Positions 1-64,000 of a DNA stretch of 64,000 bases are shown here, piece by piece. Both the position numbers and the translations under genes were made by a program. The first letter of the stretch is position 1, and each line of letters opens with the position of its first letter. This DNA is from Zanthoxylum bungeanum (taxonomy: Eukaryota > Streptophyta > Magnoliopsida > Sapindales > Rutaceae). The stretch is from contig SKCR01033653.1 of assembly GCA_019454045.1 (NCBI GenBank), positions 1 through 64,000 of the forward strand. Reading direction: 5' to 3'. The notes beneath the pieces were generated by a model. The model was not told the DNA's origin. It saw only the letters and a program-made list of their open reading frames with translations, and made no database searches.

Positions 1-786
1 AAGTTACTCTATTCTATAGAGAGACCTCTCGGGCCTGAGCCCGGACTTAAGCGACCAATTAATCATGAGCTTTGGAAGACTCATCCAGATGATAACTTTA
101 CTGCTCAATCCGTCATGCTTGCTGCAATGACTCCTCAATTCCGTTGTCAGAACAAATGATTGGATCCTTATAACATGATGTTGAAATTGAAGGATCTTCA
201 TAGATCTAACCTTAGATATTTGAAGTATGAATTGTAAAAGAAGCTCTTTCGCTCGCGTATTTCAGAGGGTACATCTGGCGAACACTATGTGTCATACATG
301 ATTGCTGACATTGAACAGCTAGGTCAGTTGAGCATTACCTTCGAGGCCGAGACTTCTGTAGATTTGATCTTACAGTCTCTGCCCGACTGCTGGGGCGGGT
401 TCATCATGAACTACAATATGATGAACCGAGAAAAGACTCTTGGAGAGTTAATGACGATGTTGAAAGAAGCAGAGCCAGAGCTTCTGAAGGGCAAGAAGCG
501 CAAGGCGCATCTTACTTCGACATCCCAGAAGGCCAAGGGTTCGCCGAAGGCTTCTGGAGGTGTGAAGAAAAAGAAGAAAAATGGCAAGGCAAAATCATCA
601 AAGTCTTCTGGGAAGACTAAGGACAAATCCCAAGATGTATGCCTACACTGTGGCAAACGGGGTCACTGGAAGCGTGACCGTCGTGAGTACAAGGCAGACT
701 TGAAGGAAGCGAGGGTGGGCAAGGCTCCGGCCTCAGATATGTTTGTTATTGAAATAAACATGTCCACTACTAGTTTTAAAAATTAG
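1..786 (+). pseudogene. Copia A1 gag remnant
   Basis: Gag polyprotein piece: the nucleocapsid-forming protein that packages element RNA. The frame reads from base 1 with stops near 157 and 235, then stays open from 289 to 786. The open part has the typical Copia Gag helix region (QSLPDCWGGFIMNYN, near residues 30-45 of the 289 frame), a Lys/Ser-rich linker and one zinc knuckle (CLHCGKRGHWKRDR) near residues 118-131. The knuckle is CX2CX4H with the last Cys replaced by Arg, so metal binding is probably lost. The first part of Gag is beyond the window edge. Confidence 0.8.
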
Positions 787-1290
787 ATTTTTTATTATGG
801 ATGTGGTACTTACATATGTACTGATGTGCAGGATCTGCAGATTAGCAGGAGACTGGCTTCATGAGAGATCGACCTCCGAGTCGGAAATGGGACTAGAGTC
901 ACCGTTTTGGCCGTTGGCACCTATGTTTTGAATCTTCCCTCGGGGCATGTACTTAGCTTAGAGGACTATTAATTTGTACCTAGTTTGACTAGAAACATCA
1001 ATTCTGTATCTAGTTTAACCCGATGCGGGTATACCTTTGTATTCCAGAACACTAGGTGTTTTGTATATAAAGATGATATTTTGATATGTACAACAGATGT
1101 TAATAATTGTCTTTATATTTTGAATATAAATGAATCTCAAACATATAACATGACAAACAAAAGGCTCAAATTGAGTAAAACAGATGAAACTTATCTGTGG
1201 CATTGTCGTTAGGGACAAATTAACAAGACTCGTATATCCACACTTTCGAAAAGTGGATACTTGGACGGATTTGATCCTAATTCATATGAC
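787..1290 (+). pseudogene. Copia A1 protease-region remnant
   Basis: Between Gag and integrase, short peptides match the Copia aspartic protease region: YGCGTYICTDVQDLQ (where the active-site Asp-Ser/Thr-Gly would lie, here degraded), then RVGNGTRVTVLAVGTY and an FVPSLTRNINSVS-like stretch. Stops interrupt them. A piece reading ETYLWHCR at 1187-1210 marks the start of the integrase zinc-binding region, and the frame ends in a stop right after it. The assignment rests on order and on similarity to the protease of element C (29183-29545). Confidence 0.6.
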
Positions 1291-1292
1291 GT

Positions 1293-2176
1293 TTGCGAAT
1301 CTTATTATTAGGTAAAATTCCTAAAACACCTTTTAGTGGTAAGGGTGTACGTGCCACCGAGCTGTTAGCCCTCGTTCATAGTGACGTATGCGGGCCCATG
1401 TCTAGCCAGACTAGATGTGGATATGAATACTTCGTAACCTTTACGGATGATGCATTGCGTTATGGTTATGTGTATCTTATGACACACAAGTCGGAAACTT
1501 TTGAGAAATTCAAAGAGTTTCGACACGAAGTAGAAAACAGACTGGCAAAAGTATTAAAACATTGCGGTCAGACCGTGGTGGAGAATACTTAAGCAATGAG
1601 TTTTAAAATTACTTGAAAGAGTATGGTATTCTTTCACAGTGGACTCCTCTCGGAACACCTCAATTGAATGGTGTGTCCGAACAGAGAAACTGAACTTTGT
1701 TGGACATGGTAAGGTCAATGATGAATCGTACTGAGCTACCAATTTCCTTCTGAGGATACGCATTAAATAGTGCAATACTTATTTTGAATAAGGTTTCGTC
1801 AAAGTCTGTTGGACAGACTCCATATGAAATATGGACAGAAAAGAAACCAGGTTTCTCATTCCTGAAGATTTGGGAATGCTGGGCATATGTTAAACGTTTG
1901 GATGGTACCAAACTTGAACCCAAATCGGATAAGTGCCTATTTGTAGGTTATCATAGGGAAACCAAAAGATATTACTTCTACAACCCACAAGAGAACAAAA
2001 TATTGGTTGCTCTTCATGCAGTTTTACTTGAAAAGGAATTCATAGATGCAGTGATAAGTGAGAGGAAATTAGAACTCGAGGAAAATCAGAGTGATACTGT
2101 TCCTGGCATCGACCTCTTCACGGAACACAAACAGTTCATCAGGGATGAGACTGTTCCACAATCTTCTAATACATAA
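1293..2176 (+). pseudogene. Copia A1 integrase remnant
   Basis: Integrase inserts the cDNA copy into the chromosome. The 1293-1592 frame has the linker after the HHCC zinc finger (GKIPKTPFSGKGVRATELL) and the start of the catalytic core (LVHSDVCGPM, with the first acidic residue; YFVTFTDDALRYGYVYLM with the second). A frameshift or stop follows at about 1590. The 1784-2176 frame continues with the C-terminal part (TPYEIWTEKKPGFSFLKIWEC, then LFVGYHRETKRYYFYNP). The third catalytic acid falls in the broken stretch between the two frames. Element C carries the same architecture at 27977-29107. Confidence 0.85.
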
Positions 2177-2229
2177 GAACCACGTAGGTCGGAGAGAGTC
2201 AGAAAACAACCTGAGAGGTATGGGTTCTG

Positions 2230-3830
2230 ATCTCACCTCATGTAGATATTAATCTTATTGAGGAAGATGAACATGCTACGTATGAGGAAGCGATACAAGG
2301 TATCGACTCCACTTTATGGCAAAAGGCCATGAAGTTTGAAATGGATTCCATGTATACCAGCCAAGTTTGGACACTGGTTGATGCACAAGAAGGCATTAAG
2401 CCTATTGGTTGTAAATGGGTCTTCAAGAAGAAAACAGACATGGATGGCAACATACAAACGTATAAATCTAAGTTTGTAGCGAAAGGGTATCGTTAACGAC
2501 ATGGTGTCGATTACGACGAGACTTTTTCACCTGTTGCCATGATTAAATCCATTCGGATAATGTTTGCTATTGCTGCATATTTCGATTATGAAATATGACA
2601 GATGGACGTCAAAACCTCTTTTCTTAACGAAAACCTTTTGGAGGATGTTTATATGCAATAGCCTGATGGTTTTGTCGTGCCAAAACATGCAAACAAGATT
2701 TACAAGTTAAATCGATCCATTTATGGATTGAAGCAAACATCGCGTTCTTGGAACCAACATTTTGATGAGATCATAAAAGAATATGGTTTCATTCAAAATG
2801 AAGATGATTTTTGTGTATATAAGAAGGTTAGTGGGAGCACACTGACATTCATTGTCCTATAAGTTGATGATTTATTGCTTATTGGTAATAACATTCCCAT
2901 GCTACAATCGGTGAAAGCTTGGATTTCATTAAAATTCTCCATGAAAGACCTGGAATAAACAGCCTTTATTCTGGGAATAAAAATCTACCGGGATAGATCT
3001 AGAAAACTGCTTGGACTCTCCCAGAGCTCGTACATTGACAAAGTGTTGAAGAGATTTAACATGGATCAGTCCAAAGGGGCTGCTTCCAGTGTCACATGAC
3101 GTCTCTCTATCTAAGGACATGTGTCCTAAAACTCAAGATGAGAGAGATACAATGAGTCGGATCCTGTATGCTTCAGCAGTCGAATCGATCATGTATGCCA
3201 TGATATGTATGTGACCTGATGTCTCGTATGATTTGAGCATGTGCAGTCGCTATCAGGCTGATCCAGGTGATGGTCACTGGATTGTTGTTAAGAACATCCT
3301 TAAGTATCTTAGATGAACTAAGGATACTTTCTTAGTCTATGGAGATGGAGAACTTGAGGTGACTGGGTTCACCGATGCAAGTTTCCAAACCGATAAAGAC
3401 GATTGTAAGTCGCAATCGGGGTACATATTTTGTTTGAACAACGGAATAGTGAGCTGGAAATCTTTCAAGCAAGAGACTATTGCTGATTCAACAACAGAAG
3501 CAGAATACATTGCTACGGCTGAGGCAGGAAAAGAAGTAGTTTGGATCCGTAAATTCCTAATTGGATTCAGAGTAGTTCCATAAACAGCTGAGCCCGTACC
3601 TTTGTATTATGACAATAACGGGGCTATAACATAGACTAAGGAACTGCGGTCTCATCAACGGTCCAAGCATGTACTTCGACATTTCCATCTGATTCGTGAG
3701 ATCAGACATTGTGGCGATGTGAAGATTGAGAAGATCAGATCAGATGACGAAATTACAGATCAACTGACAAAAGCTATTTCTCAGTAAAAGTTTGAGTGAC
3801 ACATGCATAGTTTATGTGTTAGATACTTGA
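2230..3830 (+). pseudogene. Copia A1 reverse transcriptase and RNase H remnant
   Basis: This stretch would copy element RNA to DNA and degrade the RNA strand. Recognisable RT peptides are EGIKPIGCKWVFKKK (2390-2430), QMDVKTSF-like sequence near 2600, and YKLNRSIYGLKQTSRSWNQHF (2701-2763). The YVDD catalytic box is broken: the Tyr codon is a stop (TAA at 2860-2862) directly before VDDLLLIGNN. RNase H follows in the frame at 3359-3583: TGFTDASFQTDKDDCKSQSG, and ADSTTEAEYIATAEA with its conserved acids. Then comes the usual YYDNNGAI and SKHV region to about 3790. Several stops and frameshifts are present. Confidence 0.88.
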
Positions 3831-3858
3831 GTGATTGGCTATGAGCCAAGTGGGAGAT

Positions 3859-5699
3859 TGTTGGACAATTATGACCCATAGCATCAATATTTGTAAAAGA
3901 CATGGTGTTTTGTACAAATTAACTATGTGACATAGGAAATTGCTATTTTATTATTTTGTAATTGAATTACTTGGATATATAAATGATAAAAGTCCATATG
4001 GTTAAACTAGATTAATAAGATATGAGACAATATTAATCCACAAATGATTTGATCATTAAATGTCCCTAGTCGTAGTATTATCGAGACTGGACATCGATAA
4101 TGCGGAATATATTAGTATTACACTTGTTCGCGTTATGGAAGCTTAACAACATAGTTCTCATATATTTAAGTATTGGATACTTATGCAAGTGTGATAAGAG
4201 GTTCTGTTAGCCGTTGGACCGGGAACAGCTTCGCTCTGGATAGACCCCTCGGAGTCCCATTGGTAGTATGACTATATGTCTATGGGAATCTGAATCAGGG
4301 TAGGTGTATGTGATCTTTAACCTGATACTTGCATCACTAATACTTGCGACAATCAGTTTGCTTTGGTTTTGGTCGTCCGGAGCTTTAACAGGTTTTCTGT
4401 ACGCCTCTGCTGGGTTTACTAAGAATCGTAGTGTATTGGACGTGATGCCAAGATGGGAGTATCACTTCAGTCATATGGAGATGATGGTCACATAGGATAC
4501 GGTACTGGTACTCGTAAATGCTGCAGCTATCTGGATAATATGATTAGGTCATGATTATCCGATTACAGATACTAGTTACATGTGATCCGATATATGCTTC
4601 GTACATGGCAGGCATAATTCCAGCCCTAGGCCTAGCATGTGACATCCGATAATGGATCGTATTACGCAATACTTTGTATACTACGCCTGATACATATTAT
4701 ATATTCCTCGTTGAATATTTCTGGAGAATTGGGTAGGTACGGTGCTTTGCTAAAAGCCAACAATGTCTTGTAAATTGGTGAGAACATGGCACGAGATACG
4801 CACATGTCGGATAGTCCGACAACCGTATTTACTGCCAACATATCCATGAATCTCTTGGGTCACTTCCTAAAGATTCACCAATGACATTTGACTTGAAAAT
4901 AATTAATCTAGGATTAATTAAGAGAGAAAATTAATCTGGGATTAATTGCCGTAAGAATTTATCTGGGAATAAATTCGTCTAGAAGAGAGAACGCGATTAA
5001 TTTTTAATTAATCAATTAAATAAATTTAATAGTTAAATTGGATTTTTCTATTTAATTTATTTATTTGGGCTAAAATAATATATTGGATATATTAATTGAA
5101 ATTGGATTTCAATACGGAATTAAAATTGGATTTTAATTCGAGTGAACAAATTAATTTGGAATTAATTCATAATCAACTTTCGTAATAATTTTGCTAGGCA
5201 TTATTATTTAATTAAATTGGATTTAATTACGTCGCGACGGAAAATTCGTTTAATCGGATTAAACGAACCCGGGCCCAAAGTGTGTTGTGTAAGCCAACTA
5301 AATTTTGAATTTAAAGTGGTGGGACCCACTTTACTTACATCAACATTTTGACATGTGATGGAAGTAGTTGGAATAGTGAATTGGATTCATTAAACTCACA
5401 CACCAACCAAATCAACACAACTATTCACTCATCTTCTCTCTTCCCTCTCTTGGCCGAACCATCTCCTTCTTGTTCTTGAATTTTTGTTGCAAAAATTCAT
5501 CAAGCTAAGGAGTTAAATCAAGGTGATAGGGAAACTCACCCAAGAGTTTAGAACTCAACACAAATCTTGGAGCTTCTACATCCATTGGAAATTTTTGAAA
5601 TTCCTCAACCGATCAATGTGAGTATTTCCGCTACTTTCACTTGATAATTCACACTTTAATCTTGTTAGAGATCCTTGACATGTGTAGGACATACTAACA
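3859..5699 (+). repeat. 3' LTR of Copia A1
   Basis: Starts TGTTGGACAATTATGACCC directly after the purine-rich GTGGGAGAT and ends ACATACTAACA; TG and CA termini fit an LTR of about 1.84 kb. The start and middle match the 3' LTR of copy A2 (23979-25960). The middle (about 4890-5240) holds short AT repeats with ATTAATCTGGGATTAATT as core. The end corresponds to the A2 end: both have CAACCGATC(A/G)ATGTGAGTATT upstream of the terminus. Confidence 0.85.
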
Positions 5700-5716
5700 A
5701 ACTCACTGTAAGTTGT

Positions 5717-6728
5717 TGTAACATCCATAATCCGGGAGATGCTACCAGTAGGGAATAGGTCATACTATCCCCTTCAGCCTCTGACTATCTCATATAGTGT
5801 ACTCATTAGTACTACATATCACAACTCTGATAATAAACACATTAACACATTTCAATAACTTATTCAATACAGTGCATGACATACATCTTTTACTTTAACA
5901 CTGAAAATACTAAAACTCTATACAAACTCTGATGGACTCTTAATCTATTCATTTTTTTTCTTTAATCCAATACTCAAGATTCCTAAATTTTGGATATTTC
6001 ATCATACCATATAATTCTTTGTTTACTAAACAATTAAAAGTATCCCATAACTTGCCAATTTCTCTAACATGGCATCAAACTCTTAAAATTTAAAAATCCA
6101 AGTTTTGGGTCAAGTGGGTCTTACATTTTTTCTTGTTGTTTCCTTCATCTTCCAAGTTTCCCATGATTGCTAAGTATTTTCTCTATTTCTTCTTTCCTCT
6201 TCTTTTTTTCTTATTTTCCTTCTCTTCTTATTCTTCTTCATCTTCTTCTTTTCCTTCTTCTTTCTCTCTTCCCATTGTTATACGTTTTTTTTTTCTCATT
6301 TCTCTCTAAATTTAGGGTTGTACAAATAGTTCCCCTTTTATACTAGGGGCTATTTGTAATTTACATTAATAAAGAAAAGTGTAGAAAATTGAGGAGGTTT
6401 GAGATTTTTGTAGATAGTATGCGGCACTATTCACCCAGATTTTTGACTTGTGTTTCTGATCTTTTTCTTTAATGTGGAAGTTGTAGATATCGATCTCAGC
6501 TTTCCGACGATATAAAATTCATAAAAATCAGAGTTCGTATGAGAAAGTTATGGCCCAAATATCATGGGCTGTCCGGAGTGGAATATTATACAGTTTCGTA
6601 TCGGAATTTTGAGAAATTCACCAATTGTCCCTAAAGTCATCCCACGAATGTATATGTGCTCAAACATAATTTATATTATGTAATACTCATCTCATGATGT
6701 AACATTAGTCGGATTTCCGGTCGTTACA
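5717..6728 (-). repeat. Gypsy solo LTR with 5-bp target duplication
   Basis: A 1012-bp unit with ends TGTAACATCC and GGTCGTTACA, flanked on both sides by GTTGT (5712-5716 and 6729-6733). No internal region accompanies it, so it is a solo LTR, which arises by LTR-LTR recombination. Read on the minus strand it begins TGTAACGACCGG, as in Tekay/Del-type chromovirus LTRs. It resembles the LTR at 12157-14723 in both ends, in the pyrimidine-rich tract (6130-6280) and in the AGTTATGGCCCAAATA motif near 6546. It lies within the 5' LTR of element B. Confidence 0.88.
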
Positions 6729-7068
6729 GTTGTGGTCTCAACTTAGTGGAAATCTTCGAGCGTGGCTTGGTGAAGTGGACGTAGGCATTGTTGGCTGAAC
6801 CACTTTAAATCATTGGTGTTATTTTCTCTATCCCTAAAATTTTTACTTATTTTAAGTTTTATTTTATATATGCTTATTGTTTAGAAACTTGCTCTTAGGT
6901 GTTATATTGTAATTGAGAAAATTAACCTAAGCTTAATTGGTAAAGTTACAAGCTTTGTAGCATAAAATCGACAAAGATTTTAATTTCGCATATTTAGGTC
7001 ATTACCCAATCCACCCCCTAATGGGTATATAGAGTTGTGTTTGTTGTGTACTTGTAGGTAATTTCATT

Positions 7069-7080
7069 TGGTATCAGAGC
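7069..7080 (+). other. Primer binding site, initiator tRNA-Met type
   Basis: TGGTATCAGAGC is the standard plant Copia primer site complementary to the 3' end of initiator tRNA-Met. It lies 2 bases after the 5' LTR end (TTTCA at 7066) of element B. Confidence 0.9.
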
Positions 7081-7121
7081 GAGGTGTTCTCAACAAAGAT
7101 TTAACCATCCGAGAATACATC

Positions 7122-8806
7122 ATGGTCTCTACAAGCAACTCATCAAATCTTGCCAAATGATTTTCAACCATTAGACCTCCCTTTTACACCGGAACCGACT
7201 ATAATTATGGGAAGATGAAGATGTTGAACTAATTTTTTTATCGTTGATGTGCAATCCTTCAAAGTGATCACACAAGGTACAAAAATGCCAATGATGCAAG
7301 ATAGCAATGGTGTAGAGATTCTTAAGTCACATTTTGAATGGACAAATGAGGAATACTTTCAATCCTCCTTAAATGATAAGACACTCAACCATCTACTTTG
7401 TGCAATTGATCGTAGTCAATCCAAAATTTGAAAATGCATATGAATTATGAAAGTCTTTGGAAATAGTCAATGAGGGCACGAGCCAACTGAAGGAGTCAAA
7501 AATCAACCGGTTCATGTGCGATTTAGATAGCTTCAAAATGGAAGCTGGTGAAGAAATTGAGCAAATGATTTCGAGGTTTACAATGATTTGCTCTAGGGAA
7601 AAGCATTGACCCTAACAATCAAGTGAAGAAAATTCTTAGGTCACTCCCTAAAGAATATAGATTATGAACATCTTCTATCAAAGAATCAAATAATTTCAAC
7701 TATTTGAAATTGTAAGATTTGGTTGGCAAATAGTTGGAATATGAGATGGAACTTAAGATGTACAAAAAGGAAGAAAATTAGAGTAGAGGAAGAAAGAATC
7801 TAGCTCTAAAAGCAAGAAGATGAGATGATGCTAGCTCTAGTGATAAAGAAGAAGATAGTGATGATGGGTTGGCACATATGACCAATAAGTTCAAGAAGTT
7901 CCTCAAATCCAAAAAATATAAAGAGAAATCTTTGATGGATGAGTAGAAAAATCAAAATTGACCACGGAAGCATAAGAAATATAAGATTATTTGCTATGCG
8001 TGTGAAAAATCAGGTCATTTAGTTGCTGATTTCCTTATGAAAAGATTCAAATAAAAATTCAAGAAGAAAACACTGAAAGAAACTTGGAGCGATAACGACT
8101 CTAGCTCATCCGAGGAGGAAGTTGAAGAGAGAACAAATCTCACTTTTATGACCATTGACGATCTAGATGAAAGCCATGATGAAAAGGTACATGACTCTCT
8201 TGAATATAATGAATTGTTTGATGCTTTTAATGAATTACATGAGTTATATGAATTGCTTAAGAAGAAACATAAATTGATTAAAAATAAACATTCATTACTA
8301 TTAAATGATCATGCATTAATTATTGAGAAAAATGAAATGCATGAGAAAGAAATCGCATGGTTAAGAGATGAACAACTAAAAATTGAAAAGAACATATCTA
8401 GCATGTCATCCAGCTCAAATACATGTGATTGCAAATCTATTATGAATGAAAAAATTGCATTGAATACAAAGATTGTAGATTTGTATAACATTGTAGCAAA
8501 ATTCACTTTGGGAGAGAAAAACTTCAATATATTAATTGGATCCCAAAAATGTGCTTTTAAAAAGGAAGGATTAGGATGTAGGCTTACATTAAAATAAAAT
8601 TTTTGAACAACTATTTTGTAAAGACATCCAATTCTCATGCAAATGTTGCTATTAATGAAAATATCACATGTCATGCATGCAATAAGAAATGACACATAAT
8701 ATTTGAGTGCATGAACAAGAATGTGAATGAAAATGCATGGATTCCCCAAGGAATAAAAATTAACCCCCATGGACCCAAAAAAGGTTGGGTACTAAATTAC
8801 AATTAA
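7122..8806 (+). pseudogene. Sirevirus-like gag remnant
   Basis: Decayed Gag. The start ATG at 7122 lies about 40 bases after the primer site, and stops interrupt the N-terminal half. An open piece at 7249-7431 contains the FEWTNEEYFQSSLNDKTLN stretch typical of this Gag type. A first zinc knuckle reads CYACEKSGHLVADF near 7990 (last Cys lost). The 8148-8597 frame (149 codons) is a Lys/Glu-rich coiled coil, a hallmark of Sirevirus Gag. A second knuckle near 8670 (CHACNKK, stop, HIIFEC) is broken by a stop. The GPKKGWV peptide near 8770 matches the usual Gag-protease junction, after which the polymerase is absent. Confidence 0.75.
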
Positions 8807-9643
8807 ACAATTTTATAAGAGGAGCTTTGGGAATGGATCCTAATAAGAAATGCGAAATGATCACAAAGACTCAAAAGAGATGAGGAAATAGCTCAATAAT
8901 AAAAATATTAAATACAATCTTAAAAAATAAATGAGTTCGAATTTTGGTGGATTGTCACTAAGCGACAACGGTAAAAAGTAAAATTCGTGATTATGGAAAC
9001 ATCGCTACCGTTTCCTCCAACTTATATAAATATGCTTATTTCAATTGATATGAATTGGACTAAAATTCGAAGCATACTAGTGACTAGGCAAATTATATTA
9101 CAATTGATTCTCATTTGGTATCATCTTATGCTTAATCATAATTATTAATCTCTTTTAATATCAATTGGTATCACATAAGGCTAAATGGTTTTTATGATAT
9201 TTGTGATTATTTTGATTTATTAGCATTGAATATGCCTTGCCATTGGGTATTATTGGTTGAAAATGGAATGCATGGATTTGATTTAATTTGAGTGATTTTG
9301 ATGATCTATGCATGATTTTTTAATTGGTTGGCAAAAAGGATAAAATACTAAGTGTACGTGTTAATGAATTTTCATATGTTTATTGCACATCTACTCATAA
9401 AGCTTAATTATTGTTTCTCCATTCTTTTTGATAATGTCAATGGGGGCAGAAATCATCGAAATGAGATTAAAACTTGTGTTACCCTCACCCTTGTATTAAA
9501 GGGGAGAAAATTTGTACTAATATGTTTTTCTAAGTTTTATAGAGTTATTGAAGACATACATTGAGGGGGAGCAAGATCGTCAACAACTTTGACTCTCAAA
9601 GCTTCACAAGTTTTAAGGTTTGCCATCATCAAAATGGGGAGAT
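8807..9643 (+). other. Element B 3' untranslated region and polypurine tract
   Basis: AT-rich sequence without coding potential that directly follows the gag remnant, so the polymerase was deleted around 8800. It ends with the Sirevirus-type signal: TTGAGGGGGAGCAAG near 9560 and CATCATCAAAATGGGGAGAT just before the 3' LTR at 9644. Confidence 0.65.
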
Positions 9644-9660
9644 TGTTAGCGATATATTCT

Positions 9661-10582
9661 CAAGATGGGTTATATCATCTGTCACTTAAAGACAGACCAT
9701 ATAGGCGGTGTCATATTATGTCAAATGAATAAAATCAGCCATTAAGGCGGTATCAACTTTAATCCATATTATTAAGTTACAATTTCCATATTATAATTTA
9801 AGTGAGATTAATCTACCTTATCATATTAAAGGTTTCACCATTCCCCAGCTGAAATTAACTATAAAACATAAAAGAAAGTAAAAACATACAAACTATTATT
9901 ACTAAAAATAAAAATACATAATTAAAATAAAAAATAAACACACAAGATATAATCCTCAAGTTCCTTAATAGAAACCTCAAGGAAAGTATGAAATTTACAA
10001 ATGAAATCAAGCTCTATTTATAAGTAAAATTTTGCCTCTACCAATTTCTCCACAAATTTCTCCAACAAACATGGCACCAAGCATGTTTGGTGGAAGTTTG
10101 ACAATTGTAAATTGTCATTTTCCAATTTTTTTTTTTTTTTTTGATAATGACTTTAATAATTACACATAACACACTTTGAATTTCTCATCAATTTCGGTTT
10201 TGAAAACTTCAGAATTCGAAATTCCTTTGAACATCAAGGTTGTAGATCTTTAAGTCTTCTTTCATCTGGAACTTGAATCATCTCAATCCGATATCGGAGT
10301 AAAACGTTATGGCCGAAATACGAAAATTGCGTAAAGTTGAAATTTCCGAAATTGTACTTCGTTAGAACGTCATTTCCAGTTTCCAACCTCCAAAATCCAA
10401 ATGTCAAGTCCAATTTTTGCCCTTATTTATTCCACATTTAGTCCTAATTGATTCCATTGAGTCCCGATTTTATTTTATCTGTAAAATACACAAAAACAAA
10501 TCAAAACATTCATGAAACTTGGAAACTGTACAAAATATTAAGACAAATGAGCGGTAAATATTGATATATTTTCCGCTCATCA
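9661..10582 (-). repeat. Diverged Athila-like LTR remnant
   Basis: Read on the plus strand, this piece keeps the order of the minus-strand LTRs at 52536 and 58425. First come CCATATAGGCGGT and GCCATTAAGGCGGTATC units, then a GTTTCACCATTCCCCAGCTG block, an AAAGTAAAAAC-rich part and CTCTATTTATAA. It ends CCGCTCATCA, where the others have CCACTCATCA. The LTR start is missing; the piece abuts the stub of the Sirevirus 3' LTR. It is an older relative of the family that carries the LOG gene, though sequence identity is low outside these blocks. Confidence 0.5.
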
Positions 10583-11331
10583 AAACTCACTGGTCAGACA
10601 TATCACATAGCATATTTCAGATACATCAAATTTTAACAAATGACTCGTACATCGAGATACATTATTATCATTTTACACATCAATAACATAACTCTAACTT
10701 ACTATTTATATCTATACAGTTATAACAAAAAGTTTCTGTGCATACTCTTACCAAATTACCCAAACACGTGGCGGTAACCATCCCATCACTGCTCCAATTA
10801 CATGCTTATAGTATCACTAAAAACACACACAATGCCTTCTATAATTTCGGCCATGCACCCAACACACACATACACAATATTCTAACCACTATCATACTGC
10901 CATACATACAAAAAATATGGGCTACATATGAGTTCATATTTATTAAATAAAATAATAATATAAGTATAGGTCACATGCTAAAATTGTATTAAAATCTCCA
11001 AATAGTATAAAATTTCCAATGAAATCACTGTTTATGACGTATTTCTGCTCCAAATTTGAGACAATTCATTTTATGGTTGTAGGGTTATGTCTAAGATGCC
11101 ACTGAAATCATTGAAATCGGATATTGGTAGCTCAAGTTATGGCCGAAATATTAAAGGATATTAATTACAAGATAAAATTTAAAAGTACCGCAAAACTGAA
11201 AAATGTTATTCTGCGATCTCGGAATAATTTATACAAATATTGAACGTGCTAATAATGCATGATTAGAAACTAAATTATATCTCATAAATGCATGAGGAGA
11301 TTCATGATTAAGTCATGGTAACCGAGGTGTT
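10583..11331 (-). repeat. Gypsy LTR remnant, Tekay-like
   Basis: No gene. The stretch has AACTCACTGGTCAG at its left, similar to the CCACTCACTGGTTTGG block in the LTR at 12157-14723. It carries the AGTTATGGCCGAAATA motif near 11135 and ends GGTAACCGAGGTGTTATA, close to the CTACCGGTCATTACA end of the other LTR. It appears to be a left-truncated LTR. The assignment is by these short blocks only. Confidence 0.4.
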
Positions 11332-11363
11332 ATAAATTTAGAGATGAATTTTTCAAAATTCGA

Positions 11364-11579
11364 CCCGTTTGCGAACCTAGGTGGGTTAAGTTAAATGTTG
11401 ATGGGGACTGTAGAGATAATCCTGGTAGTTGTGGGGTTAGGGGTGTTATCAAAAATGGCAAGGGGAGTGTCGTTGGAGCTTTTTCCACTCAATTTGGCAT
11501 TGGTACTAATAATGAGACAGAACTCCATACGGTTAGTAGTGTACGGTGTGGTACCTTTGGGACTTCTAGGAAGAGTTGA
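11364..11579 (+). pseudogene. RNase H-like (RVT_3 type) fragment, LINE-derived
   Basis: A plus-strand frame beginning at about 11364 translates to a WVKLNVDGDCRDNPGSCG start, then a GVIKNGKGSVVGAF strand, then NNETELHTV, and ends at TGA 11577. The VDG aspartate and the ETEL glutamate correspond to the first two acids of the RNase H active site. The N-terminal half of the plant reverse-transcriptase-like RNase H family (found at the end of many plant LINEs) shows this pattern: NVDGA, RGNPG, GGVIRD. Only about 70 codons remain; the last acidic motifs are absent. No RT region adjoins it. Confidence 0.65.
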
Positions 11580-11689
11580 TTAGGGTGCTCTTGAAGGTGA
11601 AAAATGAGCCGACAGAAGATTTGTGAATTTCGTTTGCAAGGAATTCTCTGTTTCGATAGTATGGATGTGCCACGGCTTAGAGTTCAGTG

Positions 11690-12156
11690 TTCTGGTTAAT
11701 ATGCATATATTTACTATCTATTTATATTAAGGTTTGTGGATGATATTAATTTTTATGAGCGAATTGATTTATTTTGGGTGGGTTTTTGCAGGTCAAAATA
11801 ATTTCAGGACTCAATGGAATTAATCAGGGATGAAAAAGACAAGATACGGAGCAAATCAGGGTATATTTCAGAGTCAAAACACGCGTCCCAATAATTAATG
11901 CGCGTCTCGATGCGCATAAGAACAAAATTTCGAAAAAAGACAAAATTGTAATTTGTGGCCATTAAATTTGGCGCATCACGATGCCGCCCTCTGAGCGTCG
12001 CGTCACGCGGCAATGTATGATTGTGTGTTGCGACGTGCAAACGCGCATAACAACACGGCAAATCAGCCCTCAAGTCACCCTGAATCCGATTTTTAACAAG
12101 GAAATACCCATAGGGCCTCCTATTTAAGTACAATTTCGTTCCAAAATCTATAATCA
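11690..12156 (+). repeat. LTR-like remnant rich in degenerate CGTCGCG motifs
   Basis: Has TTTTGCAGGTCAAAATAATT then TCAGGACTC, similar in layout to TTTTGTAGATAAATAAAG then TTTCAGGACATTC in the Athila-like LTRs (34458-34482). A CG-rich zone follows (GCGCGTCTCGATGCGC near 11901, GAGCGTCGCGTCACGC near 11993), then a TATA-like CTATTTAAGTAC near 12120. The same order of blocks occurs in the LTR at 34356-36335. It is probably a fragment of a distant relative; it stops where the Gypsy LTR begins at 12157. Confidence 0.4.
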
Positions 12157-12529
12157 TGTAACATCCCCAATCCATGAGATGCTACCGATAGGGGATAGAC
12201 CGTACTAACCCCATAAGCCTCTGATTCTCCAACCATAAACAATCATTAATACTATGTTCTCTAATTATATATAATATGTATGTGACCGTGGCCCAAGCTT
12301 AACAACTTTACAAATGCAGACTCAACATCAGTAACTGTAAACATAATGACACATGCTGTTATATTGACCATCACATAACCAAAAACTAATACATGACTTT
12401 ATTTGACTTAGACTGGACTCATACTTTTCTGTCTTGGACTGGTGGACTCCAAACCCTAGCGACTGCATCAGTGTCCGTCCTCCCGAGCTCGTCTTCTAAG
12501 AATACCTGCAAAATAAGAAAACTGGGAGT

Positions 12530-12544
12530 GGGGGGGGGGGGGGG
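12530..12544. repeat. G15 homopolymer
   Basis: Fifteen consecutive G within the Gypsy LTR, about 48 bases before the TA microsatellite. Confidence 0.95.
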
Positions 12545-12591
12545 TTAGATCGTCGTACGACCTAAGTGAGTGGACGAAAAACTGAAAAACT

Positions 12592-12593
12592 GA

Positions 12594-12636
<43 letters not shown>
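12592..12636. repeat. TA microsatellite
   Basis: An almost perfect run of TA dinucleotides, about 45 bases, inside the Gypsy LTR. Confidence 0.95.
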
Positions 12637-12639
<3 letters not shown>

Positions 12640-12836
12640 ATTTGGTTCTGAAATCACATTTCAGAAATAACTTATTTAAAAACTCTTTTTCTGAAAACCT
12701 TGTTCGAAATCTCTTCTATAAAGCTTATCTCTCTGAAATATGCTTTCTGAAAACCGTTTCTAAAATATGTACTCTGAAACTATTTTCTGGAAATCTAATA
12801 TCTGGAAAACTGGTCTGTATCTGAAAAACTTGATGT

Positions 12837-13122
12837 ATGGGGGTGTTACGTATCGTTGTCCCCCCATACGCCTAACCAGAGAAAGAAGTGCAAATCCATG
12901 ACTTTGGGGCATTACGTATCGCCGTCCCCTAAAGCATGCCACTACTGTCCCTGAAACTGGTGGTCTTGGGGCGTTACGTATCGCCGTCCCCCAAGCCACA
13001 AAACTATATCTGGGGGTGCGGATCTATGCTAACCTCCAAGCTCTGAAACTAGGATTTAGGGGTATCTGCCATCCATAGTCCTGAACTAGGATCTGGGGGA
13101 GTTAATTATCGCCGTCCCCCCA
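12837..13122 (-). repeat. GGGG..TTACGTATCGCC..CCCC repeats in Gypsy LTR
   Basis: Four copies of a GC-rich unit near 12837, 12907, 12966 and 13097, each with GGGG, then TTACGTATCG (TTAATTATCG in the last), then CCGTCCCC. Each can pair its G run with its C run around a TACGTA core. The copies are spaced about 60-130 bases apart in otherwise unlike sequence. Confidence 0.8.
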
Positions 13123-13630
13123 GTCCTCTACATGTGCACATGTTCTCTGTCCGTCAATTCCATAACTGAATGAGTTACATACTGAGGTGGATTTTCCCTC
13201 ATGCCTCGAAAAATATAAAACTCTTGTTTCGAAAACATTTCTTTTCTAAAATATTTTTAAAAGTATGCTCAATAAAATGTAACTGACAAAGAAATTAACT
13301 AATGCCCTAATAGCGAGAATAATAAGTCTGATATGAAAATACGAAATGAAAATCAAGTAAAAGAGAAAGTGTCCACTCACTGGTTTGGAATTCGGTTGGC
13401 GTAACATTAATGCGCCGAAAAGATTTGTGATTCATGCGATAACTTTAATGGGTAACTTAGTATACACATATCGTAAAATTCGTTTCGAAACTATTATCGC
13501 TACAAGGGTTTTTCAATTAACTCATGGTGATTTAAGCATATAAAAAGGATGATAAGAAGTCTTTTGGGTGGTCTCTAAAATCCCTAATCGTCACTGAATT
13601 GGTAAAAAATATGTCCTGGAAAATGGCCGT

Positions 13631-13810
13631 GCGTCGCGACGCCAGAACATGCGCGTCGCGACGCGGCCTGGAGAAACTCAAAATAGAGGGTCGAGTTTTG
13701 GTTCGCGTCGCAATGCAACTACACGTGCGTCACGACGCGATAAGAAATAATCGAATCTAGGGCCTGTTTCCAGAACGCGTCGCGACGTAAAGTGCGTGGC
13801 GTCGCGACGC
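13631..13810. promoter_or_regulatory. Cluster of GCGTCGCGACGC palindromes
   Basis: Perfect 12-bp palindromes at 13631-13642, 13653-13664 and 13799-13810. A one-mismatch copy lies at 13777-13788 and looser copies near 13705-13740. They lie in the Gypsy LTR downstream of AT-rich sequence. The same palindrome occurs in the unrelated Athila-like LTRs at 34, 40, 53 and 59 kb. Function is unknown. Confidence 0.6.
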
Positions 13811-14723
13811 AAGGTCAGTTTCAGACCTAAAACCAACTGTCCCATGCTTAACTTGTTTTAAACACTTCACACATCAACACCATTACACCCACAACTTCTC
13901 AAACTTCAATATGCACATTTCATAATCCAATTTTAATCTTCTAATCTCATAATCCCTACTAGCTCAACACTTAGGGTTTCTTTTAAAGTTGGAACAACTC
14001 ATATCAAAATCAACTTCCATGTCTATATTCTCATCAAATGGAACCCCAAACATGTTATTATTATCATCATATCATTCATACTATCAAAATTAAGAATTCA
14101 AGATTTGGGTCAACATAATCTTACCTTATTTCTTGTGTTTTCTTTATCTACAAAAACCCCATACTTGTTAAGCCTTTCTTCAACTTCTTCTTTTCTTCTT
14201 CTCTTCTTTTTCTTTTCATTCTTCTTCTCTTCCTCTATTCACGTTTTCTTCTTCTTCTTCTTCTTTTTGTTTCAATTTACGGGTATTAGAAAACAGTGCT
14301 TCCCTTACAAACTTGGCTATTTAAAAAAGAAAAATGCAGAATTTTCAAGAAACTTGTAGAAATTACTAGAATACCTCCGGCTACTATTCATCCGAAATTT
14401 TGATATGCATTTTTATCCCATTTATGGTTTGAATTTGGAAAAACGTTCAGCGCGAAAGTTGTAGGTCTCAATGTCAAATTTTTGATGATATAAAATTAAT
14501 AGAAATCAAAGTTCGTATGAAAAAGTTACGGCCCAAATACCATGGGATGATCGGAGTGGAACATCATAGAATTTCACATCGGAGTTTCGAAGAATTAATC
14601 GTTTATCCCTGAAGTCGTTCCATGAATATATACATACTCGGACATAATTTATTTTACACAACACTCGTTTCGTGATATAATAGTACTACAGCACGACAGT
14701 AGTAGAGGCTACCGGTCATTACA

Positions 14724-15234
14724 AATTCTCCCCCTTAAATAGGATTTGTCCCCGAATCTTCTTTAAACTTAGGATCTTATCATACGTCACTGGATTCATG
14801 GGTTCTTTACAAAGCTCGTACTGTGCTGCAACTATTTTATGTCTTCAGGGTTTCTTTTTGTCTTAACTTTAAAGACCTTTACCTGGCTGATCATTTACCA
14901 ACTAACTAATGAGCATATAAGATTCTCCATCTTTCGTTCTTAATATCTGACTCATACATCGAACCTTATGTCATACTGGATAAACTACTACTTCGGAATT
15001 CATAGCTTCATTGAATATCCTTTAAGTTCCTTATTAAGAAGTACTACTTCATTTTTGTTTCATAAGATTTTTGCTAGGTATCTATGACTACTTTATTTCC
15101 GAACCTATAGTTGTTCTCAACCTTCTTTGTCTCCAAAGAAATCCCTTTCTCTAATCTTTAGTTATATTTGATCAAGTTCTCCTTAGCTATTACCTTTGAC
15201 CCTCACTAAAGATACTGGTGACTTATGGTTAGGC
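14724..15234 (-). mobile_element. 3' end of the Gypsy host interior
   Basis: On the minus strand this stretch ends with GGATTTGTCC-complement text (GGGGACAAATCCTATTTAAG) and GGGGGAGAATT next to the 3' LTR. That is the layout of Tekay/Del elements. No polymerase motif can be read in any frame. The sequence is interrupted at 15239 by element C and resumes at 33559; the TTCCC duplication shows the two sides were joined. Confidence 0.55.
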
Positions 15235-15239
15235 TTCCC

Positions 15240-17112
15240 TGAAGGGGTTTTATAGCGGAAATCCGGTAACGCAGTGGAATAGGGGAAAATCAAAATTTTC
15301 CAATTTCAAAATTTTTCTTGTAAATCAAAATACTTATTTATTTAATTATCCAATTATTAAATTCTGAAAAAATTACACAAGAAATCATATTTCTTCGTAA
15401 TTACCGAATTACCCCATAACTTTGTAAATTGATCATTTTAGTCCAAAAATTATCAAATATAATTTTGGATGATTCTATATCATTTCTAAAATATTTTTCA
15501 ACACATCTAATGCATCAAAATCAGATTTCACACAAATCCCCAATTTTTGAGCAAATGCCGTGAGCCTCCCAAAACTATAAATTAATTGTAATCTGGTCCT
15601 TTTGTTCAAAACATGTCAAGATCAAATCCAATCACACAAAATTTACATGCATCATATTCATACCATAATACATCACATATATGAAAAGCCCCAAATTTGG
15701 AGTGGGTTAAGAATCCTAATTTTTCAATTTCACCAAATTGTCCAATTTCACCAATCTTTAAAATCCAACACTTTAATCCATTCAATACTTCACCAAACAA
15801 GCCTCACCACTTTTAAATAACTCTAGAACAATTTTAGGTCACCAAGGAGTGGCTTACTAGAACTCTAGAACGACAACTTTGATTTTTAAAGAATCAAAAG
15901 TAAGCTTTTAAACACAAGTTTAAGCTCACTTACATGCATCAATCTTTCATCCAAGTTCATAAACAAATAAACACAAACCAAAAGAGAAGAGAGAACATCC
16001 AGGAAACATAAAATGATACCAAGCATGTTAGAAACTAATTTCATGTTGAAAGCTTTAAAGAAAGACTTACAAAATCCAAGTTTTCAAGTCTTTGCTCTTT
16101 TGCCTTCAAACTTTTCTCCCAACTCTCTTTTGTGTTTATTTTGTGTATTTGAAACTTATGAAACCCTAAAATGAAAACAAAACAATTTATACTTCCTTCC
16201 TTAGCCTTGGCCGAAATTGGTATAAGGAAAATATCAAGATATTTTCAATTGTTTCATAAAAGCCAACTTGTCAACTTGTTTACTTGAATCATTACAACTT
16301 TAATGAAATAAAGCAAGTCAAAAATTGCAACTTAAAGCATCTCCTAAAATATCACAACTTAGGATATTTATATTTTTAATTAATTTAATTATTTAACAAT
16401 CAAATAATTAAATAATTATTTAAATACAAATATATTAAATATATGTATTATATTTACATTAAATATCAAATACATATATATTTATGATATTAGTCAAATA
16501 TCTCAATTTGACAATTAATTAATGTGTATTTGATAAAATCTAACATTAAATGCAAATACAAAAAAATTAAGAAATGACTATTGGATCCCTTCACATGTAT
16601 TTTGCGTTTAACCTTTAAACGACTTATAAATAATCAATATTATTTATAAATATTGCCCTAGTGCTCTACGAGTATATTTCATTAGTGAGACTCTATAGAT
16701 TTAGGCATATCCGTCACGAAATCCAATTTCGTGTCCATAATTTACCCACCGGTAAATTATGACGACCACGAATAATCACACTAAATCATACAGGTCGATG
16801 TCATGACATATGTATAATTCCTCTGTCACATGTATCCAAATATATCCCAGAGATATAGATGTAAATGTCAAATCTCTACAGGGACTATCCCGTCGACGTC
16901 TCTATTAGCAATCTCAAAAAGAACATTTAGAACTGACTTCTAAAATGTACTACGGGCCCATGGTTTTTACCTGATTGCTAATCATATATGGACTACTTAT
17001 GCTCTGTACACAGAATTGACGGATCCTATCTCGATACACACAGGACACCCTGAGGATCTATCTACACCCAACAAACAGGCAGAGGTCTGATTTTATAGAT
17101 CGGTGATGTGAC
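15240..17112 (-). repeat. 3' LTR of Copia C, outer part
   Basis: Matches 31181-33045 of the 5' LTR almost base for base apart from small indels, including the pyrimidine-rich and AT-rich (16370-16560) zones. It stops at GTGAC (17108-17112), where element A2 enters, and resumes at 25961. Confidence 0.9.
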
Positions 17113-18415
17113 TGTTGGATAATTATGACCCATAGCGTCACAATTTGTACAGATCATGGTGTTGTTGTTCAAATTAACTATGTGACAAAGGAGATTGCTC
17201 TCTTATCATTTGTGATTAGATCACCAAGATGTATAAATGATAGGAGGTCCTTATGATTTGTTCCTGGATTGAGAATGGTATGAGACAGTATCAGTCCACG
17301 AAGGATAAATCATTAAAAATCCCTAGTCAGAGTATTATCGAGATCGGACATCAATAAATACATAAAAGACTAGAATTACACTTGTGCGCGTTGTGGGGGC
17401 ACGACGGCATAGTTCTCATATATTTGGATATAGGATACTCATGCAAGTGTAATATGAGGTTGTGTTTTACCGATGATACGGGAAACAGCTTCGCTCTGGA
17501 TAGACCCCCTCGGAATTCCATTAGTAGTATGAATATGTGTCTATGGAAATCCGAAATCAGGGTAGGTGTATTTGGTCTTAACCTGAGACTTGCACCGTTA
17601 ATTCATGCGATAATCAATATACTTTGGTTTTGGTCATCCAGGGCTTTAACAGGTTCTGTGTACGCCTCTGCTGGGTATATTGAGAATCGTAGTGTGTTGG
17701 GTGTGATGTCAAGACGGAAGTATCATTCCAGTCATATGGAAATGATGATCGCACAAGGATACAGAACTGATTCTCTAAAGGGTTGCAACCATCAGGATAA
17801 TATGACTTGGTCATGATTATCCGATAATAAAGAGACTAGTTGCTCGTCATCCGATATATGCTTCGTACGGGGCAGACACTGTACCAGCCCCAGGCCTTGC
17901 ATGTGGTCATCCGATACTGGATCGAAATACGCAATACTACGTATACTACGCCTGATATAGATCGCTTATTCCTGTAAGCATGTTTCTGGAGAATTGGGTA
18001 GGCATTGCGCTTTTCTAGAAGCCAACCTTGTCTTGTAAATCGGTAAAAACGTAGTACTAGGTACTTACGTGTTCGGATAGTCCGACAACTGCATTTAGTG
18101 CCAACATATCCGGAGATCTCATGGGTCGCTTCCCGAGATTCACCTATGACGTATGACTCGCACTTTAAATTAATCTGGGATTAATTAGATGAGAGAGAAA
18201 ATTAATCTGGGATTAATTGTGGAATATTTTATCTGGGATAAAATATCAATTAAAGAGAGATAACGATTAATTTGGAATTAATCGATTAATTAATATATTT
18301 GATATATTAAACGAATTTGGATTTCGACACGGAATTAAAATTTGATTTTAATTCGGGCGAATGAATTAATTTAGAATTAATTCGTTAGCGACGTGAATAG
18401 TGATTTCGCTAGGCA
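17113..18415 (+). repeat. 5' LTR of Copia A2 (first 1.3 kb)
   Basis: Aligns with 23979-25220 of the 3' LTR, through GATTTCGCTAGGCAT near 18400. After that point similarity stops, and no LTR end or tRNA-Met primer site is found before the gag region. Confidence 0.85.
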
Positions 18416-20690
18416 TTTTGATGAAATTGAATAGGATCAATTTGATGAAATGTTGTTTGGAACAAATTTCCCCAAATTTTTTAGCTTGGCCGAGAATGAG
18501 CATGCCCTAAATTGCCTTGGAATTTTGTTTTTTTGATTCATTGGATTACTTGAAAACAATTGGGAATGTGGATTTAATGTTGATTGGATTTAATTGGATT
18601 GAATTTGAATTGGACATAAAATTCCCTCCAAAGCCGAGAGCAATATAACATGTATATAGGTTTGATTTTTGATTAAATTGTGTTGGCACTATTTGATGTT
18701 AAAGAGCATGATTAGTTGTGTAAATTAATGATTTGGAAATGTTGATTTATGTAATTAATTATGTTATACACTTTAGATAATTTAATTGAGAAATTTGGAA
18801 TTTTTTGGAATTAAATTATTTGGGCTTTAATTGGATTTGGGCTTTAAATGTTGTAAATGGGCTATTGGGTTTGGTTGTACCAAGTTAGGTTTAGGTAAAT
18901 TGGTTGGATCCAATTGGGCCCAAAACCGCTTCCATGAGGCCCAAATGCGACTAATGTACCTTTAATATTTAATTCGGCCTAATGGGCCTAAATTGATTTC
19001 TAGGCTTATGGGGTTATTCCCGGATTGGATTTTGGTTATTGGGTTTGACCCGAGTTGACCAAAAGTCCATGCCTTAAAGAAATTAATTACAGGCCCATTG
19101 GACTTTAATTAAATTAACGTTGGACGTTAATCGGGCTTTGAGACCCGTAACGATTAATTTGGAATTAAGTCGTAAAGTTCATTAATAAAGTGTAATATTT
19201 AATTTGAATTAAATAGCAAATTAGTATTAAATACAAATTGAATTGGATTTAATTTTGTAGTTTAATTTAATTCAAGAATTCGTACTTTGAGTACTTATTC
19301 GCAAAACGAGTTTGACTCGCGCAAAAATCAAATCGTTGTTTGAACATTGGATGGTCACTAATTATCAGATTAATTAATTTGATTAGATTGATTGATAACA
19401 TGCTTGTGTGAATACATGGTTACGATGCATGAATAATGTATATCGGATGGATATTAGATGGGTGGGGCAATTTTAGAAATTGTTGTAACAAATTTGATTT
19501 ATTAATTGGACCTGCGTGTCCAGCCTTATTACCTCCTTACTCTTTGTATTCTCTTCTCACCTATTCCCCTCAATGTAAATGAGGTTTCTTTAGAAGTGTA
19601 GTGTAACGGATAGAAGTAAATATTTGTGCTAGCGGGAGAGAGGAAAGGGAGAGATTTGATCTAGGATCAATGTGTAAAGTATCCATCCGCATATCATTAT
19701 TATTTATTTTCATACGCGCTTTATTATGTGTTTAGAATGCATGTTTAAGGGTGTATGATGATGAGACCTTAACAAAGATAATAAATTGGTTTCGAATTTG
19801 CACTCGAAAAACCCTCGCAAAATATTAAGCGTTTTTCCTTCCATTGAGTGATTCTTACTCAAGATCCAAGAAGACATTGGTTTGTTGGCCAAAGTCAAGG
19901 CCTTTGTCTGTCGAGGATGTGTTTGAATCACGAGAGCTTTGTTCCATATCAATGTCTTGTCCAAGTTGTGATTTGTTGGCCAAAGTCAAGATCACTTCTT
20001 GTCCATCGACATTGATTACGAAGCTTTGCATGGTCAATGGGTCGCGCTTGACTGGGATCACTAAGTTTGTTGTGCCAAAGCCAAGGCTTAGTTGATTCAG
20101 AGGAAAAAAGTTAGGCAATATATTGGATATATTGGCATATATAAGATATATGTTTCGGACTTGGATGTCCCCCTACTGGATCTAGGAATTGGATTGGATC
20201 CAATTGATCTTAGAGATCTACCTAGTTAATTATCATACAATTTGTTGGCCAAAGTCAAGATTGTGTGATATTTAACATGATCCTAGCCCGTTAGGAAATA
20301 CGATTTCCCGAGTACTCGACAGAGGATTAAGAGGCTCGCCGAAAAATAGTGGGAGGCAAGAATTGAATTTGCAATATTCGTTTAATAACTTGGCATACGC
20401 GCTCAAACAAATATCATTCGTCAAATAAATTAAATGTTAGTTGGACTAATATTTAAATCGTTGTTTTAATAAACAGTTGGACTGTATTCAAACATTAAAT
20501 TATAATTGATTAAATAGTGGACTATAATAATCATTATAATAAATAGTACCTAAATCGTTGATTAAATAGTTGGACTATTAAAATCAAGATAAATTGAAAG
20601 ATTGACATTTAAAACATAATCCTATGGAAAATGTATTTAAATGGTTTAATTTTCTAATTGGGAATAAAATTTCAGGATAGTCCTGGAATC
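18416..20690. other. Unassigned 2.3-kb segment replacing the LTR end and primer site of A2
   Basis: AT-rich sequence between the 5' LTR fragment and the gag remnant of A2, with no coding frame I can identify. It has TTGGGCTT/GGGCCCAA-rich stretches (18830-19150), a possible 5' leader zone (19500-19680) and four copies of a 19-20-base repeat (19881-20259). It has no equivalent in the 3' LTR or in A1 as visible here. It may be a later insertion with unseen ends, or an exchange with another element. Confidence 0.45.
19881..20259 (+). repeat. Short dispersed repeat TTTGTTGGCCAAAGTCAAG
   Basis: Exact copies at 19881-19899, 19972-19990 and 20241-20259, and a degenerate copy at 20066-20085. Spacing is irregular (91, 94 and 175 bases) and the sequence between copies is not repeated, apart from short CATTGAT/CAATGTC-type pieces. 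Confidence 0.85.
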
Positions 20691-23600
20691 TAATAAGTTA
20701 CTTTATTTGATAAAATAACATATTAGGCCTAAGCCCGGAGTTAAGCAAATAGTAGAGCATAATCTTTGGAAGATTTATGTGATGATAACTTTAGTGCTTA
20801 ATCCATTAAGCTTGTCGCAGTAGACTCCTTAATTTCCGAATCATAACTAAGGGTTAGATCCTTAAAGTATGATAATGAAATTGAAGGATCTTCATAGATC
20901 TCTTTAGATATTAGAAGTAACATATTGCAATAAATAATTCTTGGAGAATTAATGACTATTCTCAATGAGATAAAGTCAAACTTTGCAATAAGGCAAGAAG
21001 CGCAAGGCGCACATTATTTCGATATTCTAGATGGCCATGCCTTGGCCAAAGGCTTCTGGAGTGTTGAAAAGGGCAAAGGCAAAATCATTATAATCTTCTG
21101 GGAAGATAAAGGACATATCCCAAAATGTCTGCCTAACTTGTGGCAAACGGGATCGCAGAAGCGTGACTGCCGTTTGGACAAAAGCAGACATAAAGGAAAT
21201 GAAGATGAGCAAGGCTCTGACTTCAAATATGTTTGTCATAAATATGTCACTACTAGTATTAAAATTGGATTTTAAATACTTAGTGTGTTATATAATATAT
21301 ACTGATGTTCAGAATCTACTATGAGCAGGATACTGACTTCAAATTGAGATTTATCTGTGAATTGGAAACGGGACGAAAGTCGCTGTTTTAACCGTAGATA
21401 CCTATATTTAGGAACTACCCTTCGGGTGTATACTTAATTTAGGAAACTATTATAATGTAACTAGTTTGACTAGAAACATTATCTTTATATCAGTGTTTAA
21501 TCCGTTGCAGATTAACTTTATATTCTAGAACACTAAAGTGTTTTATTATATAAAGATGATATTGAGATAAACACATTAGATGTGAATAACATAATTTATA
21601 TTTCGAATATAAAAAAATCTCAAACATATAAATGACAAATAAATAGCTCAAACTGATTTGATCAGAAAAAACTAATTGTGGCATTGTTGTCTGGGACACA
21701 ATCAACAAGACTCGTATATCCGCACTTTTGAAGAGTGGGTACTAGGACAAATTTGATTCTAATCAAATAAAGTCTACGAATCTAGTTTATTGGGCAAATT
21801 GCCTAAAACACCTTTACTCGGTAAAAGTGCAAATGCCACCGATCTATTAGCCCTAATTCATAGTGAAGCAAGTGGGCCTATGTCTAGCTAGGCTAGAGGT
21901 GGATATGAATATTCGTGACCTTTACGGATGTGGCATCACGTTATGGTTATGTGTTTCTTTTGAAGAACACAAATCAGAAACTTTTATAGTTTCGACACGA
22001 AATAGACAAACAGATCGGCTAAAGTATTAAACCGTCACGGTAAGACCGTAATGGAAAAATACTTAAGCAATAAGTTTCTAACATACTTGAAAGAGTATAG
22101 TATTCTTTCAATGAGGACTCCTCCCGGAACACATCATTTTGACGGTGTGTCCAAACAGAGTAACCGAATTTTGTTGGACATGATAAGGTTAATCAAGAGT
22201 CGCTCTGAGCTACCATTTCCTTCAACGGATAAGCTTTAACAGTGCAAGAACTTATTTTGAATAAGGTTCCATAAAAATCTGTTGGACTGATTCATATTAG
22301 ATATGAACAGGAAAGAAACCAGGTTTCTCATTCCTGAATATTTGGGTATGCTAGGCATAAGTTTGGATGATACCAAACTAGAACCCAAATCGGATAAGTG
22401 TCAATTGTAGGTTATCCTAGGGATACCAAAGTATAGTACTTATACAAATCACGAGAGAACAATGTAATTGTTGCTCGCTATGCGGTTTTCCTAAGAGGAA
22501 TACCGATATGCAGTGGTAAGTGGAAGGATGGTAAAACTCGATGAAAATCGGAGTAATACTATTCAAGGCACCCATTCCTTAATGGAACACAAATAGTTCA
22601 TCAATGATGAAACTATACCATTAATCTTCGAATACACAAGAACCACGTAAGTCGGAGAGATTCAGAAAATAACCTAGGGTATGTGTTTCTGATCTCACCT
22701 CGTAAAGATGTCAATCTTTTGAGGTATACCAACTGACTACGTATGAGGAAGTGATACAAGATATCGACTCCCTATTATGGCAAAGTGCCATGATATCCGA
22801 AATGGATTCCATGTAAAAAACCAAGTTTGGATACTAGTTGTTGTACCGCAAGGCATTGTGCCTATTGGTATTTATAAGTCTTCAAGGAAGACGTACATGG
22901 ATGGCAACATACCAATGTATAAAGCTAGGCTTTTAGCAGAAAGGTATCATTATCAACATTATGTTGATTATGATTCAACCTTTTACCTGTTGCCACAGTG
23001 AATCCATTTGGATAATGCTTGCTAAAGCTGCATGTTTCATTTATGAAATATGTCAGTAGAACAGGAAAATCGCTTTCCTGAAAAGGAAACCTTTTGGAGG
23101 ATGTTTACAACATCCTGTCGATTTTGTCGTACCAAAACTAGCAAACAAGGTTTGCAGGTTATTCGATCCATGTTTGGATTGAAGCAAGCATAGGTTCTTG
23201 GAATTACCGTTTTGATGTAATCATAATAGTTTATGATTTAATTCAAAAACGGAAATGATTCTTGTGTATATAAGGAGGTTAGTGGGAGCGCACTGACGAT
23301 GACTGTCATATAAATAATGATAATATGTCATTTCTTGGAAATGATATTCCCATAAAATAATTGGTGAAAGCTTGGCTTTCATGACACTATCCGAGAACTT
23401 GTACATTGAAAAATGTACATGACCTGGTGTCTAATATGCTTTGAGCATATATAGTCACAAACAGGCCAATCCAAGTGATAGTCACTGGATTATGGAGATG
23501 GAAAACTTGAAGTGACTGGGATCACTACTACAAGTTTCCTAAACCGATAAAACGACTAAAATTTGCAAAATGGTACTATATAGTTTGAATAACGGTACAA

Positions 23601-23960
23601 TGAGCTGGAAATCTTCCAAGCAAGATACTATTACCAAATAAACAACAAATGCGGGTTATTGCTACAGCTGAGGCAGCAATAGAAGCCATTTGGATCGATA
23701 ATAATCTAATTAGATTAGATATAGTTCTTTTAGCAGCTGAGTTAGGCTACAGCGCAGGCTAAAGAATTAATGGTCTCACCAACGATCCATATAAATACTT
23801 CGATATTCATCTGATTCATTCGGATCATACATCGTGGCGATGGGATGATCGAATAAATCGCATCAGACGATAATCATGCAAATCCACTGACTAAAGCCTT
23901 TTCTCAGCAATTTGAGCGAACCGTACATAGTTCGGGTGGTAGACACTCGAGTGACTGGCT
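20691..23960 (+). pseudogene. Copia A2 gag-pol remnant
   Basis: Follows A1 from start to end but is much more decayed. GGCCTAAGCCCGGAGTTAAGC near 20725 matches A1 base 30 onward. A broken zinc knuckle (CLTCGKRD) lies near 21130. Integrase text (CCTAAAACACCTTTACTCGG; LALIHSEASGPM) lies near 21800-21880, with the core end and GNKFLTYLKEYSIL near 22060. RT pieces (near 22850-23000, including HYVDYDSTF) run to about 23350; an RNase H remnant with GWKSSKQDTI-like text lies near 23610. No frame is open for more than about 110 codons. Confidence 0.8.
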
Positions 23961-23978
23961 ATAGGCCAAGTGGGAGAT

Positions 23979-25960
23979 TGTTGGACAATTCTGACCCATA
24001 GCGTCACTATTTGTACAGATCATGGTGTTGTTGTTCAAATTAACTATGTGTGACAAAAGAGATTGCTCTCTTATCATTTGTGATTAGATCACCAAGATGT
24101 ATAAATGATATGAGGTCCTTATGATTTGTTCCTGAATTGAGAATGATATGAGACAGTATCAGTCCACGAAGGATAAATCGTTAAAAATCCCTAGTCAGGG
24201 TATTATCGAGATTGGACATCGATAAATACGTAAAAGACTAGTATTACACTTGTGCGCGTTGTGAGGGCACAACGTCATAGTTCTCATATATTTGGGTATA
24301 GGATACTCATGCAAGTGTAATATGAGGTTGTGGTTTACCGATGGTACGGGAACAGCTTCGCTCTGGATAGACCCCCTCGGAATTCCATAGGTAGTATGAC
24401 TATGTGTCTATGAAATCCGAAATCAGGGTAGGTGTATTTTGTCTTAACCTGAGACTTGCACCGCTAATACATGCGACAATCAATATACTTTGGTTTTGGT
24501 CGTCCAGGCTTTAACAGTTCTGTGTACGCCTCTGCTGGGTATATTGAGAATCGTAGTGTGTTGGGTGTGATGTCAAGACGGAAGTATCATTCCAGTCATA
24601 TGTAAATGATGATCGCACAGGGATACAGAACTGGTTCTCTAAAGGGTTGCAACCATCGGGATAATATGACTTGGTAATGATTATCCGATAATAAAGAGAC
24701 TAGTTGCTCGTCATCCGATATATGCTTCGTACGGGGCAGACACTGTACCAGCCCTAGGCCTTGCATGTGATCATCCGATACTGGATCGAAATATGCAATA
24801 CTACGTATACTACGACTGATATAGATCGCTTATTCCTGTAAGCATGTTTCTGGAGAATTGGGTAGGCAAGGCACTTTGCTAGAAGCCAACCTTGTCTTGT
24901 AAATCGGTAAAAACGTAGTACTAGGTACTTACGTGTTCGGATAGTCCGACGACCGCATTTACTGCCAACATATCCAAGGATCTCATGGGTCGCTTCCCGA
25001 AGATTCACCAATGACGTATGACTCGCACTTTAAATTAATCTGGGATTAATTAGATGAGAGAGAAAATCAATCTGGGATTAATTGCAGAGATATTAATTAA
25101 TATATTCGATATATTAAACGAAATTAGATTTCAACGATGAATTAAAATTAGATTTTAATTCGGGCGAACGAATTAATTTAGAATTAATTCGTTAGCGACA
25201 TGAATAGTGATTTCGCTAGGCATAATCATTTAATTGCGTCGCAACGGAAAATTAGTTAATTTGAAATTAGCGAACCCGAGCCCGGAATTGTTTACGAGCG
25301 CATTCGCATTTCGAATTCGAGTGCGGCACGCAAGTCATATCAAACGTCAAATCGCTAGTCGTATTAAGCATCAAATCATTAGTCACTTTGAGTGATGTAA
25401 CAACTTGTCACTTGATTGATGGATTGATGGAGTGATGTGTGTGGTTGGCAAGCATTTATTGCTTGACTTTTGGAAAGCCAAATTCATTGAAAATGAATTT
25501 GAAATTAACAAAAGTGTATTAGATACATTTTTCCCTCCAACCATAACTAATTCTCTCCTCTCTTTCTTCTCTCTCTCTCACGCCATTGGGGTTGTTCTTC
25601 ACTGGTTTCTGCCTAAAGGCCGAGACAATGAGGGCAGCAAAAAGTCATGATTTTGTTGTAAAATCAAGAGTGCTAGCACACTACGAAGTCATGTGAAGAT
25701 GATAGGGAAGTCTACACATGAGCTTGGAATAACCATGACAAACCTTGGAGCTTGAAGGATGACCAAAGCCGAACCTTGGAGAGCCAAAATAGTGGGCTGT
25801 TTCAGTCCACTGCTGTGACCATGACAGAGAGTAGAAATTGATTTTTGTTCGTCACCGCGTCGCTCAACCGATCGATGTGAGTATTCCGCAACTCCCTCGT
25901 TGTATTCGTATGTTTATTTCTTGCTTGTTATTCGATCCTCGGGACCGTAGAACTCCAACA
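23979..25960 (+). repeat. 3' LTR of Copia A2
   Basis: Starts TGTTGGACAATTCTGACCC after the purine stretch GTGGGAGAT and ends CTCCAACA just before the ATGAC target duplication. The first 1.24 kb matches the 5' LTR fragment at 17113-18415. The last part matches the A1 LTR end in CAACCGATCGATGTGAGTATT order. Confidence 0.9.
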
Positions 25961-26476
25961 ATGACTGCCATCTAAGTGTAGAAGATGTCTCATGTGCCCA
26001 CAATGTCATCTCAAGTTGAAAAATCACAAATGCTACTCAACCCGATAAGATTCTTCTTGACGTTGGTGTACCATCCATTAAGAATCTTCGGTGAGTCGTT
26101 CAGTGTTTATCCACTATAAACACCTACACGTCTATATGAGTCTCCAAGACTCATGGTTCATTAAGAAACTATTGGAATCATGTATTCCAGTATACGACAT
26201 GTACCGGTCTCAACGATTTTACTTTACTGACCAAGTAGTGTAAACCTTGACCAGGAACTGTCTGAGAATGACAACGTCATGATACAACTCAATGTCAGTT
26301 GAGACGCTTTTGCAACAGTATCATGACTAGTCATCCTAAGGTCTATTACGTCTTTACCATATTAAAAGATATATTATATTACAGAAACTGCTTGTATTAT
26401 TCAAAATAAAATGTTTTACATAAGTATTTTCAAGGAAATACAAACGGTAATTAGCGTTCTGAGCACCAACCCAAAA
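25961..26476 (-). repeat. 3' LTR of Copia C, inner part
   Basis: Continues the 3' LTR after element A2: TGCCATCTAAGTGTAGAAGA matches 33044 onward of the 5' LTR. It ends near GAGCACCAACCCAAAA; the terminal CCAACA of the other LTR is degraded into an A run, so the boundary is good to within a few bases. Confidence 0.85.
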
Positions 26477-26603
26477 AAAACTCCTATTTGCTCTAGTGCC
26501 AATATCGATTGTATCTAATACCCACCGACTCCACTGTTTATTAAACAACTACGGAGGTATGGCCTTCGTCAGCGAGTCTGCTACATTATCTTCACTCGGT
26601 ACC

Positions 26604-27140
26604 TTACACGACAATATCCCCTCGCGACACAATCTCTCGAATGATGTGGTACTTGCATTCCACATGCTTCGACTTCTTATGCGCCCTCGGTTCCTTTGCT
26701 TGCTCAATGGCTCCAGTATTATCATAGTATAACGGAATCACATTCTCGATACTTGGGACAACTCCCAATTCTGTGATAAAGTTCATAATCCATACAGCTT
26801 CCTTTGCAACTTCAGAAGCTGCAATGTATTCCACCTCTGTGTTGGAATCTTCTGTAGACCCCTGTTTGGAACTCTTCCAGCAAACTGCACCTCCGTTAAG
26901 GGTAAAGATGAATCCAGATGTAGACTTTCTATCATTGGGATCCGATTGGAAGTCGGAATCCGTGTACCCGTTAACTTGCAGTTCACTTCCTTCATAAATT
27001 ATCAATTTATTCTTAGTACCTTTAAGATACTTTAGGATATGTTTAATGGCTATCCAATGGTCATTTCCTGGATTGGACTGATATCTACTAGTTACGCTAA
27101 CAGAGAAACTGATATCAGGCATAGTACATAAACTTGGCAT
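26604..27140 (-). pseudogene. Copia C RNase H domain
   Basis: A 178-codon minus-strand frame with the Copia RNase H. An upstream linker (SVTSRYQSNPGNDHWIAIKH, then HILKYLKGTKN) is followed by the first catalytic Asp (NGYTDSDFQSDPNDRKSTSG). Next come the CWKSSKQGSTEDSNTEVEYI block with the second acid and YYDNTGAIEQAKEP with the third. It ends in KSKHVECKYHIIREIV. The domain itself looks whole; it is cut from the RT frame upstream by a frameshift near 27130. Stops follow before the 3' LTR. Confidence 0.9.
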
Positions 27141-27960
27141 ACATTATGCTACCCAAACACGAAGCATAAGGTTGGTTAGACATTCTAACCTTCTCATCTT
27201 CTGTTTGTGGACTCATCTTCTTAGAAAGATGAATCACATGTCTGAACGGTATGTTTGCTGTCATACAGTTACCAAAATTATACCGTTCCAAGATCTTATC
27301 TATGTAAGTTGATTGGGATAACCCAATCAACTTCCTTTGTTTATCTCTATAGAGTTTTATCCCTATAACATAATAAGCTTCTCCCAGGTCCTTCATGGAG
27401 AAATTCTTACAGAGATATGCTTTGACACTTTGTAACATTCCTATATCATTCCCAATGATTAAGATTTCGTCAACATAGAGGACTAAAAATACGACCATGC
27501 TCTCATTGGCCTTCTGATACACACAGGAATCTTCCGAATTCTGAGGAAACCAGATGATCTAATATCTCGTCGAATCAAAGATTCCAACTTCGTGAAGCTT
27601 GTTTAAGTCCATAAATGGACTTCTTAAGCTTATATACCATACCCGAGTTTTCGCTGGATGCAAAACCTTCCGGCTGTTCCATATAGATTTCTTCATCAAG
27701 AAATCCATTTAGTAAAGCCGTTTTGACATCCATTTGCCAAATCTCGTAGTCATGATACGCAGCTATAGAAAGCAAAATCCGAATAGACTTAAGCATGCTA
27801 CTGGTGAAAAAGTTTCATCATAGTCGACGTCAGGTCGCTGCGTGTAACCTTTTACTACCAGTCAGGCCTTGTAAGTTTCAACCTTACCATCAGGCATGCG
27901 CTTCCTTTTGTAAACCCATTTACAACCGATAGGAACAATTCATTCGGGAAGCGGAACCAA
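27115..27960 (-). pseudogene. Copia C reverse transcriptase domain
   Basis: Split over frames at 27575-27796 (IRILLSIAAYHDYEIWQMDV, with the first catalytic Asp; then DEEIYMEQPEGF and SIYGLKQASRSWN) and 27115-27522. The second frame holds the catalytic box, but it reads LYVDEILIIGND: the second Asp of YVDD is Glu here (near 27462). The thumb region follows (NFSMKDLGEAYYVIGIKLYRD, SQSTYIDKILERYN). Upstream, toward 27960, only stop-broken text remains (KVETYKA and CKWVYKRK-type). The copy cannot make a working enzyme as it stands. Confidence 0.88.
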
Positions 27961-27976
27961 GTCCCAAACTTGATTC

Positions 27977-29107
27977 TCATGCATTGAGTCTAACTCGAAT
28001 TTCATAGAACTTTGCCTTTTCACGGAGTCGATGTCCAACATCGATTCTTATATGTAAAGGATCAGTCTCTTCAACTAAGAGAACATCAAGACTCTTTTCT
28101 TGTATCAAATAAAAGCGTTCAGGAGGTCTTGATACCCTTTGTGACCTACGGAGTGTGTGTGTTGAAGGTCCTTCATCTACTTGAACTTCAGTTTCCTCCG
28201 TTGGTTCGTTGTTTTTAGGTTGGACTTCATCAAGTTCAACCTGTCTATGATTACCACCTTCTGACAAGAATTCTACTTTTAGAAATCTTGCGAAGTAAGC
28301 TACGAACATATTTCGATGCTCGGTATCATAGAACATATATCCCCTCGTTTCCGAAGGATATCCAACAAACCTAAACTTTTTCCCTCGAGGCAAAAGCTTA
28401 TCTTGCTGAGTCACCCTGACATAGGCAGGACAACCCCAAACCTTAATATAACTATGATTTGGTCTCCTACCGGTCCATATCTCATACAGAGTCATAGGAA
28501 CAGCTTTTGAAGGAATCTTATTCAAAAGATGTGCAGCTGTTAAAAGAGAGTAGCCTCATAAGTAATAGGGCAAATATGTGAAACTCAACATCGATCGGAC
28601 CATATCCAATAAAGTCTGATTTCTCCTCTCAGACACTCCATTGTGTTGTGGAGTACCTGGAGGAGTATATTGAGCGAGAATCCCATTCTCCTTCATATAA
28701 TCAATGAACTCACCACTCATATATTCTCCGCCTCGATCAGATCGAAGGCATTTAACATATTGACCAGTTTGTTTTTCTACTTCATTTCGGAACTCTTTGA
28801 ACTTTTCAAAGGTTTCTGATTTATGTTACATCAAATAGACATAACTGTACCGTAACAGAACATCGGTAAAGTTAACGAAGTACGAATAACCACTGTGAGC
28901 AGTCTGACTTAGTGGAGCACATACATCAGAATGTACGAGTTCTAGTAAGTTAGTGGCACGGTGTCCAACACCTGAAAATGGGGCTTTGGTCATCTTACCA
29001 TGAATACACGATTCACAAGTTGGATATGATTCAATGGTGAGATCTGGTATCAAACCATTCCTAACCAATTGGGTAAGGCGTTTAACGCCTATATGACCTA
29101 GCCGCAT
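27977..29107 (-). pseudogene. Copia C integrase
   Basis: The 28826-29107 frame has the end of the HHCC zinc finger (RLGHIGVKRLTQLVRNG and CESCIHGKMTKAPFSG) and the start of the core (LVHSDVCAPL; YFVNFTDVLLRYSYVYLM). A stop lies at about 28826. The middle core with the third catalytic acid is in broken frames (28560-28820). The 27977-28525 frame gives the C-terminal part (LYEIWTGRRPNHSYIKVWGC, KKFRFVGYPSETRGYMFYD) and the acidic linker to RT with RRSQRVSRPPERF. The order is standard Copia. Confidence 0.88.
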
Positions 29108-29182
29108 ATGCCAAAGTTCAGTATTATTAACAACAGGTAAACTACGTTTAATAACTCCAATATTTAAAATATCTTTAGAAGT

Positions 29183-29545
29183 TTACAATGTATAATGACC
29201 ATGTTGATTTGGACAACAAAGGATCTGAATATTACGTTTATCATATAAAAAACAGTTCTTAATATTAATACGATAACCTTTTGTATCCAATACAAAAAGA
29301 GATATAATATTAGCTACAGATTCAGGTACAAAATAACAGTCATATAACAAAAGTGTCCCATTCGGCAAAGGGATCTCGCATACTCTCACTGCAACTGCAT
29401 CCAGAGAGTCTCCACTCCCAAATCGCAACTGCATCTTTCCAGGCTTCAGATTCCTACTTTCCTTCAGCACCTGCAATGAATTGCAAATGTGAACAGGACA
29501 AGCAGAATCTAAAATCCAGCTGGATGTAACGGCTTCACAAGCCAA
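29183..29545 (-). pseudogene. Copia C aspartic protease region
   Basis: A 120-codon frame with WILDSACPVHICNSLQVL near residues 10-27. The active-site Asp-Ser is present, but the expected Gly reads Ala-Cys, so catalysis is doubtful. LRFGSGDSLDAVAVRVCEI and YDCYFVPESVANIISL follow, as in this Copia lineage. It lies between gag and the integrase zinc finger. Confidence 0.8.
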
Positions 29546-29599
29546 AGATATATCAATAACTGGAAAAATAAATGTACCTGATGTAGATGCTCTCTCCCT

Positions 29600-30419
29600 C
29601 CTCAGCTGGGCAATGTAGTCAGGACAGTTTATTTTCCAGTACCCGACTTTGCTGCAATGATGACATTTGTCTTCAGAAGCCCTCTTGGGCTTTGCTATCT
29701 TTGCCTATGGTTGAGGACCGAAACCTTTCTTCTTCTTCCATTTTCTTCTTCTTTCCCTTTGACGAAGTCTGGGAAGAAGCAGAAAGTGAAGTAGGTCTAG
29801 GAGGGCGAGTCGGTACTCCATTCCTTAGGTCCTCTTCTGCCGTGAGCAACATCCTATACCTCATGATAGGTACAGATAATCTCATTCATGTTGAAGTACA
29901 TCACTCACGAATTGACTATATGAAGCTGAGAGCGAACCAAGAATGACACTTCTACTGAGAATGCCATTCAAGGGAGATTATGTTGCCTCAGTTGATCGAT
30001 CAAGTGAAGAACATACGAGCTTACAGCTTGCCCCTCATCAAATCGCGCATGGAATAGTTCCATTGTGACCTTATGAACAACATTTGTTCTTGGTTCTCAA
30101 ACGATTCTCGTAATCGCGACATCATATTATACGCATCTGACATGCCATAGTATTGTTTCTTGAGTCCTGGAGACAGTGAATTTAGGATGTATGATTTAAC
30201 TTTTAAATCATCATCCTTCCAAGCTTGGAAAACTTGGAGTTACTCCGGTGTAGCGTCCTCTACCACAGCAAGGGGCAGCGGACCCTCAAGAACATATCTC
30301 AACTTCTCGGAATTGAGGACGATCCTCAAATCCAAGTCCCAATCGGTGAAGTTCTCAGCGCCTTTGAGTTTGTTCGTATCCAGCATACGCGCAAACTGAT
30401 TAGTAGATGGTGCCGCCAT
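29600..30419 (-). pseudogene. Copia C gag
   Basis: The start ATG at 30419 gives MAAPSTNQFARMLDTNKLKG followed by ENFTDWDLDLRIVLNSEKLR, a typical Copia Gag N-terminus. The frame breaks near 30240; further Gag text appears in frames near 29940-30200. A basic linker (SQTSSKGKKKKMEEEERF) lies near 29750, and a zinc knuckle near 29625-29668 reads CHHCSKVGYWKINC. The His of CX2CX4HX4C is Tyr, so the knuckle is damaged. The upstream ATG at 30494 is less likely as a start because what follows it is leader-like. Confidence 0.8.
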
Positions 30420-31165
30420 CGCAAATCTATCATATAGATTACGAAAAACAGTTAGCAGATTAAATAAAGCAGTTTCATATAATATCAAAAGCATTAACTA
30501 TATCATGGATTTTTAATCTAAAAATGCCTCTCCCACTAAATCATGCAATACTGTAATCCCCAAATAGAATACAAAGATTTAATAATTAAATTAAATACAA
30601 ATAGTGAAAGGTGGATCCCGTGAATATATTTCAGCTCACAGCAGAGGCACGGTCTCGCCTACGTATATTCATCAGGTAGACAACTCATTGTCAATCACTT
30701 AATAATGTCTCATGGGTTCCCGGTCCTGGTCTTTTCTCATTGTGACAACTTGGGCACGTTCACAATGAGACGTACCAAGGTTAAACTCGTCAATGATAAA
30801 CTCAAGTTACTTGCGTAACCCTGACAGCTTGGGCACGTTCAGGATTCCGCTTTCGCTTGAATTTATCTAGTATCTGATATACATCTGGTATAAATGAATT
30901 TCTATCAGCTACACCCTCACAGCAGAGGCACGGTCTCGGATGTAGTCACAGAAAAATATTCATAAGCCGTATTGACAAGAAGGACCATGTTATATGCATC
31001 AATACATAATTAACATTAAACCTTATTAATTAGAGATTTTCTGCAAAAGATTCTTTTTAATTTATTTAATCAAATTAAATAAATACATGCATGTAACAAG
31101 TAAATAATTAATTAAACATTGAATTTAAAAGGCATAATCATATTAAGGTGGCCAGAATCAGACTC

Positions 31166-31177
31166 GCTCTCATACCA
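31166..31177 (-). other. Primer binding site of Copia C, tRNA-Met type
   Basis: The minus strand reads TGGTATGAGAGC, one mismatch from the tRNA-Met primer site TGGTATCAGAGC. It is 3 bases inside the 5' LTR end at 31181. The leader between it and gag (30420-31165) has no coding content; it holds repeated ACAGCAGAGGCACGGTCTCG near 30640 and 30920. Confidence 0.85.
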
Positions 31178-31180
31178 TTT

Positions 31181-33553
31181 TGAAGGGGTTTTATAGCGAA
31201 AATCCGGTAACGCAGAGGAATAGGGGAAAATCAAAATTTTCCGATTTCAAAATTTTTCATGGATCAATCAAATAAAATTATTTATTTAATTATCAAATTA
31301 TTAAATTCTGAAAAAATTACACAAGAAATCATATTTCTTGGTAATTACCGAATTACCCCATAACTTTATAAATTGATCATTTTAGACCAAAAATTATCAA
31401 ATATAATTTTGGATGATTTTATATCATTTCTAAAATATTTTTCAACACATCTAATACATCAAAATCAGATTTCACACAAATCCCCAATTTTTGAGCAAAT
31501 GTCGTGAGCCTCCTAAAACTTTCAATTAATTGTAATTTGGTCTCTTTTGTTCAAAACATGCCAAGATCAAATCCAATCAACACAAAAATTTACATGCATC
31601 ATATTCATACCATAATACATCACAGATATGAAAAGCCCCAAATTTGGAGTGGGTTAAGAATCCTAATTTTTCAATTTCACCAAATTGTCCAATTTCACCA
31701 AATCTTTAAAATCCAACACTTTAATCCATTCAATACTTCACCAAAAAAGCCTCACAACTTTTAAATAACTATAGAATAATTTTAGGTCACCAAGGAGTAG
31801 CTTACCAACTCTAGAATGGCAACTTTGATTTTTAAAGAATCAAAAGTAAGCTTTTAAAACAAGTTTAAGCTTACTTACATGCATCAATCTTTCATCCAAG
31901 TTCATAAACAAATAAACACAAACCATAAGAGAATAGAGAACATCCAAGCAACACCAAATGATACCAAGCATGTTAGAAACTAATTTCATGTTGAAAGCTT
32001 TAAAGAAAGACTTAAAAAATCCAAGTTTTCAAGTCTTTGCTCTTTTACCTTCAAACTTTGCTCCCAACTCTTTTGTGTTTATTTTGTGTATTTGAAACTT
32101 ATGAAACCCTAAAATGAAAACAAAACAATTATACTTCCTTCCTTAGCCTTGGCCGAAATTGGTATAAGGAAAATATCAAGATATTTTCAATTGTTTCATA
32201 AAAGCCAACTTGTCAACTTCTTTACTTGAATCATTACAACTTTAATGAAATAAAGCAAGTCAAAAATTACAACTTAAATCATCTCCTAAAATATCACAAC
32301 TTAGGATATTTATATTTTTAATTAATTTAATTATTTAACAATTAAATAATTATTTAAATACAAATATATTAAATATATGTATTATATTTACATTAAATAT
32401 CAAATACATATATATTTATGATATTAGTCAAATATCTCAATTTGACAATTAATTAATGTGTATTTGATAAAATCTAACATTAAATGCAAATACACAAAAA
32501 TTAGGAAATGACTATTGGGTCCCTTCACATGTATTTTGCGTTTAACCTTTAAACGACTTATAAATAATCAATATTATTTATAAATATTGCCCTAGTGCTC
32601 TACGAGTATATTTCATGACTCTCTAGATTTAGGCATATCCGTCACGAAATCCAATTTTGTGTCCATAATTACCCACCCGTAAATTATGGATACCACGGAT
32701 AATCTCACTAAATCATACAGGTCGAGGTCATGGCATATGTATAATTCCTCCGTCACATGTATCCAAATATATCCCAGAGATATAGATGTAAACGTCAAAT
32801 CTCTATAGGTAATATCCCGTCGACGTCTCTATTAGCAATCTCAAAAAAGAATATTTAGAACTGACTTCTAAAATGTACCACGGGCCCATGGTTTTTATCT
32901 GATTTCTAATCATATATGGACTACTTATGCTCTGTACACAGAACTGACGGATCCTATCTCGATACACACAGGACACCCTGAGGATCTATCTACACCCAAC
33001 GAACAGGCGGAGGTATGATCTTAATATATCAGTGATGTGACTGCCATCTAAGTGTAGAAGATGTCTCATGTGCCCATAGTGGCATCTCAAGTCGAAGAAT
33101 CACAAATGTTACTCAACCCGAGAAGATTCTTATTGACGTTGGTGTACCATCCATTAAGAATATTCGGTGAGTCGTTCAGTGTTTATCCGCTGTAAACACC
33201 TACACATCTTTACGAGTCTCCAAGACTCATGGTTCATTGAGAAACCATTGGAATCATGTATTCCAGTATACGACATGTACCGGTCTCAACAGGTTTACTT
33301 TACTGAACAAGTAGTGTAAACCTTGACCAGGAACTGTCTGAGAATGACAACGTCATGATACAACTCAATGTCAGTTGCGACGCTTTTGCAACAGTATCAT
33401 GACTAGTCATCCTAAGGTCTATTACGCCTTTACCGTATTAAAAGATATATTATATTACAGAAACTGTTTGTATTATTCAAAATAAAACATTTTACATAAG
33501 TATTTTCAAGGAAATACAAATGGGAATTGGCGCTCTGAGCACCAACCCCAACA
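31181..33553 (-). repeat. 5' LTR of Copia C
   Basis: TGAAGGGGTTTTATAGCG to CACCAACCCCAACA, 2373 bp, followed by the TTCCC target duplication. It aligns along its length with the split 3' LTR. It shows the uninterrupted site where A2 entered the other LTR (about 33036). Confidence 0.92.
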
Positions 33554-33558
33554 TTCCC

Positions 33559-34350
33559 TTACTCCCTTTTCGGAACCGATAAGTTTATAGGACTGATCTT
33601 TGTCATTATTAGCAATGCTTGTATTCGATACTCTTTTAGCTGCACTTGTTTAACTTGATGTGAACATTCTTTCTCATATCTTAACTTGTTACTCTTCATA
33701 TTCTCCTCGCCGAGCTCAAACTATTTATGAACCTCTTTCTTCTAGTTCCAATATCTCTGCTTATTTAAGGGGTTTAGGGCTTCCTAACATACTGGTACGG
33801 TCTATCGATGACTCTTGTACTTACTCTCTTTGTTACTTCGAATCTGATTGTTGTTTTTTTTCATCAACTCATTTCCTATACCTGATTGCATGCTAAGATA
33901 CCTCCTCTTTATTGTTTCTCATACTATAGTAAACTTATTTTCTTGGTTCTACATTATACTATATTTCTGCCAACATTCACTTAATATTTTCTCCTATTGT
34001 CGTTGCACATTTACAGTTTTACTTTAAAATTTTGTGCCTGCTAACCTTGTCTCTTCACTCCCGCTCTGTTTTGTAACTGAAACTTCTACGGCCTATATCT
34101 CTGTCTCTATATCTGAAGGATATTAACTTTCACATTTCTGTAGTCTTGTTGTTACATTGTTCTCTTACATTCTTGTCATTGTTTAACTAGTACTTCCTTT
34201 CTTCATTGTCTTAACTAATAACTTCTCTTCTAGATCTCACACTTGGAGTTGTTTCTTTTTCTATTCTATTTTGATACTGTATCTAAAGGTTTTATATTTT
34301 GGTCTTTTATCTTTATATTTCCACTTCTTTCTGGAAATTTCTTAAGGTAA
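33559..34350 (-). mobile_element. Gypsy host interior, middle piece
   Basis: Continues the sequence cut at 15234. It is T-rich on the plus strand and A-rich on the minus strand, with no polymerase motif or frame over 80 codons that I trust. It is bounded by TTCCC at 33554 and CCCTC at 34351-34355. It probably belongs to the decayed Gypsy element whose 3' LTR is at 12157-14723, but this rests on continuity, not on recognised domains. Confidence 0.4.
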
Positions 34351-34355
34351 CCCTC

Positions 34356-36335
34356 TGATGAGTGGTATTTATATCACTATTTCCCACTCATTTAACCTTA
34401 TATTTTGTATAGTTTCTTGAGTCTTGTGAATATTTTGATGTGTTTTGTGTTATTTTGTAGATAAATAAAGTTTCAGGACATTCTGGAGGTGATTTGGAGC
34501 AAAACTGTGAAAATTGGCAAAAAAGGGCATTTTGGTAAATTGTCCGCGTCGCGACGCCAAGACCTTCCGCGTCGCGACGCCTAACGTGCACCAGAGCTGC
34601 TAACGTGCGCCGGGTCAACGGGTCAGAATTTGAGAAGTTTGACTTTGCTAAAATGCGCCGTGACACGTGTCACCATCACAACCGATATGCTAACATGCGC
34701 TGTGCCACGTGTCGCAATCCTACGGTGCCGACAATTGATCTCAGCCGCCTTGCCATGTCAGCGCCATGTCATCGCCATGTCAGCGCCACGTCATCGCCAC
34801 GTCAACATAATAATTGAGCTCTTTGCCGCCTTGCCACGTGTCGCCTTATCCTCTTAGCCGCCTCGCAACGTGTCAAGCCCTCAGCGTGCCACGCCAACTG
34901 TTCCAGCGTAGCGACGCCATAGGTCTTGGCGTCGCGACGCTGGAAGCTTACCCGCGCCTATAAATTCACCTTCGAATTTCAGAATTCAGTGTACCTTCCT
35001 CTCTCTTCAATTCTTTCTAAAGAGAGAGTTTCTCTCTCTAGATTCTTTAGTTTTTTTAGTTTTTTTTTATTTTCAACTTTTAGTTTTGTAAATAATTTTA
35101 ATTACGTTTTGTAATAATAGTAATTTAATTTTTACTTTTTACTATTTACAGTTTTTACTATTCACTATTAATAGGTAACTTCCCCCAGCTAGGGTGAAAG
35201 GTAATTCTTTTATTGTTACTATTTAGATTAATCTCCCTTTAAGATAATATATTCACTATTTAAAATACTGACTTAAAAAGGATACCGCTATATTGGTCGG
35301 TTGGTAATTTAATTTTAATCTGGTTTAAACCTGACTAATAAAGGATACCGCCAGATTGGTCGGTTGGTAATTTAATTTTGGTTCCGCCTTTATGGCTGGT
35401 TGGACTTAATTTGACTTAATCAGGATACCGCCAGATTGGTCGGTTGGTAATATTATCACGAGTTTATATATTATTTTATGGGAGATATCTAAATTAGTAG
35501 TAGTAAAAGTAATTCCTTTTACCTTAGCATTTTATTGTTATTTTTACTTTTCAGCATTTTTACTTTATGTCTTTTACTTTTATGTTTTTACTAGCCCTAG
35601 TTATGTGTTAGTTATCTGGGGTTGTGATGACTTTTAATATCACCGGTTTATAAGGGTTTATTTTATAGTTTGGGTAATTTAAAGGTTTACTTATTAAGTC
35701 TTAATCTTAATGCTTCTTGTTGTCTGATCACCAATAAGATTGATCTGGTAAATCTAAAATGAACTAGACATAGGGATTTTAGGTTTCAGCCATAGACTCA
35801 ATAGCCCACGATCTTCTTTGAGGATAGATAACCCTTTAATAGATTTCCTTACAGGATAGGAATATACCTGTCGGGCGGGGTAGCCATAATTGGAACTTAA
35901 ACTTAATGAATCCAGATAATTTGGTTGACATAGACATATGGTTCAATTGAGTTAAACTGGGTATTTGTGTCTGACCATCGACATAGGCTTTTGCATAATT
36001 TAGTGTTCCAGGTTAGTAAACTGATTTATTACACAAACATAAAATAACCACTTCATCTTTTAAAAGATATTAGAAGGATTCACAACCCTAGATCTTTGTG
36101 TCTTTTGTTATTTTCCTTAGTATTTTCTTTTGTCTTTTTATTTATTTATTTATTTTTTAAAACCACTTTCAACCATCAAACAGTCATTCTCTTCTCCATT
36201 TAATTAGATATTTGTAATTAAATAGATTCAATAATTAATAACAACAGTAGGAATTAAGTCCTCGTGGGATCAATATTTTTATACTACTTGAACGATACGT
36301 GCGCTTGCGTTATACGTGTGTGTTTACGCCGGTCA
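34356..36335 (+). repeat. 5' LTR, Athila-like plus copy
   Basis: 1980 bp with TG...CA ends. In order it holds CG palindromes (34546-34580), an imperfect CACGTG/GCCACGTCA array (34660-34880), another palindrome (34929-34940), a TATA-like CTATAAATTC near 34967, a CT/AG-rich zone (35000-35050), three GGATACCGCCAGATTGG units (35280-35440) and a CGTGTGTGTTTACGCC end. Confidence 0.92.
34546..34940 (+). promoter_or_regulatory. CG palindromes and CACGTG boxes in the LTR
   Basis: GCGTCGCGACGC occurs at 34546-34557, 34569-34580 and 34929-34940, with a one-mismatch copy at 34906-34917. CACGTG lies at 34664-34669, 34706-34711 and 34835-34840. A run of GCCAYGTCAKC units (34743-34806) is longer here than in the 3' LTR. 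The TATA-like box near 34967 lies just downstream, so this is the likely upstream promoter region. CACGTG is the known core of plant bZIP/bHLH sites; use in this element is inferred. Confidence 0.55.
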
Positions 36336-36341
36336 AGTTTT

Positions 36342-36359
36342 TGGCGCCGTTGCCGGGGA
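36342..36359 (+). other. Primer binding site, tRNA-Asp type
   Basis: TGGCGCCGTTGCCGGGGA, 6 bases after the 5' LTR. It is complementary to the 3' end of plant tRNA-Asp, the primer common in Athila-type Gypsy elements. Confidence 0.85.
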
Positions 36360-36471
36360 CTTATTTTTCTTGAGTTGTTAATTTTGAAGCTATCCAATTT
36401 ACTTGTATCTAATTTTCTTTATTTTTATATGAAATTTTATTTCTTTCTTCTGTTTTCAGGTGATTGAAAGA

Positions 36472-37762
36472 ATGGAACACTACTGGGAGATTGAGAGATT
36501 ACGAACTTTACAAGAAGATGCACCCCACATCCGGGAGCAACAGACCGGTTTTCTGAGGCCTGTTGTCCAGCCCAACAATTATTACTGGATGCCAGAACCA
36601 AGCAATACTCTATTTGCTCAACAGAACGAGATGGGGAGATGTATGATATGTGATGGTAACCACCCGAGCAATCAATGTATATACCGTTCAGAGTGGCAGA
36701 ATTATTGGAATCAGTCATGGTACGAAGAACCATCACATTTCATATAACCATATTTTCCATCTTATCCACCACCCACCTACAATGATCTTCATCAACAATC
36801 AGAACAATCATAAAAAGATCAGATGATTGACATGATCAAAAATGTGTTCAAGAAACGAGAAGAAAAGATGGATACAATGCTTGAAACATTCCAGAATCAA
36901 CTCGAAAGCATTCAGAGTCAAACAGAATCCATACAGAGAATGACAGATCAGATCAGACAATTAACAGAAAACCAGAACTACATACCTCAAGAACCAGTTC
37001 CAGATGACACTGATGAAGCCTTCGAATACCAATCAGTTCATAATGACACTTCAACAAAGGAGGAGGCTGAGCAATATCAACAACCAGAGGTATCAGTTCA
37101 GGAGCCCGAACCGGCAAAGTCTCGATTTGATTTCTATTATTCAGATTCTGACGAGGATAAGCTGAACTGTTTGTACCAACTGCACCAACAATTGAGGATG
37201 AATTCTGTGTCCTCAAAATGAAGATCTTGGAGATTGTTTTGCAATAATGTTTGAAGAAGATCTACCTGAACCAATCATTTCACTCATATTAGAGGATGAA
37301 GACCTAAAATCTGACATTTCTTTTCATCCAGAGGTTGATAATTTTGAAGCATGTATTTCACAGATGACAGATGAAGAGCTGAATATGGAAATTTTAAAAT
37401 ACATCTGTGAAGAAAAGATGGAGCAAGAAGCAGAGCAAATGGAGGAGCAAATGTCTGACCTTAATAAAGATCCAGAGCATTCAGGAGAAACATCGCTGTT
37501 TTGGGGAGTACAAATCAAAGATATCGCCTAGAAGCTTGACAGAATGGAATTTCCATTCCAAGTCAAACATCATACGAGACCTCCTGATTTTCTTTCTTTC
37601 TTTGCAGGAACCACTGGAACAACAAGGAGTAAAAAGGTGGCACGAGCACTGAATGAGACAAAACTATTTTTGCCACTTTACCGTTGGAAGAGACCTTTCA
37701 AAAGCAACGCTCACTGGATTGTCTTTAATCGGACATCCAAAACGACATTGAAACCTCCTTAA
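36472..37762 (+). pseudogene. Gag-like gene of the Athila-like element, broken copy
   Basis: Same protein as the intact frame at 57036-58289. It starts MEHYWEIERLRTLQEDAPHI and has the zinc knuckle CMICDGNHPSNQC near residues 58-70. A stop follows at about 36746 (after EEPSHFI), where the intact copy reads on. Further pieces are at 36823-37221 (coiled coil with QIRQLTENQNYIPQEP), 37247-37531 (acidic, ending DIA then stop) and 37544-37762 (KSNAHWIVFNRTSKTTLKPP end). At least one deletion, two stops and one frameshift separate it from the intact version. A TTTTCAGG acceptor-like site precedes the start. Confidence 0.8.
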
Positions 37763-37894
37763 CATATGAATTTTAGTCACGTCTGGCTGAAGATGAAAAA
37801 TTTAGCGCTAGCAGGGAGGGAACCTATACAATTTGTTGTAATTTGTTTTTCATATTTTGTGTGAACTTTTTAATTTTGTGTGTTAGTTTTGCAG

Positions 37895-39120
37895 GAAAAA
37901 TAAAAACGGAATTTTTCAGGACAAAGCAAGCCAGTGCAAGCGGGATTGTTACAAAATAAAAATTTGACAAAATCACGAAGATACAAAGTCAATCCAGAAG
38001 AGACGGCCGAGTAAGGAGTCAGCTCTTGGGAGGCGTCCCTATGGATTTATCCGTCGCAAGACATGGTTTTGCCAAAAAAAAAAAAATCTTAGCGTCGCGA
38101 CGCCATGCAAACTTCAGCGTCGCGACACTGGATCGATTGCAGGCCAAAAACAGCAGCCGCCGAGAACAGAACCCATTTCCCTCACAGATCTCACCATTCT
38201 CACTCAACTCACAACCACCACAGTCGAGCCTTCATCCCCACCGTGAACCAAATCATCCAACCAAGACCCATCATCATCTCGACACATCTAGCCCTCATCG
38301 CCCAAACCGCAACCACTCACGACCGAACAACCGCGAGCCACCCTTGCCGAAATCGAGATCTACCACTGAAACCAGAAACCAAGATTCACCCAATCCGAGA
38401 GCCATCGCCGAGTATTAGTCGCCACCGTCGAGACCGAAACCATCTTCATCCTTGCTGACACCTTCATCACCGTAACTAAGCCATTCCTTCACCGAGTCAC
38501 AGTCGAGACACTCACCACCGAGAACCAACAGAGCCGAGACCCACCAGCCACCATCAAACCGAGATCCACATTGCTGAGACCGAATCAACCCACAACCGCA
38601 TCAACACCACCGTGAGTCGCCCTTGCCGAACCACATCTGCCATAAGCCACTGACCACCGCTGATTCAACCCACTGCCGAAACCCAACCCACAACCAAAAC
38701 CGAGAAGCAGCAAATCAACCCAAGTCCAAGCCGATCCGTATCCTCCATTGCCAAATTTGGAATTGACGGTAAAATTGATAAAAAAAAAATTTGATTTGGT
38801 AAAATTGATTTGGTGGATTGATAATTCTGTTTTGTGATTTGGTGTTGTGAGGAGTAGATTGAGATAGTGAAGTGTTGTTGATTGATTATTTGATTCGTAG
38901 TCGTGGGGGCGAAGAGTTGAATTGAGGTGTTTGTGGCATTTAATAGATTTAGGTTGTGTTGGATAATCAGAAATTCAGGGGAGACTCTGCCAGATTTTTC
39001 TGAAAAATACCGAAGTTGGGCATTGTGTATTGATAATTTTTAGGGTGAATTTTGGGGAAATTTTGAGTTTTTAGAGGTGATTCTGCCAAAATTTTTACTA
39101 AAAAAAAAATGGTCAAATAG
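37895..39120 (+). other. Cargo segment of the plus copy (unidentified)
   Basis: Lies between two blocks shared with the minus copies: upstream TGTGTTAGTTTTGCAGG ending 37895, downstream CGATCGTGGTAAGA at 39121-39134. In the minus copies the same slot holds the LOG-like gene; here the sequence is unrelated. The first 850 bases are C/A-rich with many CCGAGAC-like pieces and two GCGTCGCGAC motifs (38092-38103 perfect, 38117-38128 one mismatch). Overlapping open frames (38026-38418, 38105-38458) look like composition artefacts. The last 350 bases are AT-rich with two similar ATTCTGCCA/CTCTGCCAGATTTTT pieces. I cannot name a source gene. Confidence 0.6.
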
Positions 39121-39754
39121 CGATCGTGGTAAGAATCGTAATTTGGACATAAATCTTAATCGGTAATTTTTCCTGTGAAATTTCAGTTAACCAGGTATTA
39201 TCGTCTAAACTCTTCCACTTTTTAAGACATTGGGGACAATGTCTCATTTAGGTTTGGGGGAGGGAATTAGTTGATCAGTACCTTGTTTTTAGTTTATTTT
39301 AGTTGATCAATACCTTGTTTTTAGTTTGTGTGTTATTTTAGTTTGTGTGTTATTTTTATTTTTAGTCCAAAATTTTTCGAAAAATACAAAAAAATTGAAA
39401 AATTTTCAAAAATTACAAAAATATTTTGTGTTTTTTTTTTTTTTTTTATGTTTTTGTGTTTTGACTAAAAAGGTGAAATTGGTGAGAGGTAGCTGAGTAA
39501 GGAGTTCCCACTCCTGATACGTTTATTTCGGAACAAGTTAATTTTTATTTATTTCATTTTAAATTATTTAATTTGTAAATTCTCCTTAAGACTGACTAAA
39601 ATGGATCTTCATATGCTCAGTTGGCAGGTATTATCAATATGCATAGTAACATACAGACATGAGCTAAAATTGAAAAGTTTGTAATATTCAGTGCTCTAGT
39701 TTAATTGGAGGAAGCATCTTAAAAAATGATGGAGTAAAAAAAAAAAAAAAAAAC

Positions 39755-39983
39755 GTCCGAGATCCGAGTTATTAAGTCTGTAAGAGTGAATTAACACCTA
39801 GTGCCCTAAAACCAACTGATTTGGGAGTCACTGGCCCAAAGCTCGCTACATGGATCAAAGATGCTGTAAAAATATATATATCTGAAGTCTGAGTAATTAA
39901 GTTCGTAGGGGTGTCTTAATACCTGGTGCCCTAAAGCCAACTGGTTTGGGAGCCACCGACCTAAAGCTCGTTACATAGATGGA
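39755..39983 (+). repeat. Duplicated ~105-bp noncoding module
   Basis: Two similar units (39755-39859 and 39880-39983). Each contains GAGTTATTAAGT or GAGTAATTAAGT, then GTGCCCTAAA, CCAACTG, TTTGGGAG, CTAAAGCTCG-type and TACAT blocks, separated by an A/T-rich spacer. Both units are kept in each minus copy (55100-55327 and 60981-61207). No coding frame spans them. Confidence 0.75.
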
Positions 39984-40530
39984 AGGTATTGTATATAAAT
40001 AAAAAATAGAGAAAAATCAGAGAAATCAGAAAAATTATTCCATTGCTACAAAAAGGTGTGAAATCTGATAGAACTTTAGGACAAAAATATTACTCTCTTA
40101 TCAACTGCATTTATGACTGTTGTGGGCAAAAATAAGTTGATTAATATTTTATTAGATGTGTATATGGAGAATGGTAAAAATAATCGGAGAATTTACTTAT
40201 TCGGTAATTTAGAAAGAAACAAAACAACTAGTAACTTAGAGTAGAAGTTTCACCTGATTAGTCACTAACTTCTTTATTCTCTTTTCGCTTGTCTTTTTGC
40301 TTTTGTGTGTATTAGTTTTATTACCTTTTTACTTTTGTAAAAATGTTTGTGGGTATCATTGCTGTAAACCCTCACGAGACTACAACTCATCCACTAGGGA
40401 CACCTAGGGGTTAAAGGCTTGTTGCATATGCTAAATGCAACCGTGATCCCTACGAAAGTGGCTTAGTTAAATTTTAAAGATGTTTATGTTATTTTTATTT
40501 TATGTTTTGCTCGAGGACTAGCAAAATGTT

Positions 40531-40543
40531 AGGTTTGGGGGTG
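40531..40543 (+). other. Polypurine tract of the plus copy
   Basis: AGGTTTGGGGGTG directly before the 3' LTR. A second similar tract, GGTTTGGGGGAGGG, occurs near 39251 after ATTGGGGACAATGTC, in the conserved 3' region. About 90-120 bases upstream of the LTR is a conserved small hairpin (40422-40440). Confidence 0.75.
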
Positions 40544-42480
40544 TGATGAGTGGTATTATATCACTATTTCCCACTCATTTAGCCTTATATTTTGTATAGT
40601 TTCTTGAGTCTTGTGAATATTTTGATGTGTTTTGTGTTATTTTGTAGATAAATAAAGTTTCAGGACATTCTGGAGGTGATTTGGAGCAAAACTGTGAAAT
40701 TGGCAAAAAAGGGCATTTTGGTAAATTGTCCGCGTCGCGACGCCAAAACCTTCCGCGTCGCGACGCCTAACGTGCACCAGAGCTGCTAACGTGCGCCGGG
40801 TCAACAGGTCAGAATTTGAGAAGTTTGACTTTGCTAAAATACGCCGTGACACGTGTCACCATCATAACCGATATGCTAACATGCGTCGTGCCACGTGTCG
40901 CAATCCTACGGTGCCGAAAATTGATCTCAGCCGCATTGCCACGTCAGCGCCACGTCAGCATAATAATTGAGCTCTTAGCCGCCTTGCCACGTGTCGCCTT
41001 ATCCTCTTAGCCGCCTCGCAACGTGTCAAGCCCTCAGCGTGCCACGCCAACTGTTCCAACTTAGCGACGCCATAGGTCTTGGCGTCGCGACGCTGGAAGC
41101 TTACCCGCGTCTATAAATTCAGCTTCGAATTTCAGAATTCAGTGTACCTTCCTCTCTCTTCAATTCTTTCTAAAGAGAGAGTTTCTCTCTCTAGATTCTT
41201 TAGTTTTTTTTTTTTTTCAACTTTTAGTTTTGTAAATAATTTTAATTATGTTTTGTAATAATAGTAATTTAATTTTTACTTTTTACTATTTACAGTTTTT
41301 ACTATTCACTATGAATAGGTAACTTCCCCCAGCTAGGGTGAAAGGTAATTCTTTTATTGTTACTATTTAGATTAATCTCCCTTTAAAACAATATATTCAC
41401 TATTTAAAATACTGACTTAAAAAGGATACCGCTATATTGGCCGGTTGGTAATTTAATTTTAATCTGGTTTAAACCTGACTAATAAAGGATACCGCCAGAT
41501 TGGTCGGTTGGTAATTTAATTTTGGTTACGCCTTTATGGCTGGTTGGACTTAATTTGACTTAATCAGGATACCGCCAGATTGGTCGGTTGGTAATATTAT
41601 CACGAGTTTATATATTTTTTATGGGAGATATCTAAATTAGTAGTAGTAAAAGTAATTCCTTTTACCTTAGCATTTTATTGTTATTTTTACTTTTCAGCAT
41701 TTTTACTTTATGTCTTTTACTTTTATGTTTTTACTAGCCCTAGTTATGTGTTAGTTATCTGGGGTTGTGATGACTTTTAATATCACCGGTTTATAAGGGG
41801 TTATTTTATAGTTTGGGTAATTTAAAGGTTTACTTATTAAGTCTTAATCTTAATGCTTCTTGTTGTCTGATCACCAATAAGATTGATCTGGTAAATCTAA
41901 AATGAACTAGACATAGGGATTTTAGGTTTCAGCCTTAGACTCAATAGTCCACGATCTTCCTTGAGGATAGATAACCCTTTAATAGATTTCCTTACAGGAT
42001 AGGAATATACTTGTCGGGCGGGGGTAGCCATAATTGGAACTTAAACTTAATGAATCCAGATAATTTGGTTGACATAGACATATGGTTCAATTGAGTTAAA
42101 CTGGGTATTTGTGTCTGACCATCGACATAGGCTTTTGCATAATTTAGTGTTCCAGGTTAGTAAACTGATTTATTACACAAACATAAAATAACCACTTCAT
42201 CTTTTAAAAGATATTAGAAGGATTCACAACCCTAGATCTTTGTGTCTTTTGTTATTTTCCTTAGTATTTTCTTTTGTCTTTTTATTTATTTATTTATTTT
42301 TTAAAACCACTTTCAACCAATCAAACAATCATTCTCTTCTCCATTTAATTAGATATTTGTAATTAAATAGATTCAATAATTAATAACAACAGTAGGAATT
42401 AAGTCCTCGTGGGATCGATATTTTTATACTACTTGAATGATACGTGCGCTTGCGTTATACGTGTGTGTTTACGCCGGTCA
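40544..42480 (+). repeat. 3' LTR, Athila-like plus copy
   Basis: 1937 bp, nearly identical to the 5' LTR but with small indels, a shorter GCCACGTCA array and CG palindromes at 40732-40743, 40755-40766 and 41082-41093. It is followed by the CCCTC duplication. Confidence 0.92.
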
Positions 42481-42485
42481 CCCTC

Positions 42486-45050
42486 AAGGTCCATCTCTGC
42501 TGCTGTTTATCGAGGGTTGGGAGGGTGGGGATCGATCTTGACGCCTTTCTGGCGGTGATAATCTTATCCACTACCTATGTTGTAATTGCGTGTTCTGTTC
42601 GTCTATAAGTGTGAGACTCTCATATTTGCTAGTTCCCGCTCCCACACTAAGATACTCCCACTAGGTACTATCTGAGTTGTCTCATTTTTCAACTTCACTC
42701 TTGATTCGCTATCCGACTATCGATTATACTATCCCTTATCATAAGCCTTCTCTAGAATTATACTCTCTAAACACTTCATCATTTTGCTTTTATATCCCTT
42801 TCTACTAGTCTCTATTATTTGACCTTCTTAAGTCTTTATTCTTTCTCAAAATCCTGCTATACTCTATATGTTATTTTTCCTTACGAAGTCTATCGAGCTA
42901 CTTAAATTTTTCTTCTCTCTTAGTTTTTTGAACTCCTTATATCCTTACTTTTCAAAAAACTCTATCAACTTCAATTACTTAAGTCATCTTTTACAGAATC
43001 TTAGTTCATGTACTACTCTTTACCTAGTCTTTTTCTTCTCACCACCATGAGACTCTTTATAAATTTTCACTATGTTCCTGAGAATCATTCTCTCTGATCT
43101 CTTTGTACTTCTAAGTTTTTAATTCTTTACGGGCTCCTTAATTCAACGATGGTTTTTAGATTTAGTTTAACCTATTGTAACTTCAAACTATTCTATCTCA
43201 GACTTCTTATCTATAATTCATTGGACTCATTGATTTAGCTGTCTAACTATCTTACAATTACTCTTCCTTACTGGTTCTTTTCTTTACCGGGCTCTAAATT
43301 GAGAATGGATACATGCTCACATGTCTGGTTCTGTGTCTATATGCTTACTAAAATCAAAGTTTACGGAAGGAAAGGTTCTTATTCATTCTGCAGGAAAATG
43401 GATCGACTACTCCATGTCTTGGGTCCCACAACTATTATCAACTTTATATACTACTATCTCCTCATTATGTTATCTTTATGCCTGAATGTACTGAATTTCC
43501 TTGTTACTTCTATTTTCCTTCTTAATGTTTTCAGTTCCTATCTCATTGGTGCTACGACATACTACTGAGGCTAGTGATGTTTTGTTCTTCTGGCTATTTC
43601 CTAGATCTCTGCTTTCAGCTCTCTGCTATAGTCGCAGCTATGGCATCTTGTTCTACTGTCCATACTAATGCCTTTGTCACTTTAACTATCTCCAACCTCT
43701 CAAGTCTATCCTGGTATACTTTCATGGATTTCTATTGACTTGGGCTGATATATAGGTTCTGATAAAGTTGATATATTCTGTAGACTTCTACTAGTCTTGC
43801 AAGCCTCACGCGGTCTTGTCCCGATCTTTGGGCTATATTGGGTTTTCTTCTTTGTATCCTTGAAGACTTCCTTAATCCTTTTTCTGGGTAATCTACCTTT
43901 CTAGGTCTTTCCATTTCTGAACTCTCGTCGGGTTTCTTACGGTCACCTATATGCTGCTAGGGCTAGGGCAAAAATCTTATGCCTCTATGAGTTTCAGTAT
44001 CCTTGTTCTGGTATTTTGTGTCCTGATAGAGTTTTCTTATGTAAGGTAGGTATGAGCTAGCCTCCATCAGGATAGCTTCCTTGATTGGCATCACGGAGGG
44101 GTAATGATCTTGATAGGTTGGGCCTTATCTATTAGATTCCTTGGTTAGGACAACTGATCAATTTTCTGATGTCATTCATCTTATTTTTCTGCGGACCTGG
44201 GTTTGGGGAATCTAGAATCTCTGAATTGTCATGGCATCTCACATCTATTAGTAGTCTATATGATTATTTCTGATTTCTTGCTTATTCTGCCTTATGGCTA
44301 CCCTTGGTCATTCGGGGAACTCGCTATCTATATAAGGCACTTGAGGCTCTTAAATCTATTTGAAAGAAATTTCAGAGGAGTGAAGGAATCTTACGTCTAC
44401 TAGGAACTTTAATACTTGCTCGAGATCTTTCTATTCTCGTTACTACTATAGATTCTAGTATTTCTTTATCGATCTGATTATGTATCTCTACCTCTTCCTA
44501 CATTTGGTTGTTTTAGCATCCTCGCATCTTTCTTTACTACTATAAGTTTTGTTACAACCTTATTTATCTGTTTCTGCTTCTTTATCTCTTATTAACTCTG
44601 ATTACGTGAACCTCTACTACATGTTCTTTTGATCATCTATCTATCCCCTCATACTTTTCTTTCTAGCTTTCTCTTTCTCTTCCTACTTTCCTGGGTAGGT
44701 ATCATTTGAACTTTACCATTTCTCATTGTTTCCTTACTTTTCTTATCCCCGACTGGTTAACTAACTATGCATACTTCCTACTTCTTATAGCTTTTTCTTC
44801 CCACTCTCTGGGTAGCTTTTCTTAGAATCTTACTGTCTGGTTTCCTATCTCGTTTATACTTCTGGTAATGGGTCAGAATAACTTCAGGAAAATTCTTAAT
44901 GTGGATCTAGAGTATAGTTGTTTTCGTAAGGAACATTATTCGAATAATCTGGGAAAGCTTACTAACCTGTCTATGGAACTTGAGGACGTACTCGAGGATC
45001 AGATATTGGAGAGGTAGTGCCTCGCATATGAGTATGGATTAATTTATTTT
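42486..45050 (-). other. Probable Gypsy host interior, right piece
   Basis: Joins the sequence cut at 34350 by the Athila-like insertion. It is strongly T-rich on the plus strand. No domain could be recognised: the frames at 42868-43050, 43299-43568 and 44203-44403 are short and hydrophobic by composition, and the 43732-43914 minus frame (basic, SSRIQRRKPNIAQRS) is unsupported. I place the right limit near 45050, where the base composition changes; no LTR end is seen there. Confidence 0.35.
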
Positions 45051-47399
45051 TTTTCTTTTAAAGAAAAAATCTATCATTTATTTCATGAATACACGCCACA
45101 ATTTATATCATTTGCGAAGACAAAATTTAAGATAGCTATCATTATTTCTACTTTATAAGGTTTATTACTATTTTTTGGGATAAATTTGACTTTTTTCATT
45201 TCGTTTTAACCTATTGAAAATATCAACTCATCTCTATTTATTGTCATGGGCGACTATTATCCTCGGGCTCAATTTATTTTACATTTTGAGACACATGACC
45301 ATAGTATAATAATTATAATAAAAACTTTGGAACCTTTGCATTAGTTATTTTCTTTAAAAAAATAAATAGGGCAGTAGTCAGGACCATCCTGTTTACCATT
45401 AAAAAAAATCCTGGTAAATGAGGCCACATATTAGGGAAAATGAGGGCACCGTTGATAAAATTATTCATCAAACTTTTTACTTTCTCAACAATAAATAGGG
45501 ATGGATAATGGATGGATGTTTTCAATAAATTTGGAGTTAAATACATTAATTTTTTTTTTCTTTTTGGAATTGTTGGAATATCATCAAATCATTCATTTCG
45601 TGCTTAAACAGAGCAGATAAAATCTCTGACTGTTCCAAGTTCTTACAAAAAACATATTTCCTAAATTTAAACCCAGGATCTCACTTTGAGATCCTGAAAC
45701 CTACACCGTAAAATCATGCCTATTTTGAGAAATATATTCAATACATTTAGAGGTAAATATAAATTACTTTTTTTTTTTTGGCTTTTAAAAAAAAATAAAA
45801 GATCGGTCTTACTCTCAGGATTTCTTGAGTCAACCGCTTTTCATTGTTGTTGGTAAATTAATATTTACATGTAAAATGACTATTCAAATGGAATACTAAT
45901 TAATATAAAATCTACCAAAAATAGACTAAATTTCTAATAACTTGTCCTACGCATGAAGAGAGAGTAAAATATGTAGGAAGTCAAAAACCTAATGAAGAAA
46001 GCATGTTTATTGATAATATAATCTATTTTATAATATAAGCTATTTTATATATATTATAATGAGAATATAAACTTATAAGTTTCCCAAAATTTACGTCAAA
46101 CGGTTTATTATTATTTGTGTTAAATCTTATATTGTTTGACTTATATAATTTGTGTTAAATCTTATATTGTAATATATATATATATATATATATTGCCTAG
46201 GTAGCTATGAAAAAGAATAAGCAATATTTTCAAACAATAGCTACCAAAAATGTTATAAAATACTTTAAAATTTTAACAGCCGGCCTTTAGCAATCGAACA
46301 TATTGGTAACATTAAATACCCATCTCCAACCGAGCTTCCATTTCAAGCAAACATCACAAATGGAGTAAAATATAGACTCTAATCGAGCTTCAAATCTTAA
46401 TGCTAAAATTGAATTTGCTATAATGTTGGGCAAATTTTGGACAACGCTATAATTTTGGTTCAGGAGTTAATTTTTTTTTTAAATACCTAGAATTTAACTT
46501 AATTACATTTTTTATTTTTATTCAATAAAATTTATTTTACATTATATCTCTTTTATTATTTAAAAGATTTGTTTAAACAAAATCTTATCCATGTTCAATC
46601 AAATTTATTTCAAATATATCCCTTATATATAAATAGTTGTGTTAAGTTTAAATTAATATTTATAATAAATTAAAATAAATAAATAATATAAAAAGTATGC
46701 TAATTTTTTAATCAAAAATCACTAATTTTAAATATTAAAATTAAAAACAAAAATAAAAAATCAAAATATATTATTGTAATATTATGTGAATTAAGGGGTG
46801 AAATATTAATTATTGAGAAACAATAAAATATGAAATATTATAGGGAATATTCATTTTGGTGTAATATTTGGAATAATGGGTTGGAGTTAATTGGAAAAGA
46901 TCATTTGTGTAAAAGTTACACCATTTTAGTGTAGAAGTTACACAAAAATGAGTTTTTGGATTGGAGATGATTAAGGTTCTGTTTAGTATAATTTTTTAAT
47001 TGAGTTTTTTAAGTATAGCTTTTATTAATAGAGATTTTATAAGTAGTAATTTTATGAAATAAATTTAGTTATTAGCTAGGTTGTGAATGTAAGTTTTTAT
47101 TTTAAAAATTATAAAATTTTGTTAATAGATAAATTTTTTTAAAGATATGTTTTGAAACGAATAAAATATGATTGTGAAAAAAAATAAGGGTATTTTAAAT
47201 AACTTTAACTCTTAAAAAAATTTTCTTCAACAACATAAAAAACGGAAAATAACTTTTGGTATTAAAATATACTTTTAACCAGTAGAAATGCCATATTAAA
47301 CCGGCAATGTTCGTAGCTAGTGCATACTGAAGTTATGGAATTTGGATCTTATTTCGAGTTAAGCTGTTTTAAATTTTTTATTTACAGCTGTTTTTCATT
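45051..47399. other. AT-rich intergenic DNA
   Basis: No gene found. It is very AT-rich, with homopolymer runs, a TA run near 46172-46193 preceded by a direct repeat of TTTGTGTTAAATCTTATATTG (near 46115 and 46148), and a similar pair GTTACACCATTTTAGTGTAG and AGTTACACAAAAATG near 46915-46950. Confidence 0.5.
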
Positions 47400-48199
47400 T
47401 CAGGGGTAATTCGGGAAAAATCACTCATCGAATAAACCTCCACCAAGCAATGAATTTGTTTGGTTAGTTGGTAAATAAATCAAACTTGGTAAAAGATAGA
47501 AACAACAGACAAGACAAAGGATTTATCATAGTTCGGCGGAATGGATCCAACCTACGTCCACTGGGGTAAGAGAATAAAATCTTTATTAGGAGCTCGGGTC
47601 TGACTGACATGCTCTATCTCTCGCTTACACTTAAGATTTTTACTTTATTTTTTACAAGTTATGTGTGAAACAATTTAGTCAATCCTTTACAATGAGTTTT
47701 CAACACCTTTATATAGTGCGCTTAAAACCACTATTTCGCCAACTCGTGACGTTAGCCACGTTACCAATTCATTATTGCTAGGCTCTCTTCCCCAATCAAC
47801 CTACAAGTAGTAGCTCTGCCGCCTGACATAGCCACTCTCTGGCATCTGAACCTCATTAATTCACCCTTCTTTTGGTAACTACTACACACTCTGCCCATGT
47901 GTCAACCTGTATGCCAACAACTCACGCGGTTTGCGTGTGTCAGTCAATAAGCCTAAAACTTCAGTTTAGGGCTTATGTCGTAAATTTAAGAACATAATGC
48001 TGCAACCTCGACCCATATCATGGGGTCGGTCCATCGAAACAAGTAAAGTCGTTTCTTGCATCTACTAACAGGTCGGGTCGGTAGAATAACCTTCACTTCC
48101 CCCCACCTTCTCTTCAAAAGGGTCAAGTCGACATTAAGCTTCTCAGCCGCTTCAGTTACGGGCATGTAGGAACATTGAGAAATAATTTCTCTTGATGAC
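47400..48199. repeat. LTR-like fragment
   Basis: Contains AGTTCGGCGGAATGGATCCA then CCTACGTCCACTGGGG (47530-47566), a text common in plant LTRs (the usual form reads GTTCGGC, then CTACGTCCACGG). TTTATATAGTGCG follows near 47710. No primer site, LTR end or target duplication was found, so the element type is open. Confidence 0.4.
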
Positions 48200-48202
48200 T
48201 TA

Positions 48203-48412
48203 TGATTTTCGATTTTCTTCTAGCTTGTTTCTTTTTGAGTGATCACCTTCCTCAGGTGTATGTGATTGTGTCTCTTCTGGCTTACTCCAAATCTCCTTCA
48301 TATCAAAGCTAAAACCGACATCCTCTTCGGGTCGTTCTTCAAAGACAGTTGATTCTGATCCACTGGTCGGGTCAGGCTTCTCCGAGCCTGAACCCTCATC
48401 CTTGCAAAGATC
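48203..48412 (-). pseudogene. Unrecognised acidic open stretch, 70 codons without a start
   Basis: On the minus strand this reads without a stop from 48412 to the stop at 48200-48202. The peptide is rich in Glu, Asp and Ser: a PDPTSGSESTVFEERPEEDV part near residues 12-31, then GFSFDMKEIWSKPEETQ, ending HSKRNKLEENRKS. A stop lies just upstream (48413-48415) with similar acidic text beyond it, so it may be a broken exon or element gene. I do not recognise the family. Confidence 0.3.
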
Positions 48413-48499
48413 TTAGGCCTCATCTTGACAAGTGAAATCCCCTTAACACCCTTTTTCATATTTCAAATCTTTTCGAGTTCGAAAATCAACATCAATAGT

Positions 48500-49697
48500 T
48501 TTCATAATCTTCTCATATGTTTTAATAGTAATACACGTTTCAAATTTAGTTATATTTATATTATTATTATAAATTCCTGTACATTGTTAATTTAATTTCT
48601 AAGTCGGCGGTTCTGGTGGTGACTACATATGGAGTTTGTAAAAGGCACAAAACTGGATAAACGAATATGCATCACAGGCTGCCCCACGTAAATAAATAAT
48701 TTTTTTTACAAATAACTAATCCACATGCAATTACAATATATTAAATTCGTTAAAGCACTACTAAAAATAATAATAATAACTAATCCACTTACAATAATAT
48801 TTTAATTTCGTGATTTTCATCTGTTATAGCGCGCCAGCTGCCAATTTTTTTCATAAGAATATCTCTAATCTAATCAAATATTAAATTGTCAGTTCTTTTT
48901 TTTTTTGGTTGAGGGTGAATTAATTCACCCTCAACCAAAAAAAAAAGTAATAATAATAATAACAAAAAAAGTAGACACAAGGAGACACAGTAGCGGACAT
49001 ATAGAGGCTTAAATTCTTGTATATTACATTATTTTATAGAATGTTAAGGGTTTAACTGATTTGAATGTAAAAATTTAATGGTACTGGAAGTGTCAATCCG
49101 TAATGTGCGATAAATGAATACAAGTAATATTATTTTTCATAATATTACTTATTTATGATCATTTTTCTTATGTTTTATATATCTATTCGATCTAATATCA
49201 ATTAGATTAAAACTAAATCCGATATAGTGATATGTATAAATTAGATAAAAATCTCAGGATTTACAACGTAGTTTGTAATTGACATTAGGAAATGACACTA
49301 TAAGTTATATATTGTCAAATAAAGTTCATGAATAAAATTTACTAACACGTGATCGGTTAGTAAAATAAACTTTGGTTATAGAAACTAAAAGGCATGGTCT
49401 GTTTTAATATCTTCGGAGTCTAAATTTTTTTTCCATTTTGAGATCTTTGGCAATATTTGCATGTTTATTTCCTATTTTTCATGTTTAATGTCCAAATTTC
49501 ATATTAATGTTATAAAAGGTGGGCAATAGTTTCATGTTTGTTTAGTGTGAGTTTCATGTTTAATTTATATTTCATATTAATGCAATAAAATTTAATGTTC
49601 TAAAAATAGGCACATGTGAAATATCAAATCTTTTGTAAAAAGGAAATTTCATGTTCAATATCTTTTCATGTTTAATACTCAAATTTCAGGTTAATAT
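48500..49697. other. AT-rich intergenic DNA with TTTCATGTTT repeats
   Basis: No gene seen. It contains a perfect palindrome (48897-48946, listed separately) followed by a TAA microsatellite. From 49470 to 49690 there are dispersed TTTCATGTTT and TTTCATATTAATG units, about five of them, in irregular order. Confidence 0.5.
48897..48946. repeat. Perfect 50-bp palindrome
   Basis: T10, then GGTTGAGGGTGAATT, its exact reverse complement AATTCACCCTCAACC, then A10. There is no spacer, so the strand can fold completely on itself. It is flanked by an extra T on the left and by GTAATAATAATAAT on the right. It may be the collapsed remnant of a foldback or MITE element. Confidence 0.9.
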
Positions 49698-51239
49698 TGT
49701 AATATCTCAAATTTTCAGAACAATTCTGAAAAGTTCTCGGATTGAAGTTTACACCTCGGAACGAGACGATGTCAGAGAATAAGAGTTTAAGTATTAAAAA
49801 ATATGTTGGAATATTTTAAAGTAGGATTTCGTTACACTGGAAATCGGTAACTCAAAAGAATCAATTATGCGTATTCTTAGATATTTTAATACGATAAATT
49901 TTTTATTTTTTCGGCTATAGAAATAGAAAACAAACTTCGATGGAACAACTTTTGTGTTGAATACTTTTCGAAATTTGTACCAGAAGGGCCTAAAAAATAT
50001 CTATTTTCCGAGAGAGTCCTATATCAGGGACATGGATGTAATTTCATGAATTTTTTCTATAAATACCCATAGTTTCTAAAAATTGCAAAAGGATCAAAGT
50101 TTTCTAAACACACACACGACCCCTTGCACATGAGAGAGGCAGTGGTTGACGGCCACGATTATGTGTCAGTTGGTGGTCGGCAGTGGGCCCATGTCAGTCA
50201 AAAAATGGCTGAAATTAAGGGAAAACATGCGGTTCCTCATATCTCGATCCCGGCTCATCCCTTTGATCCACATGTCGAGCCACCCGCCAAATCAAAGCTC
50301 ATGCGACATACTAGGAGGTTGAGGTCTTAGTTTTATGGAATGGCACTTGATTTCACGTGAATCGAGGTAAAATTATTTGGTGAATAGTATGATCCATTTG
50401 CGAAGTAGCCCCAATTTGAATGTTGTCGATTCCTACGCGCTCTTGGGAGCATTAGGAGTCTGCTGGGACCCTTGGAATCTCAGTAAGACATCCTAGTAAA
50501 AGTCTCACCATATTAGTGAAGTTAGTTTGTATTCGGATATTTCCATTAGTGTCGTAAAGTAACGTATTGACTTGTATTGAATTGAATAAGCTAGGATGTA
50601 TTTAATTTGTGTTGTTGGCAAATTTGAAGGAAATCACGACGATAGGCTATGTGAGATTCTGGTGAAATCGGGTTTCGCATGTGACTGTGCTTTGATGAAT
50701 GTAATTATGGATATGAATTAATTATGATGGTATGAAAATATTTGTATAATTCCGGAGAGGTTTGGAGGGCTTAGGATCCCTCTACAACATTTTCAGAAAC
50801 TTTTCTGAAGATTTTTCAAAAACGCATAATTTGAGAATTTGAGCTAGTTGATTGACTTGGAACGGTGAATAGTGATGCAATAAGAGTATTAGACTTATTT
50901 TGGATAGCACGAGAAAGATCCGAAAAGTTCCGAATTCGTCCGCAATTTTTTCAGACTTTTCAAAAGATTTTTTGAATTTTAGCTGGAAATTGAAACTAGT
51001 GCTACAATTATGTTATATTGGGTGTTTTAAGAGTAACGAAACTGAAATCGTTATAATCGGACTTGATTTGGGTATTCCAGGAATATCCGGAAGTTTGTTA
51101 TAGTTGGATTGAGAATTTCACGTGATAATGAATCTAATCTTTTTCCACTATTTGTATTGACAAATTTGACTAGGATCAAAATTGTTCAAATAACTTGGTA
51201 AGTATTCTATGCGATGAGTACTTGACGTGTTGTTTGATG
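49698..51239 (+). repeat. Gypsy LTR remnant
   Basis: Starts TGTAATATCTCAAATTTTC, like Tekay-type LTRs. Features fitting an LTR are a CTATAAATACCCAT TATA box at 50059-50072 with an ACACACACGACCCC region downstream, and a late part (50330-51230) with GTAAGTATTCTATGCGATGAG near the end. The frame at 50124-50330 lies in the transcribed part and has no supported product. The remnant is cut at 51240 by another LTR; no CA end is present. Confidence 0.5.
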
Positions 51240-52535
51240 TGTTGGGGTTTTAAGCAATAAGTATGGGTAGCACATCGGAACACGAGAAAATCAAATTTTC
51301 CGATTTCTTTTATTTTTCTTGGGTAATTAAAATAAACTAATTTATTTTAATCACTCAATACTCAACGAAATAAATTTTTACTCAAAAATTCACAACTTTT
51401 CTTTATTGCCGTGAGACCCATCAACTATGTATTTTGATCATTTTAGTCCTAATTTGTCAAATACACAATTAGGTGATTCCAAACCACCACCAAAATGATT
51501 TAAACATGTCATACACATCAAAACACAATTGCAACCGAAAATCTCATATTTCCTACAAATTGCTGTGAAGCCCACAAAGTTTCAATTTTAATCATTTTGG
51601 TCCAATCTTGTTAAAACAAGCTTAAACGATTCCCAAATAATTCCAAAATGATTTGTATATCTTATATACTTCAAAATATACCATATATATGAAAAGCCTC
51701 AATTTTGGTTTAGGTTAGAAACCTAAATTTTTCAATTAATCAAATTAACCAAAAATAACCAAAATTAATTCAATCTAAGACTTTAATCTAATCTCTACAA
51801 CACCAAACAAGTCTCACCACCATGAAATAACTCAAGAACAATTCTAGATCATCATTGAATAGCCTAACAACTCTAGAATGGCAACCAAGTCATCTAATGA
51901 CTAAAAGAAAGCTTAATAACACTTTATAAGCATTCTTTCTTAACATGCATACTAACATCTTTCATCTAAGCTTCCAACATCAATATTACACACTAAAAGT
52001 AGTAGACAAAAAATCAAACATCATATGTTACAACTTGAAACCCTAGAAACATCTTTTTAGTTGAAAATGAATTGAAAAAACTTGTTTTGATTCAAGTTTT
52101 CTTTAAATCTTATTCCTTTTACTTTATTTTTCTCTCAACTTTTCTTTGTAATATTTTTGGAGACTTAGCTTATGTTATGAAGCAAATGAAAAAAGATAAC
52201 TTCTATACCTATGGTTGGCTGAATTCCATGGGCAAAATTGGTAATTTGAATTTTCCAATTTTTTAATCAAGAATTAAAAGAATTCAAATCAAAATTGGCT
52301 ACCAATTCTATAATCATATATACATGTGCACCAATCAAAATTAGCCATTCAAGACTTAATAATGATAATGATAAATATGTATTAAATAATTCTAATTTTT
52401 TTAACAATTAAATAATTAGACTATTACTTAATATAAATATCTAAATACACGTATCATATTTACATTAAATATTCCATAATACATATATTTAGACACATGT
52501 CAAAAATATTATTTGACAAAATATTAATGTGTATT
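51240..52535 (-). repeat. LTR related to Copia C, truncated
   Basis: Begins TGTTGGGGTTTTAAGCAA and shares with the C LTR (31181 onward) the GAAAATCAAATTTTCCGATTTC block. It also shares ATATATGAAAAGCC, then GTTTAGGTTAGAAACCTAA-like text, and CATATTTACATTAAATAT near the end. It stops within AATGTGTATTTGA at 52535, where the Athila-like array enters. It corresponds to about the first 1.3 kb of the 2.37-kb C LTR. The remainder may lie beyond the array, right of the window. Confidence 0.7.
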
Positions 52536-54531
52536 TGACCGACGTAAACACACACGTATAACGCAAGCGCACGTATCGTTCAAGTAGTATAAAAATATCG
52601 ATCCCACGAGGACTTAATTCCTACTGTTGTTATTAATTATTGAATCTATTTAATTACAAATATCTAATTAAAGAGAGAATATAATTGATTGCTTGATTGA
52701 TTTGGTTGATTAAAGATTTGCTAAATAAATAAAAAGATAAAAGAAAATACTAAGGAAAATAAAAGACACAAAAATCTAAGGTTGTGATTTCTTTTATTAT
52801 CATTTAAAAGATGAAGTGGTTATCTTAAAGTTGGTAATATATTGATTTATTAACCTGGAACACTAAATTATGTAAAAGCCTCTTCCGATGGTCAACTACA
52901 AATACCCAGTATAACCCAATTGAACCATATTCTTATGTCAACCACATTACCTGGATTCATTAAATGTAAGTTCCAATTATGGCTACCCCCGCCCAGACAG
53001 GTATATTCATATCATGTAAGGAAATCTATTAAAGGGTTATCTATCCTCAAGGAAGATCGTGGTCTATTGAGTCTAAGGTCTTAAACTTAAAATCCCTATG
53101 TCTAGTTCATTTTAAGTTTACCTAATCAATTTTATTAATGGCCAGTTAATAAAAAGGCTTTAGGGTTAAGACTCAATAAATAAATCTTTAAATTACCCAA
53201 ACTATAATCTAACCCTTATAAACCAGTGATAGTAAAAGTTATCACAACCCCTAAATAACTAACACATAATTAAGCTAGTAAAAACTTAAAAGTAAAAGAC
53301 ATAAAGTAAAAGCTGAAAAATAAAATAAAATTACTAAGGTAAAAGGAATTAACTTCTACTAAATACTATTTAGATTTCTCCCATAATATAATATAAGCTT
53401 TGCAAAACATTTCCAACCTGCCATATAGGCGGTAACCCGATTAAGTCAATTTAAAAACAACCAGCCATAAAGGCGGAATTAAATTAACCAGCCATAAAGG
53501 CGGAATGAAAACAACCAGCCATAAAGGCGGAATTAAAATAACCAACCGACCAATCTGGCGGTATCCTCATTAAGTCCAATTAAAAACATTGAATATATTA
53601 TAATTATGGGAGAATAATCTAAGTAGTAATAGTAAAAGAATTACCTTTCACCATAGTAAAAGAAAGTTACCTCATATAAATAGTAAAAACTGTAAAAAGT
53701 AAATAGTAAATAGTAAAAACTGTAAAAGAAAGTAAAAAGTAAAAATTAAATTACTATTATTACAAAACGTAATTAAAATTATTTACAAAACAAAAAAAAA
53801 CTAAAAACTAAAGAGTTTTAGAGAGAGAAGCTCTCTCTTTAGAAGGAATTGAAGAGAGAGGATGAGACACTGAATTCTGAAATCTCGAGCTCAATTTATA
53901 GGCGTCGATAGGGTCTGGGCGTCGCGACGCGCAAGGGTTCCGCGTCGCGCCAGCTACAGTGACACGTGTCACTTGCTGATTTGTCGGCTCAGATCTTATC
54001 CGATGACGTGGCACTGTTCATGACGTCATTGCTTACGTCACACTGAGGTGAGATTGTCGGCAGCATCAGATCTTGACACGTGGCATGGGCGCATTTTAGC
54101 ACGGCCGTTGAGATGTTGACACGTGTCCTGGCGCACGTTAGCATAGATGATGATTGTCGGCACCGTTTTGATGATGACACATGGCAGCGCAAGTTAGCAA
54201 GTCTTCAGTGATGGTGACACGTGGCACGGCGCACGTTAGCAAAGTCAACTTTTCAGATTCTGACCTGTTGACCCCGGCGCACTTTAGCAAAACCGGCGCA
54301 TGTTGAGCGTCGCGACTCCAAAGCTTTTAGCGGCGCGACGCGCAGAAGACATAAATATCCCAGTTGGCGCATTTTTGTCCGGTTTTGTCCCAAATTGCCT
54401 CCAGTGCTGTCCAAACTTTATTTATCTGCAAAATAACAACAAAACACATCAAAACGTTCATAAATCTCGAGAAATAATACAAAACATTAGGTCAAATGGG
54501 TAAGAAATAGTGGTATAAATACCACTCATCA
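52536..54531 (-). repeat. Outer (3') LTR of the tandem array
   Basis: From TGACCGACGTAAAC to ATACCACTCATCA, 1996 bp. It is the reverse complement of the LTR family at 34356 and 40544, but more distant from those than from the middle LTR. It keeps GCCATAAAGGCGGAAT units (53464-53530), a GCGTCGCGACGC palindrome (53919-53930) and a CACGTG array. A second palindrome at 53941 lost 3 bases (ACG) compared with 59819. Confidence 0.93.
53919..54223 (-). promoter_or_regulatory. CACGTG array and CG palindromes in the outer LTR
   Basis: CACGTG is at 53963-53968, 54077-54082, 54120-54125 and 54218-54223; a decayed CACATG is at 54178-54183. Several sit in GACACGTGGC, and most are followed within about 30 bases by GCGCACGTTAGCA or similar, so the array is a set of loose repeats of about 40-110 bases. 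GCGTCGCGACGC is at 53919-53930. The TATA-like box lies just downstream in transcription direction (CAATTTATAGGCG near 53892). GACACGTGGC contains the known ABA-response core; activity is inferred. Confidence 0.5.
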
Positions 54532-55099
54532 CACCCCCAAACCTAACATTTTGCTAGTCCTCGAGCAAAACAGAAAATAACATAACATGAAAATAAAATT
54601 TAACTAAGCCACTTTCGTAGGGATCACGGTTGCATTTAGCATATGCAACAAGCCTTTAAACCCCTAGGTGTCCCTAGTGGACGAGTGTAGTCTCGTGAGG
54701 GTTTACGGTAATGATACCCACAAACATTTTACAAAAGTAAAAAGTTAGTAAAACTAATGCACACAAAAGCAAAAAGACAAGCGAAAATAGAATAAAGAAG
54801 TTAGTGACTAATCAGGTGAAAATTCTACTCCAAGTTACTAGTTGTTTTGTTTCTTTCTAAATTACCGAATAAGTAAATTCTCCGATTATTTTTACCATTC
54901 TCCATATACACAGCCAACAGAATATTAATCAACTCATTTTTGCCCACAACAGTCATAAGTGCAGTTGATAAGAGAGTAATATTTTTGTCCTAAAGTTCTA
55001 TCAGATTTCACACCTTTTTGTAGCAATGGAATAATTTTTTTGATTTTTCTGATTTTTTCTTTGATTTTTTCTCTATTTTTTATTTTTATACAATATCAT

Positions 55100-55327
55100 C
55101 CGTCTATGTAGCGAGCTTTGGGTCGGTGGCTCCCAAACCAGTTGGCTTTAGGGCACCAGGTGTTAAGACACCCCTACGAACTTAATTACTCAGACTTCAG
55201 ATATATATATTTTTGCAGCATCTTCGATCCATGTAACGAGCTTTGGGCCAGTGACTCCCAAACCAGTTGGTTTTAGGGCACTAGGTGTTAAAACACCCTT
55301 ACAGACTTAATAACTCGGATCTCGGAC
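55100..55327 (-). repeat. Duplicated ~105-bp noncoding module, left copy
   Basis: Reverse complement of the two units at 39755-39983: 55100-55201 and 55226-55327, with CGAGCTTTGGG, CTCCCAAACCAGTTGG and TTTAGGGCAC blocks in each. It lies in the 3' noncoding region between the LOG-like gene and the LTR. Confidence 0.75.
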
Positions 55328-55911
55328 ATTTTTTTTTTACTCCATCACTATTTAGAGATGCTTCCTCCAATTAAACTATAGCACGGAATATTACAAACTT
55401 TTCAATTTTAGCTCATGACTGTATGTTTCCATGTATGTTGATAATACCTGCCAACTGAGCATATGAAGATTCATTTTAGTCAGATTTATGGAGAATTCAC
55501 AAATTAAATAATTTAAAATGAAATAAACAAAAATTAACTTGTTTCGAAATAAATGGTTTGAGATACGTATCAGGAGTGAAAACTCCTTACTCGGCTATCT
55601 CTTTCCAATTTCACCTTTTTTAGTCAAAATAAAAACACAAAAATGCAAAATATTTTTGTAATTTTTGAAAATTTTTCAATTTTTTTTTATTTTTCGAAAC
55701 ATTTTGGACTAAAAATAAAAACAACATACAAACTAAAAACAAGGTACTGATCAACTAAATCCCTCCCCCAAACCTAAATGAGACATTGTCCCCAATGTCT
55801 TAAACAGTAAAAGGAGAGTTAGAAGGTTGTACTTGGTTAGCTGAAATCTACAGGAAATTAAAGGTTAAGATCCAGATTAATTCGACGCCTCTTACCACGA
55901 TCGTCCTCAGA

Positions 55912-56511
55912 CTAATTTATCTTTGATAGGATAGGGTCAACTTGTGGTTCATAGGCTATGAGTTGGTCTATTAGATCCGGAGCAAGTCTGGCAGTGAAGA
56001 GGAGTTCTTTCATAGGTTTTGATACGAACCCATTTCTCCGAGCATCATCAAGAAACACACAAAGAAAATCATAAAATCCATCAATGTTGAGCAAACCAAT
56101 TAGTTTCTGGTGTATGTTCAGGTTCGCCCAAGATAGAACTATAAAAATTTCCTCCAATGTACCCAAGCCACCTGGCAAAGCAATAAAAGCATCAGCAAGG
56201 TTAATCATTTCTACCAAACGTTCAGACATACCTGATACGATCAGTTCCTCTCTGTTTGATGATCCAATAAGATTTGCCTCTGCCAAGGGTTTTGGGACGA
56301 TTCCCAAAACGTGACTGCCTCCCTCCTGTACGGCTTTTGAAACGATCCCCATAAGTCCGAGATTGCCTCCGCCATATATTAAATGCATATTCCTTGCAGC
56401 TAAGACTCGACCCAATTCCTGTGCCGCTTCTATGTATTGTGGTTTAGTACCAACAGTACTACCGCAAAACACACAGATGTTTTCAACTCGTCTTCTTGAA
56501 GTGGCTTCCAT
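55912..56511 (-). CDS. LOG-family protein (cytokinin riboside 5'-monophosphate phosphoribohydrolase-like), carried by the retroelement
   Basis: A complete 199-codon frame. LOG enzymes remove ribose-5'-phosphate from cytokinin nucleotides to give active cytokinin in the cytosol, and most are about 200-230 residues. Seen here: ICVFCGSTVG (residues 12-21), YGGGNLGLMG (46-55, nucleotide-binding loop), HVLGIVPK (67-74), MSERLVEM (95-102), and ADAFIALPGGLGTLEE (106-121). The last contains the family signature PGGxGTxxE with Glu121; Arg98 is the other conserved catalytic position. The usual RK pair reads Arg98-Leu99. No intron is present, unlike typical plant LOG genes. The ATG follows an A-rich leader; the stop is 8 bases before the conserved CGATCGTGGTAAGA block (reverse strand). 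Activity is uncertain. Confidence 0.9.
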   Translation of the reverse strand: MEATSRRRVENICVFCGSTVGTKPQYIEAAQELGRVLAARNMHLIYGGGNLGLMGIVSKAVQEGGSHVLGIVPKPLAEANLIGSSNREELIVSGMSERLVEMINLADAFIALPGGLGTLEEIFIVLSWANLNIHQKLIGLLNIDGFYDFLCVFLDDARRNGFVSKPMKELLFTARLAPDLIDQLIAYEPQVDPILSKIN

Positions 56512-56572
56512 TTTTTTTTTATGTATTTCTTTTTCAAATCAAGATGCCTTCAAAAGTGCAATGACGGGTTGA

Positions 56573-56579
56573 ATTTATA
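56573..56579 (-). promoter_or_regulatory. TATA-like box upstream of the LOG-like gene
   Basis: TATAAAT on the minus strand, about 62 bases before the ATG at 56511. It is preceded by CCCTTTTTCAGG, which looks like a 3' splice acceptor, so either reading is possible. The same site lies at 62456-62462 in the second unit. The boundary with the Gag-like part is near 56902, where ATTTTGTAGG forms another acceptor-like site. Confidence 0.35.
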
Positions 56580-57035
56580 GTACCTGAAAAAGGGTGAGTA
56601 ATAATAGCACTAGTATCTTCCAAATGACGATTGTTAGCTAAACAACAAAAGAGATCGTGAAAGGTCAAAAAGTCTGGATCATGTCTACGAAAATAAAGAT
56701 AATTACAACAGAAAAGCGAATCAAAGCAATAATTAAGGCAACAGAATTGTGTACGCAATACGCCACTCGCTTAGTATAAATTCATTAGGATGCGTCTCAA
56801 GATTTCATTCATTACTAAGTCTTTGCTAATGAATTGTTTCTCTTTTTGTAGTTGCAAAACACCATTCCTTCTGTCTTAAAATGCTTCGTTTGTGCCTTTC
56901 CCTACAAAATAACACACACAATTAAAAAGTTCACACAAAACATGAAAAAAAATAAATTACAACAAATTGCATGGGTTGCCTCCCTGCTAGCGCTAAATTT
57001 TTCGTCTTCAGTCAGACGTGACTGAAATTTATCTG

Positions 57036-58289
57036 TTAAGGAGGTTTCAATGTCGTTTTGGATGTCCGATTAAAGACAATCCCGTGAGCGTTGCTTTTGA
57101 AGGGTCTCTTCCAATGGTAAAGTGGCAAAAAGAATTTTGTTCTATTCAGTGCTCGTGCCACCTTTTTAACTTTTTTTGCTCCAGTAGTACCTGAAAAGAA
57201 AGAAAGAAAATCAGGAGGTCTCATATGGTGTTTGACTTGGAATGGAGGTTCCATTCTGTCAAACTTCTGGGTGATGTGTTTGATTTGCACTCCCCAAAAC
57301 AGCGATGTTTTTCCTGAATGCTCTGGATCTTTATTTTGGTCTGACAGTTGCTCCTCCATTTGCTCTGCTTTTTGCTCCACCTTTTCTTCGCAGATGTATT
57401 TGAAAATTTCCATATTCAGCTCTTCATCTGTCATCTGTGAAATACATGCATCAAAATTGTCAACCTGAAGATGAAAAGAAATGTCAGATTTTAGGTCTTC
57501 ATCCTCTGATCTGGATGAAATAATTGGCTCAGGTAGATATTCTTCAAACATTTGTGCAAAGCATTCTCCAAGATCTTCATTTTGAGGCTTGAAAGTTTGA
57601 TCCTCCGTTGTTGGTGCAGTTGGTATAAATGGATCAGCTTCCTCATCGTCAGAGTCAGAATAATAAAAATCAAATCGAGACTTTGCCGGTTCGGGTTCCT
57701 GAACTGATACCTCTAGTTGTTGATACTGCTCAGCCTCCTCCTCTGTTGAAATGTCATTGTGAAATGATTGGTACTCGAAGGCTTCATCAGTGTCATCTGG
57801 AACTGGTTCTTGAGGTATATAGTTTTGGTTTTCTGTTAATTGTCTGATCTGATCTGTCATTCTCTGTATGGATTCTGTGTTACTCTGAACTTGTGCATCA
57901 AATTGAGCTTCTTGTTCCTTGAACATGTGAATCAATTGATCTTCCTTGGATGATTCTGGTTCTTGATAAGGATCGAAGGAAGATGGTGGATAAAATGAAA
58001 AATGTGGTTCTGTGAAATGTGATGGCTCGTCATACCATGAAGGATCTTGATAGTTCTGCCACCCTGGATGGTAGTTGTATTCGCAATAATCGCTCGGGTG
58101 GTCACCATTACATATGTCACATATCCACATTGAATTCTGTTGAGCAAATGTAGTATTGTTTGATTCTGGCATCCAGTAATAATCATTGGGCTCGACAACA
58201 GGCCTCAGAAAACCGGACTGTTGCTCCCAGATGTGGGGTGTATCTTCTTGTAAAGCACGTAATCTTTCAATCTCCCAGTAATGTTCCAT
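57036..58289 (-). CDS. Gag-like acidic protein with zinc knuckle, capsid-less
   Basis: A 417-codon intact frame starting MEHYWEIERLRALQEDTPHI. A single CX2CX3HX4C knuckle (CDICNGDHPSDYC) lies near residues 58-70, then GWQNYQDPSWYDEPSHF. This order fits the C-terminal part of Athila-type Gag. A helical/coiled part follows (about 120-170, with QIRQLTENQNYIPQEP), a long acidic region (YYSDSDDEEADPF; DEELNMEIFKYICEE) and a basic end (KVKKVARALNRTKFFLPLYH, then KSNAHGIVFNRTSKTTLKPP). The capsid domain, protease and polymerase are absent. The frame is also open upstream through the primer site into the LTR, but without ATG. A role in RNA binding or packaging is inferred. Confidence 0.75.
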   Translation of the reverse strand: MEHYWEIERLRALQEDTPHIWEQQSGFLRPVVEPNDYYWMPESNNTTFAQQNSMWICDICNGDHPSDYCEYNYHPGWQNYQDPSWYDEPSHFTEPHFSFYPPSSFDPYQEPESSKEDQLIHMFKEQEAQFDAQVQSNTESIQRMTDQIRQLTENQNYIPQEPVPDDTDEAFEYQSFHNDISTEEEAEQYQQLEVSVQEPEPAKSRFDFYYSDSDDEEADPFIPTAPTTEDQTFKPQNEDLGECFAQMFEEYLPEPIISSRSEDEDLKSDISFHLQVDNFDACISQMTDEELNMEIFKYICEEKVEQKAEQMEEQLSDQNKDPEHSGKTSLFWGVQIKHITQKFDRMEPPFQVKHHMRPPDFLSFFSGTTGAKKVKKVARALNRTKFFLPLYHWKRPFKSNAHGIVFNRTSKTTLKPP

Positions 58290-58400
58290 TTGTAAGTCAC
58301 CTGAAATCAAAAGAAAGAAATAAAAATTACAGATAAAATAAAGAAAATTAGATACAAGTAAATTAGATAGCTTCAAAATTAACAACTCAAGAAATATAAG

Positions 58401-58418
58401 TCCCCGGCAACGGCGCCA
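58401..58418 (-). other. Primer binding site, tRNA-Asp type
   Basis: TCCCCGGCAACGGCGCCA on the plus strand, identical in complement to the site at 36342-36359; 6 bases inside the middle LTR. Confidence 0.85.
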
Positions 58419-58424
58419 AAAACT

Positions 58425-60411
58425 TGACCGGCGTAAACACACACGTATAACGCAAGCGCACGTATCGTTCAAGTAGTATAAAAATATCGATCCCACGAGG
58501 ACTTAATTCCTACTGTTGTTATTAATTATTGAATCTATTTAATTACAAATATCTAATTAAAGGGAGAATATAATTGATTGCTTGATTGATTTGGTTGATT
58601 AAAGATTTGATAAATAAATAAAAAGATAAAAGAAAATACTAAGGAAAATAAAAGACACAAAAATCTAAGGTTGTGATTTCTTTTAATTATCATTAAAAGA
58701 TGAAGTGGTTATCTTAAAGTTGGTAATATATTGATTTATTAACCTGGAACACTAAATTATGTAAAAGCCTCTTCCGATGGTCAACTACAAATACCCAGTA
58801 TAACCCAATTGAACCATATTCCTATGTCAACCACATTACCTGGATTCATTAATGTAAGTTCCAATTATGGCTACCCCCGCCCGACAGGTATATTCCTATC
58901 CTGTAAGGAAATCTATTAAAGGGTTATCTATCCTCAAGGAAGATCGTGGGCTATTGAGTCTAAGGTCTTAAACTTAAAATCCCTATGTCTAGTTCATTTT
59001 AAGTTTACCTAATCAATTTTATTAATGGCTAGTTAATAAAAAGGCTTTAGGGTTAAGACTCAATAAATAAATCTTTAAATTACCCAAACTATAATCTAAC
59101 CCTTATAAACCATGATAGTAAAAGTTATCACAACCCCTAAAACTAACACATAATTAAGCTAGTAAAAACTTAAAAGTAAAAGACATAAAGTAAAGCTGAA
59201 AAATAAAATAAAATTACTAAGGTAAAAGGAATTAACTTCTACTAAATACTATTTAGATTTCTCCCATAATATAATATAAGCTTTGCAAAACATTTCCAAC
59301 CTGCCATATAGGCGGTAACCTGATTAAGTCAATTTAAAACAACCAGCCATAAAGGCGGAATTAAATTAACCAGCCATAAAGGCGGAATGAAAACAACCAG
59401 CCATAAAGGCGGAATTAAATTAACCAACCGACCAATCTGGCGGTATCCTCATTAAGTCCAATTAAAAACATTGAATATATTATATTTGGGAGAATAATCT
59501 AAGTAGTAATAGTAAAAGAATTACCTTTCACCATAGTAAAAGAAGTTACCTCATATAAATAGTAAAAACTGTAAAAAGTAAATAGTAAATAGTAAAAACT
59601 GTAAAAGAAAGTAAAAAGTAAAAATTAAATTACTATTATTACAAAACGTAATTAAAATTATTTACAAAACTAAAAAAACTAAAACTAAAGAGTTTTAGAG
59701 AGAGAAACTCTCTCTTTAGAAGGAATTGAAGAGAGAGGATGGGACACTGAATTCTGAAATCTCGAGCTCAATTTATAGGCGTCGATAGGGTCTGGGCGTC
59801 GCGACGCGCAAGGGTTCCGCGTCGCGACGCCAGCTACAGTGACACGTGTCACTTGCTGATTTGTCGGCTCAGATCTTATCCGATGACGTGGCACTGTTCA
59901 TGACGTCATTGCTTACGTCACACTGAGGTGAGATTGTCGGCAGCATCAGATCTTGACACGTGGCATGGGCGCATTTTAGCACGGCCGTTGAGATGTTGAC
60001 ACGTGTCCTGGCGCACGTTAGCATAGATGATGATTGTCGGCACCGTTTTGATGATGACACGTGGCAGCGCAAGTTAGCAAGTCTTCTGTGATGGTGACAC
60101 GTGGCACGGCGCACGTTAGCAAAGTCAACTTTTCAGATTCTGACCTGTTGACCCCGGCGCACTTTAGCAAAACCGGCGCATGTTGAGCGTCGCGACTCCA
60201 AAGCTTTTAGCGGCGCGACGCGCAGAAGACATAAATATCCCAGTTGGCGCATTTTTGTCCGGTTTTGTCCCAAATTGCCTCCAGTGCTGTCCAAACTTTA
60301 TTTATCTGCAAAATAACAACAAAACACATCAAAACGTTCATAAATCTCGAGAAATAATACAAAACATTAGGTCAAATGGGTAAGAAATAGTGGTATAAAT
60401 ACCACTCATCA
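58425..60411 (-). repeat. Middle LTR shared by the two tandem units
   Basis: TGACCGGCGTAAAC to ATACCACTCATCA, 1987 bp. It is nearly identical to the outer LTR at 52536-54531. It is the 5' LTR of the left unit and the 3' LTR of the right unit, since a complete purine tract follows at 60412. It keeps both CG palindromes (59796-59807, 59819-59830) and five CACGTG boxes (59843, 59957, 60000, 60058, 60098). Confidence 0.92.
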
Positions 60412-60980
60412 CACCCCCAAACCTAACATTTTGCTAGTCCTCGAGCAAAACATAAAATAACATAACATGAAAATAAAATTTAACTAAGCCACTTTCGTAG
60501 GGATCACGGTTGCATTTAGCATATGCAACAAGCCTTTAAACCCCTAGGTGTCCCTAGTGGACGAGTGTAGTCTCGTGAGGGTTTACAGTAATGATACCCA
60601 CAAACATTTTACAAAAGTAAAAAGTTAGTAAAACTAATGCACACAAAAGCAAAAAGACAAGCGAAAAGAGAATAAAGAAGTTAGTGACTAATCAGGTGAA
60701 AATTCTACTCCAAGTTACTAGTTGTTTTGTTTCTTTCTAAATTACCGAATAAGTAAATTCTCCGATTATTTTTACCATTCTCCATATACACAGCCAACAG
60801 AATATTAATCAACTCATTTTTGCCCACAACAGTCATAAGTGCAGTTGATAAGAGAGTAATATTTTTGTCCTAAAGTTCTATCAGATTTCACACCTTTTTT
60901 GTAGCAATGGAATAATTTTTTGATTTTTCTGATTTTTTCTTTGATTTTTTTCTCTATTTTTTATTTTTATACAATATCAT

Positions 60981-61207
60981 CCGTCTATATAGCGAGCTTT
61001 GGGTCGGTGGCTCCCAAACCAGTTGGCTTTAGGGCACCAGGTGTTAAGACACCCCTACGAACTTAATTACTCAGACTTCAGATATATATATTTTTGCAGC
61101 ATCTTCGATCCATGTAACGAGCTTTGGGCCAGTGACTCCCAAACCAGTTGGTTTTAGGGCAATAGGTGTTAAAACACCCTTACAGACTTAATAACTCGGA
61201 TCTCGGA
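60981..61207 (-). repeat. Duplicated ~105-bp noncoding module, right copy
   Basis: Same two units as at 55100-55327, shifted by about 5880 bases: 60981-61081 and 61107-61207. Confidence 0.75.
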
Positions 61208-61795
61208 CATTTTTTTTTTTACTCCATCACTATTTAGAGATGCTTCCTCCAATTAAACTATAGTACGGAATATTACAAACTTTTCAATTTTAGCTCATGA
61301 CTGTATGTTTCCATGTATGTTGATAATACCTGCCAACTGAGCATATGAAGATTCATTTTAGTCAGATTTATGGAGAATTCACAAATTAAATAATTTAAAA
61401 TGAAATAAACAAAAATTAACTTGTTTCGAAATAAATGGTTTGAGATACGTATCAGGAGTGAAAACTCCTTACTCGGCTATCTCTTTCCAATTTCACCTTT
61501 TTTAGTCAAAAATAAAAACACAAAAATGCAAAATATTTTTGTAATTTTTGAAAATTTTTCAATTTTTTTTTTATTTTTCGAAACATTTTGGACTAAAAAT
61601 AAAAACAACATACAAACTAAAAACAAGGTACTGATCAACTAAATCCCTCCCCCAAACCTAAATGAGACATTGTCCCCAATGTCTTAAACAGTAAAAGGAG
61701 AGTTAGAAGGTTGTACTTGGTTAGCTGAAATCTACAGGAAATTAAAGGTTAAGATCCAGATTAATTCGACGCCTCTTACCACGATCGTCCTCAGA

Positions 61796-62394
61796 CTAAT
61801 TTATCTTTGATAGGATAGGGTCAACTTGTGGTTCATAGGCTATGAGTTGGTCTATTAGATCCGGAGCAAGTCTGGCAGTGAAGAGGAGTTCTTTCATAGG
61901 TTTTGATACGAACCCATTTCTCCGAGCATCATCAAGAAAACACAAAGAAAATCATAAAATCCATCAATGTTGAGCAAACCAATTAGTTTCTGGTGTATGT
62001 TCAGGTTCGCCCAAGATAGAACTATAAAAATTTCCTCCAATGTACCCAAGCCACCTGGCAAAGCAATAAAAGCATCAGCAAGGTTAATCATTTCTACCAA
62101 ACGTTCAGACATACCTGATACGATCAGTTCCTCTCTGTTTGATGATCCAATAAGATTTGCCTCTGCCAAGGGTTTTGGGACGATTCCCAAAACGTGACTG
62201 CCTCCCTCCTGTACGGCTTTTGAAACGATCCCCATAAGTCCGAGATTGCCTCCGCCATATATTAAATGCATATTCCTTGCAGCTAAGACTCGACCCAATT
62301 CCTGTGCCGCTTCTATGTATTGTGGTTTAGTACCAACAGTACTACCGCAAAACACACAGATGTTTTCAACTCGTCTTCTTGAAGTGGCTTCCAT
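61796..62394 (-). pseudogene. LOG-family gene, frameshifted second copy
   Basis: Identical to the left copy through residue 154 (to FLCVFL). Then one base is missing near 61937, where the left copy reads GAAACACAC and this one GAAAACAC. The frame ends early after 166 codons with an altered tail. All motifs of the core (YGGGNLGLMG, Arg98, PGGLGTLEE) are kept; the lost part is the C-terminal helices. The original stop remains at 61796-61798. The upstream leader, TATA-like box and borders are as in the left unit. Confidence 0.9.
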
Positions 62395-62918
62395 TTTTTT
62401 TTTATGTATTTCTTTTTCAAATCAAGATGCCTTCAAAAGTGCAATGACGGGTTGAATTTATAGTACCTGAAAAAGGGTGAGTAATAATAGCACTAGTATC
62501 TTCCAAATGACGATTGTTAGCTAAACAACAAAAGAGATCGTGAAAGGTCAAAAAGTCTGGATCATGTCTACGAAAATAAAGATAATTACAACAGAAAAGC
62601 GAATCAAAGCAATAATTAAGGCAACAGAATTGTGTACGCAATACGCCACTCGCTTAGTATAAATTCATTAGGATGCGTCTCAAGATTTCATTCATTACTA
62701 AGTCTTTGCTAATGAATTGTTTCTCTTTTTGTAGTTGCAAAACACCATTCCTTCTGTCTTAAAATGCTTCGTTTGTGCCTTTCCCTACAAAATAACACAC
62801 ACAATTAAAAAGTTCACACAAAACATGAAAAAAAATAAATTACAACAAATTGCATGGGTTGCCTCCCTGCTAGCGCTAAATTTTTCGTCTTCAGTCAGAC
62901 GTGACTGAAATTTATCTG

Positions 62919-64000
62919 TTAAGGAGGTTTCAATGTCGTTTTGGATGTCCGATTAAAGACAATCCCATGAGGGTTGCTTTTGAAGGGTCTCTTCCAATGG
63001 TAAAGTGGCAAAAAGAATTTTGTTCTATTCAGTGCTCGTGCCACCTTTTTAACTTTTTTTGCTCCAGTAGTACCTGAAAAGAAAGAAAGAAAATCAGGAG
63101 GTCTCATATGGTGTTTGACTTGGAATGGAGGTTCCATTCTGTCAAACTTCTGGGTGATGTGTTTGATTTGCACTCCCCAAAACAGCGATGTTTTTCCTGA
63201 ATGCTCTGGATCTTTATTTTGGTCTGACAGTTGCTCCTCCATTTGCTCTGCTTTTTGCTCCACCTTTTCTTCGCAGATGTATTTGAAAATTTCCATATTC
63301 AGCTCTTCATCTGTCATCTGTGAATACATGCATCAAAATTGTCAACCTGAAGATGAAAAGAAATGTCAGATTTTAGGTCTTCATCCTCTGATCTGGATGA
63401 AATAATTGGCTCAGGTAGATATTCTTCAAACATTTGTGCAAAGCATTCTCCAAGATCTTCATTTTGAGGCTTGAAAGTTTGATCCTCCGTTGTTGGTGCA
63501 GTTGGTATAAATGGATCAGCTTCCTCATCGTCAGAGTCAGAATAATAAAAATCAAATCGAGACTTTGCCGGTTCGGGTTCCTGAACTGATACCTCTAGTT
63601 GTTGATACTGCTCAGCCTCCTCCTCTGTTGAAATGTCATTGTGAAATGATTGGTACTCGAAGGCTTCATCAGTGTCATCTGGAACTGGTTCTTGAGGTAT
63701 ATAGTTTTGGTTTTCTGTTAATTGTCTGATCTGATCTGTCATTCTCTGTATGGATTCTGTGTTACTCTCTCTGAACTGTGCATCAAATTGAGCTTCTTGT
63801 TCCTTGAACATGTGAATCAATTGATCTTCCTTGGATGATTCTGGTTCTTGATAAGGATCGAAGGAAGATGGTGGATAAAATGAAAAATGTGGTTCTGTGA
63901 AATGTGATGGCTCGTCATACCATGAAGGATCTTGATAGTTCTGCCACCCTGGATGGTAGTTGTATTCGCAATAATCGCTCGGGTGGTCACCATTACATAT
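62919..64000 (-). pseudogene. Gag-like gene, second unit, frameshifted and cut by window edge
   Basis: Same protein as at 57036-58289, in two frames: 63314 upward to the edge, and 62919-63329. The break at about 63322 is a 1-bp deletion (TGTGAATACATG where the left unit has TGTGAAATACATG). Another difference near 63767 (CTCTCTCTGAACTG against CTCTGAACTTG) is in frame and changes a few residues. The zinc knuckle would lie near the right edge, at about 63970. Confidence 0.8.

Follow-up and report, generated by a model that had tools for sequence, protein, structure and literature searches.

A LOG-family gene under purifying selection in an abundant lineage of LTR retroelements of Zanthoxylum bungeanum

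Results

A compound insertion with two damaged LOG genes

The window, the whole stretch of DNA analysed here, comprises 64,000 nucleotides of Zanthoxylum bungeanum (contig SKCR01033653.1, positions 1 to 64,000). Its LOG-family genes lie among the following features, the last of which is on the contig beyond the window:

34356..42480, plus strand: related LTR element, TSD CCCTC, no LOG match
52536..54531, minus strand: 3′ LTR, TSD AATAC at 52531-52535
54532..54541, minus strand: polypurine-type tract TTTGGGGGTG, adjoining the 3′ LTR
55858..55911, minus strand: remainder of the unit 1 LOG C-terminal tail, untranslated, beyond the TAG at codon 200
55912..56511, minus strand: unit 1 LOG-family ORF, 199 aa plus stop; the frame of relatives continues to 55858
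56584..56594, minus strand: splice-acceptor-like pyrimidine tract plus CAG, just upstream of LOG
57036..58289, minus strand: Gag-like ORF, 417 aa from MEHYW
58401..58422, minus strand: primer binding site, presumably the complement of tRNA-Asp
58425..60411, minus strand: central LTR, common to both units
61742..62394, minus strand: unit 2 LOG, frame broken by a one-base deletion
62919..64000, minus strand: unit 2 Gag-like region, frame broken, extending past the window
contig 64310-66306, minus strand: 5′ LTR, TSD AATAC outside

Positions 52536-66306 of the contig constitute one LTR retroelement insertion, in which three LTRs enclose two internal units and a single TSD, AATAC, is found on both outer sides; the locus had earlier been viewed simply as two units. 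The LTRs diverge by 1.0-1.3% and the compared internal parts by 0.34%, and the doubling thus looks younger than the insertion. According to the preliminary description, the LOG frame is flanked on one side by the Gag-like gene and on the other by the 3′ region of an element that has LTRs and a primer site. These data bear out the arrangement, the 3′ region being noncoding, and the LOG-bearing element also possesses a polypurine-type tract. The second unit that it reported does exist, but the LOG frame there is not intact, extending for 166 aa before the one-base deletion. The window element contains neither pol nor the zinc-finger gene described below.

Other parts of the window were inspected by eye. 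In the related element without LOG, an apparent remnant of the LOG tail lies at about 39121-39165, and the place of LOG is taken by an apparently unrelated sequence (37880-39120, plus strand). Broken polyprotein ORFs at 26604-29545 (minus strand) and 289-2176 (plus strand) appear Ty1/copia-like, and a Pfam scan of one of the two returned no match. The 3′ noncoding region of the LOG-bearing element includes a tandem motif of ∼110 nt (55310-55085, minus strand) with a predicted hairpin, in which one pair switches from A-U to G-C among 45 distinct copies. An Rfam scan of the window gave nothing at the gathering score, the one match near LOG (E 0.91) being at chance level.

The 199-codon frame (minus strand, 56511-55912) is a member of the LOG family, as had been proposed. 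It matches PF03641 with an E value of 1.4e-32 (113 bits, cut-off 27) and TIGR00730 with 160.9 bits (cut-off 96.35), and its best solved relative is the plant protein AtLOG3 (2a33; E 6.7e-56 over residues 4-197). Against the NCBI equivalog for cytokinin riboside 5′-monophosphate phosphoribohydrolase, NF058542, the score of 109.5 bits is below the cut-off of 300. The gene is intronless, in sense orientation and part of an LTR retroelement, and the interval originally assigned to it (55904-56901) does enclose LOG but also covers ∼390 bp of untranslated leader. The PGGxGTxxE signature and the catalytic Arg and Glu (R99 and E122 in CgLOG) are present, while the pocket positions H97, K100 and E125 are occupied by S, L and I, respectively. 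Both window copies are defective. In unit 1 a premature TAG occupies codon 200 of 217, where relatives have Trp, and in unit 2 the frame is shifted. In relatives the tail consists of a basic cluster followed by LDLNL, and as a result of the stop at codon 200 this region is untranslated in unit 1 and the LxLxL motif is absent from the window copy.

A splice-acceptor-like site precedes the gene. The pyrimidine tract and CAG were found before LOG in 55 of 56 copies, with A at −3 in all 56; ten loci treated as duplicates had been omitted from this comparison, although L059 and L067 need not have been. In one copy, L053, precisely a GT..AG segment is missing before LOG, corresponding to window positions 56815-56584, and the resulting junction has one occurrence in the genome with up to one mismatch allowed. 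This deletion was rejected as proof of splicing, since a 3-base microhomology accounts for it equally well.

Abundance of the gene and its pol-bearing relatives

A 45-base pattern from the 3′ end of LOG, searched with up to 3 mismatches through 3.96 Gb of an assembly that may hold both haplotypes, has 20,246 genomic matches (10,185 + 10,061), compared with none for the control. The preliminary description had called for a search for further copies; such matches number ∼20,000, and in other places examined LOG again lies beside the same element parts. Two protein queries of the genome were each evaluated over their best 150 places, of which three were noticed to be common to both lists; stops inside the match occurred in none of the best 150 for one query and in 4 of the best 150 for AtLOG3. 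Among viral contigs no relative was confirmed by two single-protein queries with a reach limited to close relatives.

Seven other genomic places were taken at 10 kb (L010-L016). L010 and L013 contain RT-RNase H, integrase, a zinc-finger gene and LOG; L012 and L015 contain Gag-like, protease-like, zinc-finger and LOG parts, but lack RT and retain only the end of integrase; L011 and L014 consist of Gag-like and LOG parts, and L016 is rearranged around LOG. In the pol-bearing relatives the Pfam matches to RT, RNase H and integrase are above the cut-offs, and those to Gag and protease below. RT-RNase H precedes integrase in L010 and L013, the order of Ty3/gypsy elements, and the lineage is probably Athila, as suggested by the literature and the primer site. 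In 2011 Steinbauerova reportedly described two Athila-like elements with similarity to LOGL4. The L010 element has its Gag-like region split into several frames (L017), and over ∼100 aa the window Gag-like ORF is weakly related to its counterparts in the pol-type form. In a LOG tree the pol-type (13) and pol-less (17) forms, labelled from 190 upstream bases, are intermixed, which suggests recombination.

The gene that precedes LOG in L010, L012, L013 and L015 is represented by the following ORF:

L010 6277-5696, minus strand: zinc-finger ORF, 193 aa, before LOG

This ORF matches both Viral_NABP and Carla_C4 above the gathering scores, with 27.5 bits for PF01623 (gathering score 20.9) and 28.8 bits for PF05515 (23), and 20 of 22 relatives match each of these families at E values up to 0.01. 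The cysteines of a CX2CX4CX3C motif (Cys 85, 88, 93 and 97) are conserved. There are 344 database homologues, including proteins of Xanthoceras, Populus, Orobanche and Acer, and all of the 120 matches listed contain PF01623. A predicted model of the protein was too poor for comparison (mean pLDDT 55.7). The database entries for LOG and zinc-finger proteins share two longest-contig values, 8723 and 4511, a hint that the two genes are linked elsewhere too, although short values also coincide by chance. Carlavirus p12 is reported to activate transcription in the nucleus and to suppress silencing (PMC7588395), and also to induce hyperplasia (PMC12172455).

A coupled change in the pocket and a conserved tail

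To the 150 database matches nearest two queries were added two LOG-type proteins of this genome, giving 152 proteins of 205-230 aa; the evidence that such proteins lie in elements comes from this genome and from published examples in Citrus and Populus. Of the 152 proteins, 142 retain R99, 149 E122 and 151 W129, and the positions M96, R99, T119, E121, E122 and W129 are largely kept in the clade. By contrast, K100 and E125 are both lost in 143 proteins and both kept in nine, with none retaining one alone, and H97 is also often replaced. An EAR-like LxLxL motif lies within the last nine residues of 129 of the 152 proteins; of the nine that keep K100 and E125, which branch early in the trees, eight have no LxLxL, the exception being P0052. 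The predicted structure of a relative, P0002 (85% identical), adopts a LOG fold (mean pLDDT 85; best PDB match 2a33, E 4.7e-21), in which the low confidence of the tail indicates that it is probably flexible.

The mechanism put forward in the preliminary description is that the protein converts cytokinin riboside monophosphates by the usual LOG reaction, raising free cytokinin wherever the element is expressed. The predicted LOG fold and the largely kept M96, R99, T119, E121, E122 and W129 positions are consistent with such an activity, but the residues replaced in most of the clade, H97, K100 and E125, are located at the adenine/prenyl site of CgLOG (PMC4979012), and K100 and E125 have been lost together. 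In CgLOG, alanine substitution of AMP-binding or catalytic residues, among which Lys100 is listed, nearly abolished activity (PMC4979012), and loss of K100 may therefore entail little or different catalysis. With R99 and E122 kept and K100 and E125 replaced, release of active cytokinin by the element protein is uncertain, and we regard this mechanism as possible but doubtful.

It is also conceivable, although we consider it unlikely, that the protein is a non-enzymatic nuclear regulator, a nucleotide sensor or scaffold with a LOG fold whose basic and LxLxL tail recruits a corepressor, catalysis being secondary or lost. The frequency of the terminal LxLxL, the probable flexibility of the modelled tail and the altered pocket residues would fit such a function. 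The conservation of the catalytic pair R99/E122, which would be needless in a pure scaffold, does not.

Purifying selection on LOG

As the choice of copies by LOG score is biased, 28 copies were sampled through a noncoding probe, the two in the window being left out; rather than a random draw, they are those whose probe region is closest to that of the window. LOG is full length in 26, deleted in one and absent from one, and its ORF is intact in 13 of the 28. Shared variants were nonsynonymous to synonymous (N:S) in the ratio 10:43, with one additional shared stop, compared with 36:33 for singletons (Fisher p 1.7e-4), and the bias is seen both in intact (7:32) and in broken (3:28) copies. When stops are counted as N the in-frame ratio becomes 11:43, and the two shifted frames that served as control gave 43:11 and 51:3. 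The neutral range for the shared ratio is 2-3. The old variants are thus mostly synonymous, demonstrating that LOG has been under purifying selection.

Copies picked by LOG score, with the bias that this entails, display a similar pattern. In 30 such copies the core pN/pS is 0.053, after exclusion of five duplicate loci and of two rows with gaps. Between L010 and L013 the values are 0.04 for LOG, 0.12 for PR-RT-RH, 0.19 for INT and 0.60 for the zinc-finger gene, while LOG of the window copy versus L010 gives 0.15 and the Gag-like ORF 0.57 in three pairs, all from copies first picked by LOG score. At 0.35-0.60, based on few changes, the zinc-finger gene appears less constrained than LOG.

An alternative account, in which LOG is a functionless passenger that the element acquired by chance and amplified along with itself, draws on the 13 of the 28 probe-chosen copies that are broken by indels or stops, on the two more in which LOG is missing or partly lost, on the related window element that has no LOG and on the damage to the window copies. 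It is disfavoured by the evidence for selection, the shared variants being strongly synonymous. Furthermore, the tail is kept in 29 of the 30 copies although it lay outside the query that found them, and many plants have related LOGs at 50-88% identity, a large number of which share this tail. We therefore view this account as very improbable.

As a separate observation, the 480 bases 3′ of LOG (within window positions 55858-54532, minus strand) have a divergence of 0.049, against 0.12 at synonymous sites of LOG in 30 copies, and the LTRs of the 10-kb loci diverge more than these bases; recombination or RNA structure is perhaps the cause.

Separation from host LOG genes

A C-terminal AtLOG3 query identified 29 places at 54-90% identity, followed by element-like places at 40-47% (150 scored), while a nearly full-length AtLOG3 query reached no host genes within its best 150 places, which were element-like. 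In three host LOG genes a short-range reading revealed coding sequence split by introns, in accordance with the expectation that plant LOG genes have them, with HQRK and the pocket Glu present in all three. UFBoot values, from a tree of 27 sequences, were 100 for the pocket-changed clade, 96 for the whole element-type clade and 96 for the host clade; as only five plant host LOGs (AtLOG3, AtLOG8 and the three of this genome) and one bacterial root were included, a long-branch effect is possible. As for the earlier suggestion of a capture, a recent one in this element from a host LOG is not upheld. The element LOGs form one clade apart from the five host proteins (UFBoot 96), the same gene is present in pol-bearing relatives and at the ∼20,000 genomic places, and a fresh capture was rejected on the basis of the tree and the intron-split host exons. 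LOG is therefore best regarded as a long-standing accessory gene of the element. The notion that a host LOG locus or an assembly artefact merely lies between LTRs, which the two adjoining, nearly identical units (0.34% internal divergence) might evoke, is refuted by the copies beside the same element parts elsewhere and is vanishingly improbable, given also the one TSD around the compound and the separate, intron-bearing nature of the three host LOGs.

Discussion

We propose, as a reasonably probable reading, that the window LOG belongs, as an accessory gene, to an old and highly abundant Ty3/gypsy lineage, probably Athila, and is expressed from spliced RNA as an altered nucleotide hydrolase with a nuclear tail that, together with the zinc-finger protein, reprograms the host. 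Pol-bearing members encode RT, RNase H, integrase, weaker protease and Gag-like parts, the carlavirus-type zinc-finger protein and LOG, whereas the window element would be a pol-less derivative that retained LOG, its copies being decayed examples. The 217-aa protein, presumably made from spliced RNA, may hydrolyse a nucleoside 5′-monophosphate, its preference as to the N6 group having changed, and the basic and LxLxL tail might bring about nuclear entry and contact with a TOPLESS-type corepressor. LOG and the zinc-finger protein could then shift host cells to division or weaker silencing, such that new insertions are inherited. Cytokinin activity, a nuclear role and a benefit to the element are inferences. 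Counting against the proposal, LxLxL is a short motif, and selection could act on binding rather than catalysis; the same holds for the possible effect of the lost K100 on catalysis, the apparently lower constraint on the zinc-finger gene, the lack of pol and of that gene in the window element, the NF058542 score below the cut-off and the broken state of half the sampled copies.

More tentatively, a two-gene cassette for host reprogramming may have persisted in the lineage across many eudicots. One gene would encode a virus-type zinc-finger protein, either an activator of transcription or a suppressor of silencing, and the other a derivative of LOG that underwent a single re-tuning of its pocket and acquired a nuclear tail able to bind a corepressor. 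By acting on silencing or on proliferation of host cells, the two would allow new copies to enter the germ line. If these proposals are correct, genes for silencing control and for hormone metabolism are borne by a mobile element itself, at about 20,000 positions of a single genome. The plant proteins now annotated as LOG or LOGL10 would then probably include some element proteins, which affects gene-family counts in annotation.

The existence of such elements was already known, a LOG/YgdH domain having been published in Ty3/gypsy elements of Citrus and Populus (Vassilieff 2022, PMC9289625). The selection, the altered pocket, the tail and the virus-like neighbour gene look new. A literature search, with most subscription papers outside its reach, brought up no account of a zinc-finger gene of this kind in retroelements, nor of the pocket or the tail, and the accessible portions of PMC7264820 and PMC6317226 make no mention of LOG in elements. 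Extra ORFs of at least 250 codons were counted by Neumann 2019 (PMC6317226), a threshold at which LOG and the zinc-finger gene would both be missed.

Comparison with known systems

The Citrus and Populus elements likewise contain a LOG-family domain as an extra part; the accessible account of them reports only the presence of the domain (PMC9289625), whereas the data presented here add copy number, selection, the tail, the pocket change, the zinc-finger neighbour and the pol-less form. With AtLOG3 and AtLOG8 the element protein has in common the fold, PGGxGTxxE and the catalytic Arg and Glu, but it differs from them in being encoded by an intronless gene, in belonging to a separate clade, in the changes at K100/E125 and often H97, and in the basic and LxLxL tail. 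The cysteine-rich proteins of carlaviruses and allexiviruses, exemplified by CVB p12, contain PF01623 and PF05515, as does the ORF beside LOG in the pol-bearing relative. Unlike CVB p12, the putative element protein, which is absent from the window element, is retrotransposon-encoded and, at about 182 aa, has an extended C-terminal part that is conserved. Another instance of an enzyme of host type that became fixed in a retrotransposon and spread as the element multiplied is the AlkB RNA demethylase of orchid Ty3/gypsy elements (PMC9289625). The enzyme is a different one, and its activity was measured in that system (PMC9289625).
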